52,310 nucleotides of DNA from Gemmatimonadota bacterium (GTDB taxonomy: Bacteria > Gemmatimonadota > Gemmatimonadetes > Gemmatimonadales > Gemmatimonadaceae): positions 1 through 52,310 of the forward strand of contig JAQBPV010000189.1 in assembly GCA_028287345.1 (NCBI GenBank). Direction: 5' to 3'. The notes under the pieces are model-generated. The model was not told the DNA's origin. It did not search any database and saw nothing but the letters and a program-made list of their open reading frames with translations. Below, one piece after another: positions 1 through 52,310 of this stretch (position 1 is the stretch's first letter; every line of letters begins with the position of its first letter). The position numbers were made by a program, and so were the translations under genes.

Positions 1-1202
1 AGCTCCTTGAGCGTGATGCCGGAATCCTTCTCCATCGCCTTGAGCACGTCCATCACCTGCAGCGCGATACCCTCGAGCGCCGCGCGGGCGATGTGTGCGC
101 GCGTCGTACCGCGCGTCATGCCGACGATCGTGCCACGTGCATACTGGTCCCAGTGCGGCGCGCCCAGTCCGGCGAATGCGGGCACGAGATACACCCCGCC
201 GGTGTCGGGCACGCTTGCCGCCAACGCCTCGATCTCCGGCGACGTGCGGAAGAACTCGAGTCCGTCACGCAGCCACTGGACCACCGCGCCAGCGATGAAG
301 ATGCTCCCCTCCAGCGCATACTCCGTCCGATCCCCGATGCGCCACGCGACCGTCGTCAGAAGGTTGTTCTTCGACGCCACCGGCTTCGTGCCGGTGTTCA
401 TCAGCATGAAGCATCCGGTGCCGTACGTGTTCTTCACCATGCCCGGCTTCGTGCACACCTGGCCGAAGAGCGCCGCCTGCTGATCGCCCGCGATGCCGGC
501 GATGGGAATGGACCCGCCGAACAACGTGGTATTGCCGTACACCTCGCTCGACGATCGCACCTCGGGCAGCATCGAACGCGGCACGCCGAAGATCTTCAGC
601 AGCTCATCGTCCCATTCGCCTTTCACGATGTTGTACATCATCGTGCGCGACGCATTGCTCACGTCCGTCACGTGCACCGCACCGCCGGTGAGATTCCACA
701 CCAGCCACGAATCCACCGTGCCGAAGGCGAGCTGGCCCGCCTTGGCCCTGGCGCGCGCACCCTTCACGTTCTGAAGGATCCACTGGACCTTCGTCGCCGA
801 GAAGTACGCGTCGATCACGAGGCCGGTCTTGCGACGGATCACGCGATCCAGCTTCTGCGCGCGAAGCTTGTCGCAGATGCCGGCGGTGCGGCGATCCTGC
901 CAGACGATTGCATTACAGATCGGAGCGCCAGTCGACCTGTCCCACACGACCGTCGTCTCACGCTGATTGGTGATGCCGATCGCATCGATGTTCGACGCGG
1001 CGACATTCGCCTTCGTCAGCGCCTCGGCCGCCACACCCGCTTGCGTGGACCAGATGTCGCGCGGGTCGTGCTCCACCCAGCCGGGCTTGGGGAAGATCTG
1101 CGGAAACTCCTTCTGCGCCACGGAGATGATTGAACCCGCGTGATCGAACACGATTGCGCGCGAGCTCGTCGTGCCCTGATCGAGAGCGAGAATGTGAGTC
1201 AT
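1..1202 (-). CDS. glpK: Glycerol kinase, 3' end outside window
   Basis: Glycerol kinase phosphorylates cytoplasmic glycerol to glycerol 3-phosphate with ATP. The reading frame from the ATG at 1202 begins [20 protein letters not shown], the FGGY-kinase phosphate-1 motif, followed by [15 protein letters not shown], and further on [14 protein letters not shown]. About 400 of the usual ~500 residues are present; the C-terminus lies left of base 1, so the gene is cut by the window edge, not broken. The start overlaps the stop of the upstream channel gene in an ATGA, so the two are translationally coupled as a glycerol uptake operon. The family call is very secure. Confidence 0.96.
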
Positions 1203-1930
1203 GCCTTCCACACGAGGTTGTAGAACAGCGCGGCAATCACTCCGCCGACAGTCGGGCCGACGATGGGAATCCACGCGTAGCCCCAGTCGGAGCTTCCCTT
1301 CCCTTCGATAGGCAGCACCGAGTGCGCGATACGTGGGCCGAGGTCGCGCGCCGGGTTGATCGCATACCCTGTCGGTCCGCCGAGTGACAAGCCGATTGCC
1401 CAGACGATCACGCCCACGAGCAGCGGACCGAATCCCTTCGCGAGATCGGAGCCCGGCACGAAGTTGCCTGGCGACAGCACGGCGAGCAGCGCGAGCACCA
1501 GCGCGAATCCGCCGATGATTTCGGCGACAAGATTGGCGCCGGGCGAACGAATCGCCGGCGTCGTCGAGAAGACGCCGAGCTTGCTCTCCGGATCGGGCGT
1601 CGCCTTCCAATGCGGCAGATATGCGAGCCACACGATCACTGCGCCGATGAAGCCGCCGACGATCTGCGCCGCGATGTAGCCCGGCACCTTCGACCACTCG
1701 AACGCGCCCGTCGACGCCAGGGCGATGGTGACAGCGGGATTCAGGTGCGCGCCGCTGATCGCATTCACGCAGTAAACGGCGATCGTCACCGCGAATGCCC
1801 ACCCCGCGGTGATCACGATCCAGCCGGAGTTGTTCCCCTTCGTGCGACTGAGGACGACGTTCGCGACCACACCGTCGCCAAGGACGATCAGGATCGCGGT
1901 GCCGAACAGCTCGGCCAGGATAGGTGACAT
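1199..1930 (-). CDS. glpF: Glycerol uptake facilitator (MIP/aquaglyceroporin)
   Basis: An inner-membrane channel for glycerol diffusion, 243 residues with the six-helix MIP fold. Both signature NPA boxes are visible: [10 protein letters not shown] in the first half and [11 protein letters not shown] in the second. The Asp after the second NPAR favours a glycerol facilitator over a strict water channel. I chose the ATG at 1930 ([12 protein letters not shown]) because it begins at the conserved first helix; the frame stays open upstream to 2008 but that extension is low-complexity and unlike the family. There is no good Shine-Dalgarno before 1930. It overlaps glpK by 4 bases, which fits import directly followed by phosphorylation. 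Confidence 0.93.
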
Positions 1931-2011
1931 GGAGTTTGGGGCGGCGCGTGAGTCAGCAGGATTTTGTAGCGGCACGCAAGTATGTCCGCCGGGGCGCCGG
2001 CCGGCCACTGC

Positions 2012-2431
2012 TCAGGGCTGCTCTGCCAATGGATGCCCGATCTCCCAATGATGTCCGAACGGATCCACCACTCGGCCCAACCGCCATCCGTAGTCCTCCT
2101 TCACCGGCACGACCACCATCGCACCCGAGGCCATGGCTCGCGCGAACATCGCGTCCGGATCAGCCACGGTGAGGATCATCCGCACCGTGCCTCCGCTGAG
2201 CGTCTCCGGGCTGAAGTTGCCATGCTCCGGCGACTCGTCGCTCACCCAGAACTGGGCGCCGTCTACGGAAAGCCGCGCGACGACGGCGCCGTCAGGCGAC
2301 TCGATCCTGAAGACTTCCGTCGCCCCGAACGCCGACTTGTAGAACTCGAGCGCCCTCGCGCCGCGACGAACCGACAGCATTGGTGCGATCGACGTGGGGA
2401 CCTGCGTTGCGGAACCCGCATCAGAGCTCAT
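2012..2431 (-). CDS. VOC-fold protein (glyoxalase/PhnB-like)
   Basis: A 139-residue vicinal-oxygen-chelate protein, similar to the PhnB/YdcE-type proteins often labelled glyoxalase or bleomycin resistance. Visible signs are the early PMLSVRRGARALEFYKSAFGA segment typical of this fold and the late DPFGHHWEIGHP motif. The ATG at 2431 (MSSDAG) is preferred to the longer frame because GGAGATCCC stands just before it. The substrate cannot be read from sequence; members bind metals, antibiotics or small dicarbonyls. It is followed at 81 bases by glpF on the same strand, but no functional link to glycerol use is evident. Confidence 0.85.
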   Translation of the reverse strand: MSSDAGSATQVPTSIAPMLSVRRGARALEFYKSAFGATEVFRIESPDGAVVARLSVDGAQFWVSDESPEHGNFSPETLSGGTVRMILTVADPDAMFARAMASGAMVVVPVKEDYGWRLGRVVDPFGHHWEIGHPLAEQP

Positions 2432-2604
2432 GGGATCTCCAGTTGCGCACAATTCGGACACAAAGAAAAGAAGAGGAAGATTCTTTCGACGAAAGGCTGA
2501 CTTGGGTGCTCAGTTGCCAGACTGAGGCAGTATCCGCGAAAATCGAGCAGTTTTCCATGTCAATCCGCGTGAGCTGTTCCCACCAAACGCAGTTGCAGTT
2601 CCGA

Positions 2605-4389
2605 TCAACGCTTTGCCCGTGACGCCAGTGCGGACATCAGATAGGTCATGTTCGCCGTTCCATCCATGATCGGCTCGTTCGTCGAGTAGTCGCCAAGATC
2701 ATCGTGGTACACCATGCGTCCGCCGTTGAACCGCGCATACTCGTCTGGTTTGTGCAGCGAGATCCCGCGCAGGTTTTGATAGATCGACCGATACACCGGT
2801 CCGTCGAGTAAACCGCCAAGCAGCTTGTCCACTCCAAGCCGGTCCGACACCGCCGAGTGTGGATCCGTCGCCGTCACGCCGTCGTGCGGGTAGCCGATCA
2901 CCATCGACACGCCCCACGGGTTCGTACCGAACAGCCAGTCGATCGCCGCCTGTTCGTAGGCACGATATCGCGTGTCTCCCGTCATGCGCCGATACAACAT
3001 CGCCTGCGTGGCGAACGACGCCATCAGGTTGTTCGAACACCAGATGAACGGCACGCCGATCTTGAAGCCATTCTCCGCGCGACTCACCACGCCGTCGAGG
3101 CCGCGACGATAAAACTCCGACATCTGTGCGCGCTTCGCCCTGTCGTCCCTACGAGAGGCCAACCGCCAGATCTCGTAGTGGCCGTTGTTGTGCCACGGAA
3201 ACCACTGATAGTGATTCGCCGTGTCGGCGCCCATCCACGGCGTCTTCGGCTCCTCGCGCGCATAGTCGATCGCCTGCGCGAGCAGCGTACGATCATTCGT
3301 GAGCGCGCTCAGTTGCGCGGCGCCGAGCTCCATGTCGTCGGTCCAGTTGTCCTCTTCATAGAAGTACGGCGACCGGCCCGGCGCCGTCTGGCACACACCC
3401 GGATTCGCGCGTCCGATGTCATAGGCCATTTTCGCCTTGCGTCGGAGCGTCGACGCAAAGGCCGGATCACGCGACTCGAACATCCGTGCACCGATCGCGA
3501 ACGCCGACGCATACTTCCCCGCTGTCGATGCAAACCCTGTCGAGCGATTCTTGCCGGCAAAGAGTCCCTGCGGCTTCCCTGTGCACGGATAGACGGGGCG
3601 TTCCTTGCCGCGGCCCCACCCGTAATCCGATGAATCGTTCACCGGCAGGTCGAAGAACGTGTGATCGCGATCGTCGGCAAGCTGGTTGAACATCAGCGAC
3701 GAGTCGGGGAACATGCGCGACAGCCATTCGAGTCCATGACGTGCCTCGTCGAGCACATCGGCCACTCCATTCTTCCCCGCGACACCCTTCGCGTCGAATG
3801 CGTCGGCGAACGCCCACGGATGATCGCGATATGCCATCATCATCACGTACGTCGCATACGCCGACGTCGTCACGTACTGCAGATAGTCGGACGCATCCGC
3901 CCATCCGCCGGAGACGTTCACGACCTCACCAGCGCGCGGCGAGTCGACGATGATGCCGTCATGCGTGTGTACGGAATCCTTGAATAGCGGATTCCACCCC
4001 GAGCGCTGCTGCCGCATGTAGTACAGCAGCGTATCCGCCGCGCCATCGAACACCGTCGGCCCGATGCGGATCATCGGCGAGCTGTCGCTGCCGGCGACGA
4101 TGCGGTAGCGACCCGCCTTCCTCAGCGACGTGAAGTCGAGCCGATGGACGCTCATGCATGGCCCGAATGCACCGCCCACTTCGGTGCGGCGCGGCCCGAA
4201 CACGATGCGTCCACGTTCGTCCTTCACGACGAACGAGTCGACGCGCGCACTCGCGAGCGAACACGCGATGGCCACCTTCGGCGCTTCAGGGAGATAGCCG
4301 ACCTGGTTGACGCGAATGAACGTCGTCGAGTCGGTCGAGGCGATGGCGAGCGAGAGAGCCGAAAGAAGGATCACGTACGCGGGAGCCAC
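2605..4389 (-). CDS. Secreted glycoside hydrolase family 9 (endoglucanase-like)
   Basis: About 594 residues. A hydrophobic leader (VAPAYVILLSALSLAIAS) predicts export. Next comes an N-terminal Ig-like cellulase domain (FIRVNQVGYLPEAPKVA), then a GH9 (alpha/alpha)6 barrel: GGWADASDY holds the usual catalytic-base region, and DYSTNEPIMDGTA near the C-terminus holds the expected catalytic Glu. GH9 enzymes cleave beta-1,4-glucans and related polymers by inversion. The exact start is uncertain: GTG at 4389 keeps a good signal peptide, while GTG at 4374 overlaps the kinase stop. Neither has a clear ribosome site, so coupling to the upstream histidine kinase (18-base overlap) is likely. Precise substrate is not determinable here. 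Confidence 0.87.
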   Translation of the reverse strand: MAPAYVILLSALSLAIASTDSTTFIRVNQVGYLPEAPKVAIACSLASARVDSFVVKDERGRIVFGPRRTEVGGAFGPCMSVHRLDFTSLRKAGRYRIVAGSDSSPMIRIGPTVFDGAADTLLYYMRQQRSGWNPLFKDSVHTHDGIIVDSPRAGEVVNVSGGWADASDYLQYVTTSAYATYVMMMAYRDHPWAFADAFDAKGVAGKNGVADVLDEARHGLEWLSRMFPDSSLMFNQLADDRDHTFFDLPVNDSSDYGWGRGKERPVYPCTGKPQGLFAGKNRSTGFASTAGKYASAFAIGARMFESRDPAFASTLRRKAKMAYDIGRANPGVCQTAPGRSPYFYEEDNWTDDMELGAAQLSALTNDRTLLAQAIDYAREEPKTPWMGADTANHYQWFPWHNNGHYEIWRLASRRDDRAKRAQMSEFYRRGLDGVVSRAENGFKIGVPFIWCSNNLMASFATQAMLYRRMTGDTRYRAYEQAAIDWLFGTNPWGVSMVIGYPHDGVTATDPHSAVSDRLGVDKLLGGLLDGPVYRSIYQNLRGISLHKPDEYARFNGGRMVYHDDLGDYSTNEPIMDGTANMTYLMSALASRAKR

Positions 4390-5768
4390 AGAGTGAACGC
4401 CGAGCCGGCGCCACTCACGCGTTCGAGCGTCAGGTCGCCACCAAGCAGGCGAGCCAGACGACGACTGATCGCGAGTCCGATGCCGGTGCCGTTCGCGATC
4501 GTATGCGCATCCGGCAGGCGATAAAACTCGACGAAGATATCCTCGCGATGCTCCTCGGGTATCCCTCGGCCCGTGTCTCGCACTTCGATCGCGTACCACT
4601 CGCCCGGCCGCGCCCGCGGCTTCGGCGCGAGGCTCACGTGCACGCTGCCACCCGCCGGTGTGTACTTGATCGCATTCGACAGCAAGTTGCCGAGGATCTG
4701 CCGCACACGCTTCGGGTCCGTCTGCACGCTCACATGATCCTCCGTGCCCTCGATCGACATCTCGAGCTTGGCCGATTGCGCCGCCGCCTGATAGTCCGCC
4801 ACCACTTCGGGCAGCAAGTTGCCGACGTCGGTCGCCGTCCGCGTGATGTGCAGTTGTCCCTCATCCGCGCGCGAGAGCTCGCCGAGATCGCTGATCGTAT
4901 CCAACGCGGAGAGCACCAACCGGCGAATGCGCACGATGCGATCGCGCTGCTCGGCGGTGAGGGGACCGACCACCCCCTCCTCGAGCAACTGGGCATAGCC
5001 GCTCGCCGCGCCGAGTGGATTCTTGAGGTCGTGTGTCACGCCGCGCATGAGGCCCGTCTTCGCCTCCGTCGCACGCGCGAGCGCGAGACGTCCGTGCTCC
5101 GCGTCCTTCGCGAAGAAGTACATCCGCCGGCCGGCGCGGAAGATGAGGATCGCCGAAACGATCATCAGCGGCACGAGTGCGAGCGGCAACATCACATCGT
5201 TGTTCGCCAGCGCTTCGATGCGATCGCGCTGCGTGGCCGCACGCGCGTCGAGCAGCGAGTCGAGACGCTCCGTCGCAGCCAACACCTCTGTCGCGGTCTC
5301 TTCGCGCTCCGCGGCGCTGCGATCGGTGCTGTCCGCCGCGCCATCCGGCTGGAGCCAGCGTCGCGAGACTTGCTCGTTCCATCGCGCCGCACTCGTCCGC
5401 AACGCCGTGAACCGCGACACCGCCTCGGCGCCCATCTCACGGATGAGCGGCTCCATCTCCTCCTCGGCGTGCAGCTGATCTTTCAGTCCCTGCGCGTATC
5501 GCTCGACGCCGTGGCCGGATGCGCCGTGCGCAGTCTCGACGATGCCGTACAGCTCCGTGTTGAGGGCCGCCTGGATCTCACTGAGCAACACTCTCGCGGG
5601 CTCGGTGACGTCAACCAGCTCTTGGCGAACGACGCGCACGCGCTGGTTGACGACCACCGGCAACATCGCCAGCAGAAGGAGCGACAACACGACGAACGCG
5701 AGCGGTACCCACCATGTTCGCTCGAGCGCGCGCGTCGTGGGCGGCGCGGTCCGTCGCTCTTCGATCAC
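4371..5768 (-). CDS. Membrane sensor histidine kinase, orphan
   Basis: A 465-residue sensor kinase. It has TM1 at about 19-40, a helical extracytoplasmic domain at about 41-190 rich in charged heptads (four-helix-bundle or CHASE3-like), TM2 at about 192-212, then HisKA with the H-box THDLKNPLG (His246), an N-box NLLSNAIKYTP, a G1 box DTGRGIP and a G2 box GTGIGLAIS. All catalytic boxes look intact. I chose the GTG at 5768 because it begins 10 bases after the upstream stop and follows GGGATT. No response regulator lies beside it. The upstream gene is a Spy/CpxP-like periplasmic protein and the downstream one a GH9 hydrolase, so envelope or polysaccharide sensing is plausible. Confidence 0.9.
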   Translation of the reverse strand: MIEERRTAPPTTRALERTWWVPLAFVVLSLLLLAMLPVVVNQRVRVVRQELVDVTEPARVLLSEIQAALNTELYGIVETAHGASGHGVERYAQGLKDQLHAEEEMEPLIREMGAEAVSRFTALRTSAARWNEQVSRRWLQPDGAADSTDRSAAEREETATEVLAATERLDSLLDARAATQRDRIEALANNDVMLPLALVPLMIVSAILIFRAGRRMYFFAKDAEHGRLALARATEAKTGLMRGVTHDLKNPLGAASGYAQLLEEGVVGPLTAEQRDRIVRIRRLVLSALDTISDLGELSRADEGQLHITRTATDVGNLLPEVVADYQAAAQSAKLEMSIEGTEDHVSVQTDPKRVRQILGNLLSNAIKYTPAGGSVHVSLAPKPRARPGEWYAIEVRDTGRGIPEEHREDIFVEFYRLPDAHTIANGTGIGLAISRRLARLLGGDLTLERVSGAGSAFTLWLPRT

Positions 5769-5778
5769 CGGAGAATCC

Positions 5779-6357
5779 CTAGCGGCCTCGCGGCATGAAG
5801 CCCATGCGAGACGGCCCGAATGAGCGACCGCCCGGTAATCCACCACCGCCAGCACCACCACCACGGCGCGCCATCATCCCCCACGCCGTCGCCAGTTGAT
5901 CGGGACTGAGCACGGCGAGTGCGTCGCGCAGGTCGGCGTGCGCCTGATCACGCATGCGCGTCGCGAGTGCGCGCGCCGCCGCAGGAGGTCCCTGCCGGCG
6001 AATGCTGTCACGCTCAGCGCCCGGCGCTCCGAAGCGTGCCGGCCGGAGTGAGTCGAGACTCGTACGCATTGCCTGGCGGTGTTCAGCGCTGCGCCGCGCG
6101 ATGGCGGCGAGACGCGTGACCTGTTGATCGGTGAGCTTGAGCTCACCCGTCTGCGCGAGGAACCGGCTGGCGACATCCATCGATGGTGGTGCGCCCATCG
6201 GTGCGTCAGGTCGTGGCCCCATCGGCGTGCGACCAGGCGCGCCGTTGGGCGCGCCGCGCTGTGGCCGGCCCGCGCCCCGATCAGGCTGTTGCGCGTGTGC
6301 GATCGACGTGATCGCGAACGCGCCTGCGATGGCGAGTGTTGCCGCGAGACGTGACAT
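5779..6357 (-). CDS. Periplasmic Spy/CpxP-like (LTXXQ) protein
   Basis: A 192-residue exported protein. A signal peptide (LAATLAIAGAFAITSIAHAQ) is followed by a Pro/Gly/Arg-rich stretch and a helical region with LKLTDQQVTRLAAI, the LTXXQ motif that defines Spy/CpxP relatives, and a second variant LSPDQLATAW. The tail is glycine- and methionine-rich. Family members are small envelope chaperones or stress sensors, and CpxP inhibits the CpxA kinase. Here the gene ends 10 bases before a histidine kinase start, which suggests, but does not prove, the same arrangement. The ATG at 6357 was chosen over a longer frame because it starts the signal peptide. Confidence 0.8.
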   Translation of the reverse strand: MSRLAATLAIAGAFAITSIAHAQQPDRGAGRPQRGAPNGAPGRTPMGPRPDAPMGAPPSMDVASRFLAQTGELKLTDQQVTRLAAIARRSAEHRQAMRTSLDSLRPARFGAPGAERDSIRRQGPPAAARALATRMRDQAHADLRDALAVLSPDQLATAWGMMARRGGGAGGGGLPGGRSFGPSRMGFMPRGR

Positions 6358-6446
6358 GCGGATCCCAGTGAATGAGTGATGAAGTGCCTTCACTGAGAGA
6401 TACACGAAGTTCCGGCCGACAGTTGGAAAGCGGAGAACAGCGCCAC

Positions 6447-6475
6447 CGGCGCGCCCGATTTTGTCGGGCGCGCCG
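6447..6475 (-). terminator. Strong GC hairpin after the FecR gene
   Basis: A perfect 12-base inverted repeat (6447-6458 with 6464-6475) around a 5-base loop, starting 4 bases beyond the FecR stop codon. It lacks a clear U-tract on the minus strand, so it may stall or stabilise transcripts rather than terminate intrinsically. Its place at the end of the gene favours a terminator role. Confidence 0.6.
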
Positions 6476-6479
6476 ACAA

Positions 6480-7763
6480 TTAGTGTCGCCGTAGTTTCTT
6501 GTCCGCCGAATCGCTGAACGCCATGTTCTCGCCGTAGAAACCGAACAGGAGACCCGTGCTCTTCTCGAGGGCATGAATCGCCTGCATCGACGAATCCATC
6601 GAGGCAGTCAGCGTCACCGGCCGCTCGAGATATTCGACCTTCGGCACCACGATGTCGAAGCCGTACCACCGCTTGATGTGCGCGAGTGCAGTGCGGAGTG
6701 GCTTCTTGTTGATCGTGAGCGTACCCGCGTTCCACGACACCGCTTCGTCCTTCTCCTCCTGCGTCGCCGCTCGCAACGGAGCACTCGCCAGCACCGTCAC
6801 CGCGGAACCAGCGGGCACGAGTTGGATGTCTTCACCGCGCTTCACTTCCACCGAACCGTCCTTCACCACGACGGTGACGCCCGAATCGGCCGCGTATGCA
6901 CTCACCGTGAAGGATGTGCCCTTCGCGGTGAACGTCGCGTTCTTCGCGAAGACCTGAAACTCGTTCTTCAATCCTGGCGCGACTTCGAACGTCGCCGCAC
7001 CCGCGACCTTCACGCCGCGCAGCTCCGGACCGAATGCCTTCGGAATCGTGAGCTTCGACTCTGGAGCGATGTTCACTTTGGTGCCGTCGGTGAGGTTCAC
7101 GACACCACTACGTGCCGCTGGAGTCGTCACCTCGCGAGCATCGGGGTCGTTCACCGCTTTCGCGACAGCTCCCTTCGCTGCGACGACGTTCATCGTGAAG
7201 ATCCCTCCGATCACTGCAGCGATGACGGCGACTGCCGCGACGATGGCGATCCACGTTCCCTTTCCCGTCTGTCCAACGTGACCGATGTGATCCGCCGCTT
7301 CATGACGCGAGGCCGCTGCGACTGCCGCGAGAGTGCCCGGACTGTGCTCCTCGCCGTGCAGCGCGTGCTGGATGTGCTCCCACGATGTATCAGGATCGAC
7401 ATTCCCATTCGTGGCGTGCTTCGCGTCCGCGGTACCATGCGCCGCGAAGCGATGCGCCGCCGCTCGGCGACTCAGCGCACGCGCGGCGGCATGATGTACG
7501 TCGTCGACGAGAAACTGGTGGAGCTCCTCGGGTGTCTTGAGCTTTGCTCGAGAGTCCCAGGCTCGAACGAAGGCGCCTTCGACGACTTTCGTCGCGAGCG
7601 ACACCGCAGCGTCGCCGAGATCGGCGCGCGCTTCGGCGCTCAGTGCGGCGTAGTCGGCGAGGAACGCTCGCTTGAGAGCGTCCTCGTTTTCGAGCGCAGT
7701 GATGGTTGGCTGCGTGATCGCAGCCGGTGCGCTCTCGGAGCGCGGCGGAGTGGGCGTCGTCAT
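6480..7763 (-). CDS. FecR-type membrane regulator with N-terminal sigma-like domain
   Basis: 427 residues, starting at the ATG at 7763 after a strong GGGGGGATT ribosome site. Residues about 25-107 resemble region 2 of an ECF sigma factor (VEGAFVRAWDSRAKLKTP, then a VHHAAARALSRRAAAHRF helix) but no region 4 follows. A linker leads to one TM helix at about 170-190, an extracytoplasmic FecR domain at about 215-330 (TDGTKVNIAPESKL, TAKGTSFTVS), and a C-terminal STN/DUF4974-like part (LTINKKPLRTALAHI, GFDIVV). FecR proteins transmit outer-membrane signals to sigma factors. No separate sigma gene is adjacent, so the fused cytoplasmic domain may be the output or a decoy; that part is inference. Confidence 0.82.
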   Translation of the reverse strand: MTTPTPPRSESAPAAITQPTITALENEDALKRAFLADYAALSAEARADLGDAAVSLATKVVEGAFVRAWDSRAKLKTPEELHQFLVDDVHHAAARALSRRAAAHRFAAHGTADAKHATNGNVDPDTSWEHIQHALHGEEHSPGTLAAVAAASRHEAADHIGHVGQTGKGTWIAIVAAVAVIAAVIGGIFTMNVVAAKGAVAKAVNDPDAREVTTPAARSGVVNLTDGTKVNIAPESKLTIPKAFGPELRGVKVAGAATFEVAPGLKNEFQVFAKNATFTAKGTSFTVSAYAADSGVTVVVKDGSVEVKRGEDIQLVPAGSAVTVLASAPLRAATQEEKDEAVSWNAGTLTINKKPLRTALAHIKRWYGFDIVVPKVEYLERPVTLTASMDSSMQAIHALEKSTGLLFGFYGENMAFSDSADKKLRRH

Positions 7764-8226
7764 GCAATCCCCCCAGTCGTAATGTGGTTCGACTGTATCG
7801 CATCCCGAGCAGTTGCTGCTCGATCATACGTCACGCGGCTCGGGGCCGCTAGTCGCGCGCGGTGGGGTCCGGTCGAGCGAGGCGTCTCATCGGATCGTAT
7901 GGCTTCGTTGCCCCGGTCGGTCGCGCGCATTCCTTCCGACGGCCACTTCGCGCTCTTCTCACTACCGCCCGGTATTCCTCGTTGGCCGCGCTCAGAAGCC
8001 GTCTCCAGGAACGCGCACTCCCTCCCATCAACTCCAAACGCCGTTTGATCGCGCCGCCATTCTCGCGGGAAGGCATTCGCGCACGCTCCTTCGCGACGCC
8101 CTTTTGGTCGAGATGCTCGAGGGAGGATGTAGGCGCTCACGGAGAAGGGCATCGCGCGTAGCCCGACGCAGCGAGTGCCCGCTGACGACAATACACGGTT
8201 CTCAAACGAACGACACCAAACTCAGC
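7764..8226. other. Intergenic region upstream of the FecR gene, no gene seen
   Basis: 463 bases without a convincing gene: open frames on both strands are Arg/Ser/Pro-rich, lack family motifs and mostly read through the flanking genes. It should hold the FecR promoter, but I could not find a well-spaced -35/-10 pair. The one clear element is a perfect inverted repeat CGAGCAG-TTG-CTGCTCG at 7806-7822, 43 bases upstream of the FecR start, a possible operator. Confidence 0.6.
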
Positions 8227-8511
8227 TCAAGACGACATCGAGTCCTTCGGAAGGCTCACGCCGCCCGGCGGAGATGCACGCTTCCACGCGGCCACGGGCT
8301 CGGCCATTCGGCGCAGCAGGTCGAGCAGTTGATCGGACAGCTGCTCCCAGTCGTCGGGCACTTCCATCAGGCGTCGCCGCTCGGTGCCGTCCTCGTTCTG
8401 GAAAGCGAGCCACACACTCGGTGTCCCAGGGACCACCGGCGCCGCGCCGGTTTCTACGCGCCACGCCGTCCAGATCGTTCCGTCGGGTGCACGAAAAGTC
8501 TTGAGCGACAT
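8227..8511 (-). CDS. Small hypothetical protein, W-LxF-RR-PxxW family, copy 2
   Basis: 94 residues of no family that I can name. It is a clear paralogue of the protein encoded just upstream (8557-8853): both begin with an F-R-x5-7-x-W segment, then a WLAF / WLLF strand, a double or triple Arg, a P-x2-W (PDDW, PPGW), and a short amphipathic helix. The ATG at 8511 (MSLKTFRAPDG) aligns with the paralogue's start, although no ribosome site stands before it; a TTG at 8541 would add ten residues. No signal peptide or membrane segment. Probably a compact cytoplasmic beta-beta-alpha-like domain; function unknown. Confidence 0.65.
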   Translation of the reverse strand: MSLKTFRAPDGTIWTAWRVETGAAPVVPGTPSVWLAFQNEDGTERRRLMEVPDDWEQLSDQLLDLLRRMAEPVAAWKRASPPGGVSLPKDSMSS

Positions 8512-8556
8512 GCACACAACTGTGGCAGACACCGTGCCCAACGGGACAAAATGCCC

Positions 8557-8853
8557 TCAGTGCGGTGCCTGCATCTCAGCATTTTCTACTGCGCGGGAGA
8601 CGAGCCGCGTCGCCGGCTCCGCGTCGTCACACCAGCGCGTGAGCTGCCTGTCCGTCGCGACGAACCATCCCGGCGGCAGCGGCGCAAGTCGTCGTCGCTC
8701 TTCGCCGAGCCGAAAGAGCAGCCAGCCATTCGCCAGCTCGGGGCGCGGCAGCAGCCGCGTCCTGCGCTCGGTGAGCTCTTCTCGCACAGCACGAACCTCC
8801 CACTCGCGGTTCAGCTCGTCGCGAAAGATGCGAACGCTCATGTCGTCTGCCAT
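8557..8853 (-). CDS. Small hypothetical protein, W-LxF-RR-PxxW family, copy 1
   Basis: 98 residues beginning at the ATG at 8853, preceded at a good distance by GGGAGAG. The order of features is FRDELNREWEVRAV, then GWLLFRLGEERRRLAPLPPGW, then a helix with DRQLTRWCDDAEPATRL. It is the first gene of a two-gene minus-strand unit, with a paralogue 45 bases downstream. A shorter relative is encoded at 18328-18564. No known domain is recognised. The conserved Trp, Arg-Arg and Pro-x-x-Trp pattern suggests a folded domain that binds a ligand or another protein; this is inference only. Confidence 0.68.
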   Translation of the reverse strand: MADDMSVRIFRDELNREWEVRAVREELTERRTRLLPRPELANGWLLFRLGEERRRLAPLPPGWFVATDRQLTRWCDDAEPATRLVSRAVENAEMQAPH

Positions 8854-9006
8854 TGTCTCTCCCGTCTTGCATCCGCGCGTCGTCGCACGTGGGCCGGCCC
8901 ATGAGCCATACCCACATGCAAGGCCCGTGCGATTGTGATTCAGCGCACATCGAACTCGTGCCCGTGATCACCATTACAACGACGAGGTCGCTCGGCGCCT
9001 GCCCTC

Positions 9007-9021
9007 CCTAGCGCCGCTAGG
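9007..9021. repeat. 15-base palindrome downstream of SGNH gene
   Basis: CCTAGCG-C-CGCTAGG, a perfect palindrome with one central base, located 21-36 bases beyond the SGNH hydrolase stop. It may be a short terminator for the MFS-SGNH unit or a binding site upstream of the small-protein pair. No U-tract. Confidence 0.4.
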
Positions 9022-9042
9022 TGCCCGCGGTCTATTCGTTCG

Positions 9043-9789
9043 TCAACGCTTCAACGCTTTGGCGATCGCGGCGTCGGCAAGCGGAGCCATCATCTGATAG
9101 CCCGCGACGTTGGGATGAACACCGTCACGCGAAAGTGTGCTCGGCAGACCGCCCCGCGTGTCGGCCATCGCGGCGTGGTAGTCGAGGTAGGTCTCGCCCA
9201 CTTCGCTCGCATAGCGCTTGAGCCACACATTCAGCGCGATGATCTTCGGCGCCGGCTCGAGGCCGGGCTTCCACGGGTAGTCGTACGCCGGCAACACGGA
9301 GCTCAGCACCACGCGGATGCCATTCGCCTTCGCGATCTGCACCATCGACATGAAGTTGTCCTCGATCATCTCGAGGGTCGACGGCCCGGTGTTGCCTGCG
9401 ATGTCGTTCGTGCCGGCGAGAATGACGACCACCTTCGGCTTGAGCGCCACGACGTCCTGACGGAAGCGCACGAGCATCTGCGGCGTGGTCTGTCCGCTGA
9501 TCCCCCGGCCGACGTACGGCTTGCCCGGGAACATCGACGCGAAATGCTGCGCCCACGCGTCGGTGATGGAGTTGCCGTAGAACACCACTCGATTCTCTCG
9601 CGCTTTCGGTGCGGACAGCGCGGCATTCGCGTCGCGATAGCGCCGCAGTCCTGCCCAATCGTTGCGCAGCTGCTCGAGTGCAGCCGAGTCGCGCTGCGCT
9701 TGCGTCGGCGTCTGCGCAGACAGAGGGGAATTGCCCGCGCCGATTGCCAGCGCTGACAGCACGACGATCACGCTTGAACGAGCATGCAT
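9043..9789 (-). CDS. Secreted SGNH/GDSL hydrolase
   Basis: 248 residues with a signal peptide (SSVIVVLSALAIGAG...LSAQ). Block I is FYGNSITD (nucleophile Ser), block II has GRGISGQT (oxyanion Gly), block III GTNDIAGN (oxyanion Asn), and block V DGVHPN (Asp-His). The full SGNH set is present, so it should be an active periplasmic esterase or lipase, most like the carbohydrate-esterase-3-type or platelet-activating-factor acetylhydrolase-like SGNH proteins; substrate is not determinable. It starts 28 bases after the MFS exporter gene on the same strand and is probably cotranscribed with it. Confidence 0.9.
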   Translation of the reverse strand: MHARSSVIVVLSALAIGAGNSPLSAQTPTQAQRDSAALEQLRNDWAGLRRYRDANAALSAPKARENRVVFYGNSITDAWAQHFASMFPGKPYVGRGISGQTTPQMLVRFRQDVVALKPKVVVILAGTNDIAGNTGPSTLEMIEDNFMSMVQIAKANGIRVVLSSVLPAYDYPWKPGLEPAPKIIALNVWLKRYASEVGETYLDYHAAMADTRGGLPSTLSRDGVHPNVAGYQMMAPLADAAIAKALKR

Positions 9790-9817
9790 GTGAGGAAGGG
9801 TTGGTGTCGTTGTTGTC

Positions 9818-11086
9818 CTACGCGGCTACACCATCGGCGATGACTTCCAGTTCCTCGGTATGAACGTGAGGATGTTCCAGATGGAACCTGCGCTCCGCAG
9901 GTCGCACGACGACGAAATAGACGCCGAGTGCCGCGAGGGCGCACGTGGCCATCGTGCCAGTCATCGCGAGCGGCGTCCGGCCGTCGAATAGTCCAGCGGC
10001 CACCGCACTCGCGAGCGCCCCCACGAGCATCGTCAGCCCGGTCACTACCGCGCTCGCTACACCAGCGATGTCCGGCACCGGCTCGAGCGCACCCTGTACC
10101 GCGTTCGAGCGCACGATCGCGTGAAAGATGAAGCTGAGCACCACGAGCGGTACAAGGAGCCAGGAGGCCAGCACTCCGGCCCAGGCCAGAGCGAACAGCA
10201 CCGACGCCACCGAGGCCACCATGATCATTCCGATGGCGACGAGCTTCGTGTGCGACACGCCGCGCCGATTGAGTCGCGCATTGAGGAACGCGCCGAACAC
10301 CAGGCCGAGCGACGTGCACGCGAACAGGAGTCCATACGTGCGCTGTGATACGCCCATCACACCGATGAGAATCAGCGACGACCCCGAGACGTACGCGAAC
10401 AGACACCCGAACAACAGCGCGACGACCACGGCATAACCCATCGTCACGGGATGTCGCACGACGCGGATGTAGCTTCGCACCGTACCACGCACACTGAGCG
10501 AGCGCGCTGCGTCGACCGGTGCCGACTCGTCGAGGTTGCGTACGCCGAGCACCCACAACACCACACCGCCAGCGGCGAGCGCACCATAGATCGCGCGCCA
10601 TCCGCCCAGCGACGCGATGAACACACCGAGCGTCGGCGCGATCATCGGCGCCAATCCAGCGGCGAGGTTCACGTACGATTGACGCGTGCGCGCTTCGCTG
10701 CCGCTGAAGTTGTCGCGCACCGTCGCAACCACGAGCACCTGCGCGGTGCCCGCACCCGCGCCCATCAGCAATCGCCACGTGAGTAGCGCGCCGAGCGACT
10801 GCGCGAATGCGCCGAGCGCTCCGAACACAGCGAACGTCGCGACGCCGGTGAGCAGGATGGGCCGACGGCCGTACCGATCGGAGATCGGCGCGACGACGAA
10901 TGGTCCGAACGCAAAGCCGACCATGAATACGCTCATGGTCAGTGCGGCCGTGGCCGGCGTAACCCCGAGTGATGCCGCCGTTTCGGCAAGCACCGGCAGA
11001 CCCATGTCGGTGGCGAACGACGCCAACGTCACGAGCGACGCAAGCAGCAGAGTGAAGCGAACGGAGTGCGGGTTGAGTCGGGGCAT
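9818..11086 (-). CDS. MFS drug-resistance transporter, Bcr/CflA-like
   Basis: 422 residues, twelve predicted TM helices. Features include an N-terminal helix with ASFATDMGLPVLAE (the conserved TM1 Asp of Bcr/CflA proteins), the MFS loop motif PISDRYGRRPILL after TM2, and WRLLMGAGAGTAQVL in TM4. Bcr/CflA members use proton motive force to export drugs such as bicyclomycin, sulfonamides or chloramphenicol, or cysteine. A His/Glu-rich C-terminal tail (HLEHPHVHTEELE) is unusual and could bind metal. The ATG at 11086 is the natural start, without a strong ribosome site. First gene of a unit with the SGNH hydrolase. Confidence 0.88.
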   Translation of the reverse strand: MPRLNPHSVRFTLLLASLVTLASFATDMGLPVLAETAASLGVTPATAALTMSVFMVGFAFGPFVVAPISDRYGRRPILLTGVATFAVFGALGAFAQSLGALLTWRLLMGAGAGTAQVLVVATVRDNFSGSEARTRQSYVNLAAGLAPMIAPTLGVFIASLGGWRAIYGALAAGGVVLWVLGVRNLDESAPVDAARSLSVRGTVRSYIRVVRHPVTMGYAVVVALLFGCLFAYVSGSSLILIGVMGVSQRTYGLLFACTSLGLVFGAFLNARLNRRGVSHTKLVAIGMIMVASVASVLFALAWAGVLASWLLVPLVVLSFIFHAIVRSNAVQGALEPVPDIAGVASAVVTGLTMLVGALASAVAAGLFDGRTPLAMTGTMATCALAALGVYFVVVRPAERRFHLEHPHVHTEELEVIADGVAA

Positions 11087-11333
11087 GCGCTTTCGCAGAA
11101 TAGCCGGTCGTCCAAGCCCGAGCGAGTAACCTGCTGTTGAGGTTCCCCCGACGAAGCACCCGGGCGTTGGTCACCGAGCGCGACCGTAAGATATTGTCGC
11201 ACAACACTTTACGTGAGCGTCCGACCCCGTTAAACTTATCCTTCATCCACGGGTAGTAAGTCTTGCCCGTCCCGCCTGAAAGGAACGTCCAACGCCCGGC
11301 GCTGTCGCGCCCCTGCCCACGAGACGAATCCGC

Positions 11334-12146
11334 ATGTCATCCATTCGCTACCTGAACGTTCTTGCTGGCGCGAGCGCGCTGCTTCTCGTTGGCGCGCACT
11401 TTGTGCCCGGCAGCGACCAGTCCGGCCCGGTACTCGGCGCCGCCGTCTCCTTCGTCACCCCCGCGCCAGTCGCCACCGATTCGTCCAGGACGACTGGTAC
11501 GGCCTCGGCCATTGGCAGCGTGACCAAAGCCGCGCTCGATGCCTTCACCGGTACCGTGCGCCCGCTCAGCCGTCCCGAAGCGCTCGAGGATGCATTCCGC
11601 AGCTACTTCGCGTACAAGACCACGCATCCCAACGAGGTTCGCAAGCCGTATCTCTACTTCGTGGACTATGGCCTGCCGAGCACGTCCGCGCGTGGCTATG
11701 TGTTCGACATGGAGTCGCTCCAGATCGTGGACGGTCCGTTCACGGTTGCTCACGGCCGCGGCTCGGCGACGTCGCAGTATGGCGTCCCCACCCGCTTCTC
11801 CAACGCGAACGGTAGCAACGCCACGTCGCTGGGCCTCTACGTCGCTCGGTCGACCTATGCCTTCCGCGGCCACTCGGGCGGACAGGTGTACAGCTCCGTC
11901 GGCCTGCGGTTGATGGGCGTGTCCAGCGGCTTCAACGACAACGCGCTTGGCCGCGGCGTGGTCGCGCACGGTGCGCCGTACGTCACCGCAACGAAGGCTG
12001 GACGCAGTGAAGGCTGCCCGGCCATGGAGTCCACGCGCGCCGAGCGTCTGCTTCCCAAGCTCGCCGACGGCGGCATGGTGTTTCTCTTCGCCCCCGACGA
12101 GAACTGGATGGCGAGCGATCCCTGGCTCGCAGCGAGCGCCGGGTAG
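11334..12146 (+). CDS. Murein L,D-transpeptidase-type (YkuD_2) protein
   Basis: 270 residues with an N-terminal membrane or signal segment (VLAGASALLLVGAHFVPG). The catalytic region carries a His in VVAHGAPYV (His212) and the active Cys in GRSEGCPAM (Cys228), the arrangement of the YkuD_2 catalytic family in which Cys attacks a peptidoglycan stem peptide. The central YFVDYGLPSTSARGYVFD strand and VAHGRGSATSQYG also match that family. It should act in the periplasm on cell-wall crosslinks. It is divergent from the MFS gene and stands alone, with the fusion remnant convergent just behind it. Confidence 0.85.
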   Translation: MSSIRYLNVLAGASALLLVGAHFVPGSDQSGPVLGAAVSFVTPAPVATDSSRTTGTASAIGSVTKAALDAFTGTVRPLSRPEALEDAFRSYFAYKTTHPNEVRKPYLYFVDYGLPSTSARGYVFDMESLQIVDGPFTVAHGRGSATSQYGVPTRFSNANGSNATSLGLYVARSTYAFRGHSGGQVYSSVGLRLMGVSSGFNDNALGRGVVAHGAPYVTATKAGRSEGCPAMESTRAERLLPKLADGGMVFLFAPDENWMASDPWLAASAG

Positions 12147-12157
12147 CTCGTTCGCAG

Positions 12158-12562
12158 TTACTTGATGGCGGCGCTCGTATCCGTGAGCGCGCGCATGAAC
12201 GCGACGAGATCATACTTCTCTCATCGCGTGAGATGGAGCGACACCGCGAAGTCGTCCTCGTTGTTCACCACGAGTGTGAACGTGTTGTCGGCATTGTGAA
12301 TCAGCCCCGCGCCATCCGTCGATCCGCCGAATACGTAATTCGGTGACCCCGTGAGCACATCGTCGCTGCTCAGCAGGCTGTAGGCAGTCACTCCATTCAT
12401 CAGGTTCTTCACCAGCGTTGGCGTGGCCGACGTGTTGGCCAGCACGACTTCACTCGCCTGCGATGCATTCACGATGTCGTCGCTACGGCAGGCTACGATA
12501 GTGGCCGTTCCAATGCTGGCGACCGCGAGTATCGCGCTCGTCGTTCGTGTGCGCAGAATCAT
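12158..12562 (-). pseudogene. Fusion remnant: PhoX-like N-terminus joined to cytochrome-peroxidase-like C-terminus
   Basis: Starts well: ATG at 12562 after GGGAAGAAG, then a lipoprotein leader (LAVASIGTATIVAC). The first ~108 residues, ending GLIHNADNTFTLVVNNEDDFAVS, resemble the start of PhoX/DUF839 phosphatases, which are several times longer. After SLHLTR a TGA (12221-12223) intervenes, but the same frame continues EKYDLVAFMRALTDTSAAIK and stops at 12158, which looks like the C-terminus of a di-haem cytochrome c peroxidase or similar c-type cytochrome. I read this as a deletion joining two formerly neighbouring genes, followed by a stop. A short 113-residue product could still be made. Confidence 0.65.
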
Positions 12563-12715
12563 CTTCTTCCCATGTGGCGTGAGGCTACCCGAGACACGCG
12601 GGTGAGAATCATCGCGCTACGTCACGATCGTGTCGCCGAGGTGGTGACGCCGTGGTAACGGTGCGGCATACGCTCGTGTGTTGCCCTCGCCCCGCACGCG
12701 TGCGAGCTTGCGCCG

Positions 12716-13723
12716 ATGGAATGGGAACGGCTGCCCCGCGAACAGTTGCTCGACGTCAAGATCCGTAAGCTCGGTCTCAGGCTCGCCGGCACGTGGGTCG
12801 AGGCGTGCGTCGACGACCTCTATCGCGAGCTCGAGAAACGGGACATCGCGCTCCGGCCACATGTCTGGCTCTCCGACGAATGGTTCTCTCCCACCAACGT
12901 CCCAGGCATCGGCATTCCGTTCTACCTCGTGCATCCGCGCCTCATTCGACTCGAGCGCAGCATGATGCTGGAGGCTGAGGGCGCGTCTCGCGCAGAGTGC
13001 ATGCGCATCCTGCGGCACGAGGCGGGGCACGCGATTCAGCACGGCTATCGACTCCACCGACGGCCCACGTACCAACGATTTTTCGGCAAGTCGTCCACAC
13101 CGTATCCGCTCTCTTATCGCCCGAAGCCAGCCAGCCGCACGTTCGTGCAGCACCTGCGCGCCTACTATGCGCAGGCACATCCGGACGAGGATTTCGCGGA
13201 GACGTTCGCCGTGTGGATGCAGCCGAAGGCGCGCTGGAAACGGCAGTACGCCGATTGGCCTGCACTCCGGAAGCTCGAGTACGTGGATGAGCTGATGGAA
13301 GAGTTGCGCGGAAAGCGGCCGCCGGTGCACACCCGCCTTCGCGTCGCACCCATCTCGAAGCTCGACATGACGCTGCGCGAGTACTACGACGAGAAGCGCG
13401 CGTTTTACGCCGTCGACTACCCGAGCACGTACGACACCGAACTGCGTCGCGTCTTCTCCGACGCGCCTCGGCATGCGAACCGTGAACCCGCGGCGCGTTT
13501 CATCAAGCGGCATCGGAACGAGATTCGCAGCCTCGTGACGCGCTGGACCAACGAATCTGACTTCACCGTCGATCAGCTGTTGCGCGACATGATCGGCCGC
13601 AGCCGGGACCTGAAGCTCCGCGTCGGCGGTCCCGAGAAGAAAGTGCTCATGGACTTCGCCGGAACGCTCGCCGTGCGCTCCGTCCACTTCCTCTACAGAC
13701 GACGGGTATCCATCCCGCTATGA
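12716..13723 (+). CDS. Putative zinc metallopeptidase (HExxH)
   Basis: 335 residues, no signal peptide. The zinc motif is HEAGHAIQHGY (His101, Glu102, His105), with a probable third ligand in PDEDFAETFAVW (Glu162), as in gluzincin-type enzymes of the putative zinc-binding metallopeptidase family (Peptidase_Mx-like). The N-terminal part has LRLAGTWVEACVDDLYREL and PFYLVHPRLIRLER; the C-terminal half is charged and helical. Its stop overlaps the start of the ATP-grasp gene in an ATGA, so the pair is translationally coupled and probably acts in one pathway, for example making and trimming a peptide. The start at 12716 lacks a clear ribosome site. The substrate is unknown. Confidence 0.8.
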   Translation: MEWERLPREQLLDVKIRKLGLRLAGTWVEACVDDLYRELEKRDIALRPHVWLSDEWFSPTNVPGIGIPFYLVHPRLIRLERSMMLEAEGASRAECMRILRHEAGHAIQHGYRLHRRPTYQRFFGKSSTPYPLSYRPKPASRTFVQHLRAYYAQAHPDEDFAETFAVWMQPKARWKRQYADWPALRKLEYVDELMEELRGKRPPVHTRLRVAPISKLDMTLREYYDEKRAFYAVDYPSTYDTELRRVFSDAPRHANREPAARFIKRHRNEIRSLVTRWTNESDFTVDQLLRDMIGRSRDLKLRVGGPEKKVLMDFAGTLAVRSVHFLYRRRVSIPL

Positions 13724-14745
13724 GTCCTTCTCGCCGCAAGCTCCGCGTGCTCGTGCTCATCGGACGTGGTTACACACCCCCCGACGACATCGACGCGCTG
13801 AGCGAGCAGGAGCGTCATGAGTACAAGACCGAAATTGACATCCTCGGTACGCTGAAGGCACTCGGCCACGAGGCGCGTCCCCTCGAGGTGCACGAGGAGC
13901 TCGCGCCCATCCGCCGCGAGGTCGAGGAATGGAAGCCGCATGTCGTGGTCAACCTCCTCGAGGCGTTCTTCGACCTGCGCGAGTTCGACCAACACGTCGT
14001 CAGCTATCTCGAACTGTTGCGCGTTCCGTACACGGGATGCAATCCGCGTGGACTCGTCCTCGCGCGCGACAAGTCGCTGGCGAAGAAGATCCTCACGTAC
14101 CATCGCATACCGGTTCCCAAGTTCGACGTCGTGCATCAGGGACGTCGCGTGCGTCGCCCCAAGGCGCTCGGCTTTCCGCTCATCGTGAAGAGCCTCACCG
14201 AGGAGAAATCGGTCGGCATCTCGCAGGCGAGCGTGGTGCGGAGCGACTAGGAGCTCGAGGCGCGCGTGAAGTTCATCCACGAGAGTATCACCGGTGATGC
14301 GCTCATCGAGGAGTTCATCGACGGACGCGAGATCTACGTCGGCGCACTCGGCAACAAGCGGCTCACCGTGTTGCCGCCATGGGAATTGTTCTTCGAGAAC
14401 ACGGCGCCGGGCAGCATGGCGATCGCGACGCAGCGCGTGAAGCACAACCTCCAGTACCAGGCCAAGCACGGCATCTCCGAAGGGCCGGCCGACATGGAGC
14501 CCGCGCAGCGCGACAAGCTCGTTGCGACGGTGCGACGCATCTATCGCGCGCTGTCCCTCGACGGCTATGCGCGACTCGACTTTCGACTGCGCGCGGATGG
14601 AACGGCGTTCTTCATCGAGGCCAATCCGAACCCGGAAATCGCGCGGAAGGAAGAGTTCGCGCAGTCGGCACTCAAGGCAGGCACAAGCTACGAGAAACTC
14701 ATCGAGACGATCATCTCGCTCGGTATCAAGCGCGGCGCAATCTGA
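13720..14745 (+). pseudogene. ATP-grasp ligase (D-Ala-D-Ala ligase-like) with in-frame amber stop
   Basis: The frame would encode 341 residues of an ATP-grasp carboxylate-amine ligase. The N-terminal domain (VLVLIGRGYTPPDD, VVVNLLEAFFDLREFDQ, VPYTGCNPRGL) leads to the nucleotide-binding part (LARDKSLAKKIL, GFPLIVKSLTEEKSVGIS). At 14248-14250 a TAG stops the frame after VVRSD; the same frame then continues ELEARVKF, FIDGREIYVGAL, YARLDFRLRADG and FIEANPNPEI (metal-binding Glu/Asn). One GAG-to-TAG change explains everything, with no other damage. Options are a recent nonsense mutation, a sequence error, amber readthrough, or two-part translation by restart at GTG 14266. Confidence 0.8.
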
Positions 14746-14772
14746 AACTACCTGGCAACGTGCCCCAAACAG

Positions 14773-16770
14773 TTATGTGGCATCGAGTGCATCACGCACA
14801 GCCCGTGCAAGGTCGGTGGGCTCGAATGGTTTCTGGATGAAGCGCACTGTCGACGACACGATGCCGCGCCGGACGATCTCGTCGTCGGTATAGCCCGACA
14901 TCAGCAGCGCCTTGAGCCTTGGTCGTTCTGCCTGCAGACGCTTGAGGACCTCCGCACCACCCATCCCGGGCATCACCGCATCGGAAACGACGAGGTGAAT
15001 GGGCGATGAAAAGGTGGCGCTGAGCGCGAGAGCTTCCGCGCCACTCGCCGCAGTGAGGACGACATAGCCCTGCCGGGTGAGCACGCGCTGCGCTATCTCG
15101 CGCACCGGTGTCTCATCCTCGACGACGAGTACCGTCTCGACTCCGCACACCGCGGCGCTCTCGGCGACGCGCAGCTCCACTGTGTGGTCCGCGCCAGCTA
15201 CGAGCGGCAGATAGATCTCGAACATCGTTCCGTGTCCGATCCTGCTCTTTGCCAGCACGTAGCCGGCCGACTGCTTCACGACACCATACACCGTCGCGAG
15301 TCCGAGCCCGGTGCCCTTGCCCGGCGCCTTCGTCGTGAAAAACGGCTCGAACAACCGCGCCATCGTGGCGGCGTCCATGCCAGTGCCGGTGTCTCGTACC
15401 TCAATGAGCGCATAGTCGCCCGTCGGTACCACGCCGCGCGCCGCAGACGTGCCCGCGACGACTGACACGTTTGACGTGGCGATCGTGAGAACGCCGCCGT
15501 TGGGCATGGCGTCACGTGCATTCACGGCGAGATTCACCAGCACCTGGTTGATCTGGGTCGCATCGGCGATGACGGATCCGAGATCGCTCGCCAGCTCGGT
15601 GCGAATCTCGATGTCCTCCCCGAGCAGCCGTCGCAGCATCTCCCGGGTCTCCTCGACGATGGCGTTGAGGGCGAGCGATGTCGGCTTGAGGATCTGCTTT
15701 CGGCTGAACGCGAGGAGCTGCCGCGTGAGGCCCGCGGCCCTGATCGTCGCCTTCTGGATCGCTTCCGCGTCTTCGTAGCGGGGATCATCCGACTCGAGCG
15801 ACTCCAGCAGGAAGGCGCTGTGCGCGCCGATGACGGTCAACAGGTTGTTGAAGTCGTGAGCAACACCGCCAGCCAGCCGACCGACGGCCTCCATCTTCTG
15901 CGCCTGCCGCAGCATCGACTCGAGCTCGGTGCGCTCGCCGATATCCCGCGCCACCGCCGATATGCCGATGACGCTCCCGTCGTGATCGCGAATGGCGAAC
16001 ACCGTGATCGAGATGTTCACGAGCGATCCGTCCTTGCGACGGCGCTGCGTGTTGATCTGTTCGACCGATTCGCCACGCTGCACGGCGCTGAACATCTCGA
16101 TCGTTTCCGGGTGCTTTTCCGGATACAACAGCGAGACATGTTGGCCAAGGATCTCCTCGGTCGTATAGCCGAGCAGACGTTCCGCGGCGTTGTTCCAGCT
16201 CGTGATGCGTCCGGCGGTGTCCGCGCTCATGATCGCATCGGTAGACGAGTTGACGATGGCGGCGAGCCGTGCCGACTCGTGTCGCGCGTCGCGATGCTCC
16301 TGCTCCGAGCGTCGAAGCGCTTCGGTCGCGAGTACCTGGTCCGTGACGTCGACCCCGTGCGCGACGACGGCGTACTCTCCGCGCTCGTCGACGAGGCGCT
16401 GATACACCTGGTCCACATACCGTCGCTCGGGCGGTGCACCGGCCTCCCGGGCAAGAAACACGGGCAGTTGTCGGCCGCAGAACGGCTCACCGGTCTCACG
16501 GACGTGATCGAGCAGTTCGACGAATCCCTGCCCTACGAGCTCGGGCAGCGCGTCGAGCAGCTTTTGACCGACGGGGTTGCGATGCCCGACCAGCTGCATG
16601 TACGCGGGATTTACCCGCTCGAAAACATGATCCGGCCCACGTAGCACCGCGAGAAAGGCCGGCGCGTGCTCGAAGATGTCTGCCAGCCGCGCGCGCTCGA
16701 TCTCGAGCCACGCAATGCGACCCTCGGCGGTATCCGGTTCTCGGCTAGGGTTGATGCTCTGCTGATGCAC
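14773..16770 (-). CDS. Hybrid sensor histidine kinase, PAS-PAS-HisKA-HATPase-REC
   Basis: 665 residues, soluble (no TM segment). PAS1 lies at about 27-145 (FEHAPAFLAVLRG), PAS2 at about 165-280 (TDAIMSADTAGRITSWNNAA, ending GISAVARDIGER), then a coiled linker, an H-box GGVAHDFNNLL (His305), an N-box LVNLAVNARDAMP, G boxes DTGTGM and GKGTGLGLATV, and a C-terminal receiver at about 545-660 with the phospho-accepting Asp597 (VVSDAVMPGMGG) and Lys647 in IQKPF. It is a NtrB-like PAS hybrid kinase whose output partner is not adjacent. The start overlaps the end of the upstream lipoprotein gene by 26 bases. Confidence 0.9.
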   Translation of the reverse strand: MHQQSINPSREPDTAEGRIAWLEIERARLADIFEHAPAFLAVLRGPDHVFERVNPAYMQLVGHRNPVGQKLLDALPELVGQGFVELLDHVRETGEPFCGRQLPVFLAREAGAPPERRYVDQVYQRLVDERGEYAVVAHGVDVTDQVLATEALRRSEQEHRDARHESARLAAIVNSSTDAIMSADTAGRITSWNNAAERLLGYTTEEILGQHVSLLYPEKHPETIEMFSAVQRGESVEQINTQRRRKDGSLVNISITVFAIRDHDGSVIGISAVARDIGERTELESMLRQAQKMEAVGRLAGGVAHDFNNLLTVIGAHSAFLLESLESDDPRYEDAEAIQKATIRAAGLTRQLLAFSRKQILKPTSLALNAIVEETREMLRRLLGEDIEIRTELASDLGSVIADATQINQVLVNLAVNARDAMPNGGVLTIATSNVSVVAGTSAARGVVPTGDYALIEVRDTGTGMDAATMARLFEPFFTTKAPGKGTGLGLATVYGVVKQSAGYVLAKSRIGHGTMFEIYLPLVAGADHTVELRVAESAAVCGVETVLVVEDETPVREIAQRVLTRQGYVVLTAASGAEALALSATFSSPIHLVVSDAVMPGMGGAEVLKRLQAERPRLKALLMSGYTDDEIVRRGIVSSTVRFIQKPFEPTDLARAVRDALDAT

Positions 16771-17281
16771 TCACAGGAGTATCGGACAGATGTTCCTGAA
16801 CGATCACCCACCGGCCCCCTTTTCGTTGAAAAACCGCCGTCCAAGCGCCAGCGATCACATGCGGCTGACCGGCCGGTGTGAGGTGCGGCACCCTGTAGGT
16901 CGTGGTGATGACCGCGGCGTCCGGCGCCAATACGTCGACCCGCATGCTGCCCCACGTCCATTTCGGGTTGCGCATGTTCTTGCCGACATTGTCCCAGAAC
17001 GCGCGGATACCCGCTTCGAGCGTGTCGCGCGACGTGGAGACCTGGCCGCCGCTCGCCGAGATCACTGGTCCGCTGGGTGGGTACAGGCTCATCAACCGCT
17101 GTACGGGATCGCCAGGCTTCGAGAGGTCGTACGCGTTCGTGATCAGCCGCTTGAGGGTGTCGGCGATGGCGGCACGCTGCGCCGGCAGCATCGCGGTGCG
17201 GTCTGCCGGGGCGCACGCAACCAGGAGGGCGAGACAATGACCGACGACGATTGCGCCGCCAAGACGCTCACGGATGCTCAT
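16745..17281 (-). CDS. SnoaL-like (NTF2-fold) lipoprotein
   Basis: About 178 residues from the ATG at 17281 (MSIRERLGG). A leader ending LALLVAC gives a lipobox. The mature part has RAAIADTLKRLITNAYDL, then a cone-shaped NTF2/SnoaL-type pattern (LEAGIRAFWDNVGKN, DVLAPDAAVITTTYRV, AWTAVFQRKGGRWVIVQEHLSDT), as in DUF4440/SnoaL-like proteins. Such proteins are often small ligand-binding or catalytic domains; no specific substrate is indicated. It overlaps the start of the PAS hybrid kinase by 26 bases on the same strand, so the two may be co-expressed, possibly with the lipoprotein as an envelope accessory. Confidence 0.78.
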   Translation of the reverse strand: MSIRERLGGAIVVGHCLALLVACAPADRTAMLPAQRAAIADTLKRLITNAYDLSKPGDPVQRLMSLYPPSGPVISASGGQVSTSRDTLEAGIRAFWDNVGKNMRNPKWTWGSMRVDVLAPDAAVITTTYRVPHLTPAGQPHVIAGAWTAVFQRKGGRWVIVQEHLSDTPVSASAEHQP

Positions 17282-17333
17282 GGGTGGCGAAGCTAATTGT
17301 CGCGCACTGTCTCCTGCCATGTCCTGTTGCGGT

Positions 17334-17346
17334 GACACACTGTGTC
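17334..17346. promoter_or_regulatory. Palindrome GACACA-C-TGTGTC between divergent lipoprotein genes
   Basis: A 13-base perfect palindrome in the 171-base gap between the SnoaL-like lipoprotein (minus) and the glycine-rich lipoprotein (plus). Its position is suited to a shared operator, but no regulator is identified. Confidence 0.35.
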
Positions 17347-17452
17347 GCAGTTCAAGGACACTCCGTCCCTATTCGTCTTTGTTCCCCGGGCCAAAGGACT
17401 GGCTCACTGCATGCAGCGGGTGCACACGTGGGTTCAACATGGAGGCACCACA

Positions 17453-18070
17453 ATGCGGACGGAATGGAAAGTCGCTGTGCTCTCGCTCGCCCTGCTGTCC
17501 GCATGTAGCAAACGACCAGAACCTACGGCGAGCCTTTCCGACGACTTGAAGAAGGACCTCGCGGCGGCCTCGGCGTCGGCCAACGAGCTGGCTCCGCAGA
17601 ACTATCAGCGCATGCGGTTCGTGTCCGACATCGAGCGGTCCAGGGCCACCACGCCGGCGAGCCGACCCAAGGTCTCTCACCGGCACGAGCGCATGACGGC
17701 GAGCAATCACGCCTCGGGCGATCCGATCGTGTCGATGGCGTCGCACACACTCGAGACGGTCGCCACGCCGGCCGGTGCTCCGGCGCCCGAACCGACGATC
17801 GTCGTTGCCGCGCAGCCAGCGCCCGAACCGATGGTGATGCAGTCCGGTGGACCGTCCGATGCTGGCGTCTCGTCCGACAATGGTCACGGCATCGGCGGCA
17901 TTCTCGGGGGAATTCTTGGCGGAGTCGTCATTCGCGGCGGCCACGCCGGCCCGGACAAGTGCGACCCGCGCTCCGATGCGCGGGCACGTGGCGCCATGAC
18001 CGGCCGTCCCGACTTCAGCATGCCGATTCCGATCGGTCAGCCGATCTTCGGGAGAGCAGGACGGCGGTAA
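17453..18070 (+). CDS. Glycine-rich hypothetical lipoprotein
   Basis: 205 residues from the ATG at 17453, which follows a consensus GGAGG at a spacing of 7. The leader MRTEWKVAVLSLALLSAC carries a lipobox. The mature protein has a charged helix (LSDDLKKDLAAASASANELAP), an Arg/Ser/His-rich middle, a Pro/Ala linker, and a glycine-zipper-like run GIGGILGGILGGVVIRGG that could insert in or pack against a membrane. It ends with a basic tail. No family is recognised. It stands alone, followed by a strong inverted repeat at 18120-18150. An envelope-anchored structural role is a guess. Confidence 0.75.
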   Translation: MRTEWKVAVLSLALLSACSKRPEPTASLSDDLKKDLAAASASANELAPQNYQRMRFVSDIERSRATTPASRPKVSHRHERMTASNHASGDPIVSMASHTLETVATPAGAPAPEPTIVVAAQPAPEPMVMQSGGPSDAGVSSDNGHGIGGILGGILGGVVIRGGHAGPDKCDPRSDARARGAMTGRPDFSMPIPIGQPIFGRAGRR

Positions 18071-18119
18071 GCACGATCGTCCCGTGCGGAAACGGGACCT
18101 GCTCATCTGACTCGACACG

Positions 18120-18150
18120 CGGCCGGATCATCGAATCGATGATCCGGCCG
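18120..18150 (+). terminator. 15-base perfect inverted repeat, probable terminator
   Basis: A perfect inverted repeat of 15 bases per arm (18120-18134 with 18136-18150, one central base) lies 50 bases after the lipoprotein stop and is followed by TCTGCTTTCG. It would form a long GC-rich hairpin and is the likely end of the lipoprotein transcript. No gene is seen from here to 18328; that gap also has GTATCC-CTCA-GGATAC at 18263-18278. Confidence 0.6.
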
Positions 18151-18327
18151 TCTGCTTTCGTCGACCGCTCGGGCCTGCTCGGTTGCCAGCGAGTTGCAAT
18201 TGGATGAAGAACGACTTATGTACTAAACCGTACAGAGGAAACGACGCCTTCGCCGGCATGGAGTATCCCTCAGGATACCGGCCTTCTTCAGAGCGACGCG
18301 CTCCAATCGTGGAGCTGGGGGTTTGCG

Positions 18328-18564
18328 GTGGCTGGCCTCGCTGGTCGTGTGTTCGCGGACGCTTCGGAGTCTGAATTACGCACGTTCTACTACGACCACG
18401 TGATGTGGTTCGTTCGGGAACGCCCGGCCCCGTCATGGGACGTCAAGCGCACGTCGCACCTCGTCTTCGAATGTGACGTCTGCATTCGGAGAGTGCGCAA
18501 TTTCCCCATGAACTGGCGCGATCTCGGGGCGTGTGAGCTCTACGAGCTGAGTTGGCGAACCTGA
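18328..18564 (+). CDS. Small hypothetical protein, W-LxF-RR-PxxW family, copy 3
   Basis: 78 residues with a GTG start (18328), about 7 bases after a GGGGG. The core reads YYDHVMWFVRERPAPSW, then SHLVFECDVCIRRVRNFPMNW and a helix LGACELYELSW. The order W-x-V-R-E, L-V-F, R-R, P-x-x-W and a final short helix matches the two paralogues at 8227-8853, although overall identity is low. No signal peptide or TM segment. The gene is convergent with the CE12-like esterase and ends 4 bases from its stop. Function unknown; the recurrence of the pattern is the main argument that it is real. Confidence 0.6.
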   Translation: MAGLAGRVFADASESELRTFYYDHVMWFVRERPAPSWDVKRTSHLVFECDVCIRRVRNFPMNWRDLGACELYELSWRT

Positions 18565-18568
18565 GGCG

Positions 18569-19417
18569 CTACTGCGCGCAGGCTTTCGCTGCAGCGTCAC
18601 CGCTGCGCATGTAGGCGTGAACCGGGTTTGGCAAGCGCGAGAGCGTCGACGCGACGACGCGCGCACTGAGCTTCGCGCCGTCCAGTGTGGTGTGCACCCG
18701 ATCGCTCACGAAGAACGGCTTCACTCTGTCTTCACCGAGCGCGTCGTACTCACGTGCGACGAGCTCGTTGAGGTCGATGAAGGCGACGCCCTCCATTCGC
18801 GCCACCTGTTCCGCCCAGAGCGCGAAGTCCTGCTTGTTGCGCAGCACCGCGCCGTTCGCCCAGTTGTTGCCCGGCACACGCGACGCGATGATCGGCATTG
18901 CGCCGCGGGAGCGCGTATCGCTGACGAAACGGCGGAGGTACCAGCCGAACGTGTGCACGACTTCGCGCTGATGCGTGAGCAGGTTGTCGATCTCTTCGCT
19001 CTCCTCGCCCACGCCGTGAATCGTTCCGCGCGCCCGACTCGTGTCGTTGACGGCGCTCGCATCGTTGTGGCCGAACTGCATGATGACCAAATCCCCTCGC
19101 TTGATCATTGGCAGCGTGCGATCCCAATGACCCTGCGTGAGGTAGGTTCGGCTGCTTCGTCCGCCGAGGGCACGGTTCACCACGTTCACACGCGTGGTGT
19201 CGAAGTAGCACGACATCATGTCGCCCCACCCCCATTGCCCGTTGGCGCCATTTCCGCTGCCATTCCGCACCGTGGAATCACCGATGTGAAAAACGGTAGG
19301 GAGTGCCGCGTCGCGCGGAGCCGGCAGCGTCGGTGGCGCGCCCTGCGCCACCACGGCCGGGACATTCGCAGCCACGAGACATACGAGATACACCAGCAGG
19401 AACTTGCGGTTCGTCAT
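18569..19417 (-). CDS. Rhamnogalacturonan acetylesterase-like SGNH hydrolase (CE12-type)
   Basis: 282 residues with a signal peptide (FLLVYLVCLVAANVPAVVAQ). Block I is FHIGDSTVRNG (Ser in GDST), then GWGDMMSCYFD, GGRSSRTYL (oxyanion Gly), block III MQFGHNDAS (Asn), and block V SDRVHTTLDGA with the Asp-His pair. This is the pattern of CE12 enzymes that remove acetyl groups from pectic rhamnogalacturonan or xylan. With the GH9 and GH144-like enzymes nearby it supports life on plant or microbial glycans. The acid/base block reads DRVHTT where many relatives have D-x-T-H, so exact specificity is open. Confidence 0.87.
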   Translation of the reverse strand: MTNRKFLLVYLVCLVAANVPAVVAQGAPPTLPAPRDAALPTVFHIGDSTVRNGSGNGANGQWGWGDMMSCYFDTTRVNVVNRALGGRSSRTYLTQGHWDRTLPMIKRGDLVIMQFGHNDASAVNDTSRARGTIHGVGEESEEIDNLLTHQREVVHTFGWYLRRFVSDTRSRGAMPIIASRVPGNNWANGAVLRNKQDFALWAEQVARMEGVAFIDLNELVAREYDALGEDRVKPFFVSDRVHTTLDGAKLSARVVASTLSRLPNPVHAYMRSGDAAAKACAQ

Positions 19418-19491
19418 GCTGCGCTCGACGGGATGTTCGGAAGGGAACTACAAAACCGACTTTTCGCCGGTGACCACTGCTGACCTTGTGC

Positions 19492-19902
19492 CTAAGGCAC
19501 CAATTGAAATCCGGCTATCGAGAAGTGTTCGTCCAGGCTCAGGGCCTGTCGAATTCCCCGCTCCCGCATCACCTCGAAGCTGACGGCATCCGCAATGCTC
19601 AACGCTTTATCTGTGAATCGCCGGAGCCAGAGATCGACGGCAGCACGCTCCAGATCGCGATCCACGAAGACGATGTGGTGCGACGCATCCTGATACAGGC
19701 TGTCGAGAAAGTGCAGCCCTTCCTGCGCGCCGCGATAACGACTCAGGAGGATGTGCATCTCAGCCACCACGAGGTTCGTCGTGACCAATTGCCGCCCGCC
19801 TTCGATCCATTTGCTGTAAGCGACCCGAGCCTGCGCGTGCTTCGCTTCCTTGGGACTGAGGGCGGCAAACCAGCCCGACGTGTCCAGGAACGCCGGTTTC
19901 AC
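19492..19902 (-). CDS. PIN-domain toxin (VapC-like)
   Basis: 136 residues, a PIN-domain ribonuclease. The acidic metal-binding set is visible: Asp7 (FLDTSGW), Glu48 (VVAEMHIL), Asp105 (SIADAVSF) and Asp124 (SLDEHF). VapC toxins cleave tRNA or rRNA when freed from their antitoxin. It overlaps the upstream antitoxin gene by 4 bases (ATGA), the standard layout of these modules. Length and residues are complete, so it is probably active. There is no sign of a mobile element around it, although such modules move readily. Confidence 0.9.
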   Translation of the reverse strand: MKPAFLDTSGWFAALSPKEAKHAQARVAYSKWIEGGRQLVTTNLVVAEMHILLSRYRGAQEGLHFLDSLYQDASHHIVFVDRDLERAAVDLWLRRFTDKALSIADAVSFEVMRERGIRQALSLDEHFSIAGFQLVP

Positions 19903-20189
19903 CGGCGCTTTTTCGGCGACGCGAGATAACTCTCGGCAAGCACGGCGTCATGGTCCAACGTCACCGCAGACGGCCACGGGCCTGCGCTGCTCTCCGCGAG
20001 AAAGCGCAGCATCGGCGCGACCGCACCCTGTTGCTCACGCGCAAAGCTCTTGATGCCGCGCCGCAGAATTTCAGCCTTCGACAGGCCTGCTTCCTCGGCA
20101 AGGCGGATCAGGAGGGCGCTGTCGTCAGGCTCGAGATACACCTGTACTGGCTCGCGCACGAGGCCGGAGCGACGCGGGGACTTTGGCAT
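19899..20189 (-). CDS. Ribbon-helix-helix antitoxin (VapB-like)
   Basis: 96 residues. The N-terminal half (REPVQVYLEPDDSALLIRLAEEAGLSKAEILRRGIKSF) is a ribbon-helix-helix DNA-binding unit, and the C-terminal part should clamp the PIN toxin. It is first in the operon and normally represses its own promoter together with the toxin. The ATG at 20189 sits exactly where transcription should start from the promoter described at 20196-20224, so the message is probably leaderless; GAAGGC immediately before the ATG is too close for a normal ribosome site. Confidence 0.88.
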   Translation of the reverse strand: MPKSPRRSGLVREPVQVYLEPDDSALLIRLAEEAGLSKAEILRRGIKSFAREQQGAVAPMLRFLAESSAGPWPSAVTLDHDAVLAESYLASPKKRR

Positions 20190-20195
20190 GCCTTC

Positions 20196-20224
20196 ATTTT
20201 AGGGCACTAACTACATTTGATCAA
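20196..20224 (-). promoter_or_regulatory. vapBC promoter, predicted leaderless
   Basis: On the minus strand TTGATC (20219-20224) and TAAAAT (20196-20201) are separated by exactly 17 bases. Six bases separate the -10 from the antitoxin ATG, which places +1 at its A. The -35 lies in an 8-base palindrome TTGATCAA (20217-20224), a plausible site for autorepression by the antitoxin. Confidence 0.6.
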
Positions 20225-20244
20225 GTACCTTTAGCTTGCAGCCG

Positions 20245-20555
20245 TCATTTTTTGGTTGCAGCCGCGGCGTACAGGTGTCGGCTCGCGGCGCGGCGATCGT
20301 ACTCGACGAGGAGCACCTGTCCGCCTCGCTTCACCGCCCCCACCAATTGCCCGAGCACCGCATCGGCGGCGCGAACGAAGTGCAATGAGTTCGCGAACAG
20401 ACATCGCGCTCGATTGCGTAGATGCGCGAACCACCACCGAGGATCTCGGCCAGCGCGCGCGTGAACACGCCGTCGGCCGCACCGAAGTCGGCCCATGTCT
20501 CGCCGCGTGTGCGGATGGCGCTGCGAAGCAGGTTCACGGCCGTGCGGGAGTCCAC
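20245..20555 (-). pseudogene. Class I SAM methyltransferase, internal deletions
   Basis: The start (SRTAVNLLRSAI) leads to a proper SAM-binding motif I (ETWADFGAADGVFTRALAEIL) and motif II acid (RIYAIERD). Immediately after ERD the sequence jumps, in another frame, to ANSLHFVRAADAVLGQLVGAVKRGGQVLLVEYDRRAASR, the normal later part of such an enzyme. It then jumps in frame to a terminal LYAAAATKK. Residues expected between ERD and ANSLHFV, and between AASR and LYAA, are missing. I infer two deletions, the first also shifting the frame. It begins 3 bases after the amidohydrolase stop, so it was once cotranscribed. Not functional as read. Confidence 0.75.
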
Positions 20556-20558
20556 GCC

Positions 20559-21911
20559 CTACGGCTTCCCCCGCGTCAGCAATCGCTTGCGATCGGCGGC
20601 GTCGAACAGGCGCCCGTTCGCCACGACGGCCGAAATGCGTCTTGTGTTGCGGATGTCGGTGAGGGGGTTGGCGTCGAGCAACACGAGGTCGGCCAGTTTG
20701 CCCACTTCAACGGTTCCCGCCGAGTCCATGGCGAAGTAGCGCGCCGGCTCGAACGTCGCCGCGCGCAATACCTCGAACGGCGACATCCCGCCACGTGATA
20801 ACATGAGGAGCTCTTCGTGCAGGCCGAAGCCCGGTGGGCTGTTGCGGAGTGGCGCATCCGTGCCCGTGAGGATGTGCACGCCCGCGCGCTGCATCGTCGC
20901 CACCTGAGCCATCCGCTTCGCGAGCATTGCTCCGCCGACGGAGTCCGCGCCTACGGGGATGCTGTCCGGCATCGGGAAAATCTGGGCGACGAACCGTCGC
21001 AGCGAGTCGGGCAGGTACTGCGCGAGTGAGTCACCAGGCACGCCTCGGTTGGGCCAGTTCGCCACTTCCACCTGCGCGACGAACGTCGGCGTCACCCACG
21101 TGTTGTTGCGGACGAATCGCGCGTACAGTGGCGCGAGACTCTCGGACGTGCATCGCCCGAGAGCGCCCTGCACAGGGAATCTCGGCGCGAGCGCAATGGA
21201 TTCGGCGGGCGTGCACGGCGCCGGAATCGCCAACAGGTGTTCGATGCTGCGCTGTCCGGAGTCAGATGCCGCGGCTGAACCCACCGCGCGCGACACGTGG
21301 CCCGCGAAGGCAATTCCGCGCTCGCGCGCTCGGCGCGCGATGGCGAAGTACGTCGGCGGTGTGAGCTGGCCGTGCACCTTCACGAAGTCGACGCCGAGTG
21401 CGATGAGTGAATCGACGCCGGCGCGTCCTTCGTCGGGCGTGCGCGTGAGCAGGTGGGCGATGGGGACGTCGCCGCCCTCGAGATACGGTCCCGATGCGAT
21501 GATGCGCGGGCCGACGAGTGCACCGCGCGCGATGTCGCCGCGCCACGACTTGATCGTCGCCCAGTCGCTGGCCATGTCGCGCACACCGGTGACTCCATTC
21601 GCGATGTAGAGCGCGAGCAGGTCGCGTCCGCCCACTGTCACCGTGTGGACGTGCATGTCCCACAGCCCGGGGATGAGAAACTTCCCTCGCCCGTCGATGA
21701 CGCGTGCGCCAGCGGGAACCCGCACCGACGCGGCTGCAGCGGCGGCGATGATATGCGTTCCGCGCGTGATGACCGTCTGGTCTCGGCGCGGCAGCGAATC
21801 GCGCGCGTCGATGACGTCCACGTGTGTGATGGCGACGACGCTCTGTGACGTGGCGGGCATTGCGCGGAGCGTCAGCGCCGCAGCGAGGAGAAGAACGAGT
21901 CGGCGCGTCAT
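20559..21911 (-). CDS. Exported amidohydrolase-family protein
   Basis: 450 residues with a signal peptide (LVLLLAAALTLRAMPATSQS). The metal-dependent amidohydrolase barrel is recognised by DMHVHT (the HxH ligands) after FLIPGLW, VDFVKVHG (Lys), AGHVSRAV and SIEHLLA (His ligands), and TGTDAP (Asp). The C-terminal LADLVLLDANPLTDIRNT is the usual closing beta domain. It is similar to the imidazolonepropionase/prolidase-like secreted amidohydrolases common in soil bacteria, probably hydrolysing a cyclic amide or dipeptide in the periplasm. Next on the strand is the damaged methyltransferase, 3 bases on. Confidence 0.88.
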   Translation of the reverse strand: MTRRLVLLLAAALTLRAMPATSQSVVAITHVDVIDARDSLPRRDQTVITRGTHIIAAAAAASVRVPAGARVIDGRGKFLIPGLWDMHVHTVTVGGRDLLALYIANGVTGVRDMASDWATIKSWRGDIARGALVGPRIIASGPYLEGGDVPIAHLLTRTPDEGRAGVDSLIALGVDFVKVHGQLTPPTYFAIARRARERGIAFAGHVSRAVGSAAASDSGQRSIEHLLAIPAPCTPAESIALAPRFPVQGALGRCTSESLAPLYARFVRNNTWVTPTFVAQVEVANWPNRGVPGDSLAQYLPDSLRRFVAQIFPMPDSIPVGADSVGGAMLAKRMAQVATMQRAGVHILTGTDAPLRNSPPGFGLHEELLMLSRGGMSPFEVLRAATFEPARYFAMDSAGTVEVGKLADLVLLDANPLTDIRNTRRISAVVANGRLFDAADRKRLLTRGKP

Positions 21912-21950
21912 GCGTCAAACGGACATGCGCAGCGAAGAGAGCGCAAGCGT

Positions 21951-22661
21951 CTACCGCATCGCCATGTATTTCTTTCGCTCGTTTTCCGTGAACTTCTCGA
22001 TGGCATAGCGCAATGCGGTGCGCGGCATCGTCGCAGCGTGGCGCTCGAGAAAGGCCCGTTCGGTGTCGATGTCACGATTGCCGACTTCCCGCAGCATCCA
22101 GCCGACCGCCTTGTGAATCAGGTCGTGCTCGTCGCCGAGCAATCGTTCGGCGATCGCGAGCGTCGGCTGGAAGTTGCGCTGCTTGATCGTGGCGAATGTC
22201 GCGATGATCGCGATGCGTCGTTCCCAGAGCGCTTTCGAGCGCCCGAGTCGCTCGAGCATCCGTATGTCCTTCCCATTGATGTGCGTTCCGACGAGTTCCT
22301 CGGCTGATGTGTCGACGAGGTCCCAGTTGTTCACATAGGCAGTGTTCGCTAGATACGCACGGTGAAGGGCGATCCCTTCGTCGGGCTCGGCGCGCTCGTG
22401 TGCGTCGACGAGGATGAGGAGTGCGACGAGACGCTCCTCGTGCCATGGCGAGTGCAGGAGCTCGAGCGTATCCGCGAGGAGCAGACCGCGGTTCGTGCGG
22501 GCGATCTTTCGCAGTACCGGGACGGCGATGCCAAGGAACTTGTCGCCGGCGCCGTATTGGCCGGGCGAGGTCTTGAAGAATCGCGCGACGCTCGCGGCGC
22601 GTTCGAGGTCGGCCTTGCTGCGAATGGTATCGTGGATGCTTCGAAGCTGCGTGGCGGGCAT
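21951..22661 (-). CDS. DNA alkylation repair protein, AlkD-like
   Basis: 236 residues of HEAT-like helical repeats, typical of the AlkC/AlkD DNA glycosylase superfamily that removes N3- and N7-alkylated purines. Recognisable parts are GIAVPVLRKIAR, the motif YVNNWDLVDTSAEE (Trp and Asp of the AlkD active cleft), SKALWERRIAIIATFATI (Trp-x-x-Arg-Arg) and DLIHKAVGWMLREVG near the end. All key aromatic and acidic positions seem kept, so it is probably active. It acts on cytoplasmic DNA. A small uncertain frame lies directly upstream at 12 bases. Confidence 0.92.
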   Translation of the reverse strand: MPATQLRSIHDTIRSKADLERAASVARFFKTSPGQYGAGDKFLGIAVPVLRKIARTNRGLLLADTLELLHSPWHEERLVALLILVDAHERAEPDEGIALHRAYLANTAYVNNWDLVDTSAEELVGTHINGKDIRMLERLGRSKALWERRIAIIATFATIKQRNFQPTLAIAERLLGDEHDLIHKAVGWMLREVGNRDIDTERAFLERHAATMPRTALRYAIEKFTENERKKYMAMR

Positions 22662-22673
22662 GCAGAAAGGCGA

Positions 22674-22883
22674 TCAGGCGGCGCGCGGTCGGTCGAACCT
22701 TCGTAGCTTCTTGTCGATGCGCGAGAAGTACGCGAGCGGATCGATCCTCAGCGGCGTTCGCGCGCGCGTCCAGCGTCGTCTGATCGGAGGCATGGCCAAA
22801 GTCTGCTCGGCGCGTGAGAGTCTTGGCAAGAGCGCACGTCCGAGGATGCGCCGCTGAATCCCTCGGTGTGAACCGCGAACCAT
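22674..22883 (-). CDS. Uncertain small basic ORF upstream of alkD-like gene
   Basis: A 69-codon ATG frame ending 12 bases before the AlkD-like start. The product is strongly Arg-rich (PPIRRRWTRARTPLRIDP, then AYFSRIDKKLRRFDRPRAA). No domain is recognised. Spacing suits a leader or coupled gene, but in DNA of this GC content a chance frame of this size is common, and it may be the worn end of an older gene. Reported with low confidence so that the 285-base gap is described. Confidence 0.25.
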   Translation of the reverse strand: MVRGSHRGIQRRILGRALLPRLSRAEQTLAMPPIRRRWTRARTPLRIDPLAYFSRIDKKLRRFDRPRAA

Positions 22884-22946
22884 CCCTGACCCTGAAGCGT
22901 TCTTTCAGTAATCGGCGGCGAAGCGTATCAACATCCAAGGAGACAT

Positions 22947-23777
22947 ATGGCCACAATCACTGTCGGGCGCGAGAACTCAGCTGACATCGAGCTCTACTAC
23001 GAGGACCACGGCTCGGGCAAGCCGGTCGTGCTCATTCACGGCTATCCGCTCAACGGCGCGTCGTGGGAGAAGCAGACCACTGCACTCCTGGCCGCGGGGC
23101 ACCGCGTCATCACCTACGATCGCCGAGGGTTCGGGAAGTCGAGCCAGCCGACGGTTGGCTACGACTACGACACCTTTACCGAAGACCTTCGCAAGGTCGT
23201 GACGACGCTCGAGCTGGATGACTTCGCGCTCGCTGGATTCTCGATGGGTGGTGGAGAGGTCGTTCGCTACTTCGGGAAGTATGGATCGAAGGGAGTACGC
23301 AAGGCGGCGATTCTCTCTGGCGTGCCGCCGTACCTCCTCAAGGCGCCGGACAATCCCGAGGGCGTTCCGATCGACGTCTTCAATGGCATCGAGAGCGCCA
23401 TCACTGCCGATCGATACGCGTTCTTTACGGGCTTCTTCGGCAACTTCTACAACCTCGATGTTGAATTGGGCAAGCGCATCAGCGACGAGGTCGTGAAGAG
23501 CAGCTGGAATGTCGCGACGCACAGTTCGGCGACGGCGTCGCTGGCCTGTGTGGCGACCTGGTACACGGACTTTCGAAAGGACGTCGCTCGCGTGGACGTA
23601 CCGACGCTCGTCATGCACGGCGACGCCGATCGGATCGTTCCCATCGCATCGAGCGGCGCGCGCACCGCGCAGTTGATCAAGGGTGCGAAATATGTCGTCG
23701 TCAAAGGCGCACCGCATGGCATGCTGTGGACGCACGCCAGGGAAGTAAATGACGAGCTCGTGAAGTTTCTCTCGTGA
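22947..23777 (+). CDS. Alpha/beta hydrolase, non-haem chloroperoxidase-like
   Basis: 276 residues, starting at the ATG at 22947 behind AAGGAG. The catalytic triad is clear: nucleophile in GFSMGG, Asp in MHGDADRIVP, His in GAPHGMLW. HGYPLNGASWEK gives the oxyanion region and YDRRGFGKSS is typical of the cofactor-free chloroperoxidase/aryl esterase group. It is cytoplasmic, with no signal peptide. These enzymes hydrolyse esters and in vitro perhydrolyse acids. A second alpha/beta hydrolase follows 30 bases downstream on the same strand and both have strong ribosome sites, so they form a small operon. Confidence 0.92.
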   Translation: MATITVGRENSADIELYYEDHGSGKPVVLIHGYPLNGASWEKQTTALLAAGHRVITYDRRGFGKSSQPTVGYDYDTFTEDLRKVVTTLELDDFALAGFSMGGGEVVRYFGKYGSKGVRKAAILSGVPPYLLKAPDNPEGVPIDVFNGIESAITADRYAFFTGFFGNFYNLDVELGKRISDEVVKSSWNVATHSSATASLACVATWYTDFRKDVARVDVPTLVMHGDADRIVPIASSGARTAQLIKGAKYVVVKGAPHGMLWTHAREVNDELVKFLS

Positions 23778-23807
23778 AGTAGAACATTTGCCTCAAGGAG
23801 CATTACG

Positions 23808-24677
23808 ATGACCGCCACGACCACTGAAAGCACTGCAGCAACCATCACCGAGCACGAAGCGCAGGAGGTCGAGCGGGCCAACGCGACGGGGCTGCAACCC
23901 GTCGTCCTCGTGCACGGACTGTGGCTGCTGCCGAGTAGCTGGGATCGATGGGCGGCGCTGTTCGAGGCGAACGGCTACACCGCTCTGACGCCGGGTTGGC
24001 CGGACGATCCAGCGACGGTCGAGGAAGCGAACGCGCACCCCGAAGTCATGGCGCACAAGACCGTTGGGCAGGTGGCCGATCACTTCGATGAGATCATTCG
24101 CGGCCTCCACAAAAAGCCGGCGCTCATCGGACATTCATTCGGCGGACTGCTCGTGCAGATTCTTGCCGGGCGCGGATTGGGCGCAGCTACCGTTGCCATC
24201 GATCCGGCTCCTTTTCGCGGCGTGCTTCCCCTGCCCTTCTCCGCGCTCAAGTCGGCATGGCCGGTGCTTGGCAATCCAGCCAATCGCAACCGTGCCATTC
24301 CACTCACGTACGAGCAGTTCCGCTTTGGCTTCGCGAACGCGGTGACGGAGACTGAGGCGAAGGAACTGTACGAGACGTTCGCTGTTCCGGCGTCAGGAGC
24401 ACCGCTCTTTCAGGCGGCGGCGGCAAACCTCAACCCGTGGACGGAAGCGAAGGTCGACACGGAGAACCCGGAGCGCGGTCCGCTGCTGATCGTCTCTGGT
24501 GAAAAGGATCACACCGTTCCGTGGTCGATCGCGAACGCGTCGTTCAAGCAGCAGCAGGACAACGTCGGCGTGACGGAGATCGTCGAGATGAAGAACCGCG
24601 GTCATGCGCTGACGATCGACAGCGGGTGGAGCGAAGTGGCAGCGACGGCACTGGCATTCATCAAGCGGTTCGCCTAA
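23808..24677 (+). CDS. Alpha/beta hydrolase
   Basis: 289 residues, preceded by AAGGAGCATTACG. The nucleophile elbow is IGHSFGGLL, the acid is probably in VSGEKDHTVPW and the His in NRGHALTIDSGW. VVLVHGLWLLPSSWDRW carries the HG oxyanion motif. There is no signal peptide. The fold is close to the preceding hydrolase but the two are not recent duplicates. The N-terminal ~25 residues are Thr/Glu-rich and probably disordered. Substrate unknown; plausible roles are ester or lactone hydrolysis in detoxification. A stem-loop at 24704-24729 ends the unit. Confidence 0.88.
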   Translation: MTATTTESTAATITEHEAQEVERANATGLQPVVLVHGLWLLPSSWDRWAALFEANGYTALTPGWPDDPATVEEANAHPEVMAHKTVGQVADHFDEIIRGLHKKPALIGHSFGGLLVQILAGRGLGAATVAIDPAPFRGVLPLPFSALKSAWPVLGNPANRNRAIPLTYEQFRFGFANAVTETEAKELYETFAVPASGAPLFQAAAANLNPWTEAKVDTENPERGPLLIVSGEKDHTVPWSIANASFKQQQDNVGVTEIVEMKNRGHALTIDSGWSEVAATALAFIKRFA

Positions 24678-24703
24678 GAGAGGGCGAGTTCCCGCTCAGA
24701 CGC

Positions 24704-24729
24704 GGCAGCCAAGCATACGTTTGGCTGCC
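24704..24729. terminator. Convergent stem-loop between hydrolase and membrane protein genes
   Basis: GGCAGCCAA (24704-24712) pairs perfectly with TTGGCTGCC (24721-24729) around an 8-base loop. It lies in the 94-base gap between the convergent genes ending at 24677 and 24772 and could serve both strands; no long T-run. Confidence 0.55.
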
Positions 24730-24771
24730 TGTGCGTGCTGTCGGAACCCGATGCATCGCACTGCGTTCGCG

Positions 24772-25371
24772 TCATGCAATCGCGCGCGCCGACTGGCCCC
24801 GCCCAAGGCGAAGAAAGAGCAACAGCGCGATCGGGAAAGCGATGCCCAGTAGTGTCGAGAAGATCGACATCCGCGACATCACTACACCGATCAACACGAA
24901 CACCCCGATGCACGTGACCGCAGCGGCCACCGCGAGTGCTGGCGCTCGCGCTGAGCGGACAGCTTGTGCGATGCCCGCGGCGAGGAGCAAAATGCCCGCG
25001 ACAATACCCAACGTCACGGACAGCAGCGCGGAAGCATCGAGGCCCGCTGCGGAAGCCGCGCGACCCTCGACGAGTGAGTTCACGATTTCGAACACGCCGA
25101 TGAGGATCGACAGAATTGCCATCGTCTTTCGCATCGCAATGCCCTCCAGGGCCTCGTCGTTCATTTGCCACCACGCCAACCACGATTCCACGCGCAGTGT
25201 CGGCGCGCTGCGCGCCACATCCCAACCGCACTCTGCCCAGAAGCGCAATCCGCGATGACCCGCGCGCCGCTGATCGCGAAAGATCATCCTCATCTCCCGA
25301 CCGTACGCCGCGCGAAAGTCCCTCGGGTAGGCGCGCAGCAGGAACTCGAAGATCCACTCGGGAGCGCTCAT
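24772..25371 (-). CDS. PadR-linked membrane protein with permease-prefix-like domain
   Basis: 199 residues. The N-terminal ~75 residues (FEFLLRAYPRDFRAAYGREMRMIFRDQRR) resemble the permease-prefix domain that heads MacB-like transporters in Acidobacteria and Gemmatimonadota. Then come about four TM segments (AILSILIGVFEIVNSL, LSVTLGIVAGILLLAAGIAQAV, ALAVAAAVTCIGVFVLIGVVM, LGIAFPIALLLFLRL). It is not a full transporter. The gene overlaps padR by 4 bases (ATGA), so regulator and membrane protein are made together; a role in sensing or resisting membrane-active compounds is inferred from that pairing. Confidence 0.72.
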   Translation of the reverse strand: MSAPEWIFEFLLRAYPRDFRAAYGREMRMIFRDQRRAGHRGLRFWAECGWDVARSAPTLRVESWLAWWQMNDEALEGIAMRKTMAILSILIGVFEIVNSLVEGRAASAAGLDASALLSVTLGIVAGILLLAAGIAQAVRSARAPALAVAAAVTCIGVFVLIGVVMSRMSIFSTLLGIAFPIALLLFLRLGRGQSARAIA

Positions 25372-25742
25372 GCCGGCCTCACGCCAATGAGCTTCTTCTG
25401 TCGGGCGACGCGCACCACGGCTTCGAGACGTCGCGCTTCCGCCTTGGCGACGGACAGCCCGAACTTGGTGATGCGGTAATAGCGCCGCCGTTCGTCGTCC
25501 ATCTCGGGGTCGGTTCGCTCGGCACTCTCCTCGACGAGCCCTTCCTCCAGCAATCGCTTGAGCGATCCATAGAGGGTCCCCGCACCGAGCCGCACGGTGT
25601 GATCGCTGCGCTCGGTGACTTCCGTCATGATTGCGTATCCATGACGCTCGCCGTCCACCAGCGCCATGAGGATCTGGAACGTCGCCGGCGTGAGCGGCAG
25701 GTACGATTCGGGAGTTCGGCCTGTCGCCGCAGATTTCGCCAT
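25368..25742 (-). CDS. PadR-family transcriptional regulator
   Basis: 124 residues. The winged helix-turn-helix is seen in LTPATFQILMALVDGERHGYAIMTEV, followed by the wing VRLGAGTLYGSLKRLLEEGLVEES and RRYYRITKFGLSVAKAEARRLEAVV, the PadR signature with a short dimerisation helix (PadR-s1 type). Such repressors release DNA upon binding phenolics, drugs or lipids and commonly repress their own operon. Two overlapping palindromes at 25785-25817 lie 43-75 bases upstream of its start and are its likely targets. Confidence 0.9.
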   Translation of the reverse strand: MAKSAATGRTPESYLPLTPATFQILMALVDGERHGYAIMTEVTERSDHTVRLGAGTLYGSLKRLLEEGLVEESAERTDPEMDDERRRYYRITKFGLSVAKAEARRLEAVVRVARQKKLIGVRPA

Positions 25743-25784
25743 CGTCGCCTCGCGTGCTGCCAGTTCGTACTCAGTCGAGTGTCG

Positions 25785-25817
25785 CTATATCGCGCGCCGA
25801 TATAGATGACAATCTAT
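25785..25817. promoter_or_regulatory. Two overlapping palindromes, probable PadR operator
   Basis: CTATATCG-CGCGC-CGATATAG (25785-25805) is a perfect 8-base inverted repeat. ATAGAT-GACA-ATCTAT (25802-25817) is a perfect 6-base one overlapping its right end. This AT-rich block stands out in GC-rich DNA between padR (minus) and the GH144-like gene (plus), and fits the ATAT-rich dyads bound by PadR proteins. Confidence 0.55.
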
Positions 25818-25971
25818 CAGGTGTGCCGATCGTGTCAACTGGGCTGAATCCGAGCTATCGATGCGCGGCGTCTGTGTGTCCACGGCCGGCAGAGCGTCGA
25901 CCAGTGCGAGTGCGCATCTTTGAGTACCGTTCTGACAGATTCGCGCTCGCCGTCTCCACCAGCACAGCCTG

Positions 25972-27291
25972 ATGATCCGTTCGCCGAACTCCGCGTCACA
26001 GCAGCTGGATGACATCCAGCGCAGCGCATTCGAGTACTTCCTTCGCGAGTCGAACGAGACGAGCGGACTCGTGCGGGACAAGAATCAAGGCGGCGCGCCT
26101 GCAAGCATCGCTGCCACCGGGCTCGCGCTGACCAACTACCCAGTGGGCGTGGAACGAGGCTTCGTCAGCCGCGCCGAGGCGGCCAGACGGACGTTGGCGA
26201 CGCTCCGTTTTTTCTGGCAGAGCAAGCAGGGCTCCCAACCCGACGCGACGGGACACCGTGGGTTCTACTACCACTTCCTCGACATGGAGACCGGCGCGCG
26301 CGCATGGCACTCCGAGTTGTCGACGATCGATTCCGCGCTTCTGCTGGGCGGCATGCTGACGGCTGCGACATACTTTGGCGGAGAGATTCGCGACCTCGCC
26401 GAAGCGTTGTATGCGCGCGTCGATTGGCGGTGGGCGCAGAACCGCGGCGCGACGGTGACACACGGGTGGAAGCCGCGGAGAGGATTCCTCCGCTATCGCT
26501 GGCAAGGTTACGACGAGGCGATGTTGCTCTACGTCCTCGGACTCGGCTCACCCACGCACGCGCTGCCACCTGAGAGCTATCAGGCCTGGGCGTCGACGTA
26601 CGAGTGGAAGTCCGTGTACGACATCGAGTACCTCTACGCGGGGCCGCTCTTCACACATCAACTCTCGCACGTCTGGATCGACTTCCGCGCGATCCAGGAT
26701 GACTTCATGCGCGAGCGCGGCATCGACTACTTCGAGAACAGCCGGCGCGCCACGCTCGTGCAGCAGCAGTACGGGATCCGGAATCCCAATGGCTTCGCGC
26801 ACTATGGTGAATTGTGCTGGGGCATGTCGGCGAGTGAGGGACCGGGCAACGTCACGCGCACCATCGATGGGATCAAGCGTCGCTTCTTCAACTACGCGGC
26901 GCGCGGAGTGCCTCACGGACCCGACGACGGAACGATCGCGCCCTGGTCGGTAGTGGCGTCGCTGCCCTTCGCGCCGGAGATCACGATACCGACGATACTC
27001 GACTTCATGCGATGGCAGCGCGTTGGCGAGCATGAATATGGATTCAAGGCGGCGTTCAATCCAACCTTTCCCGATCCTGGCGGACTGCCGAATGGGTGGG
27101 TATCACCTTGGCACGTCGGCATCAACGAAGGACCGATCGTCGCCATGATCGAGAACTACAAGACGGGACTGGTATGGCAGTTGATGCGCGAATGCCCCTA
27201 TGTCGTTTCCGGTCTGCGATCGGCCGGATTCAGTGGAGGATGGCTTGACGCAACTCAGGCCAGCTCCGCGTCGATTCGCAGCAGCGCCTGA
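25972..27291 (+). CDS. Glucoamylase-like (PF10091/GH144-type) glycan hydrolase
   Basis: 439 residues of an (alpha/alpha)6-barrel. Motifs of the family are LDDIQRSAFEYFLRE, GLVRDKN, SIAATGLALTNYPVGVERGF, RAWHSELSTIDSALLLGGML, LRYRWQGYDEAMLLYVLGLGSP, FTHQLSHVWIDFR, YGELCWGMSASEGPG and VGINEGPIVAMIENYKTGLVW. Characterised relatives (GH144) hydrolyse beta-1,2-glucans such as sophorooligosaccharides or cyclic glucans. No signal peptide is found and an in-frame TGA at 25933 rules out an upstream extension, so the enzyme appears cytoplasmic or uses another route, which is odd for the family. The last 37 bases overlap the convergent M20 gene. Confidence 0.88.
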   Translation: MIRSPNSASQQLDDIQRSAFEYFLRESNETSGLVRDKNQGGAPASIAATGLALTNYPVGVERGFVSRAEAARRTLATLRFFWQSKQGSQPDATGHRGFYYHFLDMETGARAWHSELSTIDSALLLGGMLTAATYFGGEIRDLAEALYARVDWRWAQNRGATVTHGWKPRRGFLRYRWQGYDEAMLLYVLGLGSPTHALPPESYQAWASTYEWKSVYDIEYLYAGPLFTHQLSHVWIDFRAIQDDFMRERGIDYFENSRRATLVQQQYGIRNPNGFAHYGELCWGMSASEGPGNVTRTIDGIKRRFFNYAARGVPHGPDDGTIAPWSVVASLPFAPEITIPTILDFMRWQRVGEHEYGFKAAFNPTFPDPGGLPNGWVSPWHVGINEGPIVAMIENYKTGLVWQLMRECPYVVSGLRSAGFSGGWLDATQASSASIRSSA

Positions 27292-28586
27292 AGGAGCACG
27301 TTCGCGCCGTTCTCGATGTCTGCCGGACGACTGAACTCCGTCGGCGCGTGGCTGATCCCTTTCACACTCGGTACGAAGATCATCCCGGCCGGCCCGATGC
27401 GCGCCATCTCCTGTGCGTCGTGTCCAGCGCCGCTCGGCATCGCGCGCGTCGTGAGTCCCAGCTCGCGCGCCGACTTCTCGATCGCGGCTCGCATGCGAGG
27501 ATCGGTTGGTGCAGGATGGTTCACGTTCGTCGGCTTGAAGGAGAACGTCGTGCCGTTCTGCCTGCCGATCTTCTTTGCCTCGGCGCTGATCTCGTCGAAG
27601 AGCGCGTGGATCTTTGCCTCGTCGAGATCCCGCAGTTCGAGAGAGAGTACGACTTTGCCCGGAATGACATTCGGCGCGCCAGGTGACGCCGAGATGCGCC
27701 CGACCGTGCCGACCTGACGTCCGGGCTTCGATGTGACGACGCGATTCACCATGAGCGTGAACTTCGCGGCGGCCAGCATCGCGTCCTGACGACGATTCAT
27801 CGGCGTCGTGCCCGCGTGGTTCGCGAAACCGTCGATCGTGACATCCCACCAGAAGAGGCCGACGATGCCTTGCACGATCCCGATGTCGGTCTTCGTCTCG
27901 TCGAGGATGCCGCCCTGCTCGATGTGCAACTCGATGTACGCGGCGATGTCTCCCGTGTTGCGCTTCGCTTCGCCGATGCGCTTCGGATCGCCGCCGAGGA
28001 ATGCGATACCATCACCGATGGTCTTGCCGCTGCGGCTCGGCAGTGCAAGGGACTGTTCGGTCAGTTCGCCGATCATCGCGCGACTTCCTGCGACACCGCC
28101 CTCCTCGTTCTGGAAGATCACGAGCTCGAACGGGTGTCGTGTCGTAACGTGATTCTCCTCGAGCACGCGCATCACCTCGAGCGCGCCCATGGAGCCGACG
28201 TCGCCATCGTAGTTGCCGCCTTCGGGAACGGAGTCGATGTGAGAGCCGAAGAGGATCGGCTTGCGGGCCGTATCAGCCCCCGCGCGTCGCGCGATGATGT
28301 TGCCCGCGGCGTCGATCTGTGGGCGTACGCCTGTTTCGCGCAGAAGACCGATCACCCACTCGCGTGCCTGCTTGTCGACGTCCGAGTAGGCGAGCCGGGT
28401 GACGCCGCCCTGCGGATTGCGACCGAACGCGGAGAGCGTGGTGAGGCTCGCGTTGAGACGCGCGCCGTTGACACGCAGTGGTGCGCGCAAGAGCGGAGGC
28501 ACGGCCCACGCGCCTCGTGGCAGCGCGACCGATACGCCCGCAAGCCCGATAAGGGTGAGCATCTCACGCCGCGTCAGCTCCGCCAT
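27255..28586 (-). CDS. Tat-exported M20-family hydrolase (N-carbamoyl-amino-acid/allantoate amidohydrolase-like)
   Basis: 443 residues from the ATG at 28586, preceded by AAGGAG. The leader MAELTRREMLTLIGLAGVSV has a twin-arginine-like start. Metal-binding motifs are GSHIDSVPEGGNYDGDVG (His, Asp), FQNEEGGVAGSRAM (Glu-Glu), YIELHIEQGG (His) and SGAGHDAQEMARIGP. The lid domain shows FANHAGTTPMNRRQDAM. The set matches the UAA/allantoate amidohydrolase and hydantoin-utilisation HyuC branch of M20, which releases ammonia or CO2 from carbamoyl amino acids. Export is unusual for that branch, suggesting use of external ureides or peptides. Convergent overlap of 37 bases with the GH144-like gene. Confidence 0.88.
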   Translation of the reverse strand: MAELTRREMLTLIGLAGVSVALPRGAWAVPPLLRAPLRVNGARLNASLTTLSAFGRNPQGGVTRLAYSDVDKQAREWVIGLLRETGVRPQIDAAGNIIARRAGADTARKPILFGSHIDSVPEGGNYDGDVGSMGALEVMRVLEENHVTTRHPFELVIFQNEEGGVAGSRAMIGELTEQSLALPSRSGKTIGDGIAFLGGDPKRIGEAKRNTGDIAAYIELHIEQGGILDETKTDIGIVQGIVGLFWWDVTIDGFANHAGTTPMNRRQDAMLAAAKFTLMVNRVVTSKPGRQVGTVGRISASPGAPNVIPGKVVLSLELRDLDEAKIHALFDEISAEAKKIGRQNGTTFSFKPTNVNHPAPTDPRMRAAIEKSARELGLTTRAMPSGAGHDAQEMARIGPAGMIFVPSVKGISHAPTEFSRPADIENGANVLLQALLRIDAELA

Positions 28587-28697
28587 CAGTCGTCTCCTTG
28601 GTGATTCGTCAGGAATTGTCCGGGCAAGGTAATTTGCCGTGCGACTCGACCCCAACTGCCTGGCTCCCGTGGGCGAAGGAGAAGAGGCCAACGCAAG

Positions 28698-28730
28698 AGG
28701 ACCTGCCCTTCCCCGGGAAAGGCAGGTCCT
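28698..28730 (-). terminator. Stem-loop after the trypsin-like protease gene
   Basis: AGGACCTGCC (28698-28707) pairs perfectly with GGCAGGTCCT (28721-28730), 13-base loop, 20 bases beyond the protease stop at 28751. It separates the protease from the M20 gene on the same strand. The plus-strand flank is T-rich (TCTTACTTC); the minus-strand flank is less so. Confidence 0.65.
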
Positions 28731-28750
28731 TCTTACTTCATTGCCGCCGG

Positions 28751-29578
28751 CTACTTCAGGTATTTCCCCACGAATGCGAGGACGTCATTCCGATCCATCC
28801 GGAACACTCCGCCCGTGCCGCCGCAGCTCCCGTTGAGGCCAAACGACGTCACACCCGCCACGACGTTCGTGGCCCCGAGGTAGTTCGGACCGCCGGAATC
28901 ACCAAAGCACGTGCCCCCAGTGGAGGCATTATTCGAGAGAAGCAGCGAACCGATGCCGGTGAAGCCCGTGTTGATCTGGATCAGATGCGGGACCGCGCTC
29001 TCGCGAATGAGGTCGTCCTGCACGAACACGGGGTTGACGCGCTGCAACCCATAGCCGACAGCCGTGAACGTCGTACTGCTCCTCGGCTTGAGCGCATCGA
29101 GCTGGTCGACAGACGGCAGGCGACCGTACGCGCTCGCAGGGATGTTGATCGCGGTCTTCAGCTCGATGACGCCGACGTCGTGCAGGTAGAACGCGGCTTC
29201 CGTGAACTGCGGATGCGAGTGCCACGCCCGGGCCTCGACCGTGTTCGGGCCCGGGTACGGATAGTTGTTGTTGCCGTTCTCGACGTCCGACTCGGTGAAG
29301 ACCCGCATCCCGGAGAACTCGCCTGGCTCGCCGGCACAATGACCCGCGGTGAGGACGATCCTGGGCGCTATGAGCGTGCCGGTGCAGCGGAACGCCGGAC
29401 TCCCTCCGATGTCCATGATGATGAGCACCACCGCCGGATGGGCGGAGCCGTCGAGCGTGCCGTTCGTGATGCGGCTCGGTGTCGATGGGGCAAGCGGCGA
29501 TGTGGTCGTGGTTCGCTCGCATGCGGCGAGCAGGAGTACCGTGGCGACCGCCGCCAGCGACAGCAGGGACTTGCGCAT
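28751..29578 (-). CDS. Trypsin-like serine protease, lipoprotein
   Basis: 275 residues. The leader KSLLSLAAVATVLLLAAC has a lipobox, so the enzyme should be anchored in the envelope. The S1 catalytic triad is complete: LTAGHC (His), HDVGVIELK (Asp) and GTCFGDSGGP (Ser). The S1-pocket region VVAGVTSFGLNGSCGGTGG and a short C-terminal helix (DVLAFVGKYL) are also normal. Residues ITNGTLDGSAHPAVV near the start of the mature chain could be the activation site. It is monocistronic, with a terminator behind it, and probably digests external protein. Confidence 0.92.
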   Translation of the reverse strand: MRKSLLSLAAVATVLLLAACERTTTTSPLAPSTPSRITNGTLDGSAHPAVVLIIMDIGGSPAFRCTGTLIAPRIVLTAGHCAGEPGEFSGMRVFTESDVENGNNNYPYPGPNTVEARAWHSHPQFTEAAFYLHDVGVIELKTAINIPASAYGRLPSVDQLDALKPRSSTTFTAVGYGLQRVNPVFVQDDLIRESAVPHLIQINTGFTGIGSLLLSNNASTGGTCFGDSGGPNYLGATNVVAGVTSFGLNGSCGGTGGVFRMDRNDVLAFVGKYLK

Positions 29579-29744
29579 GAGACCTCGCTCGGATGAGTAC
29601 TTCGACGGCGGTGCGTTGATTCGTTTGACTATACGATCAACTGGGAGCGCCGGCTAGCACCGCTCTACTGCCCAGGCAGGGTCCCGCATGCATTCGGTGT
29701 CGTCAGTGTCCAGCCGCTTGGATCCAACCCCGCGGCCCCGGCCG

Positions 29745-30395
29745 TCACGTTCGCCGGTTGCCGCCGTACTGGGCATCCATGGGCGTGAAGTAGCGTACCA
29801 TCATCCGCTGCAGCTCGCGCATCATCCCGCGGCGCAATTCGGCGTCGGCAAGACGCGCGTCCTCGAGGACGTTGTTCACGACCGTCACGCTGATGCGCGC
29901 CGCAAGCTCCCGCTCCTTCTTGGGCATGCGCGGCAACCGTGCGGCCAGAAACAGTTTCACCTGACCGACGATGACGCGCTCCATCTCCTCGTAGGCCTGC
30001 TTACCGAGCACGTCGCGGCAGCTCGCGTCGTACACCGCGGTAAACGCGGGGCGCTCCTCCATGAGATTGACCTGATTCATCACGATCCGCTCGAACAGCT
30101 TCTCGAGCGGCATATGCACGGCCGCCGGCGGCATCGCCTTGGCATTCACCGCCTCGATGATGGCCGTGAAGCGCAGCGCGAGTGCCTGCACGATGGCGTC
30201 CTTGCTCGGAAAGAAATGGTAGAGCGACCCCACCGACGCGCCGGCACGCTCGGCTATCGCACTCGTCGTGGCGGCATCGAGCCCGTGCTCCGCGATTACA
30301 GCCTCCGCGGCGTCGAGAATCTCCTCGACCCGCTTCTGACCGCGCGACTGCTGGGGCACGCGCGTGAACCGTGCTGCTGCTTCCGCTGATTTCAT
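29745..30395 (-). CDS. TetR-family repressor of the adjacent efflux operon
   Basis: 216 residues. The N-terminal helix-turn-helix is typical: RVEEILDAAEAVIAEHG, TTSAIAERAGASVGSLYHFFPSKDAIVQAL. The C-terminal ligand domain is less conserved (ERIVMNQVNLMEERPAFTAVYDAS). The gene is divergent from the TolC-MFP-RND operon with a 123-base gap holding two near-identical dyads, one over the promoter, so it very likely represses the pump until a ligand binds. Autoregulation is also likely since the sites lie between both starts. Confidence 0.92.
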   Translation of the reverse strand: MKSAEAAARFTRVPQQSRGQKRVEEILDAAEAVIAEHGLDAATTSAIAERAGASVGSLYHFFPSKDAIVQALALRFTAIIEAVNAKAMPPAAVHMPLEKLFERIVMNQVNLMEERPAFTAVYDASCRDVLGKQAYEEMERVIVGQVKLFLAARLPRMPKKERELAARISVTVVNNVLEDARLADAELRRGMMRELQRMMVRYFTPMDAQYGGNRRT

Positions 30396-30431
30396 GCGAG
30401 ATCGTTGGATGTCGGAGATTTGAAGCCGGCA

Positions 30432-30459
30432 TTGACAACTAGAAAGCTTGCTCTAGTAT
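30432..30459 (+). promoter_or_regulatory. Efflux operon promoter
   Basis: A consensus -35 TTGACA (30432-30437) and TAGTAT (30454-30459) are 16 bases apart, giving a start near 30466 and a leader of about 50 bases before the TolC-like gene. Operator 1 fills the whole spacer. Confidence 0.7.
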
Positions 30460-30490
30460 TGCCACACCCAAACTAGAGTCGTTGCTCTAG
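30437..30490. promoter_or_regulatory. Twin TetR operators
   Basis: Two 20-base sites, 30437-30456 and 30471-30490, share 16 positions: AACTAGA at the left and TTGCTCTAG at the right. Each is a dyad; the second has perfect CTAGAG/CTCTAG arms. They are 34 bases apart, about three helical turns. The first covers the promoter and the second lies just past the predicted start, a layout for strong repression. Confidence 0.7.
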
Positions 30491-30518
30491 ATAGACAAGC
30501 CTTTGCTCCGGTCATACG

Positions 30519-31886
30519 ATGACACGTCGCCGCCTCGAGGGTCGCGGACTCCTGCGGATCGCCGCAGCCGCGCTCGTGTGCACTGCCCCACCAGTCGGCG
30601 CGCAGCAGTCGCTCGATGCGCTCGTCGCCGACGCGCTGCGCGACAACCTCACGCGACGTCAGGAGCAGTTCGCCGCCAGCCGCGCGGAAGCGCAGGTGGG
30701 CGAAGCACGCGGGAGGTTCCTCCCCTCGATCACCGTCAATGCGCGCTATTCGTCGACGTCGGGCAATGTCGTGGACCTGGGTTCGCTCATCAACCCCGCG
30801 TTTCGGGCGCTCAATCAGCTCACGAACTCGACATCCTTCCCCACGGATCTCAACCTGCGGCTTCCGCAGACGCAGGAGACCACGATCCGTTTTGCCCAAC
30901 CGATCTTCCAGCCGGCGCTCGTCGCGGCATATCACATCTCGACCAACCTCCGCGACGCACAAGACGCACAGCGCGACGCGGTGACGCGACAGATCGCCCT
31001 CGAGGTGCGCACCGCCTACCTGACCGCCGTCAAGGCACGACGAGTGGTGGAGATCTATGCGTCCGCCGTTCCGCTGGTGGACGAGAATCTTCGGCTCGCC
31101 GAGAAGCTCAACGCCGCCGGGAAGGCGACGCCCGACGTAATCTTCCGCGCGCGCGCGGAGCGCAGCGACGTGCTCCAGAAACAGTCTGACGCCAATCGTC
31201 AGGCGGCGTCCGCGGCCGAGTACCTGAACCTGCTCCTCGAGCGGCCGCTCGACAGCGCGCTGCCCAGCGTACCCGACGACGCGCTCGGCATCGACTCACT
31301 GCCGACACTCGCCGCGGCACTGGTCCACGCTAATTCGACGCGCGAGGAACTTCGCCAACTGCACGCCGCGCGCGGTGCGAGCACCGCGCAGAGGCGACTT
31401 GCCCAAGCGGCGTTCTTCCCGACGGTCGCGCTGGCCGTGGACTACGGTGTGCAGGGCAGCCGGTACCGGATCGCGCGCGATGCCGATTTCGCGATCACGT
31501 CGCTCGTGCTGAGCTGGAACGTGTTCAATGGCTCGCAGGACAGGGCACGTGTGGAGCAAGCATCGTTCGAGACGCAGCGGGTCGAGGCGCAGGCGACGCT
31601 CGCCGCGCGCCAGATCGAGCTTCAGGTGCGCACCGCATGGGCGGCGGCGAACGTCGCGCGCGACGCGATCCGCACCGCGGGCGACCGCGTCGAATCGTCG
31701 CGGCGTGCGTTCGATCTCACGCGCCGGCGATACGAGCAGGGACTCGCGAATCAGCTCGAGCTCATCGACGCACGCTCGGCCCTCACCAACGCCGAGCTCA
31801 ATCGTGTCCTCACCACCTTCGACTACTACCTGCGTCGCGTGGAGCTCGATCGCGCGGCCGCACTCTACCCGCGGACCATCGACTGA
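30519..31886 (+). CDS. TolC-family outer-membrane efflux protein
   Basis: 455 residues with a signal peptide (RIAAAALVCTAPPVGAQQ). The two tandem outer-membrane-efflux-protein repeats are visible as long helices: LVADALRDNLTRRQEQFAASRAEAQVGEARGRFLP and, in the second half, LRQLHAARGASTAQRRLAQAAFFP. Beta-strand pieces such as SITVNARYSS and TVALAVDYG follow each. It forms the trimeric exit duct of a tripartite pump. It is first of a three-gene operon; its stop overlaps the adaptor start (TGATG). No strong ribosome site precedes the ATG. Confidence 0.9.
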   Translation: MTRRRLEGRGLLRIAAAALVCTAPPVGAQQSLDALVADALRDNLTRRQEQFAASRAEAQVGEARGRFLPSITVNARYSSTSGNVVDLGSLINPAFRALNQLTNSTSFPTDLNLRLPQTQETTIRFAQPIFQPALVAAYHISTNLRDAQDAQRDAVTRQIALEVRTAYLTAVKARRVVEIYASAVPLVDENLRLAEKLNAAGKATPDVIFRARAERSDVLQKQSDANRQAASAAEYLNLLLERPLDSALPSVPDDALGIDSLPTLAAALVHANSTREELRQLHAARGASTAQRRLAQAAFFPTVALAVDYGVQGSRYRIARDADFAITSLVLSWNVFNGSQDRARVEQASFETQRVEAQATLAARQIELQVRTAWAAANVARDAIRTAGDRVESSRRAFDLTRRRYEQGLANQLELIDARSALTNAELNRVLTTFDYYLRRVELDRAAALYPRTID

Positions 31887-32944
31887 TGCGCCTCTCCTCG
31901 TTCGTCACGGCGGCCGCGGTGGCGCTTACCGCGTGTGGATCCGGCAGCACACCGCAGGTGTCGGCCGGTGTCGCGGCGGTTGCGGTGGAAGTCGGCAGCC
32001 TCGACTGGGCGACGTCGGCACCGGCCGTCGTCGCTGTCGGCACGCTTGGCGCCAAGGAGGAGATTCCGCTCGCCTTCAAGATCGGCGGTGTGGTGGCACG
32101 CGTGAATGCAGAGGCGGGTCGGTCGGTCCGTGCGGGTATGGTGCTCGCGGAGCTCGCGCAGAACGAGATCGCAGCGGAGGTCGAGAAGGCCACGCAAGGC
32201 CATGCGAAAGCCCAGCGCGATCTGGCGCGCGCCAAGTCGCTCTATCGCGATTCGGTCGCCACGCTCGAGCAGCTTCAGGATGCGACAACGGCGTTCGACA
32301 TCGCCGCATCCAATCTCAAGATCGCCGAGTTCAACCGGCAGTATTCGGTCGTCCGTGCGCCGTCGGATGGTGTGGTCTTACGTCGGCTGGTCGAGCCCAG
32401 CCAATTGGTGCAGGCGGGCGCTCCGGTCGTGTTCTTTCGCACCGACCGCCGCGGTCTCGTCATGCGCGCGGGTTTGCCGGATCGAGACGCCGTGCGCATC
32501 AAGCCCGGCGACGTGGCGATTGTGCGGTTCGATGCGTATCCCGGTGAGTCATTCGCGGGCCGCGTGGCCGAGGTGTCGGCATCCGCGACCACGGGTACAG
32601 GCACGTATGAAGTGGAAGTCGCGCTCGACGCGCGCGGACGTCAGCTCTCATCGGGTCTCGTCGGCCACATCGAGCTTGCACCGCGTGCGGGCACGCGCTC
32701 GCCACGTGTGCCCGTGGAAGCGCTGCTCGAAGCACAGGGGGATTCCGCCACCGTGTACGTGATCTCGCCCGACGCGAAGACGGCGCGCCGTCGCCGCGTG
32801 CTCGTCGGTGCGCTCGACGGCAACCGGGTCGCCATCCTTGGCGGCCTCGCGCCCGAGGACAAGGTGGTCACCGCCGGGGCGGCATGGCTTACCGACGGCG
32901 CGAAGGTGACCGTGGTGTCGAGCGCGGGCCGGAAGGATCGATGA
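31886..32944 (+). CDS. Periplasmic adaptor (membrane fusion protein), lipoprotein
   Basis: 352 residues from the ATG at 31886. The leader SSFVTAAAVALTAC has a lipobox. The HlyD/AcrA architecture is complete: lipoyl half (IGGVVARVNAEAGRSVRAGMVLAEL), alpha-hairpin (KATQGHAKAQRDLARAKSLY, LEQLQDATTAFDIAASNLKIA), second lipoyl half (YSVVRAPSDGVVLRRLVEPSQ), then beta-barrel and membrane-proximal domains. It bridges the RND pump and TolC. The ATG overlaps the TolC stop and its own stop overlaps the RND start, so all three are coupled. Confidence 0.92.
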   Translation: MRLSSFVTAAAVALTACGSGSTPQVSAGVAAVAVEVGSLDWATSAPAVVAVGTLGAKEEIPLAFKIGGVVARVNAEAGRSVRAGMVLAELAQNEIAAEVEKATQGHAKAQRDLARAKSLYRDSVATLEQLQDATTAFDIAASNLKIAEFNRQYSVVRAPSDGVVLRRLVEPSQLVQAGAPVVFFRTDRRGLVMRAGLPDRDAVRIKPGDVAIVRFDAYPGESFAGRVAEVSASATTGTGTYEVEVALDARGRQLSSGLVGHIELAPRAGTRSPRVPVEALLEAQGDSATVYVISPDAKTARRRRVLVGALDGNRVAILGGLAPEDKVVTAGAAWLTDGAKVTVVSSAGRKDR

Positions 32945-35900
32945 GCATTACTGCGTTTGCCGTGCGGAACCGGCAGTTCATGATCGTGGTGTTCATCGCG
33001 CTGCTCGCCATGGGCGTCGCATCGATCCTGGCCATTCCGCGCGCCGAAGATCCCTCATTCACCTTCCCCAACTTCACGGTGATCGCGGTGTATCCGGGCG
33101 CGAGCCCGGTCGATCTCGAGCAGTTGATCGTCGATCCGGTGGAGAAGCGAATTCGCGGGCTCGACGACGTACGCGACGTGAAGACGTCGATCGTGGACGG
33201 GCTTGCCGTGATAAGCGCCGAATTCGATTTCAGCGTCGATCCCGACAAGAAGTACGACGAGGTGGTGCGCGAGGTGAACGCGTTGCGCCCCTCGCTGCCG
33301 CAGGACATGGCGCGTCTCGACGTGATCAAGTCCAGCGCCGCCGACGTCAACGTCGTGCAGCTCGCGCTCGTCTCGGAGCTCGCGTCGTACGAGGAGCTCG
33401 ATCGGCAGGCACGCGAGCTGCGCGACGAATTGGAGCGCGTGCCGGGCGTGAAGCGGTCGCAGGTGTGGGCCTACCCGCGGCGCGAGGTGCGCGTCGCGAT
33501 CGACTTGGGCAAGCTCGCCGAGTTGCACATCCCGGTTGCGCAGGTGCTCGGCGCCATCGGTGGCGAGAGCGCGAACATTCCCGGCGGCGGCATCGACGCC
33601 GGCGGTCGCAAGTTCAACGTGAAGACGAGCGGCAGCTATCGCGACGTCGCGGAGGTGAAGGCGACGGTCATTGGCGGTGGCCACGGCGCGACCGTGCGCA
33701 TCGGTGACGTGGCCGATGTGCGATGGGCGTACGAGGAACAGTCGTCGCTTGCGCGGTTCGACGGCAAGCGCTCCGTCTGGGTCACCGCGAACATGAAGGA
33801 CGGCCAGAACATCGTGGCGGTCCGAAACGTCATCGTCGAGCGGCTCGACGCGTTCGAGAAGACCCTGCCCCGGTCGATTGCGCTCGGACGCGGCTTCGAC
33901 CAGTCGAAGAATGTACAGGCTCGGCTGACGCGGCTGCTGGAGGACTTCGGCATCGCGATCGTGCTCGTGCTGATCACTCTGCTCCCGCTCGGGTTTCGTG
34001 CCTCGGCCATCGTGATGGTCTCGATCCCCTTGTCGCTCGCCATTGGCGTGACGCTGCTGAACGCCACAGGCTTCACGATCAACCAGATCTCCATCGTCGG
34101 CTTCGTCATCGCGTTGGGGCTCCTGGTCGACGATTCGATCGTCGTCGTCGAGAACATCGCGCGGTTCATGCGCAGCGGATACAACCGCGTGGACGCGGCG
34201 ATCGCCGGCACGCAGCAGATCTTCGTCGCCGTACTCGGCACCACGGCCACGCTGATCTTCGCATTCGTGCCCATCGTCATGCTGCCCGAGGCATCGGGCA
34301 AATTCATTCGCGGGCTGCCGGTGGCCGTGATCTTCACCATCCTGGCATCGCTGCTCGTGTCGCTCACCGTGATTCCGTTTCTGGCGAGCCTGCTGCTCGA
34401 CGAACGAGAGAACGCGCATGGCAATGTCTTCCTTCGCTATCTCAATCGCGGCATCGAGCTGTCCTATTCACGCTTTCTGCACGTCGCACTGGCGCGGCCG
34501 TTGGCCACCGTGGCCATCGCGCTCGCGCTGTTCCTTGGATCACTGGCGCTCGTGCCGCGCATCGGTTTCTCGCTCTTCCCCAAGGCTGGCACTCCGCAGT
34601 TCCTGGTGACGATCGAGGGGCCCGAAGGCGCATCGCTCGCCGCTACCGACAGCGCTGTGCGTTTCGTCGAGCGCGTGCTCGGGGCGCGGCCGAGCGTGAC
34701 GCACACGTACGCAAACGTCGGGCGTGGCAATCCCCTCATCTACTACAACGTCTTCGAGAAGAATGAGAAGGCGTCGTACGGCGAGGTATTCGTATTGCTC
34801 GACCGCGTGACCACGGGCACGCCCGCGATGTTCGACAGCCTGCGCACCACTTTTGACCAGTATGCCGCAGCGCGCATCGTGTTGAAGGAGTTCGAGAATG
34901 GCCCGCCGATCGAAGCACCGATCGCGATCCGGATCAAGGGGAAGAATCTCGATACCTTGCGCGTTCTCGCGGCGCAGCTGGAGAAGACAATCGCTGGCGT
35001 TTCCGGCACACGATCGATCGGGAATCCCATTCGCGTGGCGCGCACCGATCTCAAGCTCGATGTTGATCGCGCCAAGGCCGGCCTGCTCGGCGTGCCGACA
35101 GTGGAGATCGATCGCACCGTGCGATTGGGCATCGCAGGACTCACCGCGGGGCGACTCCGCACGAGCGACGGGCAGGAGTACGACGTCACGGTACGCCTGC
35201 CGCGTGGCGAACGGCAGACCCTCGATGCACTCGACAAGACGTACGTGACGTCGGTCTCGGGGTCACTGATTCCGCTCAAGCAGGTGGCCGGGCTCTCGTT
35301 CGAGTCGTCGCCGCCGGTCATTCAGCACTTTGACGGCGAGCGGTCGGTGACAATTACATCGGATGTCGTGACCGGCTACAACACCAACGCCGTGACGCAG
35401 CAAATACTCGGCAGGCTCGCGAGTTGGACGCTTCCCGCTGGCTACACTCGTACGGCGGAAGGAGAGCTCCAGAGCCGGCAGCGCAGCTTCGGCGGTCTGG
35501 TCACGGCGATTCTCATCGCCGTGTTCGGCATTCTCGGTATTCTCGTGCTCGAGTTCAAGACCTTCCGCGGCATGCTCATCGTTGCCAGCGTCATCCCGCT
35601 CGGCGTCGTGGGCGGCATCGTCGCGCTGCTGCTGTCGGGCTATACGCTCTCGTTTACAGCAATGATCGGATTCGTGGCGCTGGTCGGCATCGAGATCAAG
35701 AACTCGATCCTGCTCGTGGATTTCACCAATCAGTTGCGCGAGGAGGGCTCCGGCCTTCAGGAAGCCATCGAGGAGGCGGGACGGATTCGATTCCTGCCCA
35801 TCGTACTCACGACGCTCACGGCAATCGGCGGTTTGTTGCCACTCGCATTACAGGGTTCCGGGCTTTACTCGCCACTCGCGTGGGTGATCATCGGGGGGCT

Positions 35901-36033
35901 GATTAGCTCAACGATACTCAGCCGGCTGGTGACACCCGTGATGTACATGATACTGCCACCGCCGTTGGACGCGGCGCGGGACGGAGACAGCACGCCCAGC
36001 GAGGCAACGGTTCTGCAACCTTCACCGGCGTAG
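32941..36033 (+). CDS. RND-family efflux pump (AcrB/hydrophobe-type)
   Basis: 1030 residues, twelve TM helices and two large periplasmic loops. Start MSITAFAVRNRQFMIVVF, porter-domain motifs (YPGASPVDLEQLIVDPVEKRI), and TM4 VIALGLLVDDSIVVVENIARFM with the paired acidic residues of the proton relay; the second half repeats this with GFVALVGIEIKNSILLVDF. It exports drugs or metabolites by proton motive force. Its stop is only 11 bases from the convergent end of the polyketide operon, so export of that product is conceivable, though the TetR control argues for a separate inducer. Confidence 0.94.
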   Translation: MSITAFAVRNRQFMIVVFIALLAMGVASILAIPRAEDPSFTFPNFTVIAVYPGASPVDLEQLIVDPVEKRIRGLDDVRDVKTSIVDGLAVISAEFDFSVDPDKKYDEVVREVNALRPSLPQDMARLDVIKSSAADVNVVQLALVSELASYEELDRQARELRDELERVPGVKRSQVWAYPRREVRVAIDLGKLAELHIPVAQVLGAIGGESANIPGGGIDAGGRKFNVKTSGSYRDVAEVKATVIGGGHGATVRIGDVADVRWAYEEQSSLARFDGKRSVWVTANMKDGQNIVAVRNVIVERLDAFEKTLPRSIALGRGFDQSKNVQARLTRLLEDFGIAIVLVLITLLPLGFRASAIVMVSIPLSLAIGVTLLNATGFTINQISIVGFVIALGLLVDDSIVVVENIARFMRSGYNRVDAAIAGTQQIFVAVLGTTATLIFAFVPIVMLPEASGKFIRGLPVAVIFTILASLLVSLTVIPFLASLLLDERENAHGNVFLRYLNRGIELSYSRFLHVALARPLATVAIALALFLGSLALVPRIGFSLFPKAGTPQFLVTIEGPEGASLAATDSAVRFVERVLGARPSVTHTYANVGRGNPLIYYNVFEKNEKASYGEVFVLLDRVTTGTPAMFDSLRTTFDQYAAARIVLKEFENGPPIEAPIAIRIKGKNLDTLRVLAAQLEKTIAGVSGTRSIGNPIRVARTDLKLDVDRAKAGLLGVPTVEIDRTVRLGIAGLTAGRLRTSDGQEYDVTVRLPRGERQTLDALDKTYVTSVSGSLIPLKQVAGLSFESSPPVIQHFDGERSVTITSDVVTGYNTNAVTQQILGRLASWTLPAGYTRTAEGELQSRQRSFGGLVTAILIAVFGILGILVLEFKTFRGMLIVASVIPLGVVGGIVALLLSGYTLSFTAMIGFVALVGIEIKNSILLVDFTNQLREEGSGLQEAIEEAGRIRFLPIVLTTLTAIGGLLPLALQGSGLYSPLAWVIIGGLISSTILSRLVTPVMYMILPPPLDAARDGDSTPSEATVLQPSPA

Positions 36034-36044
36034 TTCGACCGCCG

Positions 36045-39000
36045 TCAACCGGGATTTGGTACTTCCCTGCGTGCCGCCACCACGCGGCTGCTGAGTGGAG
36101 TCACGACACCTCGCGGTTCCTGCTCCCAGCGCATCACCGTCGCTCGGCGCTGCGCGGCGCCCTCGAGTGCATGCGCGAGCTCGTCGAGTCCAGCCAATGG
36201 CCGCACCGTCGGGATCTTCACCTCCACGCGCGTGCGCGTTCCCTCCGCGGGCCGCACGAGCATCGTGTCCTTCCCGCGCTCGCCGATCGCCAGCTCGCCG
36301 AGAATCGTCCAACCACGCTCGCGCGCGAACGCTGGCGTCGTGAGTCCGAGAACGAGCGCGTCGGCGCCGTCAACGTTCGACCGCAGCATGCACGCGAGCA
36401 TCACGTCCGCCGTCCCGCACGCGAGCCACCGTTCGGCGGCGCCGAGCGTCTCGATGATCGATCGGCTCCCGGCATCGATCACGGCGTTGGGACCGTGCAG
36501 ATCGAACAGGCTGGCCACGCGAGCGGCGGCAATGTTCGGAAGAAGCCCCATCAGCGTGTGCGGCGTCGCCGGCAGCGTGCTTGCACCGATGCGCTCGTGC
36601 AACGTGTTCGCCACGCGATCGGCGTCGGCGCGCGCAAGGCCGAGTTCCGCAGAATTCGCGGTGAGCACATCACGCAGCATGTCGCGGTAGATCCGATCGC
36701 TCGCATCCGTGCCGCGCGCGGTGCGGCCCACCATGCCGGCCACCACACCGGTGCGCTCCCGCCAGATGCGCCAGTTTGCGAGACTCGACGTGACCGCCTC
36801 CACACCGGCAACGCTGAGCAACTGGCTGACATCGAGTTCGTCCACGACTTCCGAGCGAAGTCTTGACGCGAGCGACGACCGGCCGCTGGTGAGATGACGC
36901 GTTGTGTCGCGGGGCGACATCCGCGAGATGCCCACAACGGCCAGCGGCGCACGCGGAAGCTCGACGGACGTGTCATCCGCCAGCTTCCGGTGATACGCCT
37001 TCGACGCTGCCTCGATGACCGCATGCGCGTTCGTTCCGCCCAGACCAAACGCACTCACGCCCGCGCGCCGTGGTTCGCCGTCCACATTGGGCGGCCACGC
37101 GCGCGACGACGCCGGCACCTCGAACGCGGAACTGTCGACGAGCGGCGTGGTGTAATCCGCATCGATCTCCGGCTGCGGTGGCACCACGCGCTCTTCGAGC
37201 GCGCGACAGACCTTGGCGATCGAGGCTGCGCCCGCCGCCCAGACCGTATGACCGATCGACGCCTTGACGCTTTGCAACGGCCGCCGCGTGGACGATGCCC
37301 CACTCTCGTCGCCGAAAATCGCCTGGAGCGCCTCGACTTCCGACGCGTCGGATGCGGGGTCAGAAACTCCGTGGCCTTCGATGAGCTGAATGGTCGCCGG
37401 CTCCACGCCGGCGTTCGCATAGGCGCGCCGAATCGCGAGCGCCTGACCTTCGGCGTTCGGCTCGCTGACCGATGCTTTTCTGCCGTCGGACGACAGCCCG
37501 ACGCCTCGAATGACCGCGCGAATCCGCTCGCCATCCACAGCATCGGAAAGACGTTCGAGTGCGAGCAATGCCACGCCCTCGCCGAAGACGACACCATCGG
37601 CGCGACGCCCGAATGGCGACGCGGCGGAGCCGAGCAGTCCTTCGAAGAGCGCGTAGAGCGGATGCCAGCTCGCACCCGGGGTGAAAATGCCGCCAACGAT
37701 CACGATGTCGCTTTCCATCGTGCGCAGCGATTTGATGCCGAGGTCCACGGCGTACAGCGAGGATGCGCACGCCGCATCGACGAGCAGCACTTCCGTCCGC
37801 GATCCGACGAAGCGGTCCACCACGGCGGCGAGTGCAGCGGACGCATCGAGCGCGCGCGGATCGGCGTCGGCCAGTCCAGCGAGCGTGTCCAAACCCGAAC
37901 TCACCGCGTCGCGCAACGACTGCGGCTCGTCGAGGACGGCGATTCTCTGGCGGACGCGATCGAGCAGCGCGCGCTCCTCGTGCTCGCGCATCCCCTCGGC
38001 GCTCCCGCCAAGAATGCAGCGGACGCGTCGCGCGCTGGCCGGTCCGCCACCATCGAGTGGCGGCATGCACTCGCGTAATGCAACCGCGAGCATGCGCTGC
38101 GTACTCGTGAGGCGCTCGAACTCATCCGTCGCGAACGGAATGCGCGGGTGATGATCGACGTCGCTGACCGTGGCGGAGGCAACGCTGCCGCCGGGGTCCC
38201 ATGCTTCCGTGTCAAACGGCTCGTGATCTCCGATTGCGCTCTCGCCGGCCACCACGTTGCGCCAGTACGCCGCAAGATCGCCCGCACCAGGAAGCACGCA
38301 GCCGATCCCGGTGACGGCCACGGGGCTGGGACCCGCACTTTCTCCAATCGCCATTGGCGGCGCGGGGACAACACGGTCGTCAGTCGACGGCGTGACTGCC
38401 GCCGGCCGCGTCGCTCGTTGTGCGAGGACGCTCGCGGCATCCGCGAGTCGCATGCTGAGCGTCTTTTGCTTCGCCGGTGCGGTGCCGTTCGCGGGCTTGC
38501 CAGAGAGTATTCCACCGATACGACGTGTGAGCGCGCCCGGGCCACACTCCACGAAGTACTCACAGCCAGCGCGCCGCAGCGTCCGCACCGCCGCATCGAA
38601 GTCGGACTCGCGCAGCGCGCGCGAGGCGAGGAAGCTGGCGAGCGGAGTGTCGGGGCCGAGCAGTCCGCCGGCGAGCGGCGAGTACAACTGCACACGCAAG
38701 CTGCGGAACTTGAAGCGTCCGAGTGCGCGCTCCAGTTCCTGCGCGGCGGCGCCCGGTGTCGCGGGTTGTGTTGAACCAGGCAGCGTGCCGAGCGCCCGTG
38801 CGCGCTGCGCGATAATCTCGAGGCCCGTGTTCACGTCGAAGGCACCGGCGACACACAACGCCGAGAGCTCGCCCCACCCATGGCCGAGCACGACGTCGGG
38901 GCGAATGCCGCGGTCGTGCAACGCCTCGGCGAACAATACGCCGCTTACGAATGCGCCCAGCTCCGCGAGCTCGGGGCGCCTTTGCAGATGCGCGTCGTGT

Positions 39001-39863
39001 TCTGCGATCGAGTCCGCGTCCACGAGCGGGAAGAAGCTCCACTTGTAGTACCGGCGCGCGACCGCATCCGCCTCGAAGATATACGAGCTCGACTCCGGCA
39101 TCGCGGCATACAACTCTCGGAGCAGTTGTGCGTTGTAGCCGTCGCTGCCTGGAAATACGAATGCCAGACCCGCTCCGCCCTCCGCGATGACCGGAGCCGC
39201 GAATTCGGGAATGGGGCCGAGCATGCTGCTGCGGCGCGGAGGCCGCGCCTCCGCTGCATCGAATTGCGCCGTGCGCCTGACCACTCCCGCTACGCTCGGT
39301 CGTATCGTCGCGCTCGCCCGGAAGATCACGCTCGAGCGAACGGTCGGACGACGCGCAGGCTCGGGACTCGGCGCTGCTGCTTCGGAGCCGCTCGCGATCC
39401 GCGCGCCGTGCGCGAGGACGTCATCGGCGAACAGGGATGCGACGGACGGACCGCCAGCGACGGCATTCGTCGCGAACGATGGAGTAGGCTCCGCATGCTT
39501 GCTGCACCGCTCGTGCATCGCGATCGGCAGCGGCGCGTCGTCGCCGGAAGGAGTGAGGCATGCCAGTGTGTGAAATCCGCATGCGACGGCCGCGCCGTTC
39601 TGATCGATGGCGCGCACACACACGCGAACCGCCGAGGCACCGGCAGCCTCGAGCGACACAAGCAGTGCGATACGGTCGTCCGCCGTCACGGGTGCGAGCG
39701 TGCGCACGTACTGATCTCGCTTCAGCCAGATGAAGTCGGAATCTGTGCCGATCACCGCCTTCCGACTCGCGTCGTGAAAAGCGGCTTCCGTGAGAAACGT
39801 GTCGCGCCCGACGATGGTGAGCTCGCCGGCCGAGATCCGATATGGAAGCGAAACGAAATTCAC
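36045..39863 (-). CDS. Megasynthase 2: degenerate hotdog, inactive AT, KS, chain-length-factor-like
   Basis: 1272 residues from a GTG at 39863 behind GAGGAG. Residues 1-110 are a worn hotdog domain related to the N-terminus of megasynthase 1. The AT (about 232-450) reads LGHGWGE, with Gly329 where the nucleophile Ser should be, and lacks about 68 residues including the HPFH catalytic His. The KS (about 513-955) keeps Cys699 (VDAACASS), His831 (IEGHG) and Lys867/His872 (VKASIGH), so it should condense. A second KS-like domain (about 972-1205) has Ser1133 in place of Cys, as in chain length factors. No KR, DH or ACP. Last gene of the operon, 25 bases after the ACP-thioesterase gene. Confidence 0.88.
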   Translation of the reverse strand: MNFVSLPYRISAGELTIVGRDTFLTEAAFHDASRKAVIGTDSDFIWLKRDQYVRTLAPVTADDRIALLVSLEAAGASAVRVCVRAIDQNGAAVACGFHTLACLTPSGDDAPLPIAMHERCSKHAEPTPSFATNAVAGGPSVASLFADDVLAHGARIASGSEAAAPSPEPARRPTVRSSVIFRASATIRPSVAGVVRRTAQFDAAEARPPRRSSMLGPIPEFAAPVIAEGGAGLAFVFPGSDGYNAQLLRELYAAMPESSSYIFEADAVARRYYKWSFFPLVDADSIAEHDAHLQRRPELAELGAFVSGVLFAEALHDRGIRPDVVLGHGWGELSALCVAGAFDVNTGLEIIAQRARALGTLPGSTQPATPGAAAQELERALGRFKFRSLRVQLYSPLAGGLLGPDTPLASFLASRALRESDFDAAVRTLRRAGCEYFVECGPGALTRRIGGILSGKPANGTAPAKQKTLSMRLADAASVLAQRATRPAAVTPSTDDRVVPAPPMAIGESAGPSPVAVTGIGCVLPGAGDLAAYWRNVVAGESAIGDHEPFDTEAWDPGGSVASATVSDVDHHPRIPFATDEFERLTSTQRMLAVALRECMPPLDGGGPASARRVRCILGGSAEGMREHEERALLDRVRQRIAVLDEPQSLRDAVSSGLDTLAGLADADPRALDASAALAAVVDRFVGSRTEVLLVDAACASSLYAVDLGIKSLRTMESDIVIVGGIFTPGASWHPLYALFEGLLGSAASPFGRRADGVVFGEGVALLALERLSDAVDGERIRAVIRGVGLSSDGRKASVSEPNAEGQALAIRRAYANAGVEPATIQLIEGHGVSDPASDASEVEALQAIFGDESGASSTRRPLQSVKASIGHTVWAAGAASIAKVCRALEERVVPPQPEIDADYTTPLVDSSAFEVPASSRAWPPNVDGEPRRAGVSAFGLGGTNAHAVIEAASKAYHRKLADDTSVELPRAPLAVVGISRMSPRDTTRHLTSGRSSLASRLRSEVVDELDVSQLLSVAGVEAVTSSLANWRIWRERTGVVAGMVGRTARGTDASDRIYRDMLRDVLTANSAELGLARADADRVANTLHERIGASTLPATPHTLMGLLPNIAAARVASLFDLHGPNAVIDAGSRSIIETLGAAERWLACGTADVMLACMLRSNVDGADALVLGLTTPAFARERGWTILGELAIGERGKDTMLVRPAEGTRTRVEVKIPTVRPLAGLDELAHALEGAAQRRATVMRWEQEPRGVVTPLSSRVVAARREVPNPG

Positions 39864-39888
39864 GAGTGCTCCTCGGTCGGCTCTGTCG

Positions 39889-41103
39889 TTACGCGCGCGG
39901 GCCTTTCGGCATCAGCATGCACGTCTCCGTTGCGTGCGCGTACAGTGCGCCAGCATCATCGAGCAGGCGGGCTTCGGCCGTTGCGATGCGCGAGCCACCA
40001 TGCACCACCTCCGCCACCGCACGCAGCCGTCCGACGTCCGCCGTTACTGCCCGTACGAGGTTGATCTTGAACTCGATCGTCGCGTAGCCGGTGCCTGGGC
40101 CAAGCGTGGAATGCACCGCGCACGCCATAGCCGTGTCGAGCACGGTTGCGGCCATTCCGGCGTGCACCACGCCGATGGGATTGTAATGCTGCTCGCCGGG
40201 GCGCACCTCCACGACAACTCGGCCGGGCTCCACATCGATGACAGTGAAATCCATCAGCGACGCCATCGGCGGCACCGGGTAATCACCGCGCATGATCGCG
40301 CGCAAGTAATCGATGCCCGCCATGTTCCGCGCCGCAGCGGCTCCGGCCATCGGATCGGACCACGAGATCGTGCGCGACCGCGCTTGTGTCGCCTTGGAGG
40401 CGAGTGGCGCAGCTGGCGCGACTACTGGCGGAGGTGCTGGCTCCGCTGTCCTCGCGAGCGGTTGCGCCAACGGAGGCGCCGCGTCGGAAACGCCATTGCC
40501 AAACGCCGCGACGATCTCGGTGATGCCGCCGATGGTGCGGAGTTGCGTCGGCGTGATACGATCGCGCAGCTCGGTACGCGGCGGGAGCGCATAGCGTTCG
40601 CGCAGCACGGAGAAGATCTCGCCGAGCTTCACCGAGTCGATACCGAGGTCGTCCTCGAGATCGGCGTCACTCGAGAGAATGTCGATCGGATATCGCGTAA
40701 GCTCGGCGAAAATCTGTCGGACCTCATCGAGTAGCGATGCCGATTGCGTCTGCGGCGCCACGACGGGCGGTGCCGGAGCGGCCGTGGTGACCGGCGCCGG
40801 TGCAGATGCCGGCGCGGCCGACGTCGAGGTATTGCCCGTGAGTATGACGACTGCCTCGGCGATACCGCCGATTGTCCGCAGTTGGGTCGCCGGAAAGCGC
40901 GCGCGCAATTCCGCCGTGGGCGGAAGGCCGTACCGCTCGCGCAACACCGAGAGGACTTCGCCAAGCTTCACCGAGTCGATGCCGAGGTCCTCTTCGATGT
41001 CGGCCGTGGGTTCGAGAATATCGATCGGATACCGCGTGACGTCGGCGATGATGCTGCGTACCTCGGCCGGTATGTCCAGGGCTACTGCGCTGCTGCTGTA
41101 CAT
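39889..41103 (-). CDS. Tandem acyl carrier protein fused to PaaI-type thioesterase
   Basis: 404 residues, strong AGGAGG site before the ATG at 41103. ACP1 is at about 10-90 and ACP2 at about 122-205. They are near repeats, each with TRYPIDIL and DLGIDSVKLGE; phosphopantetheine Ser44 and Ser157. Ala/Pro-rich linkers (TSAAPASAPAPV, PPPVVAPAAPL) precede a hotdog thioesterase (about 255-400) with YNPIGVVHAGMAATVLDTAMACAV, the PaaI/4HBT catalytic Asn-His-Gly...Asp pattern. This should be the only carrier for both megasynthases, which have none, and its thioesterase should release the chain. Carriers and release fused in trans are very unusual for an iterative type I system. Confidence 0.9.
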   Translation of the reverse strand: MYSSSAVALDIPAEVRSIIADVTRYPIDILEPTADIEEDLGIDSVKLGEVLSVLRERYGLPPTAELRARFPATQLRTIGGIAEAVVILTGNTSTSAAPASAPAPVTTAAPAPPVVAPQTQSASLLDEVRQIFAELTRYPIDILSSDADLEDDLGIDSVKLGEIFSVLRERYALPPRTELRDRITPTQLRTIGGITEIVAAFGNGVSDAAPPLAQPLARTAEPAPPPVVAPAAPLASKATQARSRTISWSDPMAGAAAARNMAGIDYLRAIMRGDYPVPPMASLMDFTVIDVEPGRVVVEVRPGEQHYNPIGVVHAGMAATVLDTAMACAVHSTLGPGTGYATIEFKINLVRAVTADVGRLRAVAEVVHGGSRIATAEARLLDDAGALYAHATETCMLMPKGPRA

Positions 41104-41862
41104 TTATGCCTCCTGAATGCCTGCAACAAATGAAAGAATCGTATTCGCGATGCGCGTGCAGCTCGCACGGCCCACGCGGTCGAACGGCAGCCGAATCGCC
41201 ATCGTCAGAAGTGCGCCGGCAGCGAGACGGTCGGCGACTTCGCGAGGACACGTATCAGCGAGGACTTCGACTTCGTCATAGCCCCAGAGCGTCGCGTGCG
41301 GCGCGCCGCCGGCTTTCACCAGGCACTCCTTGAGCGTCCAAAGGAGCGTGAAGAGCGCACCCGACACAGCTTCGCCACCGCGCGCGACCCAGTCGCGCTC
41401 ACGCTGCGAGTAGTGGACACGATGGAACGAGGGCGCGTGCTCTTCTATCGTCGCCACGTCGATGCCGATCGGCGTGCTGGTGCTCACGCCAACGGCTGTG
41501 GTGCCCGCTGAGTGGGCGATTGATAAATGGAGATCCGCCAGTGCGACGCCGCGACGGAACACACGTGGTGCGCCATCCGCGCGCGATACATCGATCTCCC
41601 GGTACTCCCCCGCTGGCAATTCCGCGAGCTGCTCGGCGCCGATCTCGCATATCGGTTCGTCGGATTGGAAGCCACGCAGCACGAGATACTTCGCGAGCAC
41701 GCGTGACGCGATGTGCTCGCGTTGCCGCGTGCCGTTCCGGATCGCGCCGACGCGCGCGAGCTCCGCTGGCGTCAGGCGCGCCAGCAGCGCGCGTGTCTCA
41801 TCCGCCTCAGGCACGCGCATGTGGTGGACGCGCACGCCAGTCACGGCCGGCGCATCGATCAC
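41104..41862 (-). CDS. 4'-phosphopantetheinyl transferase, Sfp-type
   Basis: 252 residues. Core motifs are LHLSIAHSAG, PIGIDVATIE (Mg-binding Asp135) and WTLKECLVKAGG (Trp175, Lys178, Glu179), as in Sfp/AcpT enzymes that transfer phosphopantetheine from CoA to carrier Ser. The second acidic residue of the usual GxDxE is Ala137, a change also seen in some active family members. The GTG start overlaps the megasynthase 1 stop (GTGA), and its TAA touches the ATG of the ACP gene, so it is made with its own substrate, the tandem ACP. Confidence 0.9.
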   Translation of the reverse strand: MIDAPAVTGVRVHHMRVPEADETRALLARLTPAELARVGAIRNGTRQREHIASRVLAKYLVLRGFQSDEPICEIGAEQLAELPAGEYREIDVSRADGAPRVFRRGVALADLHLSIAHSAGTTAVGVSTSTPIGIDVATIEEHAPSFHRVHYSQRERDWVARGGEAVSGALFTLLWTLKECLVKAGGAPHATLWGYDEVEVLADTCPREVADRLAAGALLTMAIRLPFDRVGRASCTRIANTILSFVAGIQEA

Positions 41863-44800
41863 GACATCACCCGCACCGCCGTCGAGCGCCGCGCGAGCGA
41901 CGGCCGCGCCGTCACGTCACGGAGCACCTGACCCTCCACGCGACGCGCCGTGCCGAATTCCACGAGCGCCAGCGTACGCCCTTCGCCATCGAGTGCCTGC
42001 ACCCATCGCGCGTTCAAGAGCTCCTTGTCCACTTCCGGCGCCGCGGCGACGATGAAGATGTCCCGCCCGGTGGCGCTCAACTGCTCTTCGCTGAGCGGCG
42101 ACACCACGCGAACGCGCTCGATCCGCTCCGGCACGAAAACCGGTGCAGTGCCGGCGCCGTCGGCCTCGACGACGGTGAGCCGTAACATCGCGTCGAGAAG
42201 CACCGGCGGTACTCTGAATTGCCGGAGCGACGACAACAGATGTGGCTGTGTGATCCGGAAGCGTGCGCGCCGCCGCTCGTCGCCGATGACGATGTCGTGC
42301 AAGCACGCGAACGTTCCGCGCAACTGGACGGGCGCGAGCGGATCCATGTAGGGATCGACGGCATTCCGGCCGGCGAACTCATGCCAGCGCGCCAACGGGC
42401 CGGAGAGCGTCACGGCGCGACTCGTCAACCGGACGTCGGCCTCGAAGTGCACGACGTCCTTCTGAAGTACAGCACCGTTCTTGTGCACGAAGTCGGAGAT
42501 GAGCGCAACGCGTACGATCGTCTCGGACGTCGTCTCGCTCACGACCTGCGCGACGCTCCGCAGCTCGAGCGGACGTCCTTCCGTCACCTTCACGAAGCGG
42601 GAGAGAATGATGTTCTCCGCCGCCGCCACGGCGAGCCCTGGCCGCGCAGCACACGCTGCTTCGATCACCATCGCCAGCTCGAAGGTGCCTGGCAGCGTCG
42701 GCGCGCCGTTGACGATGTGCTCGCCGAGATACGGCGCACTGGCGAGATCGAGCCGCCACGATGGTCCGGCAATCGTGACTGGCCCCGGCTCGAAGCCGGA
42801 GCGCGCAACCTGCACGTCGTCGGCGACATCCACACTCAACAGCCGGCGTTCCGCATTGGTGAGCAGAATGTTGGCCGCGGCGCTCGGACGACCGGCCATC
42901 AACGTGGCAAAGAGTGACCGGCCTTCGTCAGCAGTGATGCCGTGCAGGCCGCGCTCGGTGACGAGCACGGCGTACTCGCTGCCGCGCGTCATCCCGATGC
43001 CGTCCCACGCCAACCACGCGAGCGACGTCCAATAGCCCCCGTGCCCGGCAGCGTTCATGTGCTGCGCCAACCGGTTCAGTGCTTCATTGGCGGCGCCGTA
43101 ATCGGGCTGGCCATCGTTGCCGATGTAGCTGAACGCCGACGTCAACAGATGGTAGTGAACGTCGTTGACCACGTGCTTGCGGCACGCCGAGTACAGGTTG
43201 CGCAGCCCGCCGATCTTGGTGCCGATCGTCTGGCGGAAGTCGCTGAGCTTGCGGTTCTCCAACCGCGTGGAGATCTGTACGCCGGCGCCGTGCATCACGA
43301 GATCGACGCGTCCGAATTTCGCGGTGACCTCACCGACCACGCGATCCACATCGGCGGCGCTGGTAACGTCCACACTGCGATACTCCACCCGGCCCGGCAG
43401 TGTGGCCAACTGCCTGAGCACGCCGGCAATCTCGCGTCCCGCCGCGAACGACTGATACTGCCGCCGCATGGCCGCCGGCTTCACCGTGCGGTCGCGCGCC
43501 GACACCTCCTTATAGTATTCCGGCTCGTACGCCTTGAACCGCGCGGCGTCCATCTCGAGCACGTGCTGCGGCATGCTGAAGGGATCTGTCCGGCCAAGCA
43601 ACACGACGGTGCATCCGAAGCGCTGGAGCAGTTCCTCCGCCATGAGCGCCGTGACGCCACGCCCGCCCCCCGTGGCGATGACAACGGACTTGGCGTCGAT
43701 GTACGGGCGTCGATCCACAGTGACCTGCGGAACCGGGACGAGTCTCGTGTAGCGGCGCGTTGCGCCGTCATAGCACACCTCCACCGGGCCTGACTGCGCA
43801 ACGCCGAACTCGCTCGCGAGTTGAGCCAGCGCTTTCACCGGATCGAATGCGTCGGTGATGAGACTCTTGCACACCCCATGCGGCAGCTCGCGCGCCATTG
43901 CCTTCATGAATCCGCCGGCAAGTCCGGTGAACGCATGCAACTCCGCGCCAGCCACGCCACCGAGACACATCGTCGCGAGCGCCGTTTCGCCGGTCTGAAT
44001 TCGCGGATACGCATGCCGCGCCACCGCGAACAGTAGATCGAGCAACGCATCGCTGGGCGCCGAGAGATCGAGGAGCGAGTCGCCCTCGGAATGGCTCAGG
44101 TCCTTGACCGCAATGATGGCGTCGAAGCGCGCACAGTCGAGCGACGCGAGCGACTCGCGAATCGTGTCGTCTGTCGAGAGATCGACGCGAAACGTGTCGG
44201 CGAGCCCCAGCGCGGCCGGCGTGGCAACGTACGATCCCGGTGAGGCCAACATGCCGCGATCGCGGAGCGCGGTGAGCATCGCCGGTTGGTCCACGAGATA
44301 CAGCGGCGAGCGCGGTGTGCGCGGCGCCGTCTGCGGCAACGCGCTCGTGAACAAAGCCGGGGTGAAGAAGCCCACCGGCTCCGCCGCAGCTGCCAGTGCG
44401 GCCTCGACGACGGAGATATCTACCGCGCCGCTGACACGCGCGAGCAGACTGCTCCGGCGCTTGAGTGCTGTGGAGCGGCGCGTCGTACGCGGCGCGCGCT
44501 GCGGACGGCTGTCACGCGTCACCGTCGTCTCGAACCGGACAATCGCGGCTACGCCAGCGGTCGTCACGTCGTCCAGGGCGCGCGCGATCTCGGTGAGTCC
44601 AGACACGGTGGTGGCCGGCTGCGCGCCGCCCATCTCCACACGATGCAGTGTCGCCTTGCCGGTTCCGTTCGCGCCCTCGCCGTGAGGCGGCGACACGCGC
44701 AGCTCGCGAGCGTCGGCCCCAACCTCGAGGCGGCTCACCACAGACAACGCGTGCGAAGCCGCAAACTCCGGCGTCGTGATGGCCAGCAGGCAGACGCCGT

Positions 44801-47800
44801 CCGGCGGAAGTCCTTCGTCGAGACGCGGGTTTGCGGCCATCGTGCTCTGTACCGCACCCGCGAGCACGAGATCGCAATCGCCGGCAGCCAGCATGCGGCG
44901 CGCCATTCCGATCGCGGACTCGAACGAGCCGCGGCCAGCGTCGAGCACGACGTTGGCCCCCTGCAGATCGAAAAGGTTCGACACGCGTCCCGACGCGACG
45001 TTGGGCATGAAGCCGATCAGCGTATACGGATTGCTCGGCTGTGCGCCCTTGACCACAGCCTCGACGAGTAGCGCGCTGAGTCGCGTGAATTCGGTATCCG
45101 CGAGTTCGGCGGCGCCGCGCTGTTTCGCCAGGCTGCGCTTGAGCCGATCGATGTACACTCGGCTCGTCGATGCGGCGCCGTGCGCCGTCTTCGCCGTGGT
45201 GCCGAGTGCAATGCCGATACGATCGCGGAAGCTCTCCCAGCCGGTGACGCCGGCAAGCGCCTTGTCGGCGGCCATGGCGACGAGATACTGTCCGCCGTCC
45301 ATGTGCTCGGTGACATCGGGGAGCAGGCGCTTCTTTCCGGGAAGCTTGAGGCTGCGCCGCTCGAAATGTCGCTGGCCTCCGGCCTGCGCGGCGATGCTTC
45401 CGTCGACCCCGGGAAAGAGTGACCCCACACCGACGACGACAAGCGATTGCCGGGGTTGGGACGGCGGCGTGACGAAGCGACGATGGTACGCCGCGTCGTA
45501 CTCCTCGAGAATGAGATGCGCGTTCGTGCCGCCAAAGCCGAAGCCGTTGATGCCCGCGCGCCGCGGATTCCCATCGACGTTCGGCGTCCACTCCGCAAAT
45601 GAAGTGGGAATGACGAACGGTGATTCGGCGAGATGGAACGTCGGATGTGCGCTCACGAAGTTGTGCTGTGGCGGAACGCGTCGCTCCGTGAGTGCGCGCG
45701 CCACCTTGATGACCGACGTGGCGCCAGCGACCCAGCCAGTATGGCCGGTGAGCCCCTTTACGCTCTCCATCCAGATGGGCCTCAGGTCCGGGCGGCGATC
45801 GCCGAACGCAGTGCGCAGCGACTCGAACTCCGTGGCGTCGCCGACGGTTGTGCCCGTCCCGTGCGCCTCGATGTATTGAATGGAGTTCTGATCGATGCCC
45901 GTCTTTTCATACGCTCGCTTCATGGCGAGCACCTGCCCCTCGGAGCGCGGCACATTGACCGACGCCGACTTGCCGTCACTCGCGAGGCCAACGCCGCGGA
46001 TCACGGCGTGAATCCGATCGCCTGCGGCAATTGCGTCGGGCAGGCGCTTGAGAGCCAGAACCGCGGCGCCTTCGCCAAAGATCACGCCGTCGGCGCGTGC
46101 GTCGAATGGGAAGCAGCCGGTGGACGACAGCCCCTTGAACTGGCCGAACAGCACGTTGATCCCGGGTCCCGGTGAGAACACGCCGCCCGCAACAACGAGA
46201 TCGCTCTCACCGGCCGCCAGCATCTTCGCGCCGAGATCAAGAGCGTAGAGCGATGCCGCGCACGCGGCGTCGAGCAGCGTGACGTCGGCGCTTGCACCGA
46301 GCACACGCTGCACGACGCTCAGGTAAGTCGGATACGGCGCGAGCGCATCGGCCTCGCCGATCTCCATTTCGCCGAGCCCATCGAGCACTTCGTTCAGCGC
46401 GGCTTTGAGCGGCGCGGCTTCGTCGAGCATCGCAAGCGCATCGCGCACGGTGCGCATGGCGAGCGCTTCGTCGTACTCCTTGATGCCGTCGGCCGTGGAG
46501 CCGAGCAGGCAATGAATGCGCTTGCCGTTGGAGCCGGAGACAAGCGGAGCCACTGCGCCGTGCACGCACTGCACGAGTGCGTTGGCGAGCAACCGCTGCG
46601 CGCGGGTGAGCGCCTGGAACTCGTCGGCGGAGTACGGCAGACGCGGATCGCGCTCGATGGAGCGCACAATGCCCGCGAGGAGACTGTATGCCTTGTCCGG
46701 AACGACGTCGCCCGCGGACTGGAAGTCCGCCGACATCATGGGATCGAGAATGCTCAGATCACCGATGCCGCTTACGCCGGACCCGATGTTGCTCCACAGC
46801 TCGTCAGCGTCGCGTGCGGCAGGTAGCACGCAGCCGAGGGACACAATGGCAACGGGGATGGGGCCGTCATCGCGAAGGGAGACGGTGGGTCCCTTCGCCG
46901 CGCTCTCTGCGGGGCGCGGGTCCTTCGACTCGCTGCGTTCGCTCGGGATCACGCCTGGCTGCGCGACAGTCTCCGGCTCGTCGGGGAGAATCTTGCGCAC
47001 GATGCGACTGAGCGTCGCCCCTGCCGCGCACTCGACGAAGGTACGAACGCCCGCGCCATGCAATGCTTCCACCGTGGCGCGAAAATCGAACGCGCGCACG
47101 AAGTGCGACGACAGCACGCTGGCGACGTCCACGTTCGTCGGATAGAGCCCGCGTTCGATTGGCGAATACACGGGCGTCGTCAACGGACGATATGTGCGTC
47201 CGCGCAGCGCCGACTCGAAGAGCCTCACCGCGGGACGCAGCATGCGGGAATGAAACGGATGCCGGCTCTTGAGCACCGTGCCCATCGCTCCGTGCGCCGG
47301 TAGCTGGTCCGCAAGACGCTGGATGTCGGCCCTCGGGCCGGAGATCACCACCTGGTTGCCGAGATTGACGCCAGCCAGATCGACACCGCTCACACCGATC
47401 TTGCTCAACAGCTCTGCCGCGCGCGCCGGGTTCACGGACACGGCCAGCATGGCGCCGTCGCCGTATGCCGCGTCGCGCAGCGCGTTCACGCGCGCAACGA
47501 CCATCTCCACGCCTTGCAGTGCGTCGTACGCACCGCCGACACAGAGGGCGGCGAGCTCACCGAAGCTGTGGCCTACCAGCACGTCCGGCTTGGCGCCAAG
47601 CGCGATTCGCCGCTCGCCGATGATGACGGCGGCGAGAAAGATGCCGAGCTGGTCGAGCTCGGGACACTGCTTGAGAAGTGCGTCGTGCGCTTCGTCCGAC
47701 GTCGATTCCACGAGCGGCAGAAAGCCGTGGCCCCACGCCTCGCGTGCCACCTTGTCGGCGTGCGCGAAGTAACGGCGCGTGTCTGGCTCTGTAGCGTACA

Positions 47801-48491
47801 GGTCGCGCAGCACGGCGATGTCGTACGAGCCCTGCCCCGGAAACATGAAGGCGAGCGACATGCCGGGAAGCGGCGCAACGTCGGGCGTCCGGGGTGCCGC
47901 GCCAGCAGATGCAGCGCTCTTCTCGTCGCTCAGGATGCGCGGTTGCGCGCGCTCGGTGGCGACTTGCTTGCCAAGTTCGCAGATGGCGTCCGAGAACATC
48001 TCCTTCAGATACTTCCCGCCGGCATGGCACCGCTCGGCGTACGACGGCCCCGTGAGACGCTCGATCAGCTCGGAATGCTCGGAGATAAAATCGCCGAGGC
48101 CCGGCGGAAAGGGCGAGACCTCGTAGTTCGTCTTGTCCACGAACACGATCGTCTGGTATCCCGCGCACACCGGCTGCCCATCCTCGCGGACCACGCGGAA
48201 GCAGAGGCGGATGCTGGACCGCGTGCGCTCCTCCTGCGTCATCAGGATGCCGACTTTTTCGCCAAGCCGGACGGGCGCGATGTTCCGCGTATAGCCTTCG
48301 CGTGTCAGCAGGATCAGTTCGTCGAGCTCCGCGCGCGAGCCAGGCTTCGCTTCGGGGAGGATATCGAACAGCAACGTCTCCCGGCCGGCGCATTGGAACC
48401 GGAAGTTCGTGATGTAGTGGTGTGTGCCGTATGCCATCGTGTCTTCGAAGAAGACCTGATAGGGGACGGCAAAGAAGGACGGTGAAGTCAT
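41859..48491 (-). CDS. Megasynthase 1: hotdog-AT-KS-CLF-KR-DH iterative polyketide/fatty-acid synthase
   Basis: 2210 residues from the ATG at 48491 behind GGAG. Domains: hotdog, about 1-135 (FFEDTMAYGTHHY, recalling enediyne-type thioesterases); AT, about 212-500, active Ser309 (GHSFGE) and His414 (HPFH); KS, about 543-1000, Cys744 (DAACAASL), His877 (EAHGTGT), His917 (TGHTG); chain-length-factor-like domain, about 1015-1270, Arg1187 replacing Cys; PfaA-like KR with its structural half at about 1450-1600, cofactor loop TGGGRGVTA (1607-1615), Ser1785, Tyr1798; DH, about 1905-2185, His1925 (HIVNGAPTLP) and Asp2100. No ACP, enoyl reductase or thioesterase inside. It should make unsaturated chains on the separate ACP. 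The stop overlaps the PPTase start. Confidence 0.9.
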   Translation of the reverse strand: MTSPSFFAVPYQVFFEDTMAYGTHHYITNFRFQCAGRETLLFDILPEAKPGSRAELDELILLTREGYTRNIAPVRLGEKVGILMTQEERTRSSIRLCFRVVREDGQPVCAGYQTIVFVDKTNYEVSPFPPGLGDFISEHSELIERLTGPSYAERCHAGGKYLKEMFSDAICELGKQVATERAQPRILSDEKSAASAGAAPRTPDVAPLPGMSLAFMFPGQGSYDIAVLRDLYATEPDTRRYFAHADKVAREAWGHGFLPLVESTSDEAHDALLKQCPELDQLGIFLAAVIIGERRIALGAKPDVLVGHSFGELAALCVGGAYDALQGVEMVVARVNALRDAAYGDGAMLAVSVNPARAAELLSKIGVSGVDLAGVNLGNQVVISGPRADIQRLADQLPAHGAMGTVLKSRHPFHSRMLRPAVRLFESALRGRTYRPLTTPVYSPIERGLYPTNVDVASVLSSHFVRAFDFRATVEALHGAGVRTFVECAAGATLSRIVRKILPDEPETVAQPGVIPSERSESKDPRPAESAAKGPTVSLRDDGPIPVAIVSLGCVLPAARDADELWSNIGSGVSGIGDLSILDPMMSADFQSAGDVVPDKAYSLLAGIVRSIERDPRLPYSADEFQALTRAQRLLANALVQCVHGAVAPLVSGSNGKRIHCLLGSTADGIKEYDEALAMRTVRDALAMLDEAAPLKAALNEVLDGLGEMEIGEADALAPYPTYLSVVQRVLGASADVTLLDAACAASLYALDLGAKMLAAGESDLVVAGGVFSPGPGINVLFGQFKGLSSTGCFPFDARADGVIFGEGAAVLALKRLPDAIAAGDRIHAVIRGVGLASDGKSASVNVPRSEGQVLAMKRAYEKTGIDQNSIQYIEAHGTGTTVGDATEFESLRTAFGDRRPDLRPIWMESVKGLTGHTGWVAGATSVIKVARALTERRVPPQHNFVSAHPTFHLAESPFVIPTSFAEWTPNVDGNPRRAGINGFGFGGTNAHLILEEYDAAYHRRFVTPPSQPRQSLVVVGVGSLFPGVDGSIAAQAGGQRHFERRSLKLPGKKRLLPDVTEHMDGGQYLVAMAADKALAGVTGWESFRDRIGIALGTTAKTAHGAASTSRVYIDRLKRSLAKQRGAAELADTEFTRLSALLVEAVVKGAQPSNPYTLIGFMPNVASGRVSNLFDLQGANVVLDAGRGSFESAIGMARRMLAAGDCDLVLAGAVQSTMAANPRLDEGLPPDGVCLLAITTPEFAASHALSVVSRLEVGADARELRVSPPHGEGANGTGKATLHRVEMGGAQPATTVSGLTEIARALDDVTTAGVAAIVRFETTVTRDSRPQRAPRTTRRSTALKRRSSLLARVSGAVDISVVEAALAAAAEPVGFFTPALFTSALPQTAPRTPRSPLYLVDQPAMLTALRDRGMLASPGSYVATPAALGLADTFRVDLSTDDTIRESLASLDCARFDAIIAVKDLSHSEGDSLLDLSAPSDALLDLLFAVARHAYPRIQTGETALATMCLGGVAGAELHAFTGLAGGFMKAMARELPHGVCKSLITDAFDPVKALAQLASEFGVAQSGPVEVCYDGATRRYTRLVPVPQVTVDRRPYIDAKSVVIATGGGRGVTALMAEELLQRFGCTVVLLGRTDPFSMPQHVLEMDAARFKAYEPEYYKEVSARDRTVKPAAMRRQYQSFAAGREIAGVLRQLATLPGRVEYRSVDVTSAADVDRVVGEVTAKFGRVDLVMHGAGVQISTRLENRKLSDFRQTIGTKIGGLRNLYSACRKHVVNDVHYHLLTSAFSYIGNDGQPDYGAANEALNRLAQHMNAAGHGGYWTSLAWLAWDGIGMTRGSEYAVLVTERGLHGITADEGRSLFATLMAGRPSAAANILLTNAERRLLSVDVADDVQVARSGFEPGPVTIAGPSWRLDLASAPYLGEHIVNGAPTLPGTFELAMVIEAACAARPGLAVAAAENIILSRFVKVTEGRPLELRSVAQVVSETTSETIVRVALISDFVHKNGAVLQKDVVHFEADVRLTSRAVTLSGPLARWHEFAGRNAVDPYMDPLAPVQLRGTFACLHDIVIGDERRRARFRITQPHLLSSLRQFRVPPVLLDAMLRLTVVEADGAGTAPVFVPERIERVRVVSPLSEEQLSATGRDIFIVAAAPEVDKELLNARWVQALDGEGRTLALVEFGTARRVEGQVLRDVTARPSLARRSTAVRVMS
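46872..46951. repeat. Repeat-like hairpin element inside the AT-KS linker
   Basis: An 80-base segment encoding the odd linker VIPSERSESKDPRPAES of megasynthase 1 (about residues 514-545). It contains a perfect inverted repeat GCGAAGGGA/TCCCTTCGC (46872-46880 with 46890-46898) and a run CCTTCGACTCGCTGCG. The look is that of a dispersed REP-like element captured in frame. No second copy was seen in this window, so the repeat nature is inferred. Confidence 0.45.
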
Positions 48492-48565
48492 CACAGTCTC
48501 CGCGGACAGTCTCGGGGCGAAGATTGTATCATCCAAAGAGGGTGTACGCCATGCTGCGGCACATT

Positions 48566-50197
48566 TCACACGGCCGCGCCGCGCGCGATCCTTGTGCGCA
48601 GTCGTTCCGGCCAGAGCGCAGGGTCCTCCGCGGGATAGACGTTTAGCGACGGTCCGCCCGCATCGAGGAGGTCGTCCAACTCGCAGTCGAGCATCCGCTG
48701 CACCGTACGGAGTCCCGACCGTGTCGCACCAAGCACTCCGTGAAAGAGCGTGCTGGCACCGCACAGGGAGAGATTCTCGATGCCGGACTGCGAACGAAAG
48801 CCGAAGGGCCACGCCTGCCACCTGCTCTTCTCCGACCCGTATGTGTGGCCGTCGGTGCCGCAGGTGTAGAACTCGTTCGTGAGGGGAGTGCCCAGTGCGC
48901 GGAAGACGACGCGATCCTTGAAGCCCGGAAATTGGGCGTCGAGCGTCGCGACGAAGTTGTCCATCACGCGCTCCTTGAGTGCGTCGTACTCCGCACCGCG
49001 ACTGCCTTCCGGTGTGCCCGCATATTTGGCGAACGGCGCACGGTTGACCATCCGAAAGAGCTCGACCGTGTGCACACCTTTCCGTCGCGCCGTGGGATCC
49101 TTGAGCGACACCGCGGAGACGAACATCCCATCGAGACTTGTGTCGCGCGGGATCATCGGGGCGAACGCCTCTCGAAACGCCCGTTCGATGTCCGCGTCGC
49201 GAAACAACCAGTAGTTGCCCGAATCCATTCCCGCCTCGCGCAGATCCATGTCCACCGCCATGAACATGCTCAGCGTGGAGAGTGAGTAGCGCGTGCGATC
49301 CACCAGGCGGCGCGCCAACCACGGCACGTCGTCGGCATCCACGAGCTTGCCGAGCGTCACCGATGGATCAGCGTTGCTGAGCACGTGCGCGGCGCGCACC
49401 TCGGTTCCGTCGGCGAGCCGCACTCCGAGCGCGCGCCCACGTTCGACGAGGATGCGCTCGACGCGCGTGCTGAGGTGGATCTCGCCACCCGAGCGCTCGA
49501 GTGAGCGCACGAATGCGCGCGCGATCGCCGCGCCGCCTCCTATAGGGTAAAAGGCCCCTTCGAGATAGTGATTGAGGAGTGCCGCGTGAAAGCCTGCTGT
49601 GACCATCGACGGCGGCAACCCGTGATTGCCGCATCGCGCGTTGAGGAACGCTCGGCACAGCGGGTCGCGCACGAAGTGGTCGACGAGCGCGCGTCCATTT
49701 CTGAGCGCCCAGCGCGGCGTGAGCGTCGACCGTCGCAGTGCGTTCGCGAGATCACGACGGCGTCGTGCTTCCACGATCGCGACGAGCTCGCGCACCATGT
49801 CCTCACACGTGCGGAGCAACGCAGCGATACCTTCTCGGTCCGCCGGAAAGCGGTGCCCAAGCGCGGCAGCGAACGCGTCGCGGCCCTTTGGAATATCGAA
49901 CTGCTCGGCGCCGAGACGGACGTGATCGATGGCGTCCGGATTGACCTCGCTGAACTGGACGTCACCAGAAATGCCAAGGCCTTCGTAGACCCGACGCATG
50001 AATCCGTTCGGGCCGAACTCACCGAGGTAGTGTACGCCGCTGTTGAAGTGATAGCCGCCGAGCGTAAACGAGTGGCAGTAGCCGCCCGGCACGTAGTGTT
50101 GCTCGAAGACGATAACCTTGCGACCAGCGCGAGCGAGTGCAACGGCGGCCGTGAGTCCGCCGGCGCCCGAGCCGATTACGACGACATCGGCGTCCAT
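48566..50197 (-). CDS. FAD-dependent oxidoreductase, RetSat/CrtI-like
   Basis: 543 residues from the ATG at 50197, preceded by GGGAGGA. The FAD-binding start VVVIGSGAGGLTAAVALARAG is followed by VIFEQ-type FEQHYVPGGYCHSF. GAFYPIGGGAAIARAF and AHVLSNADP are typical of the phytoene desaturase, carotenoid isomerase and all-trans-retinol 13,14-reductase group. The C-terminal NLSLCGASTLFHGVLGATRSG completes the FAD site. Such enzymes desaturate, isomerise or saturate conjugated polyenes. As first gene of the operon, 74 bases before the megasynthase, it probably tailors its polyene product. No phytoene synthase or other carotenoid gene is present here. Confidence 0.88.
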   Translation of the reverse strand: MDADVVVIGSGAGGLTAAVALARAGRKVIVFEQHYVPGGYCHSFTLGGYHFNSGVHYLGEFGPNGFMRRVYEGLGISGDVQFSEVNPDAIDHVRLGAEQFDIPKGRDAFAAALGHRFPADREGIAALLRTCEDMVRELVAIVEARRRRDLANALRRSTLTPRWALRNGRALVDHFVRDPLCRAFLNARCGNHGLPPSMVTAGFHAALLNHYLEGAFYPIGGGAAIARAFVRSLERSGGEIHLSTRVERILVERGRALGVRLADGTEVRAAHVLSNADPSVTLGKLVDADDVPWLARRLVDRTRYSLSTLSMFMAVDMDLREAGMDSGNYWLFRDADIERAFREAFAPMIPRDTSLDGMFVSAVSLKDPTARRKGVHTVELFRMVNRAPFAKYAGTPEGSRGAEYDALKERVMDNFVATLDAQFPGFKDRVVFRALGTPLTNEFYTCGTDGHTYGSEKSRWQAWPFGFRSQSGIENLSLCGASTLFHGVLGATRSGLRTVQRMLDCELDDLLDAGGPSLNVYPAEDPALWPERLRTRIARGAAV

Positions 50198-50291
50198 AGC
50201 GCGGTCCTCCCGGCTAACCTTTCGCAGCAGCGCATGACCGGGAAGTCGTCAGCGACTCCGCGCGGGGCATCGGCTGTCGACCTGCGCGGCT

Positions 50292-50320
50292 ATTCTAGTT
50301 CTCCTGGCGGTCTATCGCAA
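50292..50320 (-). promoter_or_regulatory. Probable promoter of the polyketide operon
   Basis: On the minus strand TTGCGA (50315-50320) and TAGAAT (50292-50297) are 17 bases apart, predicting a start near 50285 and a leader of about 88 bases before the FAD enzyme gene. It is the best-spaced candidate in the 257-base gap after pilC. Confidence 0.5.
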
Positions 50321-50390
50321 TCGAAGCGCGTTGGCATCTTCGACACAGCCCGCGCCCACCGCATCATTCTGAGGTGGCCCATTTCAAAAG

Positions 50391-50426
50391 CGCGACCGCG
50401 ACAGTAAAAACTGCGCGATCGCGACA
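50391..50426. repeat. 13-base direct repeats upstream of the polyketide promoter
   Basis: CGCGACCGCGACA (50391-50403) and CGCGATCGCGACA (50414-50426) differ at one base and are 23 bases apart, two helical turns. The second includes the palindrome CGCGATCGCG. They lie 70-110 bases upstream of the predicted -35, so they could be activator sites, or simply the 3' end region of pilC. Confidence 0.4.
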
Positions 50427-50454
50427 ATTGAAATTGCGTGCTGAGCGAGAGCCT

Positions 50455-51657
50455 TTACTGCACCGCGTTGATCATGTCGAAGATCGGCAGGTACATGGCG
50501 ACGACCATGCCGCCGACCACCACGCCGAGGAACACGATCATCACCGGCTCCATCAACGACAGCAAGTTCGACACTGCCGCATCCACCTCTTCATCGTAGA
50601 AGTCGGCGATCTTCGACAACATCTCATCGAGACCACCGGTCTGTTCTCCGACCGCGATCATCGAGATGACCATCGGCGGAAACACGTTCGACTTCTGCAG
50701 CGGCGCCGAGATCGTTTCACCGCCGGCGATGGACGTCCGTGACTCCATGATCGCATCGCTGATGACGCGGTTGCCCGCCGTCTTCGCCGTGATCTCCAAG
50801 CCATCGAGAATCGACACACCAGAGCCGATCAGCGTACCGAGCGTACGCGTGAAGCGCGACACGGCCGACTTGCGGAGCACGTCGCCGAGGACCGGCGCCT
50901 TGAGCATCAGCTTGTCGATCATCAGCTTGCCGTTGCTCGTGGTGTAGTACCGCTTGAGAAAGATCACGCCCCCCACGACCGCAGCCACGGTGACGAGCCC
51001 GCCGATACCGCGCAGGAACTTCGACATCTCGATGACGACGCGCGTCGGAAGTGGCAGTGGCAGACCCACGCTCGCAAACATCTTCTCGAACACGGGAATG
51101 ACGAAGATGAGCAGCACGCTGATGGCGATGAACGCGACGCTCGAGATGACGCCAGGGTAGATCATGGCGCCCTTCACCTTTCTGACGAGGGCGTCGTTCT
51201 TTTCCATGAACGTCGCGAGACGCATCAGGATGGTGTCGAGAATACCGCCCGCCTCACCGGCGGCGACCATGTTGACATAGAGCTCGCTGAACGCCTTGGG
51301 ATGCTTGCCCAATGCGTCGGCGACGGTGTGTCCCGACTCGACGTCGAACACGACGGCGTTCGTGACGTCCTTGAGCGCGGGGTTCTCGCTCTGCTTCGCG
51401 AGAATGTCGAGCGCCTGGACCAGCGGAAGTCCGGCGTTGATCATCGTCGAGAACTGTCGCGTGAAGATGACGATGTCGCGCATCTTGATCTTGCCGCCCG
51501 ACTTCTTCTTCTTCGCGACGGCCGCCTCGTCGATCTTGACGACGTTGAGGCGCTGCCGCTTGAGCTGCGCAACGACCTCATCGCGGCTCGGTGCCTCGAT
51601 CGTCGCGGTGCGAAGGTCGCCGTTGAGGGCGCGTGCGGTATACGTAAAGGCTGGCAT
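50455..51657 (-). CDS. pilC: Type IV pilus inner-membrane platform protein PilC
   Basis: 400 residues. Two tandem T2SF domains: the first with MRDIVIFTRQFSTMINAGLPLVQALDIL and VYVNMVAAGEAGGILDTIL-type residues; the second with SRFTRTLGTLIGSGVSILDGLEI and MISMIAVGEQTGGLDEML. Three TM segments (AFIAISVLLIFVIPVF, GGLVTVAAVVGGVIFL, PVMIVFLGVVVGGMVVAMYLP). It anchors the pilus assembly and retraction ATPases. AAGGA precedes the ATG at 51657, 12 bases after the pilT stop, so the two are cotranscribed. No defects are seen. Confidence 0.95.
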   Translation of the reverse strand: MPAFTYTARALNGDLRTATIEAPSRDEVVAQLKRQRLNVVKIDEAAVAKKKKSGGKIKMRDIVIFTRQFSTMINAGLPLVQALDILAKQSENPALKDVTNAVVFDVESGHTVADALGKHPKAFSELYVNMVAAGEAGGILDTILMRLATFMEKNDALVRKVKGAMIYPGVISSVAFIAISVLLIFVIPVFEKMFASVGLPLPLPTRVVIEMSKFLRGIGGLVTVAAVVGGVIFLKRYYTTSNGKLMIDKLMLKAPVLGDVLRKSAVSRFTRTLGTLIGSGVSILDGLEITAKTAGNRVISDAIMESRTSIAGGETISAPLQKSNVFPPMVISMIAVGEQTGGLDEMLSKIADFYDEEVDAAVSNLLSLMEPVMIVFLGVVVGGMVVAMYLPIFDMINAVQ

Positions 51658-51669
51658 CGGTTGTCCTTC

Positions 51670-52310
51670 TTATCGTTTTCCGGCGGCTGCGAGCGAAGGC
51701 TTCTTCGCCTCGTCTTCCGGGGCCTGGCCGATCATGCGGAGGAACTCGTTCGGATCGTGCGACGCGCGGAGACAATCGTCGAGCGCGACCTCACGGTTGA
51801 CGTACAGGTTGTACAGCGCGTCGTTCATCGTCTGCATGCCGTACTTCTTGCCCGACTGCATGGTGCTGTAGATCTGGTGAATCTTGTCGTCGCGAATGAG
51901 TGCGCGCACGGCGGGCGTGACGACGAGAATCTCCGCCGCCATGGCGCGACCGCGGCCCTTCGCCTTGGGCAACAGCGTCTGCGTGATGATGCCCTCGAGC
52001 ACGAACGCGAGCTGCGCACGGACCTGGCTCTGCTGGTGCGCCGGAAACACGTCGATGATTCGGTTGATCGCCTCGGCCGCGCTGTTGGTGTGCAGCGTGG
52101 CGAATGCCAAGTGGCCGGTCTCGGAGATGGTGAGCGCCGCCTGGATGGTATCCAGGTCGCGCATCTCACCGATGAGGATGACATCGGGGTCCTGACGCAG
52201 CGCGTACTTGAGGCTCGCCTGGAAGCTCTTCGTGTCCGTCCCCACCTCGCGCTGGTTGACGATGCAACCCTGGTGGCGGTGGATGAACTCGATGGGGTCT
52301 TCGACGGTGA
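51670..52310 (-). CDS. pilT: Twitching-motility ATPase PilT, 5' end outside window
   Basis: The C-terminal ~213 residues of the retraction ATPase are visible: VEDPIEFIH (Asp box), DPDVILIGEMRD (Walker B), GHLAFATLHTNSA (His box), then AVRALIRDDKIHQIYSTMQSGKKYGMQTMNDAL, equivalent to the AIRNLIRE region specific to PilT as opposed to PilB. The N-terminus and Walker A lie right of the window. It powers pilus retraction together with PilC encoded next. The short Ala/Lys-rich tail is probably disordered. Confidence 0.95.
   Translation of the reverse strand, partial: TVEDPIEFIHRHQGCIVNQREVGTDTKSFQASLKYALRQDPDVILIGEMRDLDTIQAALTISETGHLAFATLHTNSAAEAINRIIDVFPAHQQSQVRAQLAFVLEGIITQTLLPKAKGRGRAMAAEILVVTPAVRALIRDDKIHQIYSTMQSGKKYGMQTMNDALYNLYVNREVALDDCLRASHDPNEFLRMIGQAPEDEAKKPSLAAAGKR

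What the first reader, a model, noticed from the sequence alone, without database searches (positions are those of the whole stretch)
36045..50197. Candidate new class of KS-CLF megasynthase operon with all carriers in trans
Seen: five minus-strand genes with couplings or short gaps encode a RetSat/CrtI-like FAD enzyme, hotdog-AT-KS-CLF-KR-DH, PPTase, ACP-ACP-thioesterase, and a second hotdog-AT-KS-CLF. Known: KS-CLF pairs and this KR type belong to PUFA (Pfa) synthases, and single-module relatives make enediynes or heterocyst glycolipids; those carry ACPs inside the megasynthase. Inference: one live AT, one KR, one DH, two KS-CLF pairs and no enoyl reductase predict a conjugated polyene acid or lipid, possibly a pigment, finished by the FAD enzyme.
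Basis: partly seen in the sequence, partly recalled or inferred. Interest (0 to 1): 0.92.

Follow-up and report, generated by a model that had tools for sequence, protein, structure and literature searches.

The report
Carrier-split polyene synthase operon
A bacterium carries a five-gene operon for an unstudied kind of lipid-building enzyme whose carrier domains sit on a separate protein; relatives occur thinly scattered in very distant bacteria, and the best guess is that it makes a conjugated, probably coloured, polyene.

Summary
Five minus-strand genes encode a RetSat/CrtISO-like flavoenzyme, a 2210-aa hotdog-AT-KS-CLF-KR-DH protein, a PPTase, an ACP-ACP-thioesterase, and a shorter paralogue with a dead AT. 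No ACP was detected in any of the seven synthases; each of the six loci has ACPs on a neighbouring protein, fused to an SDR in the relatives and to a PaaI-type thioesterase here. In KS trees the seven group together (93/95 and 85/95, not starred); with a Paraburkholderia and a Streptomyces locus they form a clade (100/99, 100/100) apart from the PfaA and PfaC KS rows. The N-terminal hotdog's best solved sequence match is CalE7, the enediyne thioesterase. About 33 kb including the operon is absent from one congener. Best explanation: an iterative synthase of a conjugated polyene, inferred from KR+DH without an enoyl reductase; the product is untested. A new variant of a known kind (PUFA-synthase-like iterative synthases), not confined to the host's phylum. 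Eight searches of open-licence papers showed no description.

The parts
48566..50197 (-). RetSat/CrtISO/CrtI-like FAD oxidoreductase, 543 aa
   Evidence: TIGR02730 carotenoid isomerase 164 bits (cut-off 587), Amino_oxidase 99 bits
41859..48491 (-). Megasynthase hotdog-AT-KS-CLF-KR-DH, 2210 aa, no ACP detected
47952..48491 (-). hotdog domain (residues 1-180), motif DTMAYGTHH, nearest solved sequence CalE7
   Evidence: 4HBT_2 24.9 bits, just under cut-off
46947..47879 (-). AT domain, GHSFG (residues 205-515)
   Evidence: Acyl_transf_1 86.5 bits
45474..46859 (-). KS domain, Cys-His-His present (residues 545-1006)
44517..45449 (-). CLF domain, active-site Cys absent (residues about 1015-1325)
   Evidence: second ketoacyl-synt stretch; alignments
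43707..44504 (-). weakly conserved linker (residues 1330-1595); its counterpart in Azospirillum is a separate 269-aa protein; probably the KR structural subdomain
42822..43706 (-). KR domain, DYGAAN (residues 1596-1890)
   Evidence: KR 76.6 bits
41922..42794 (-). DH domain, HIVNGAPTLP ... LLDA (residues 1900-2190)
   Evidence: PKS_DH_N 27.9 bits
41104..41862 (-). Sfp/HetI-like phosphopantetheinyl transferase, 252 aa
   Evidence: ACPS 41.8 bits
39889..41103 (-). Trans carrier protein: ACP-ACP-PaaI-type thioesterase, 404 aa
40834..41064 (-). ACP1 (residues 14-90), DLGIDSVKLGE
40492..40737 (-). ACP2 (residues 123-204), DLGIDSVKLGE
39916..40272 (-). PaaI-type hotdog thioesterase (residues 278-396)
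   Evidence: TIGR00369 76.4 bits, over its cut-off of 36.6
36045..39863 (-). Decayed paralogue, 1272 aa: hotdog and AT degenerate (GHGWG), KS with intact Cys-His-His, CLF; no KR, DH or ACP detected
32884..36033 (+). RND efflux permease ending 11 bp from the operon's 3' end; RND pumps also flank the Azospirillum and Uabimicrobium loci. Possible exporter
   Evidence: ACR_tran 662 bits
31637..32944 (+). HlyD-type adaptor of the same pump (ORF ends not refined)
30519..31886 (+). TolC-type outer-membrane efflux protein of the same pump (ORF ends not refined)

Best explanation
An iterative type I synthase, a separate clade among PUFA-synthase-like KS-CLF enzymes, with its carriers on another protein. 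Proposed cycle: (1) the PPTase primes the two ACPs; (2) the single live AT loads malonyl onto them in trans; (3) KS-CLF condenses, the CLF limiting chain length; (4) KR and DH turn each 3-keto group into a double bond, and no enoyl reductase follows, so the chain becomes a conjugated polyenoyl-ACP; (5) the CalE7-like N-terminal hotdog and/or the PaaI-type thioesterase fused to the ACPs releases it; (6) the RetSat/CrtISO-like flavoenzyme isomerises, saturates or desaturates the polyene; (7) the neighbouring RND pump may export it. The second synthase is a duplicate that lost a working AT, KR and DH; with its intact KS triad it may act as an extra condensing step or as a structural partner. Shown by sequence: gene order, domains, motifs, carriers on a separate protein in six loci, KS clade, decay of the duplicate. 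Inferred: every catalytic step, the product and the export.
For: Domains and motifs. Orthologous proteins in A. argentinense (L046), U. amorphum and M. rosea, a second M. rosea locus and G767. An ACP model finds none in 7 of 7 synthases even at E 10, and finds 6 in cis in a control PfaA-like protein of U. amorphum. The model was built from ACPs of the window, Azospirillum and Uabimicrobium, so its hits there are by construction; Pfam finds those carriers independently. Both Minicystis loci and G767 are independent of the model. Hotdog profile: CalE7 first of 15 solved sequences up to E 10, with SgcE10 and DynE7 also listed; the predicted fold matches YbgC and CalE7/DynE7/SgcE10/EspE7. Precedent, main text read whole: RerA (KS-AT-ACP2-KR-DH) with RerB (PPTase-Y-TE) makes conjugated polyenes up to C22 nonaenes, and discrete ACPs were loaded in trans (PMC11563203). 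A RetSat-like gene also follows a different U. amorphum KS-AT-ACP-KR-DH-hotdog synthase, with an RND pump beyond it (L093).
Against: No chemistry. The genome may supply an enoyl reductase in trans (FabI- or PfaD-like, not searched). In the two relatives scanned (Azospirillum, G767) the SDR fused to the ACPs scores best against FabL, below its cut-off, so some chains may be partly reduced. The DH matches Pfam only weakly (27.9 bits), and Pfam shows no DH in G767. The hotdog is just under its Pfam cut-off and as close in fold to YbgC as to CalE7; the model is only pLDDT 65.9; all five aligned family hotdogs carry Met where, by my recall, the catalytic Asp of 4HBT enzymes sits. Absence of a detectable ACP is not proof: one paper reports that enediyne PKSs, too, show KR-DH order and no recognised ACP (PMC7692728, passage). 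The RetSat-like gene's best relative (46%, M. rosea 9984952-9986538) is not beside a PKS among the neighbours examined, though it is next to a nitronate-monooxygenase-family gene, the family of PfaD; 4 of the 6 family loci lack a RetSat-like gene.
Confidence: 0.6

Rival explanations
1. A PUFA-type or partly reduced long-chain lipid synthase: the same cycle with an enoyl reductase borrowed in trans, so the product is a membrane or storage lipid and not a conjugated polyene.
For: In the 44-row tree the family is sister to the PfaC KS (97/91). SDRs fused to the ACPs in the two relatives scanned score highest against FabL. Membrane desaturases sit in the Azospirillum and second Minicystis loci. 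In Minicystis the closest relative of the RetSat-like gene is next to a gene of the PfaD enzyme family.
Against: No ER recognised in the operon. The SDR is absent here and a thioesterase stands in its place. No PfaA-type match over the cut-off in the genome. The CalE7-like hotdog points to polyenes.
Confidence: 0.22
2. An enediyne-like or polyyne-like pathway: the polyene is a precursor that accessory enzymes convert to alkynes.
For: The Uabimicrobium locus has an ASPIC/UnbV protein and a DUF1702 protein, both over Pfam's cut-off, and P450s sit in 3 of 6 loci. DUF1702 proteins, thioesterases and P450s neighbour enediyne PKSs (figure legend, PMC7692728).
Against: The Uabimicrobium DUF1702, UnbV and P450 proteins and the Minicystis P450s have no match in the window at 1e-3. 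Domain order differs: AT before KS, and a CLF is present.
Confidence: 0.08
3. An ordinary Pfa/Hgl-type cluster already covered by the 20 published types, seen here in an unusual fusion order.
For: TIGR02813 PfaA is the best NCBIfam match of the large protein (462 bits, cut-off 1010). Shulse and Allen report many fusions and splits, and their type R is a single KS-MAT-CLF-ACP-KR protein with a PPTase gene (PMC3098273).
Against: KS clade apart from the PfaA and PfaC rows used here; no PfaA-type partner; carriers on a separate protein in six loci; the text of section 5 on the 20 types names no such arrangement (the figure is not held). Reference KS of each type were not available.
Confidence: 0.07
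4. A decaying operon that no longer makes anything.
For: The second synthase has lost a working AT, KR and DH and much of its hotdog. The stretch is absent from one congener.
Against: The first synthase, PPTase, ACPs and thioesterase are all open; the synthase and ACPs keep their catalytic motifs.
Confidence: 0.03

Closest known systems
Pfa (PUFA) synthases, PfaA/PfaC (Shulse and Allen types)
   Same: Iterative, KS-CLF pairing, ACPs that match the PfaA model, PPTase, KR and DH
   Different: One megasynthase with order hotdog-AT-KS-CLF-KR-DH; no PfaA KS, no ER recognised, ACPs on another protein; KS clade of its own
Type R of Shulse and Allen (KS-MAT-CLF-ACP3-6-KR plus PPTase)
   Same: KS, AT, CLF and KR in one protein with a PPTase gene downstream; scattered over distant phyla
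   Different: ACPs in cis, different domain order, no hotdog or DH named in the text; KS not compared here
Enediyne PKS (PKSE) with CalE7-type thioesterase
   Same: Single module with KR before DH and no ER, no readily recognised ACP (PMC7692728), CalE7-like hotdog; DUF1702/UnbV beside the Uabimicrobium relative
   Different: KS first, then AT; a carrier in cis and no CLF (recalled); no DUF1702, UnbV or P450 match in the window
RerA/RerB of Rhodococcus erythropolis PR4
   Same: Two ACPs, KR, DH, a PPTase and a thioesterase; makes conjugated polyenes
   Different: KS-AT-ACP2-KR-DH in one protein, no CLF named. RerA itself was not in my tree; a R. opacus plasmid synthase (L089) that I took as a possible relative groups with PfaA-type KS
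Type II polyketide synthases
   Same: KS-CLF working with a carrier on a separate polypeptide
   Different: There KS, CLF, KR and DH are separate proteins (established knowledge); here they are fused
Paraburkholderia ginsengisoli and Streptomyces NBC_01237 plasmid loci (L047, L088)
   Same: Nearest sister KS clade; AT, ACP, SDR, KS, CLF, KR, DH and a P450 in one cluster
   Different: AT-ACP on one protein and SDR-KS-CLF-KR-DH on the next; no convincing hotdog match

Membership tests
Canonical Pfa (PUFA) synthase | PfaA protein KS-MAT-ACPn-KR with tandem ACPs in cis | tested here: not met
   No ACP detected in either synthase; no PfaA-type match over cut-off in the genome
Canonical Pfa (PUFA) synthase | KS inside the PfaA or PfaC clades | tested here: not met
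   Joining with PfaA rows rejected, p-AU 9.4e-7; the four PfaC rows form their own clade 97/95. Sister to PfaC in the 44-row tree, unresolved in the 25-row tree
Canonical Pfa (PUFA) synthase | PfaD-type enoyl reductase in the cluster | tested here: not met
   None among the five genes; rest of the genome not searched for PfaD
Enediyne PKS | KS-AT-(ACP)-KR-DH order, no CLF | tested here: not met
   AT before KS, CLF present; KR before DH is shared
Enediyne PKS | CalE7-type hotdog thioesterase | tested here: inconclusive
   CalE7 is the top solved sequence (3.1e-06), but YbgC folds rank as high or higher
Enediyne PKS | DUF1702/UnbV cassette beside the PKS | tested here: not met
   U. amorphum DUF1702 and UnbV proteins have no tblastn match in the window at 1e-3; present in the Uabimicrobium relative
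Enediyne PKS | KS inside the enediyne clade | not tested
   No certain enediyne KS was obtained for the tree
Type II PKS | Discrete KS and CLF proteins with a discrete ACP | tested here: not met
   Only the carrier is discrete; KS and CLF are fused with AT, KR and DH
Shulse-Allen types A-T | KS inside one of the type clades | not tested
   Reference sequences of the types were not available
Iterative polyene synthase (functional class, e.g. RerA) | KS, AT, KR, DH and ACP without ER | tested here: met
Iterative polyene synthase (functional class, e.g. RerA) | Makes a conjugated polyene | not testable with these tools
   Needs expression and spectroscopy
Family described here (hotdog-AT-KS-CLF-KR-DH with trans ACPs) | Shared architecture, separate carriers and one KS clade in unrelated bacteria | tested here: met
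   6 loci, 7 synthases; clade support 93/95 and 85/95, below the starred level

The most novel reading that the evidence does not exclude
A hitherto undescribed, thinly spread lineage of iterative synthases that stands between type I and type II: all condensing and reducing domains fused in one chain (split again in Azospirillum), the carriers always separate and swappable (fused to an SDR in the relatives, to a thioesterase here), making new conjugated polyenes that each host finishes with its own set of P450s, desaturases, UnbV/DUF1702 proteins or RetSat-like flavoenzymes. In this strain a duplicated, AT-dead KS-CLF would add a second chain-length control.
Probability: 0.45. Interest if true: 0.75.

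Novelty: new variant of a known kind. Interest (0 to 1): 0.62.

Why it matters
If right, it adds a separately evolving architecture to the PUFA/enediyne group of iterative synthases, with discrete carriers that can be exchanged and assayed, and cultured organisms (Minicystis rosea, Azospirillum argentinense) in which product and mechanism can be tested. It would also link enediyne-type accessory genes (DUF1702, UnbV) to a KS-CLF synthase in a planctomycete.

Tried and rejected
Rejected: a Gemmatimonadota-wide system (both score only a few candidates per genome, and one search is a sample of the phylum); a canonical Pfa cluster; an ACP hidden in the megasynthase (an atypical carrier cannot be wholly excluded); the RetSat-like gene as a constant partner (2 of 6 loci; its 46% relative in Minicystis showed no PKS among the neighbours examined). 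Of 20 later loci not fetched because of a RetSat match (L087-L099 and L102-L108, L099 being a flank of the Uabimicrobium locus) only L093 has a RetSat-like gene.

Led nowhere: P0003 in viral contigs (no relative); DUF1702 against plasmids (none); two weak hotdog matches, G648 and G900, with no match to my family queries at 1e-5 in the 20-kb stretch around each (in the G900 stretch the window hotdog itself matches at 6e-5); paper searches for RetSat with polyketides and for thailandene-like polyenes. GC content gives no sharp border for the island. A third clade test (only the two window rows joined to PfaC) is rejected trivially, as it splits the family, and is not used. One Minicystis ORF first read as PPTase (L049:16560-17207) is in the wrong frame; the PPTase match is at 16726-17064. 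Neither an enediyne PKS nor a Shulse-Allen reference KS with known product was obtained.
Full report
What is there. The window is one whole contig (G000:C8) of an assembly of 6.08 Mb, 543 contigs, 91.8% complete, 5.6% contaminated. Its type-II-secretion F gene at 50455-51657 is 93% identical to genes in two same-genus genomes, so this end of the contig sits in its proper host. The five genes named in the finding are open and closely spaced. Pfam and NCBIfam support the domains; the hotdog is just under its Pfam cut-off and the DH just over.

Catalytic state. The large synthase (P0003) has AT GHSFG, a KS with Cys and two His, KR DYGAAN and DH HIVNGAPTLP. The CLF has no Cys at the active site. 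The second synthase (P0006) has AT GHGWG (Ser replaced by Gly, and a piece of the AT missing), but its KS keeps Cys-His-His. On an alignment of the seven family synthases, at positions invariant in the other six rows, P0006 keeps 12 of 32 (hotdog), 17 of 22 (AT, 3 more in a gap), 53 of 69 (KS) and 12 of 21 (CLF). The two window KS are each other's nearest rows (98/80, 92/85), which suggests a duplication in this lineage.

Relatives. P0003 against 40 relatives finds KS-type matches in every genome but no orthologue (best other score 203.5 bits over 264 residues). Its CLF region against 395 genomes of the phylum, own included and drawn as a sample, gives 34 genomes with a match at E up to 1e-6, own included; the best other is 34% over 145 residues. 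A plasmid search gave 1282 records with a match, one of them covering at least 80% of the query: Azospirillum argentinense p4, where the same protein is split into hotdog, AT-KS-CLF, a 269-aa protein and KR-DH, followed by ACP3-SDR and two fatty acid desaturases, with a PPTase and an RND pump next to it. The hotdog pair (A2) scanned against genome contigs matched 23 stretches, 2 of which encode relatives: Candidatus Uabimicrobium amorphum and Minicystis rosea (only two peptide patterns were used, so this is a lower bound). M. rosea has a second locus. The hotdog profile A5 found, in 329 sampled genomes of the M. rosea phylum, M. rosea itself and a weak match in G648; in 294 sampled genomes of the Uabimicrobium phylum, Uabimicrobium, one more locus (G767) and a weak match (G900). 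My family queries find nothing at 1e-5 in the 20-kb stretch around either weak match.

Loci in brief. Window: FAD, synthase, PPTase, ACP2-TE, second synthase, RND pump. Azospirillum: split synthase, ACP3-SDR, desaturases, PPTase, RND. Uabimicrobium: ACP2-SDR, a partial ACP-SDR, ASPIC/UnbV, a 505-aa unknown, DUF1702, synthase, P450, patatin, with RND and HlyD on the far side. Minicystis 1: synthase, a PPTase-like match (L049:16726-17064, E 2.4e-11), ACP2-SDR, P450. Minicystis 2: ACP1-SDR, synthase, desaturase-like, RetSat-like. G767: synthase, P450, PPTase, ACP2-SDR. No PPTase was seen in the Uabimicrobium and Minicystis 2 stretches with my queries.

Carriers. An ACP model finds no carrier in 7 of 7 synthases up to E 10 and finds 6 in cis in a control PfaA-like protein of Uabimicrobium. 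The model was built from seven ACPs of the window, Azospirillum and Uabimicrobium, so its hits there are by construction; Pfam sees these, and one in Minicystis 1, independently. The GIDS serine is present in both window ACPs, all three of Azospirillum, both of the Uabimicrobium ACP2-SDR, both of G767, the one of Minicystis 2 and the first of Minicystis 1; the second ACP-like stretch of Minicystis 1 has lost it, so that carrier protein has one usable ACP. Most of the ACPs share a TRYP motif near the start.

Phylogeny. In a 44-row KS tree the family of seven (93/95) joins a Paraburkholderia and a Streptomyces plasmid KS at 100/99, and this group is sister to PfaC-type KS at 97/91. In a 25-row tree the family has 85/95, the nine-row group 100/100, the four PfaC rows 97/95, and joining family and PfaA rows is rejected (p-AU 9.4e-7); the sister relation to PfaC is not resolved there. 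G767 is a long row and its place is unsure. The sister plasmid loci carry AT-ACP and SDR-KS-CLF-KR-DH proteins and a P450. The tree holds no certain enediyne PKS and no RerA.

Function. The family hotdog profile has CalE7 as first of 15 solved sequences up to E 10 (3.1e-06), with SgcE10 and DynE7 also listed. The predicted fold (pLDDT 65.9, from 3 sequences, residues 1-29 under 50) matches YbgC-type and CalE7/DynE7/SgcE10/EspE7 thioesterases alike, YbgC types first, so the fold alone does not decide. KR and DH without ER predict conjugated double bonds. RerA/RerB is the closest chemical precedent; I read its main text whole (PMC11563203). The RetSat-like enzyme belongs to a family that acts on linear polyenes (CrtI, CrtISO, RetSat: established knowledge), and a distant one follows a different KS-AT-ACP-KR-DH-hotdog synthase in Uabimicrobium. 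Against this, only 2 of 6 family loci have one, and the closest relative of the window's (46%, Minicystis, L100) is beside a nitronate-monooxygenase-family gene and no PKS in what I examined. RND pumps flank 3 of 6 family loci; the searched genomes G000, G398, G399, G767 and record W01 give 17, 27, 25, 9 and 4 ACR_tran matches, so such pumps are common and the link is suggestive only.

Setting. In the congener G001 the genes matching window 5.8-17.3 kb lie 1.2 kb from those matching 50.45-52.31 kb, so about 33 kb of the window, operon included, is an insertion here or a loss there. In two other congeners with long flanks (G004, G007) the tested window genes match only at the pilus-type end. 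GC is 62-68% throughout.

Literature. Shulse and Allen (PMC3098273, section 5 read in full, figure not held) list 20 types, all with at least one KS, ACP and KR; no arrangement named in that text has the hotdog-AT-KS-CLF-KR-DH order with separate carriers, type R (KS-MAT-CLF-ACP-KR plus PPTase) being nearest. Passages of the Minicystis rosea genome paper (PMC8436480, 12 of 21 places shown) treat its pfa cluster; those shown do not mention the two loci. Passages of PMC9582728 and PMC13291983, and of PMC7692728 on enediyne PKSs, were seen. Searches listed no description of this family; they cover open-licence papers only, and most listed papers were seen as listings.

Verdict. Real, conserved and, as far as these searches reach, undescribed; a new variant of PUFA-like iterative synthases. 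The conjugated polyene product is the best inference, not a result. Mended on checking: the Pfam standing of the hotdog, the by-construction part of the ACP control, the lost serine in Minicystis 1, type R and the enediyne 'lack of ACP' passage; none moved the odds.

Noticed in passing
window 17340-50450: About 33 kb (with the operon, the RND pump, a glucoamylase-like gene and an M20 peptidase) is missing between conserved neighbours in congener G001; probably a genomic island.
   Followed up: partly
window 46918-46952: The AT-KS linker of the large synthase holds a stretch reading VIPSERSESKDP; the DNA pattern occurs once in the whole assembly. From recall it resembles a short dispersed repeat of other bacteria.
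   Followed up: partly
G000:C327:207-1403: A second, 91% identical copy of the type-II-secretion F gene in the same assembly; perhaps strain mixture, fitting the 5.6% contamination.
   Followed up: no
L048:4910-9968: In Uabimicrobium amorphum an ASPIC/UnbV protein, a 505-aa unknown and a DUF1702 protein, reminiscent of the enediyne cassette, stand directly before the synthase.
   Followed up: partly
L093:7662-15451: Uabimicrobium also has a KS-AT-ACP-KR-DH-hotdog synthase overlapping a RetSat/CrtI-like gene by 4 bp, with an RND pump beyond.
   Followed up: partly
L100:8800-13037: In Minicystis rosea the closest relative of the window's RetSat-like gene (46%) lies next to a nitronate-monooxygenase-family gene, the enzyme family of the PfaD enoyl reductase.
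   Followed up: no
L047:8019-19710 and L088:7851-18156: Sister clusters on Paraburkholderia ginsengisoli and Streptomyces NBC_01237 plasmids: AT-ACP, SDR-KS-CLF-KR-DH, P450.
   Followed up: partly
L049:938-7155: Beside the first Minicystis locus lie an epimerase-family gene, a Rieske oxygenase, squalene-cyclase-like ORFs and a P450-ferredoxin, a likely sterol gene group.
   Followed up: no
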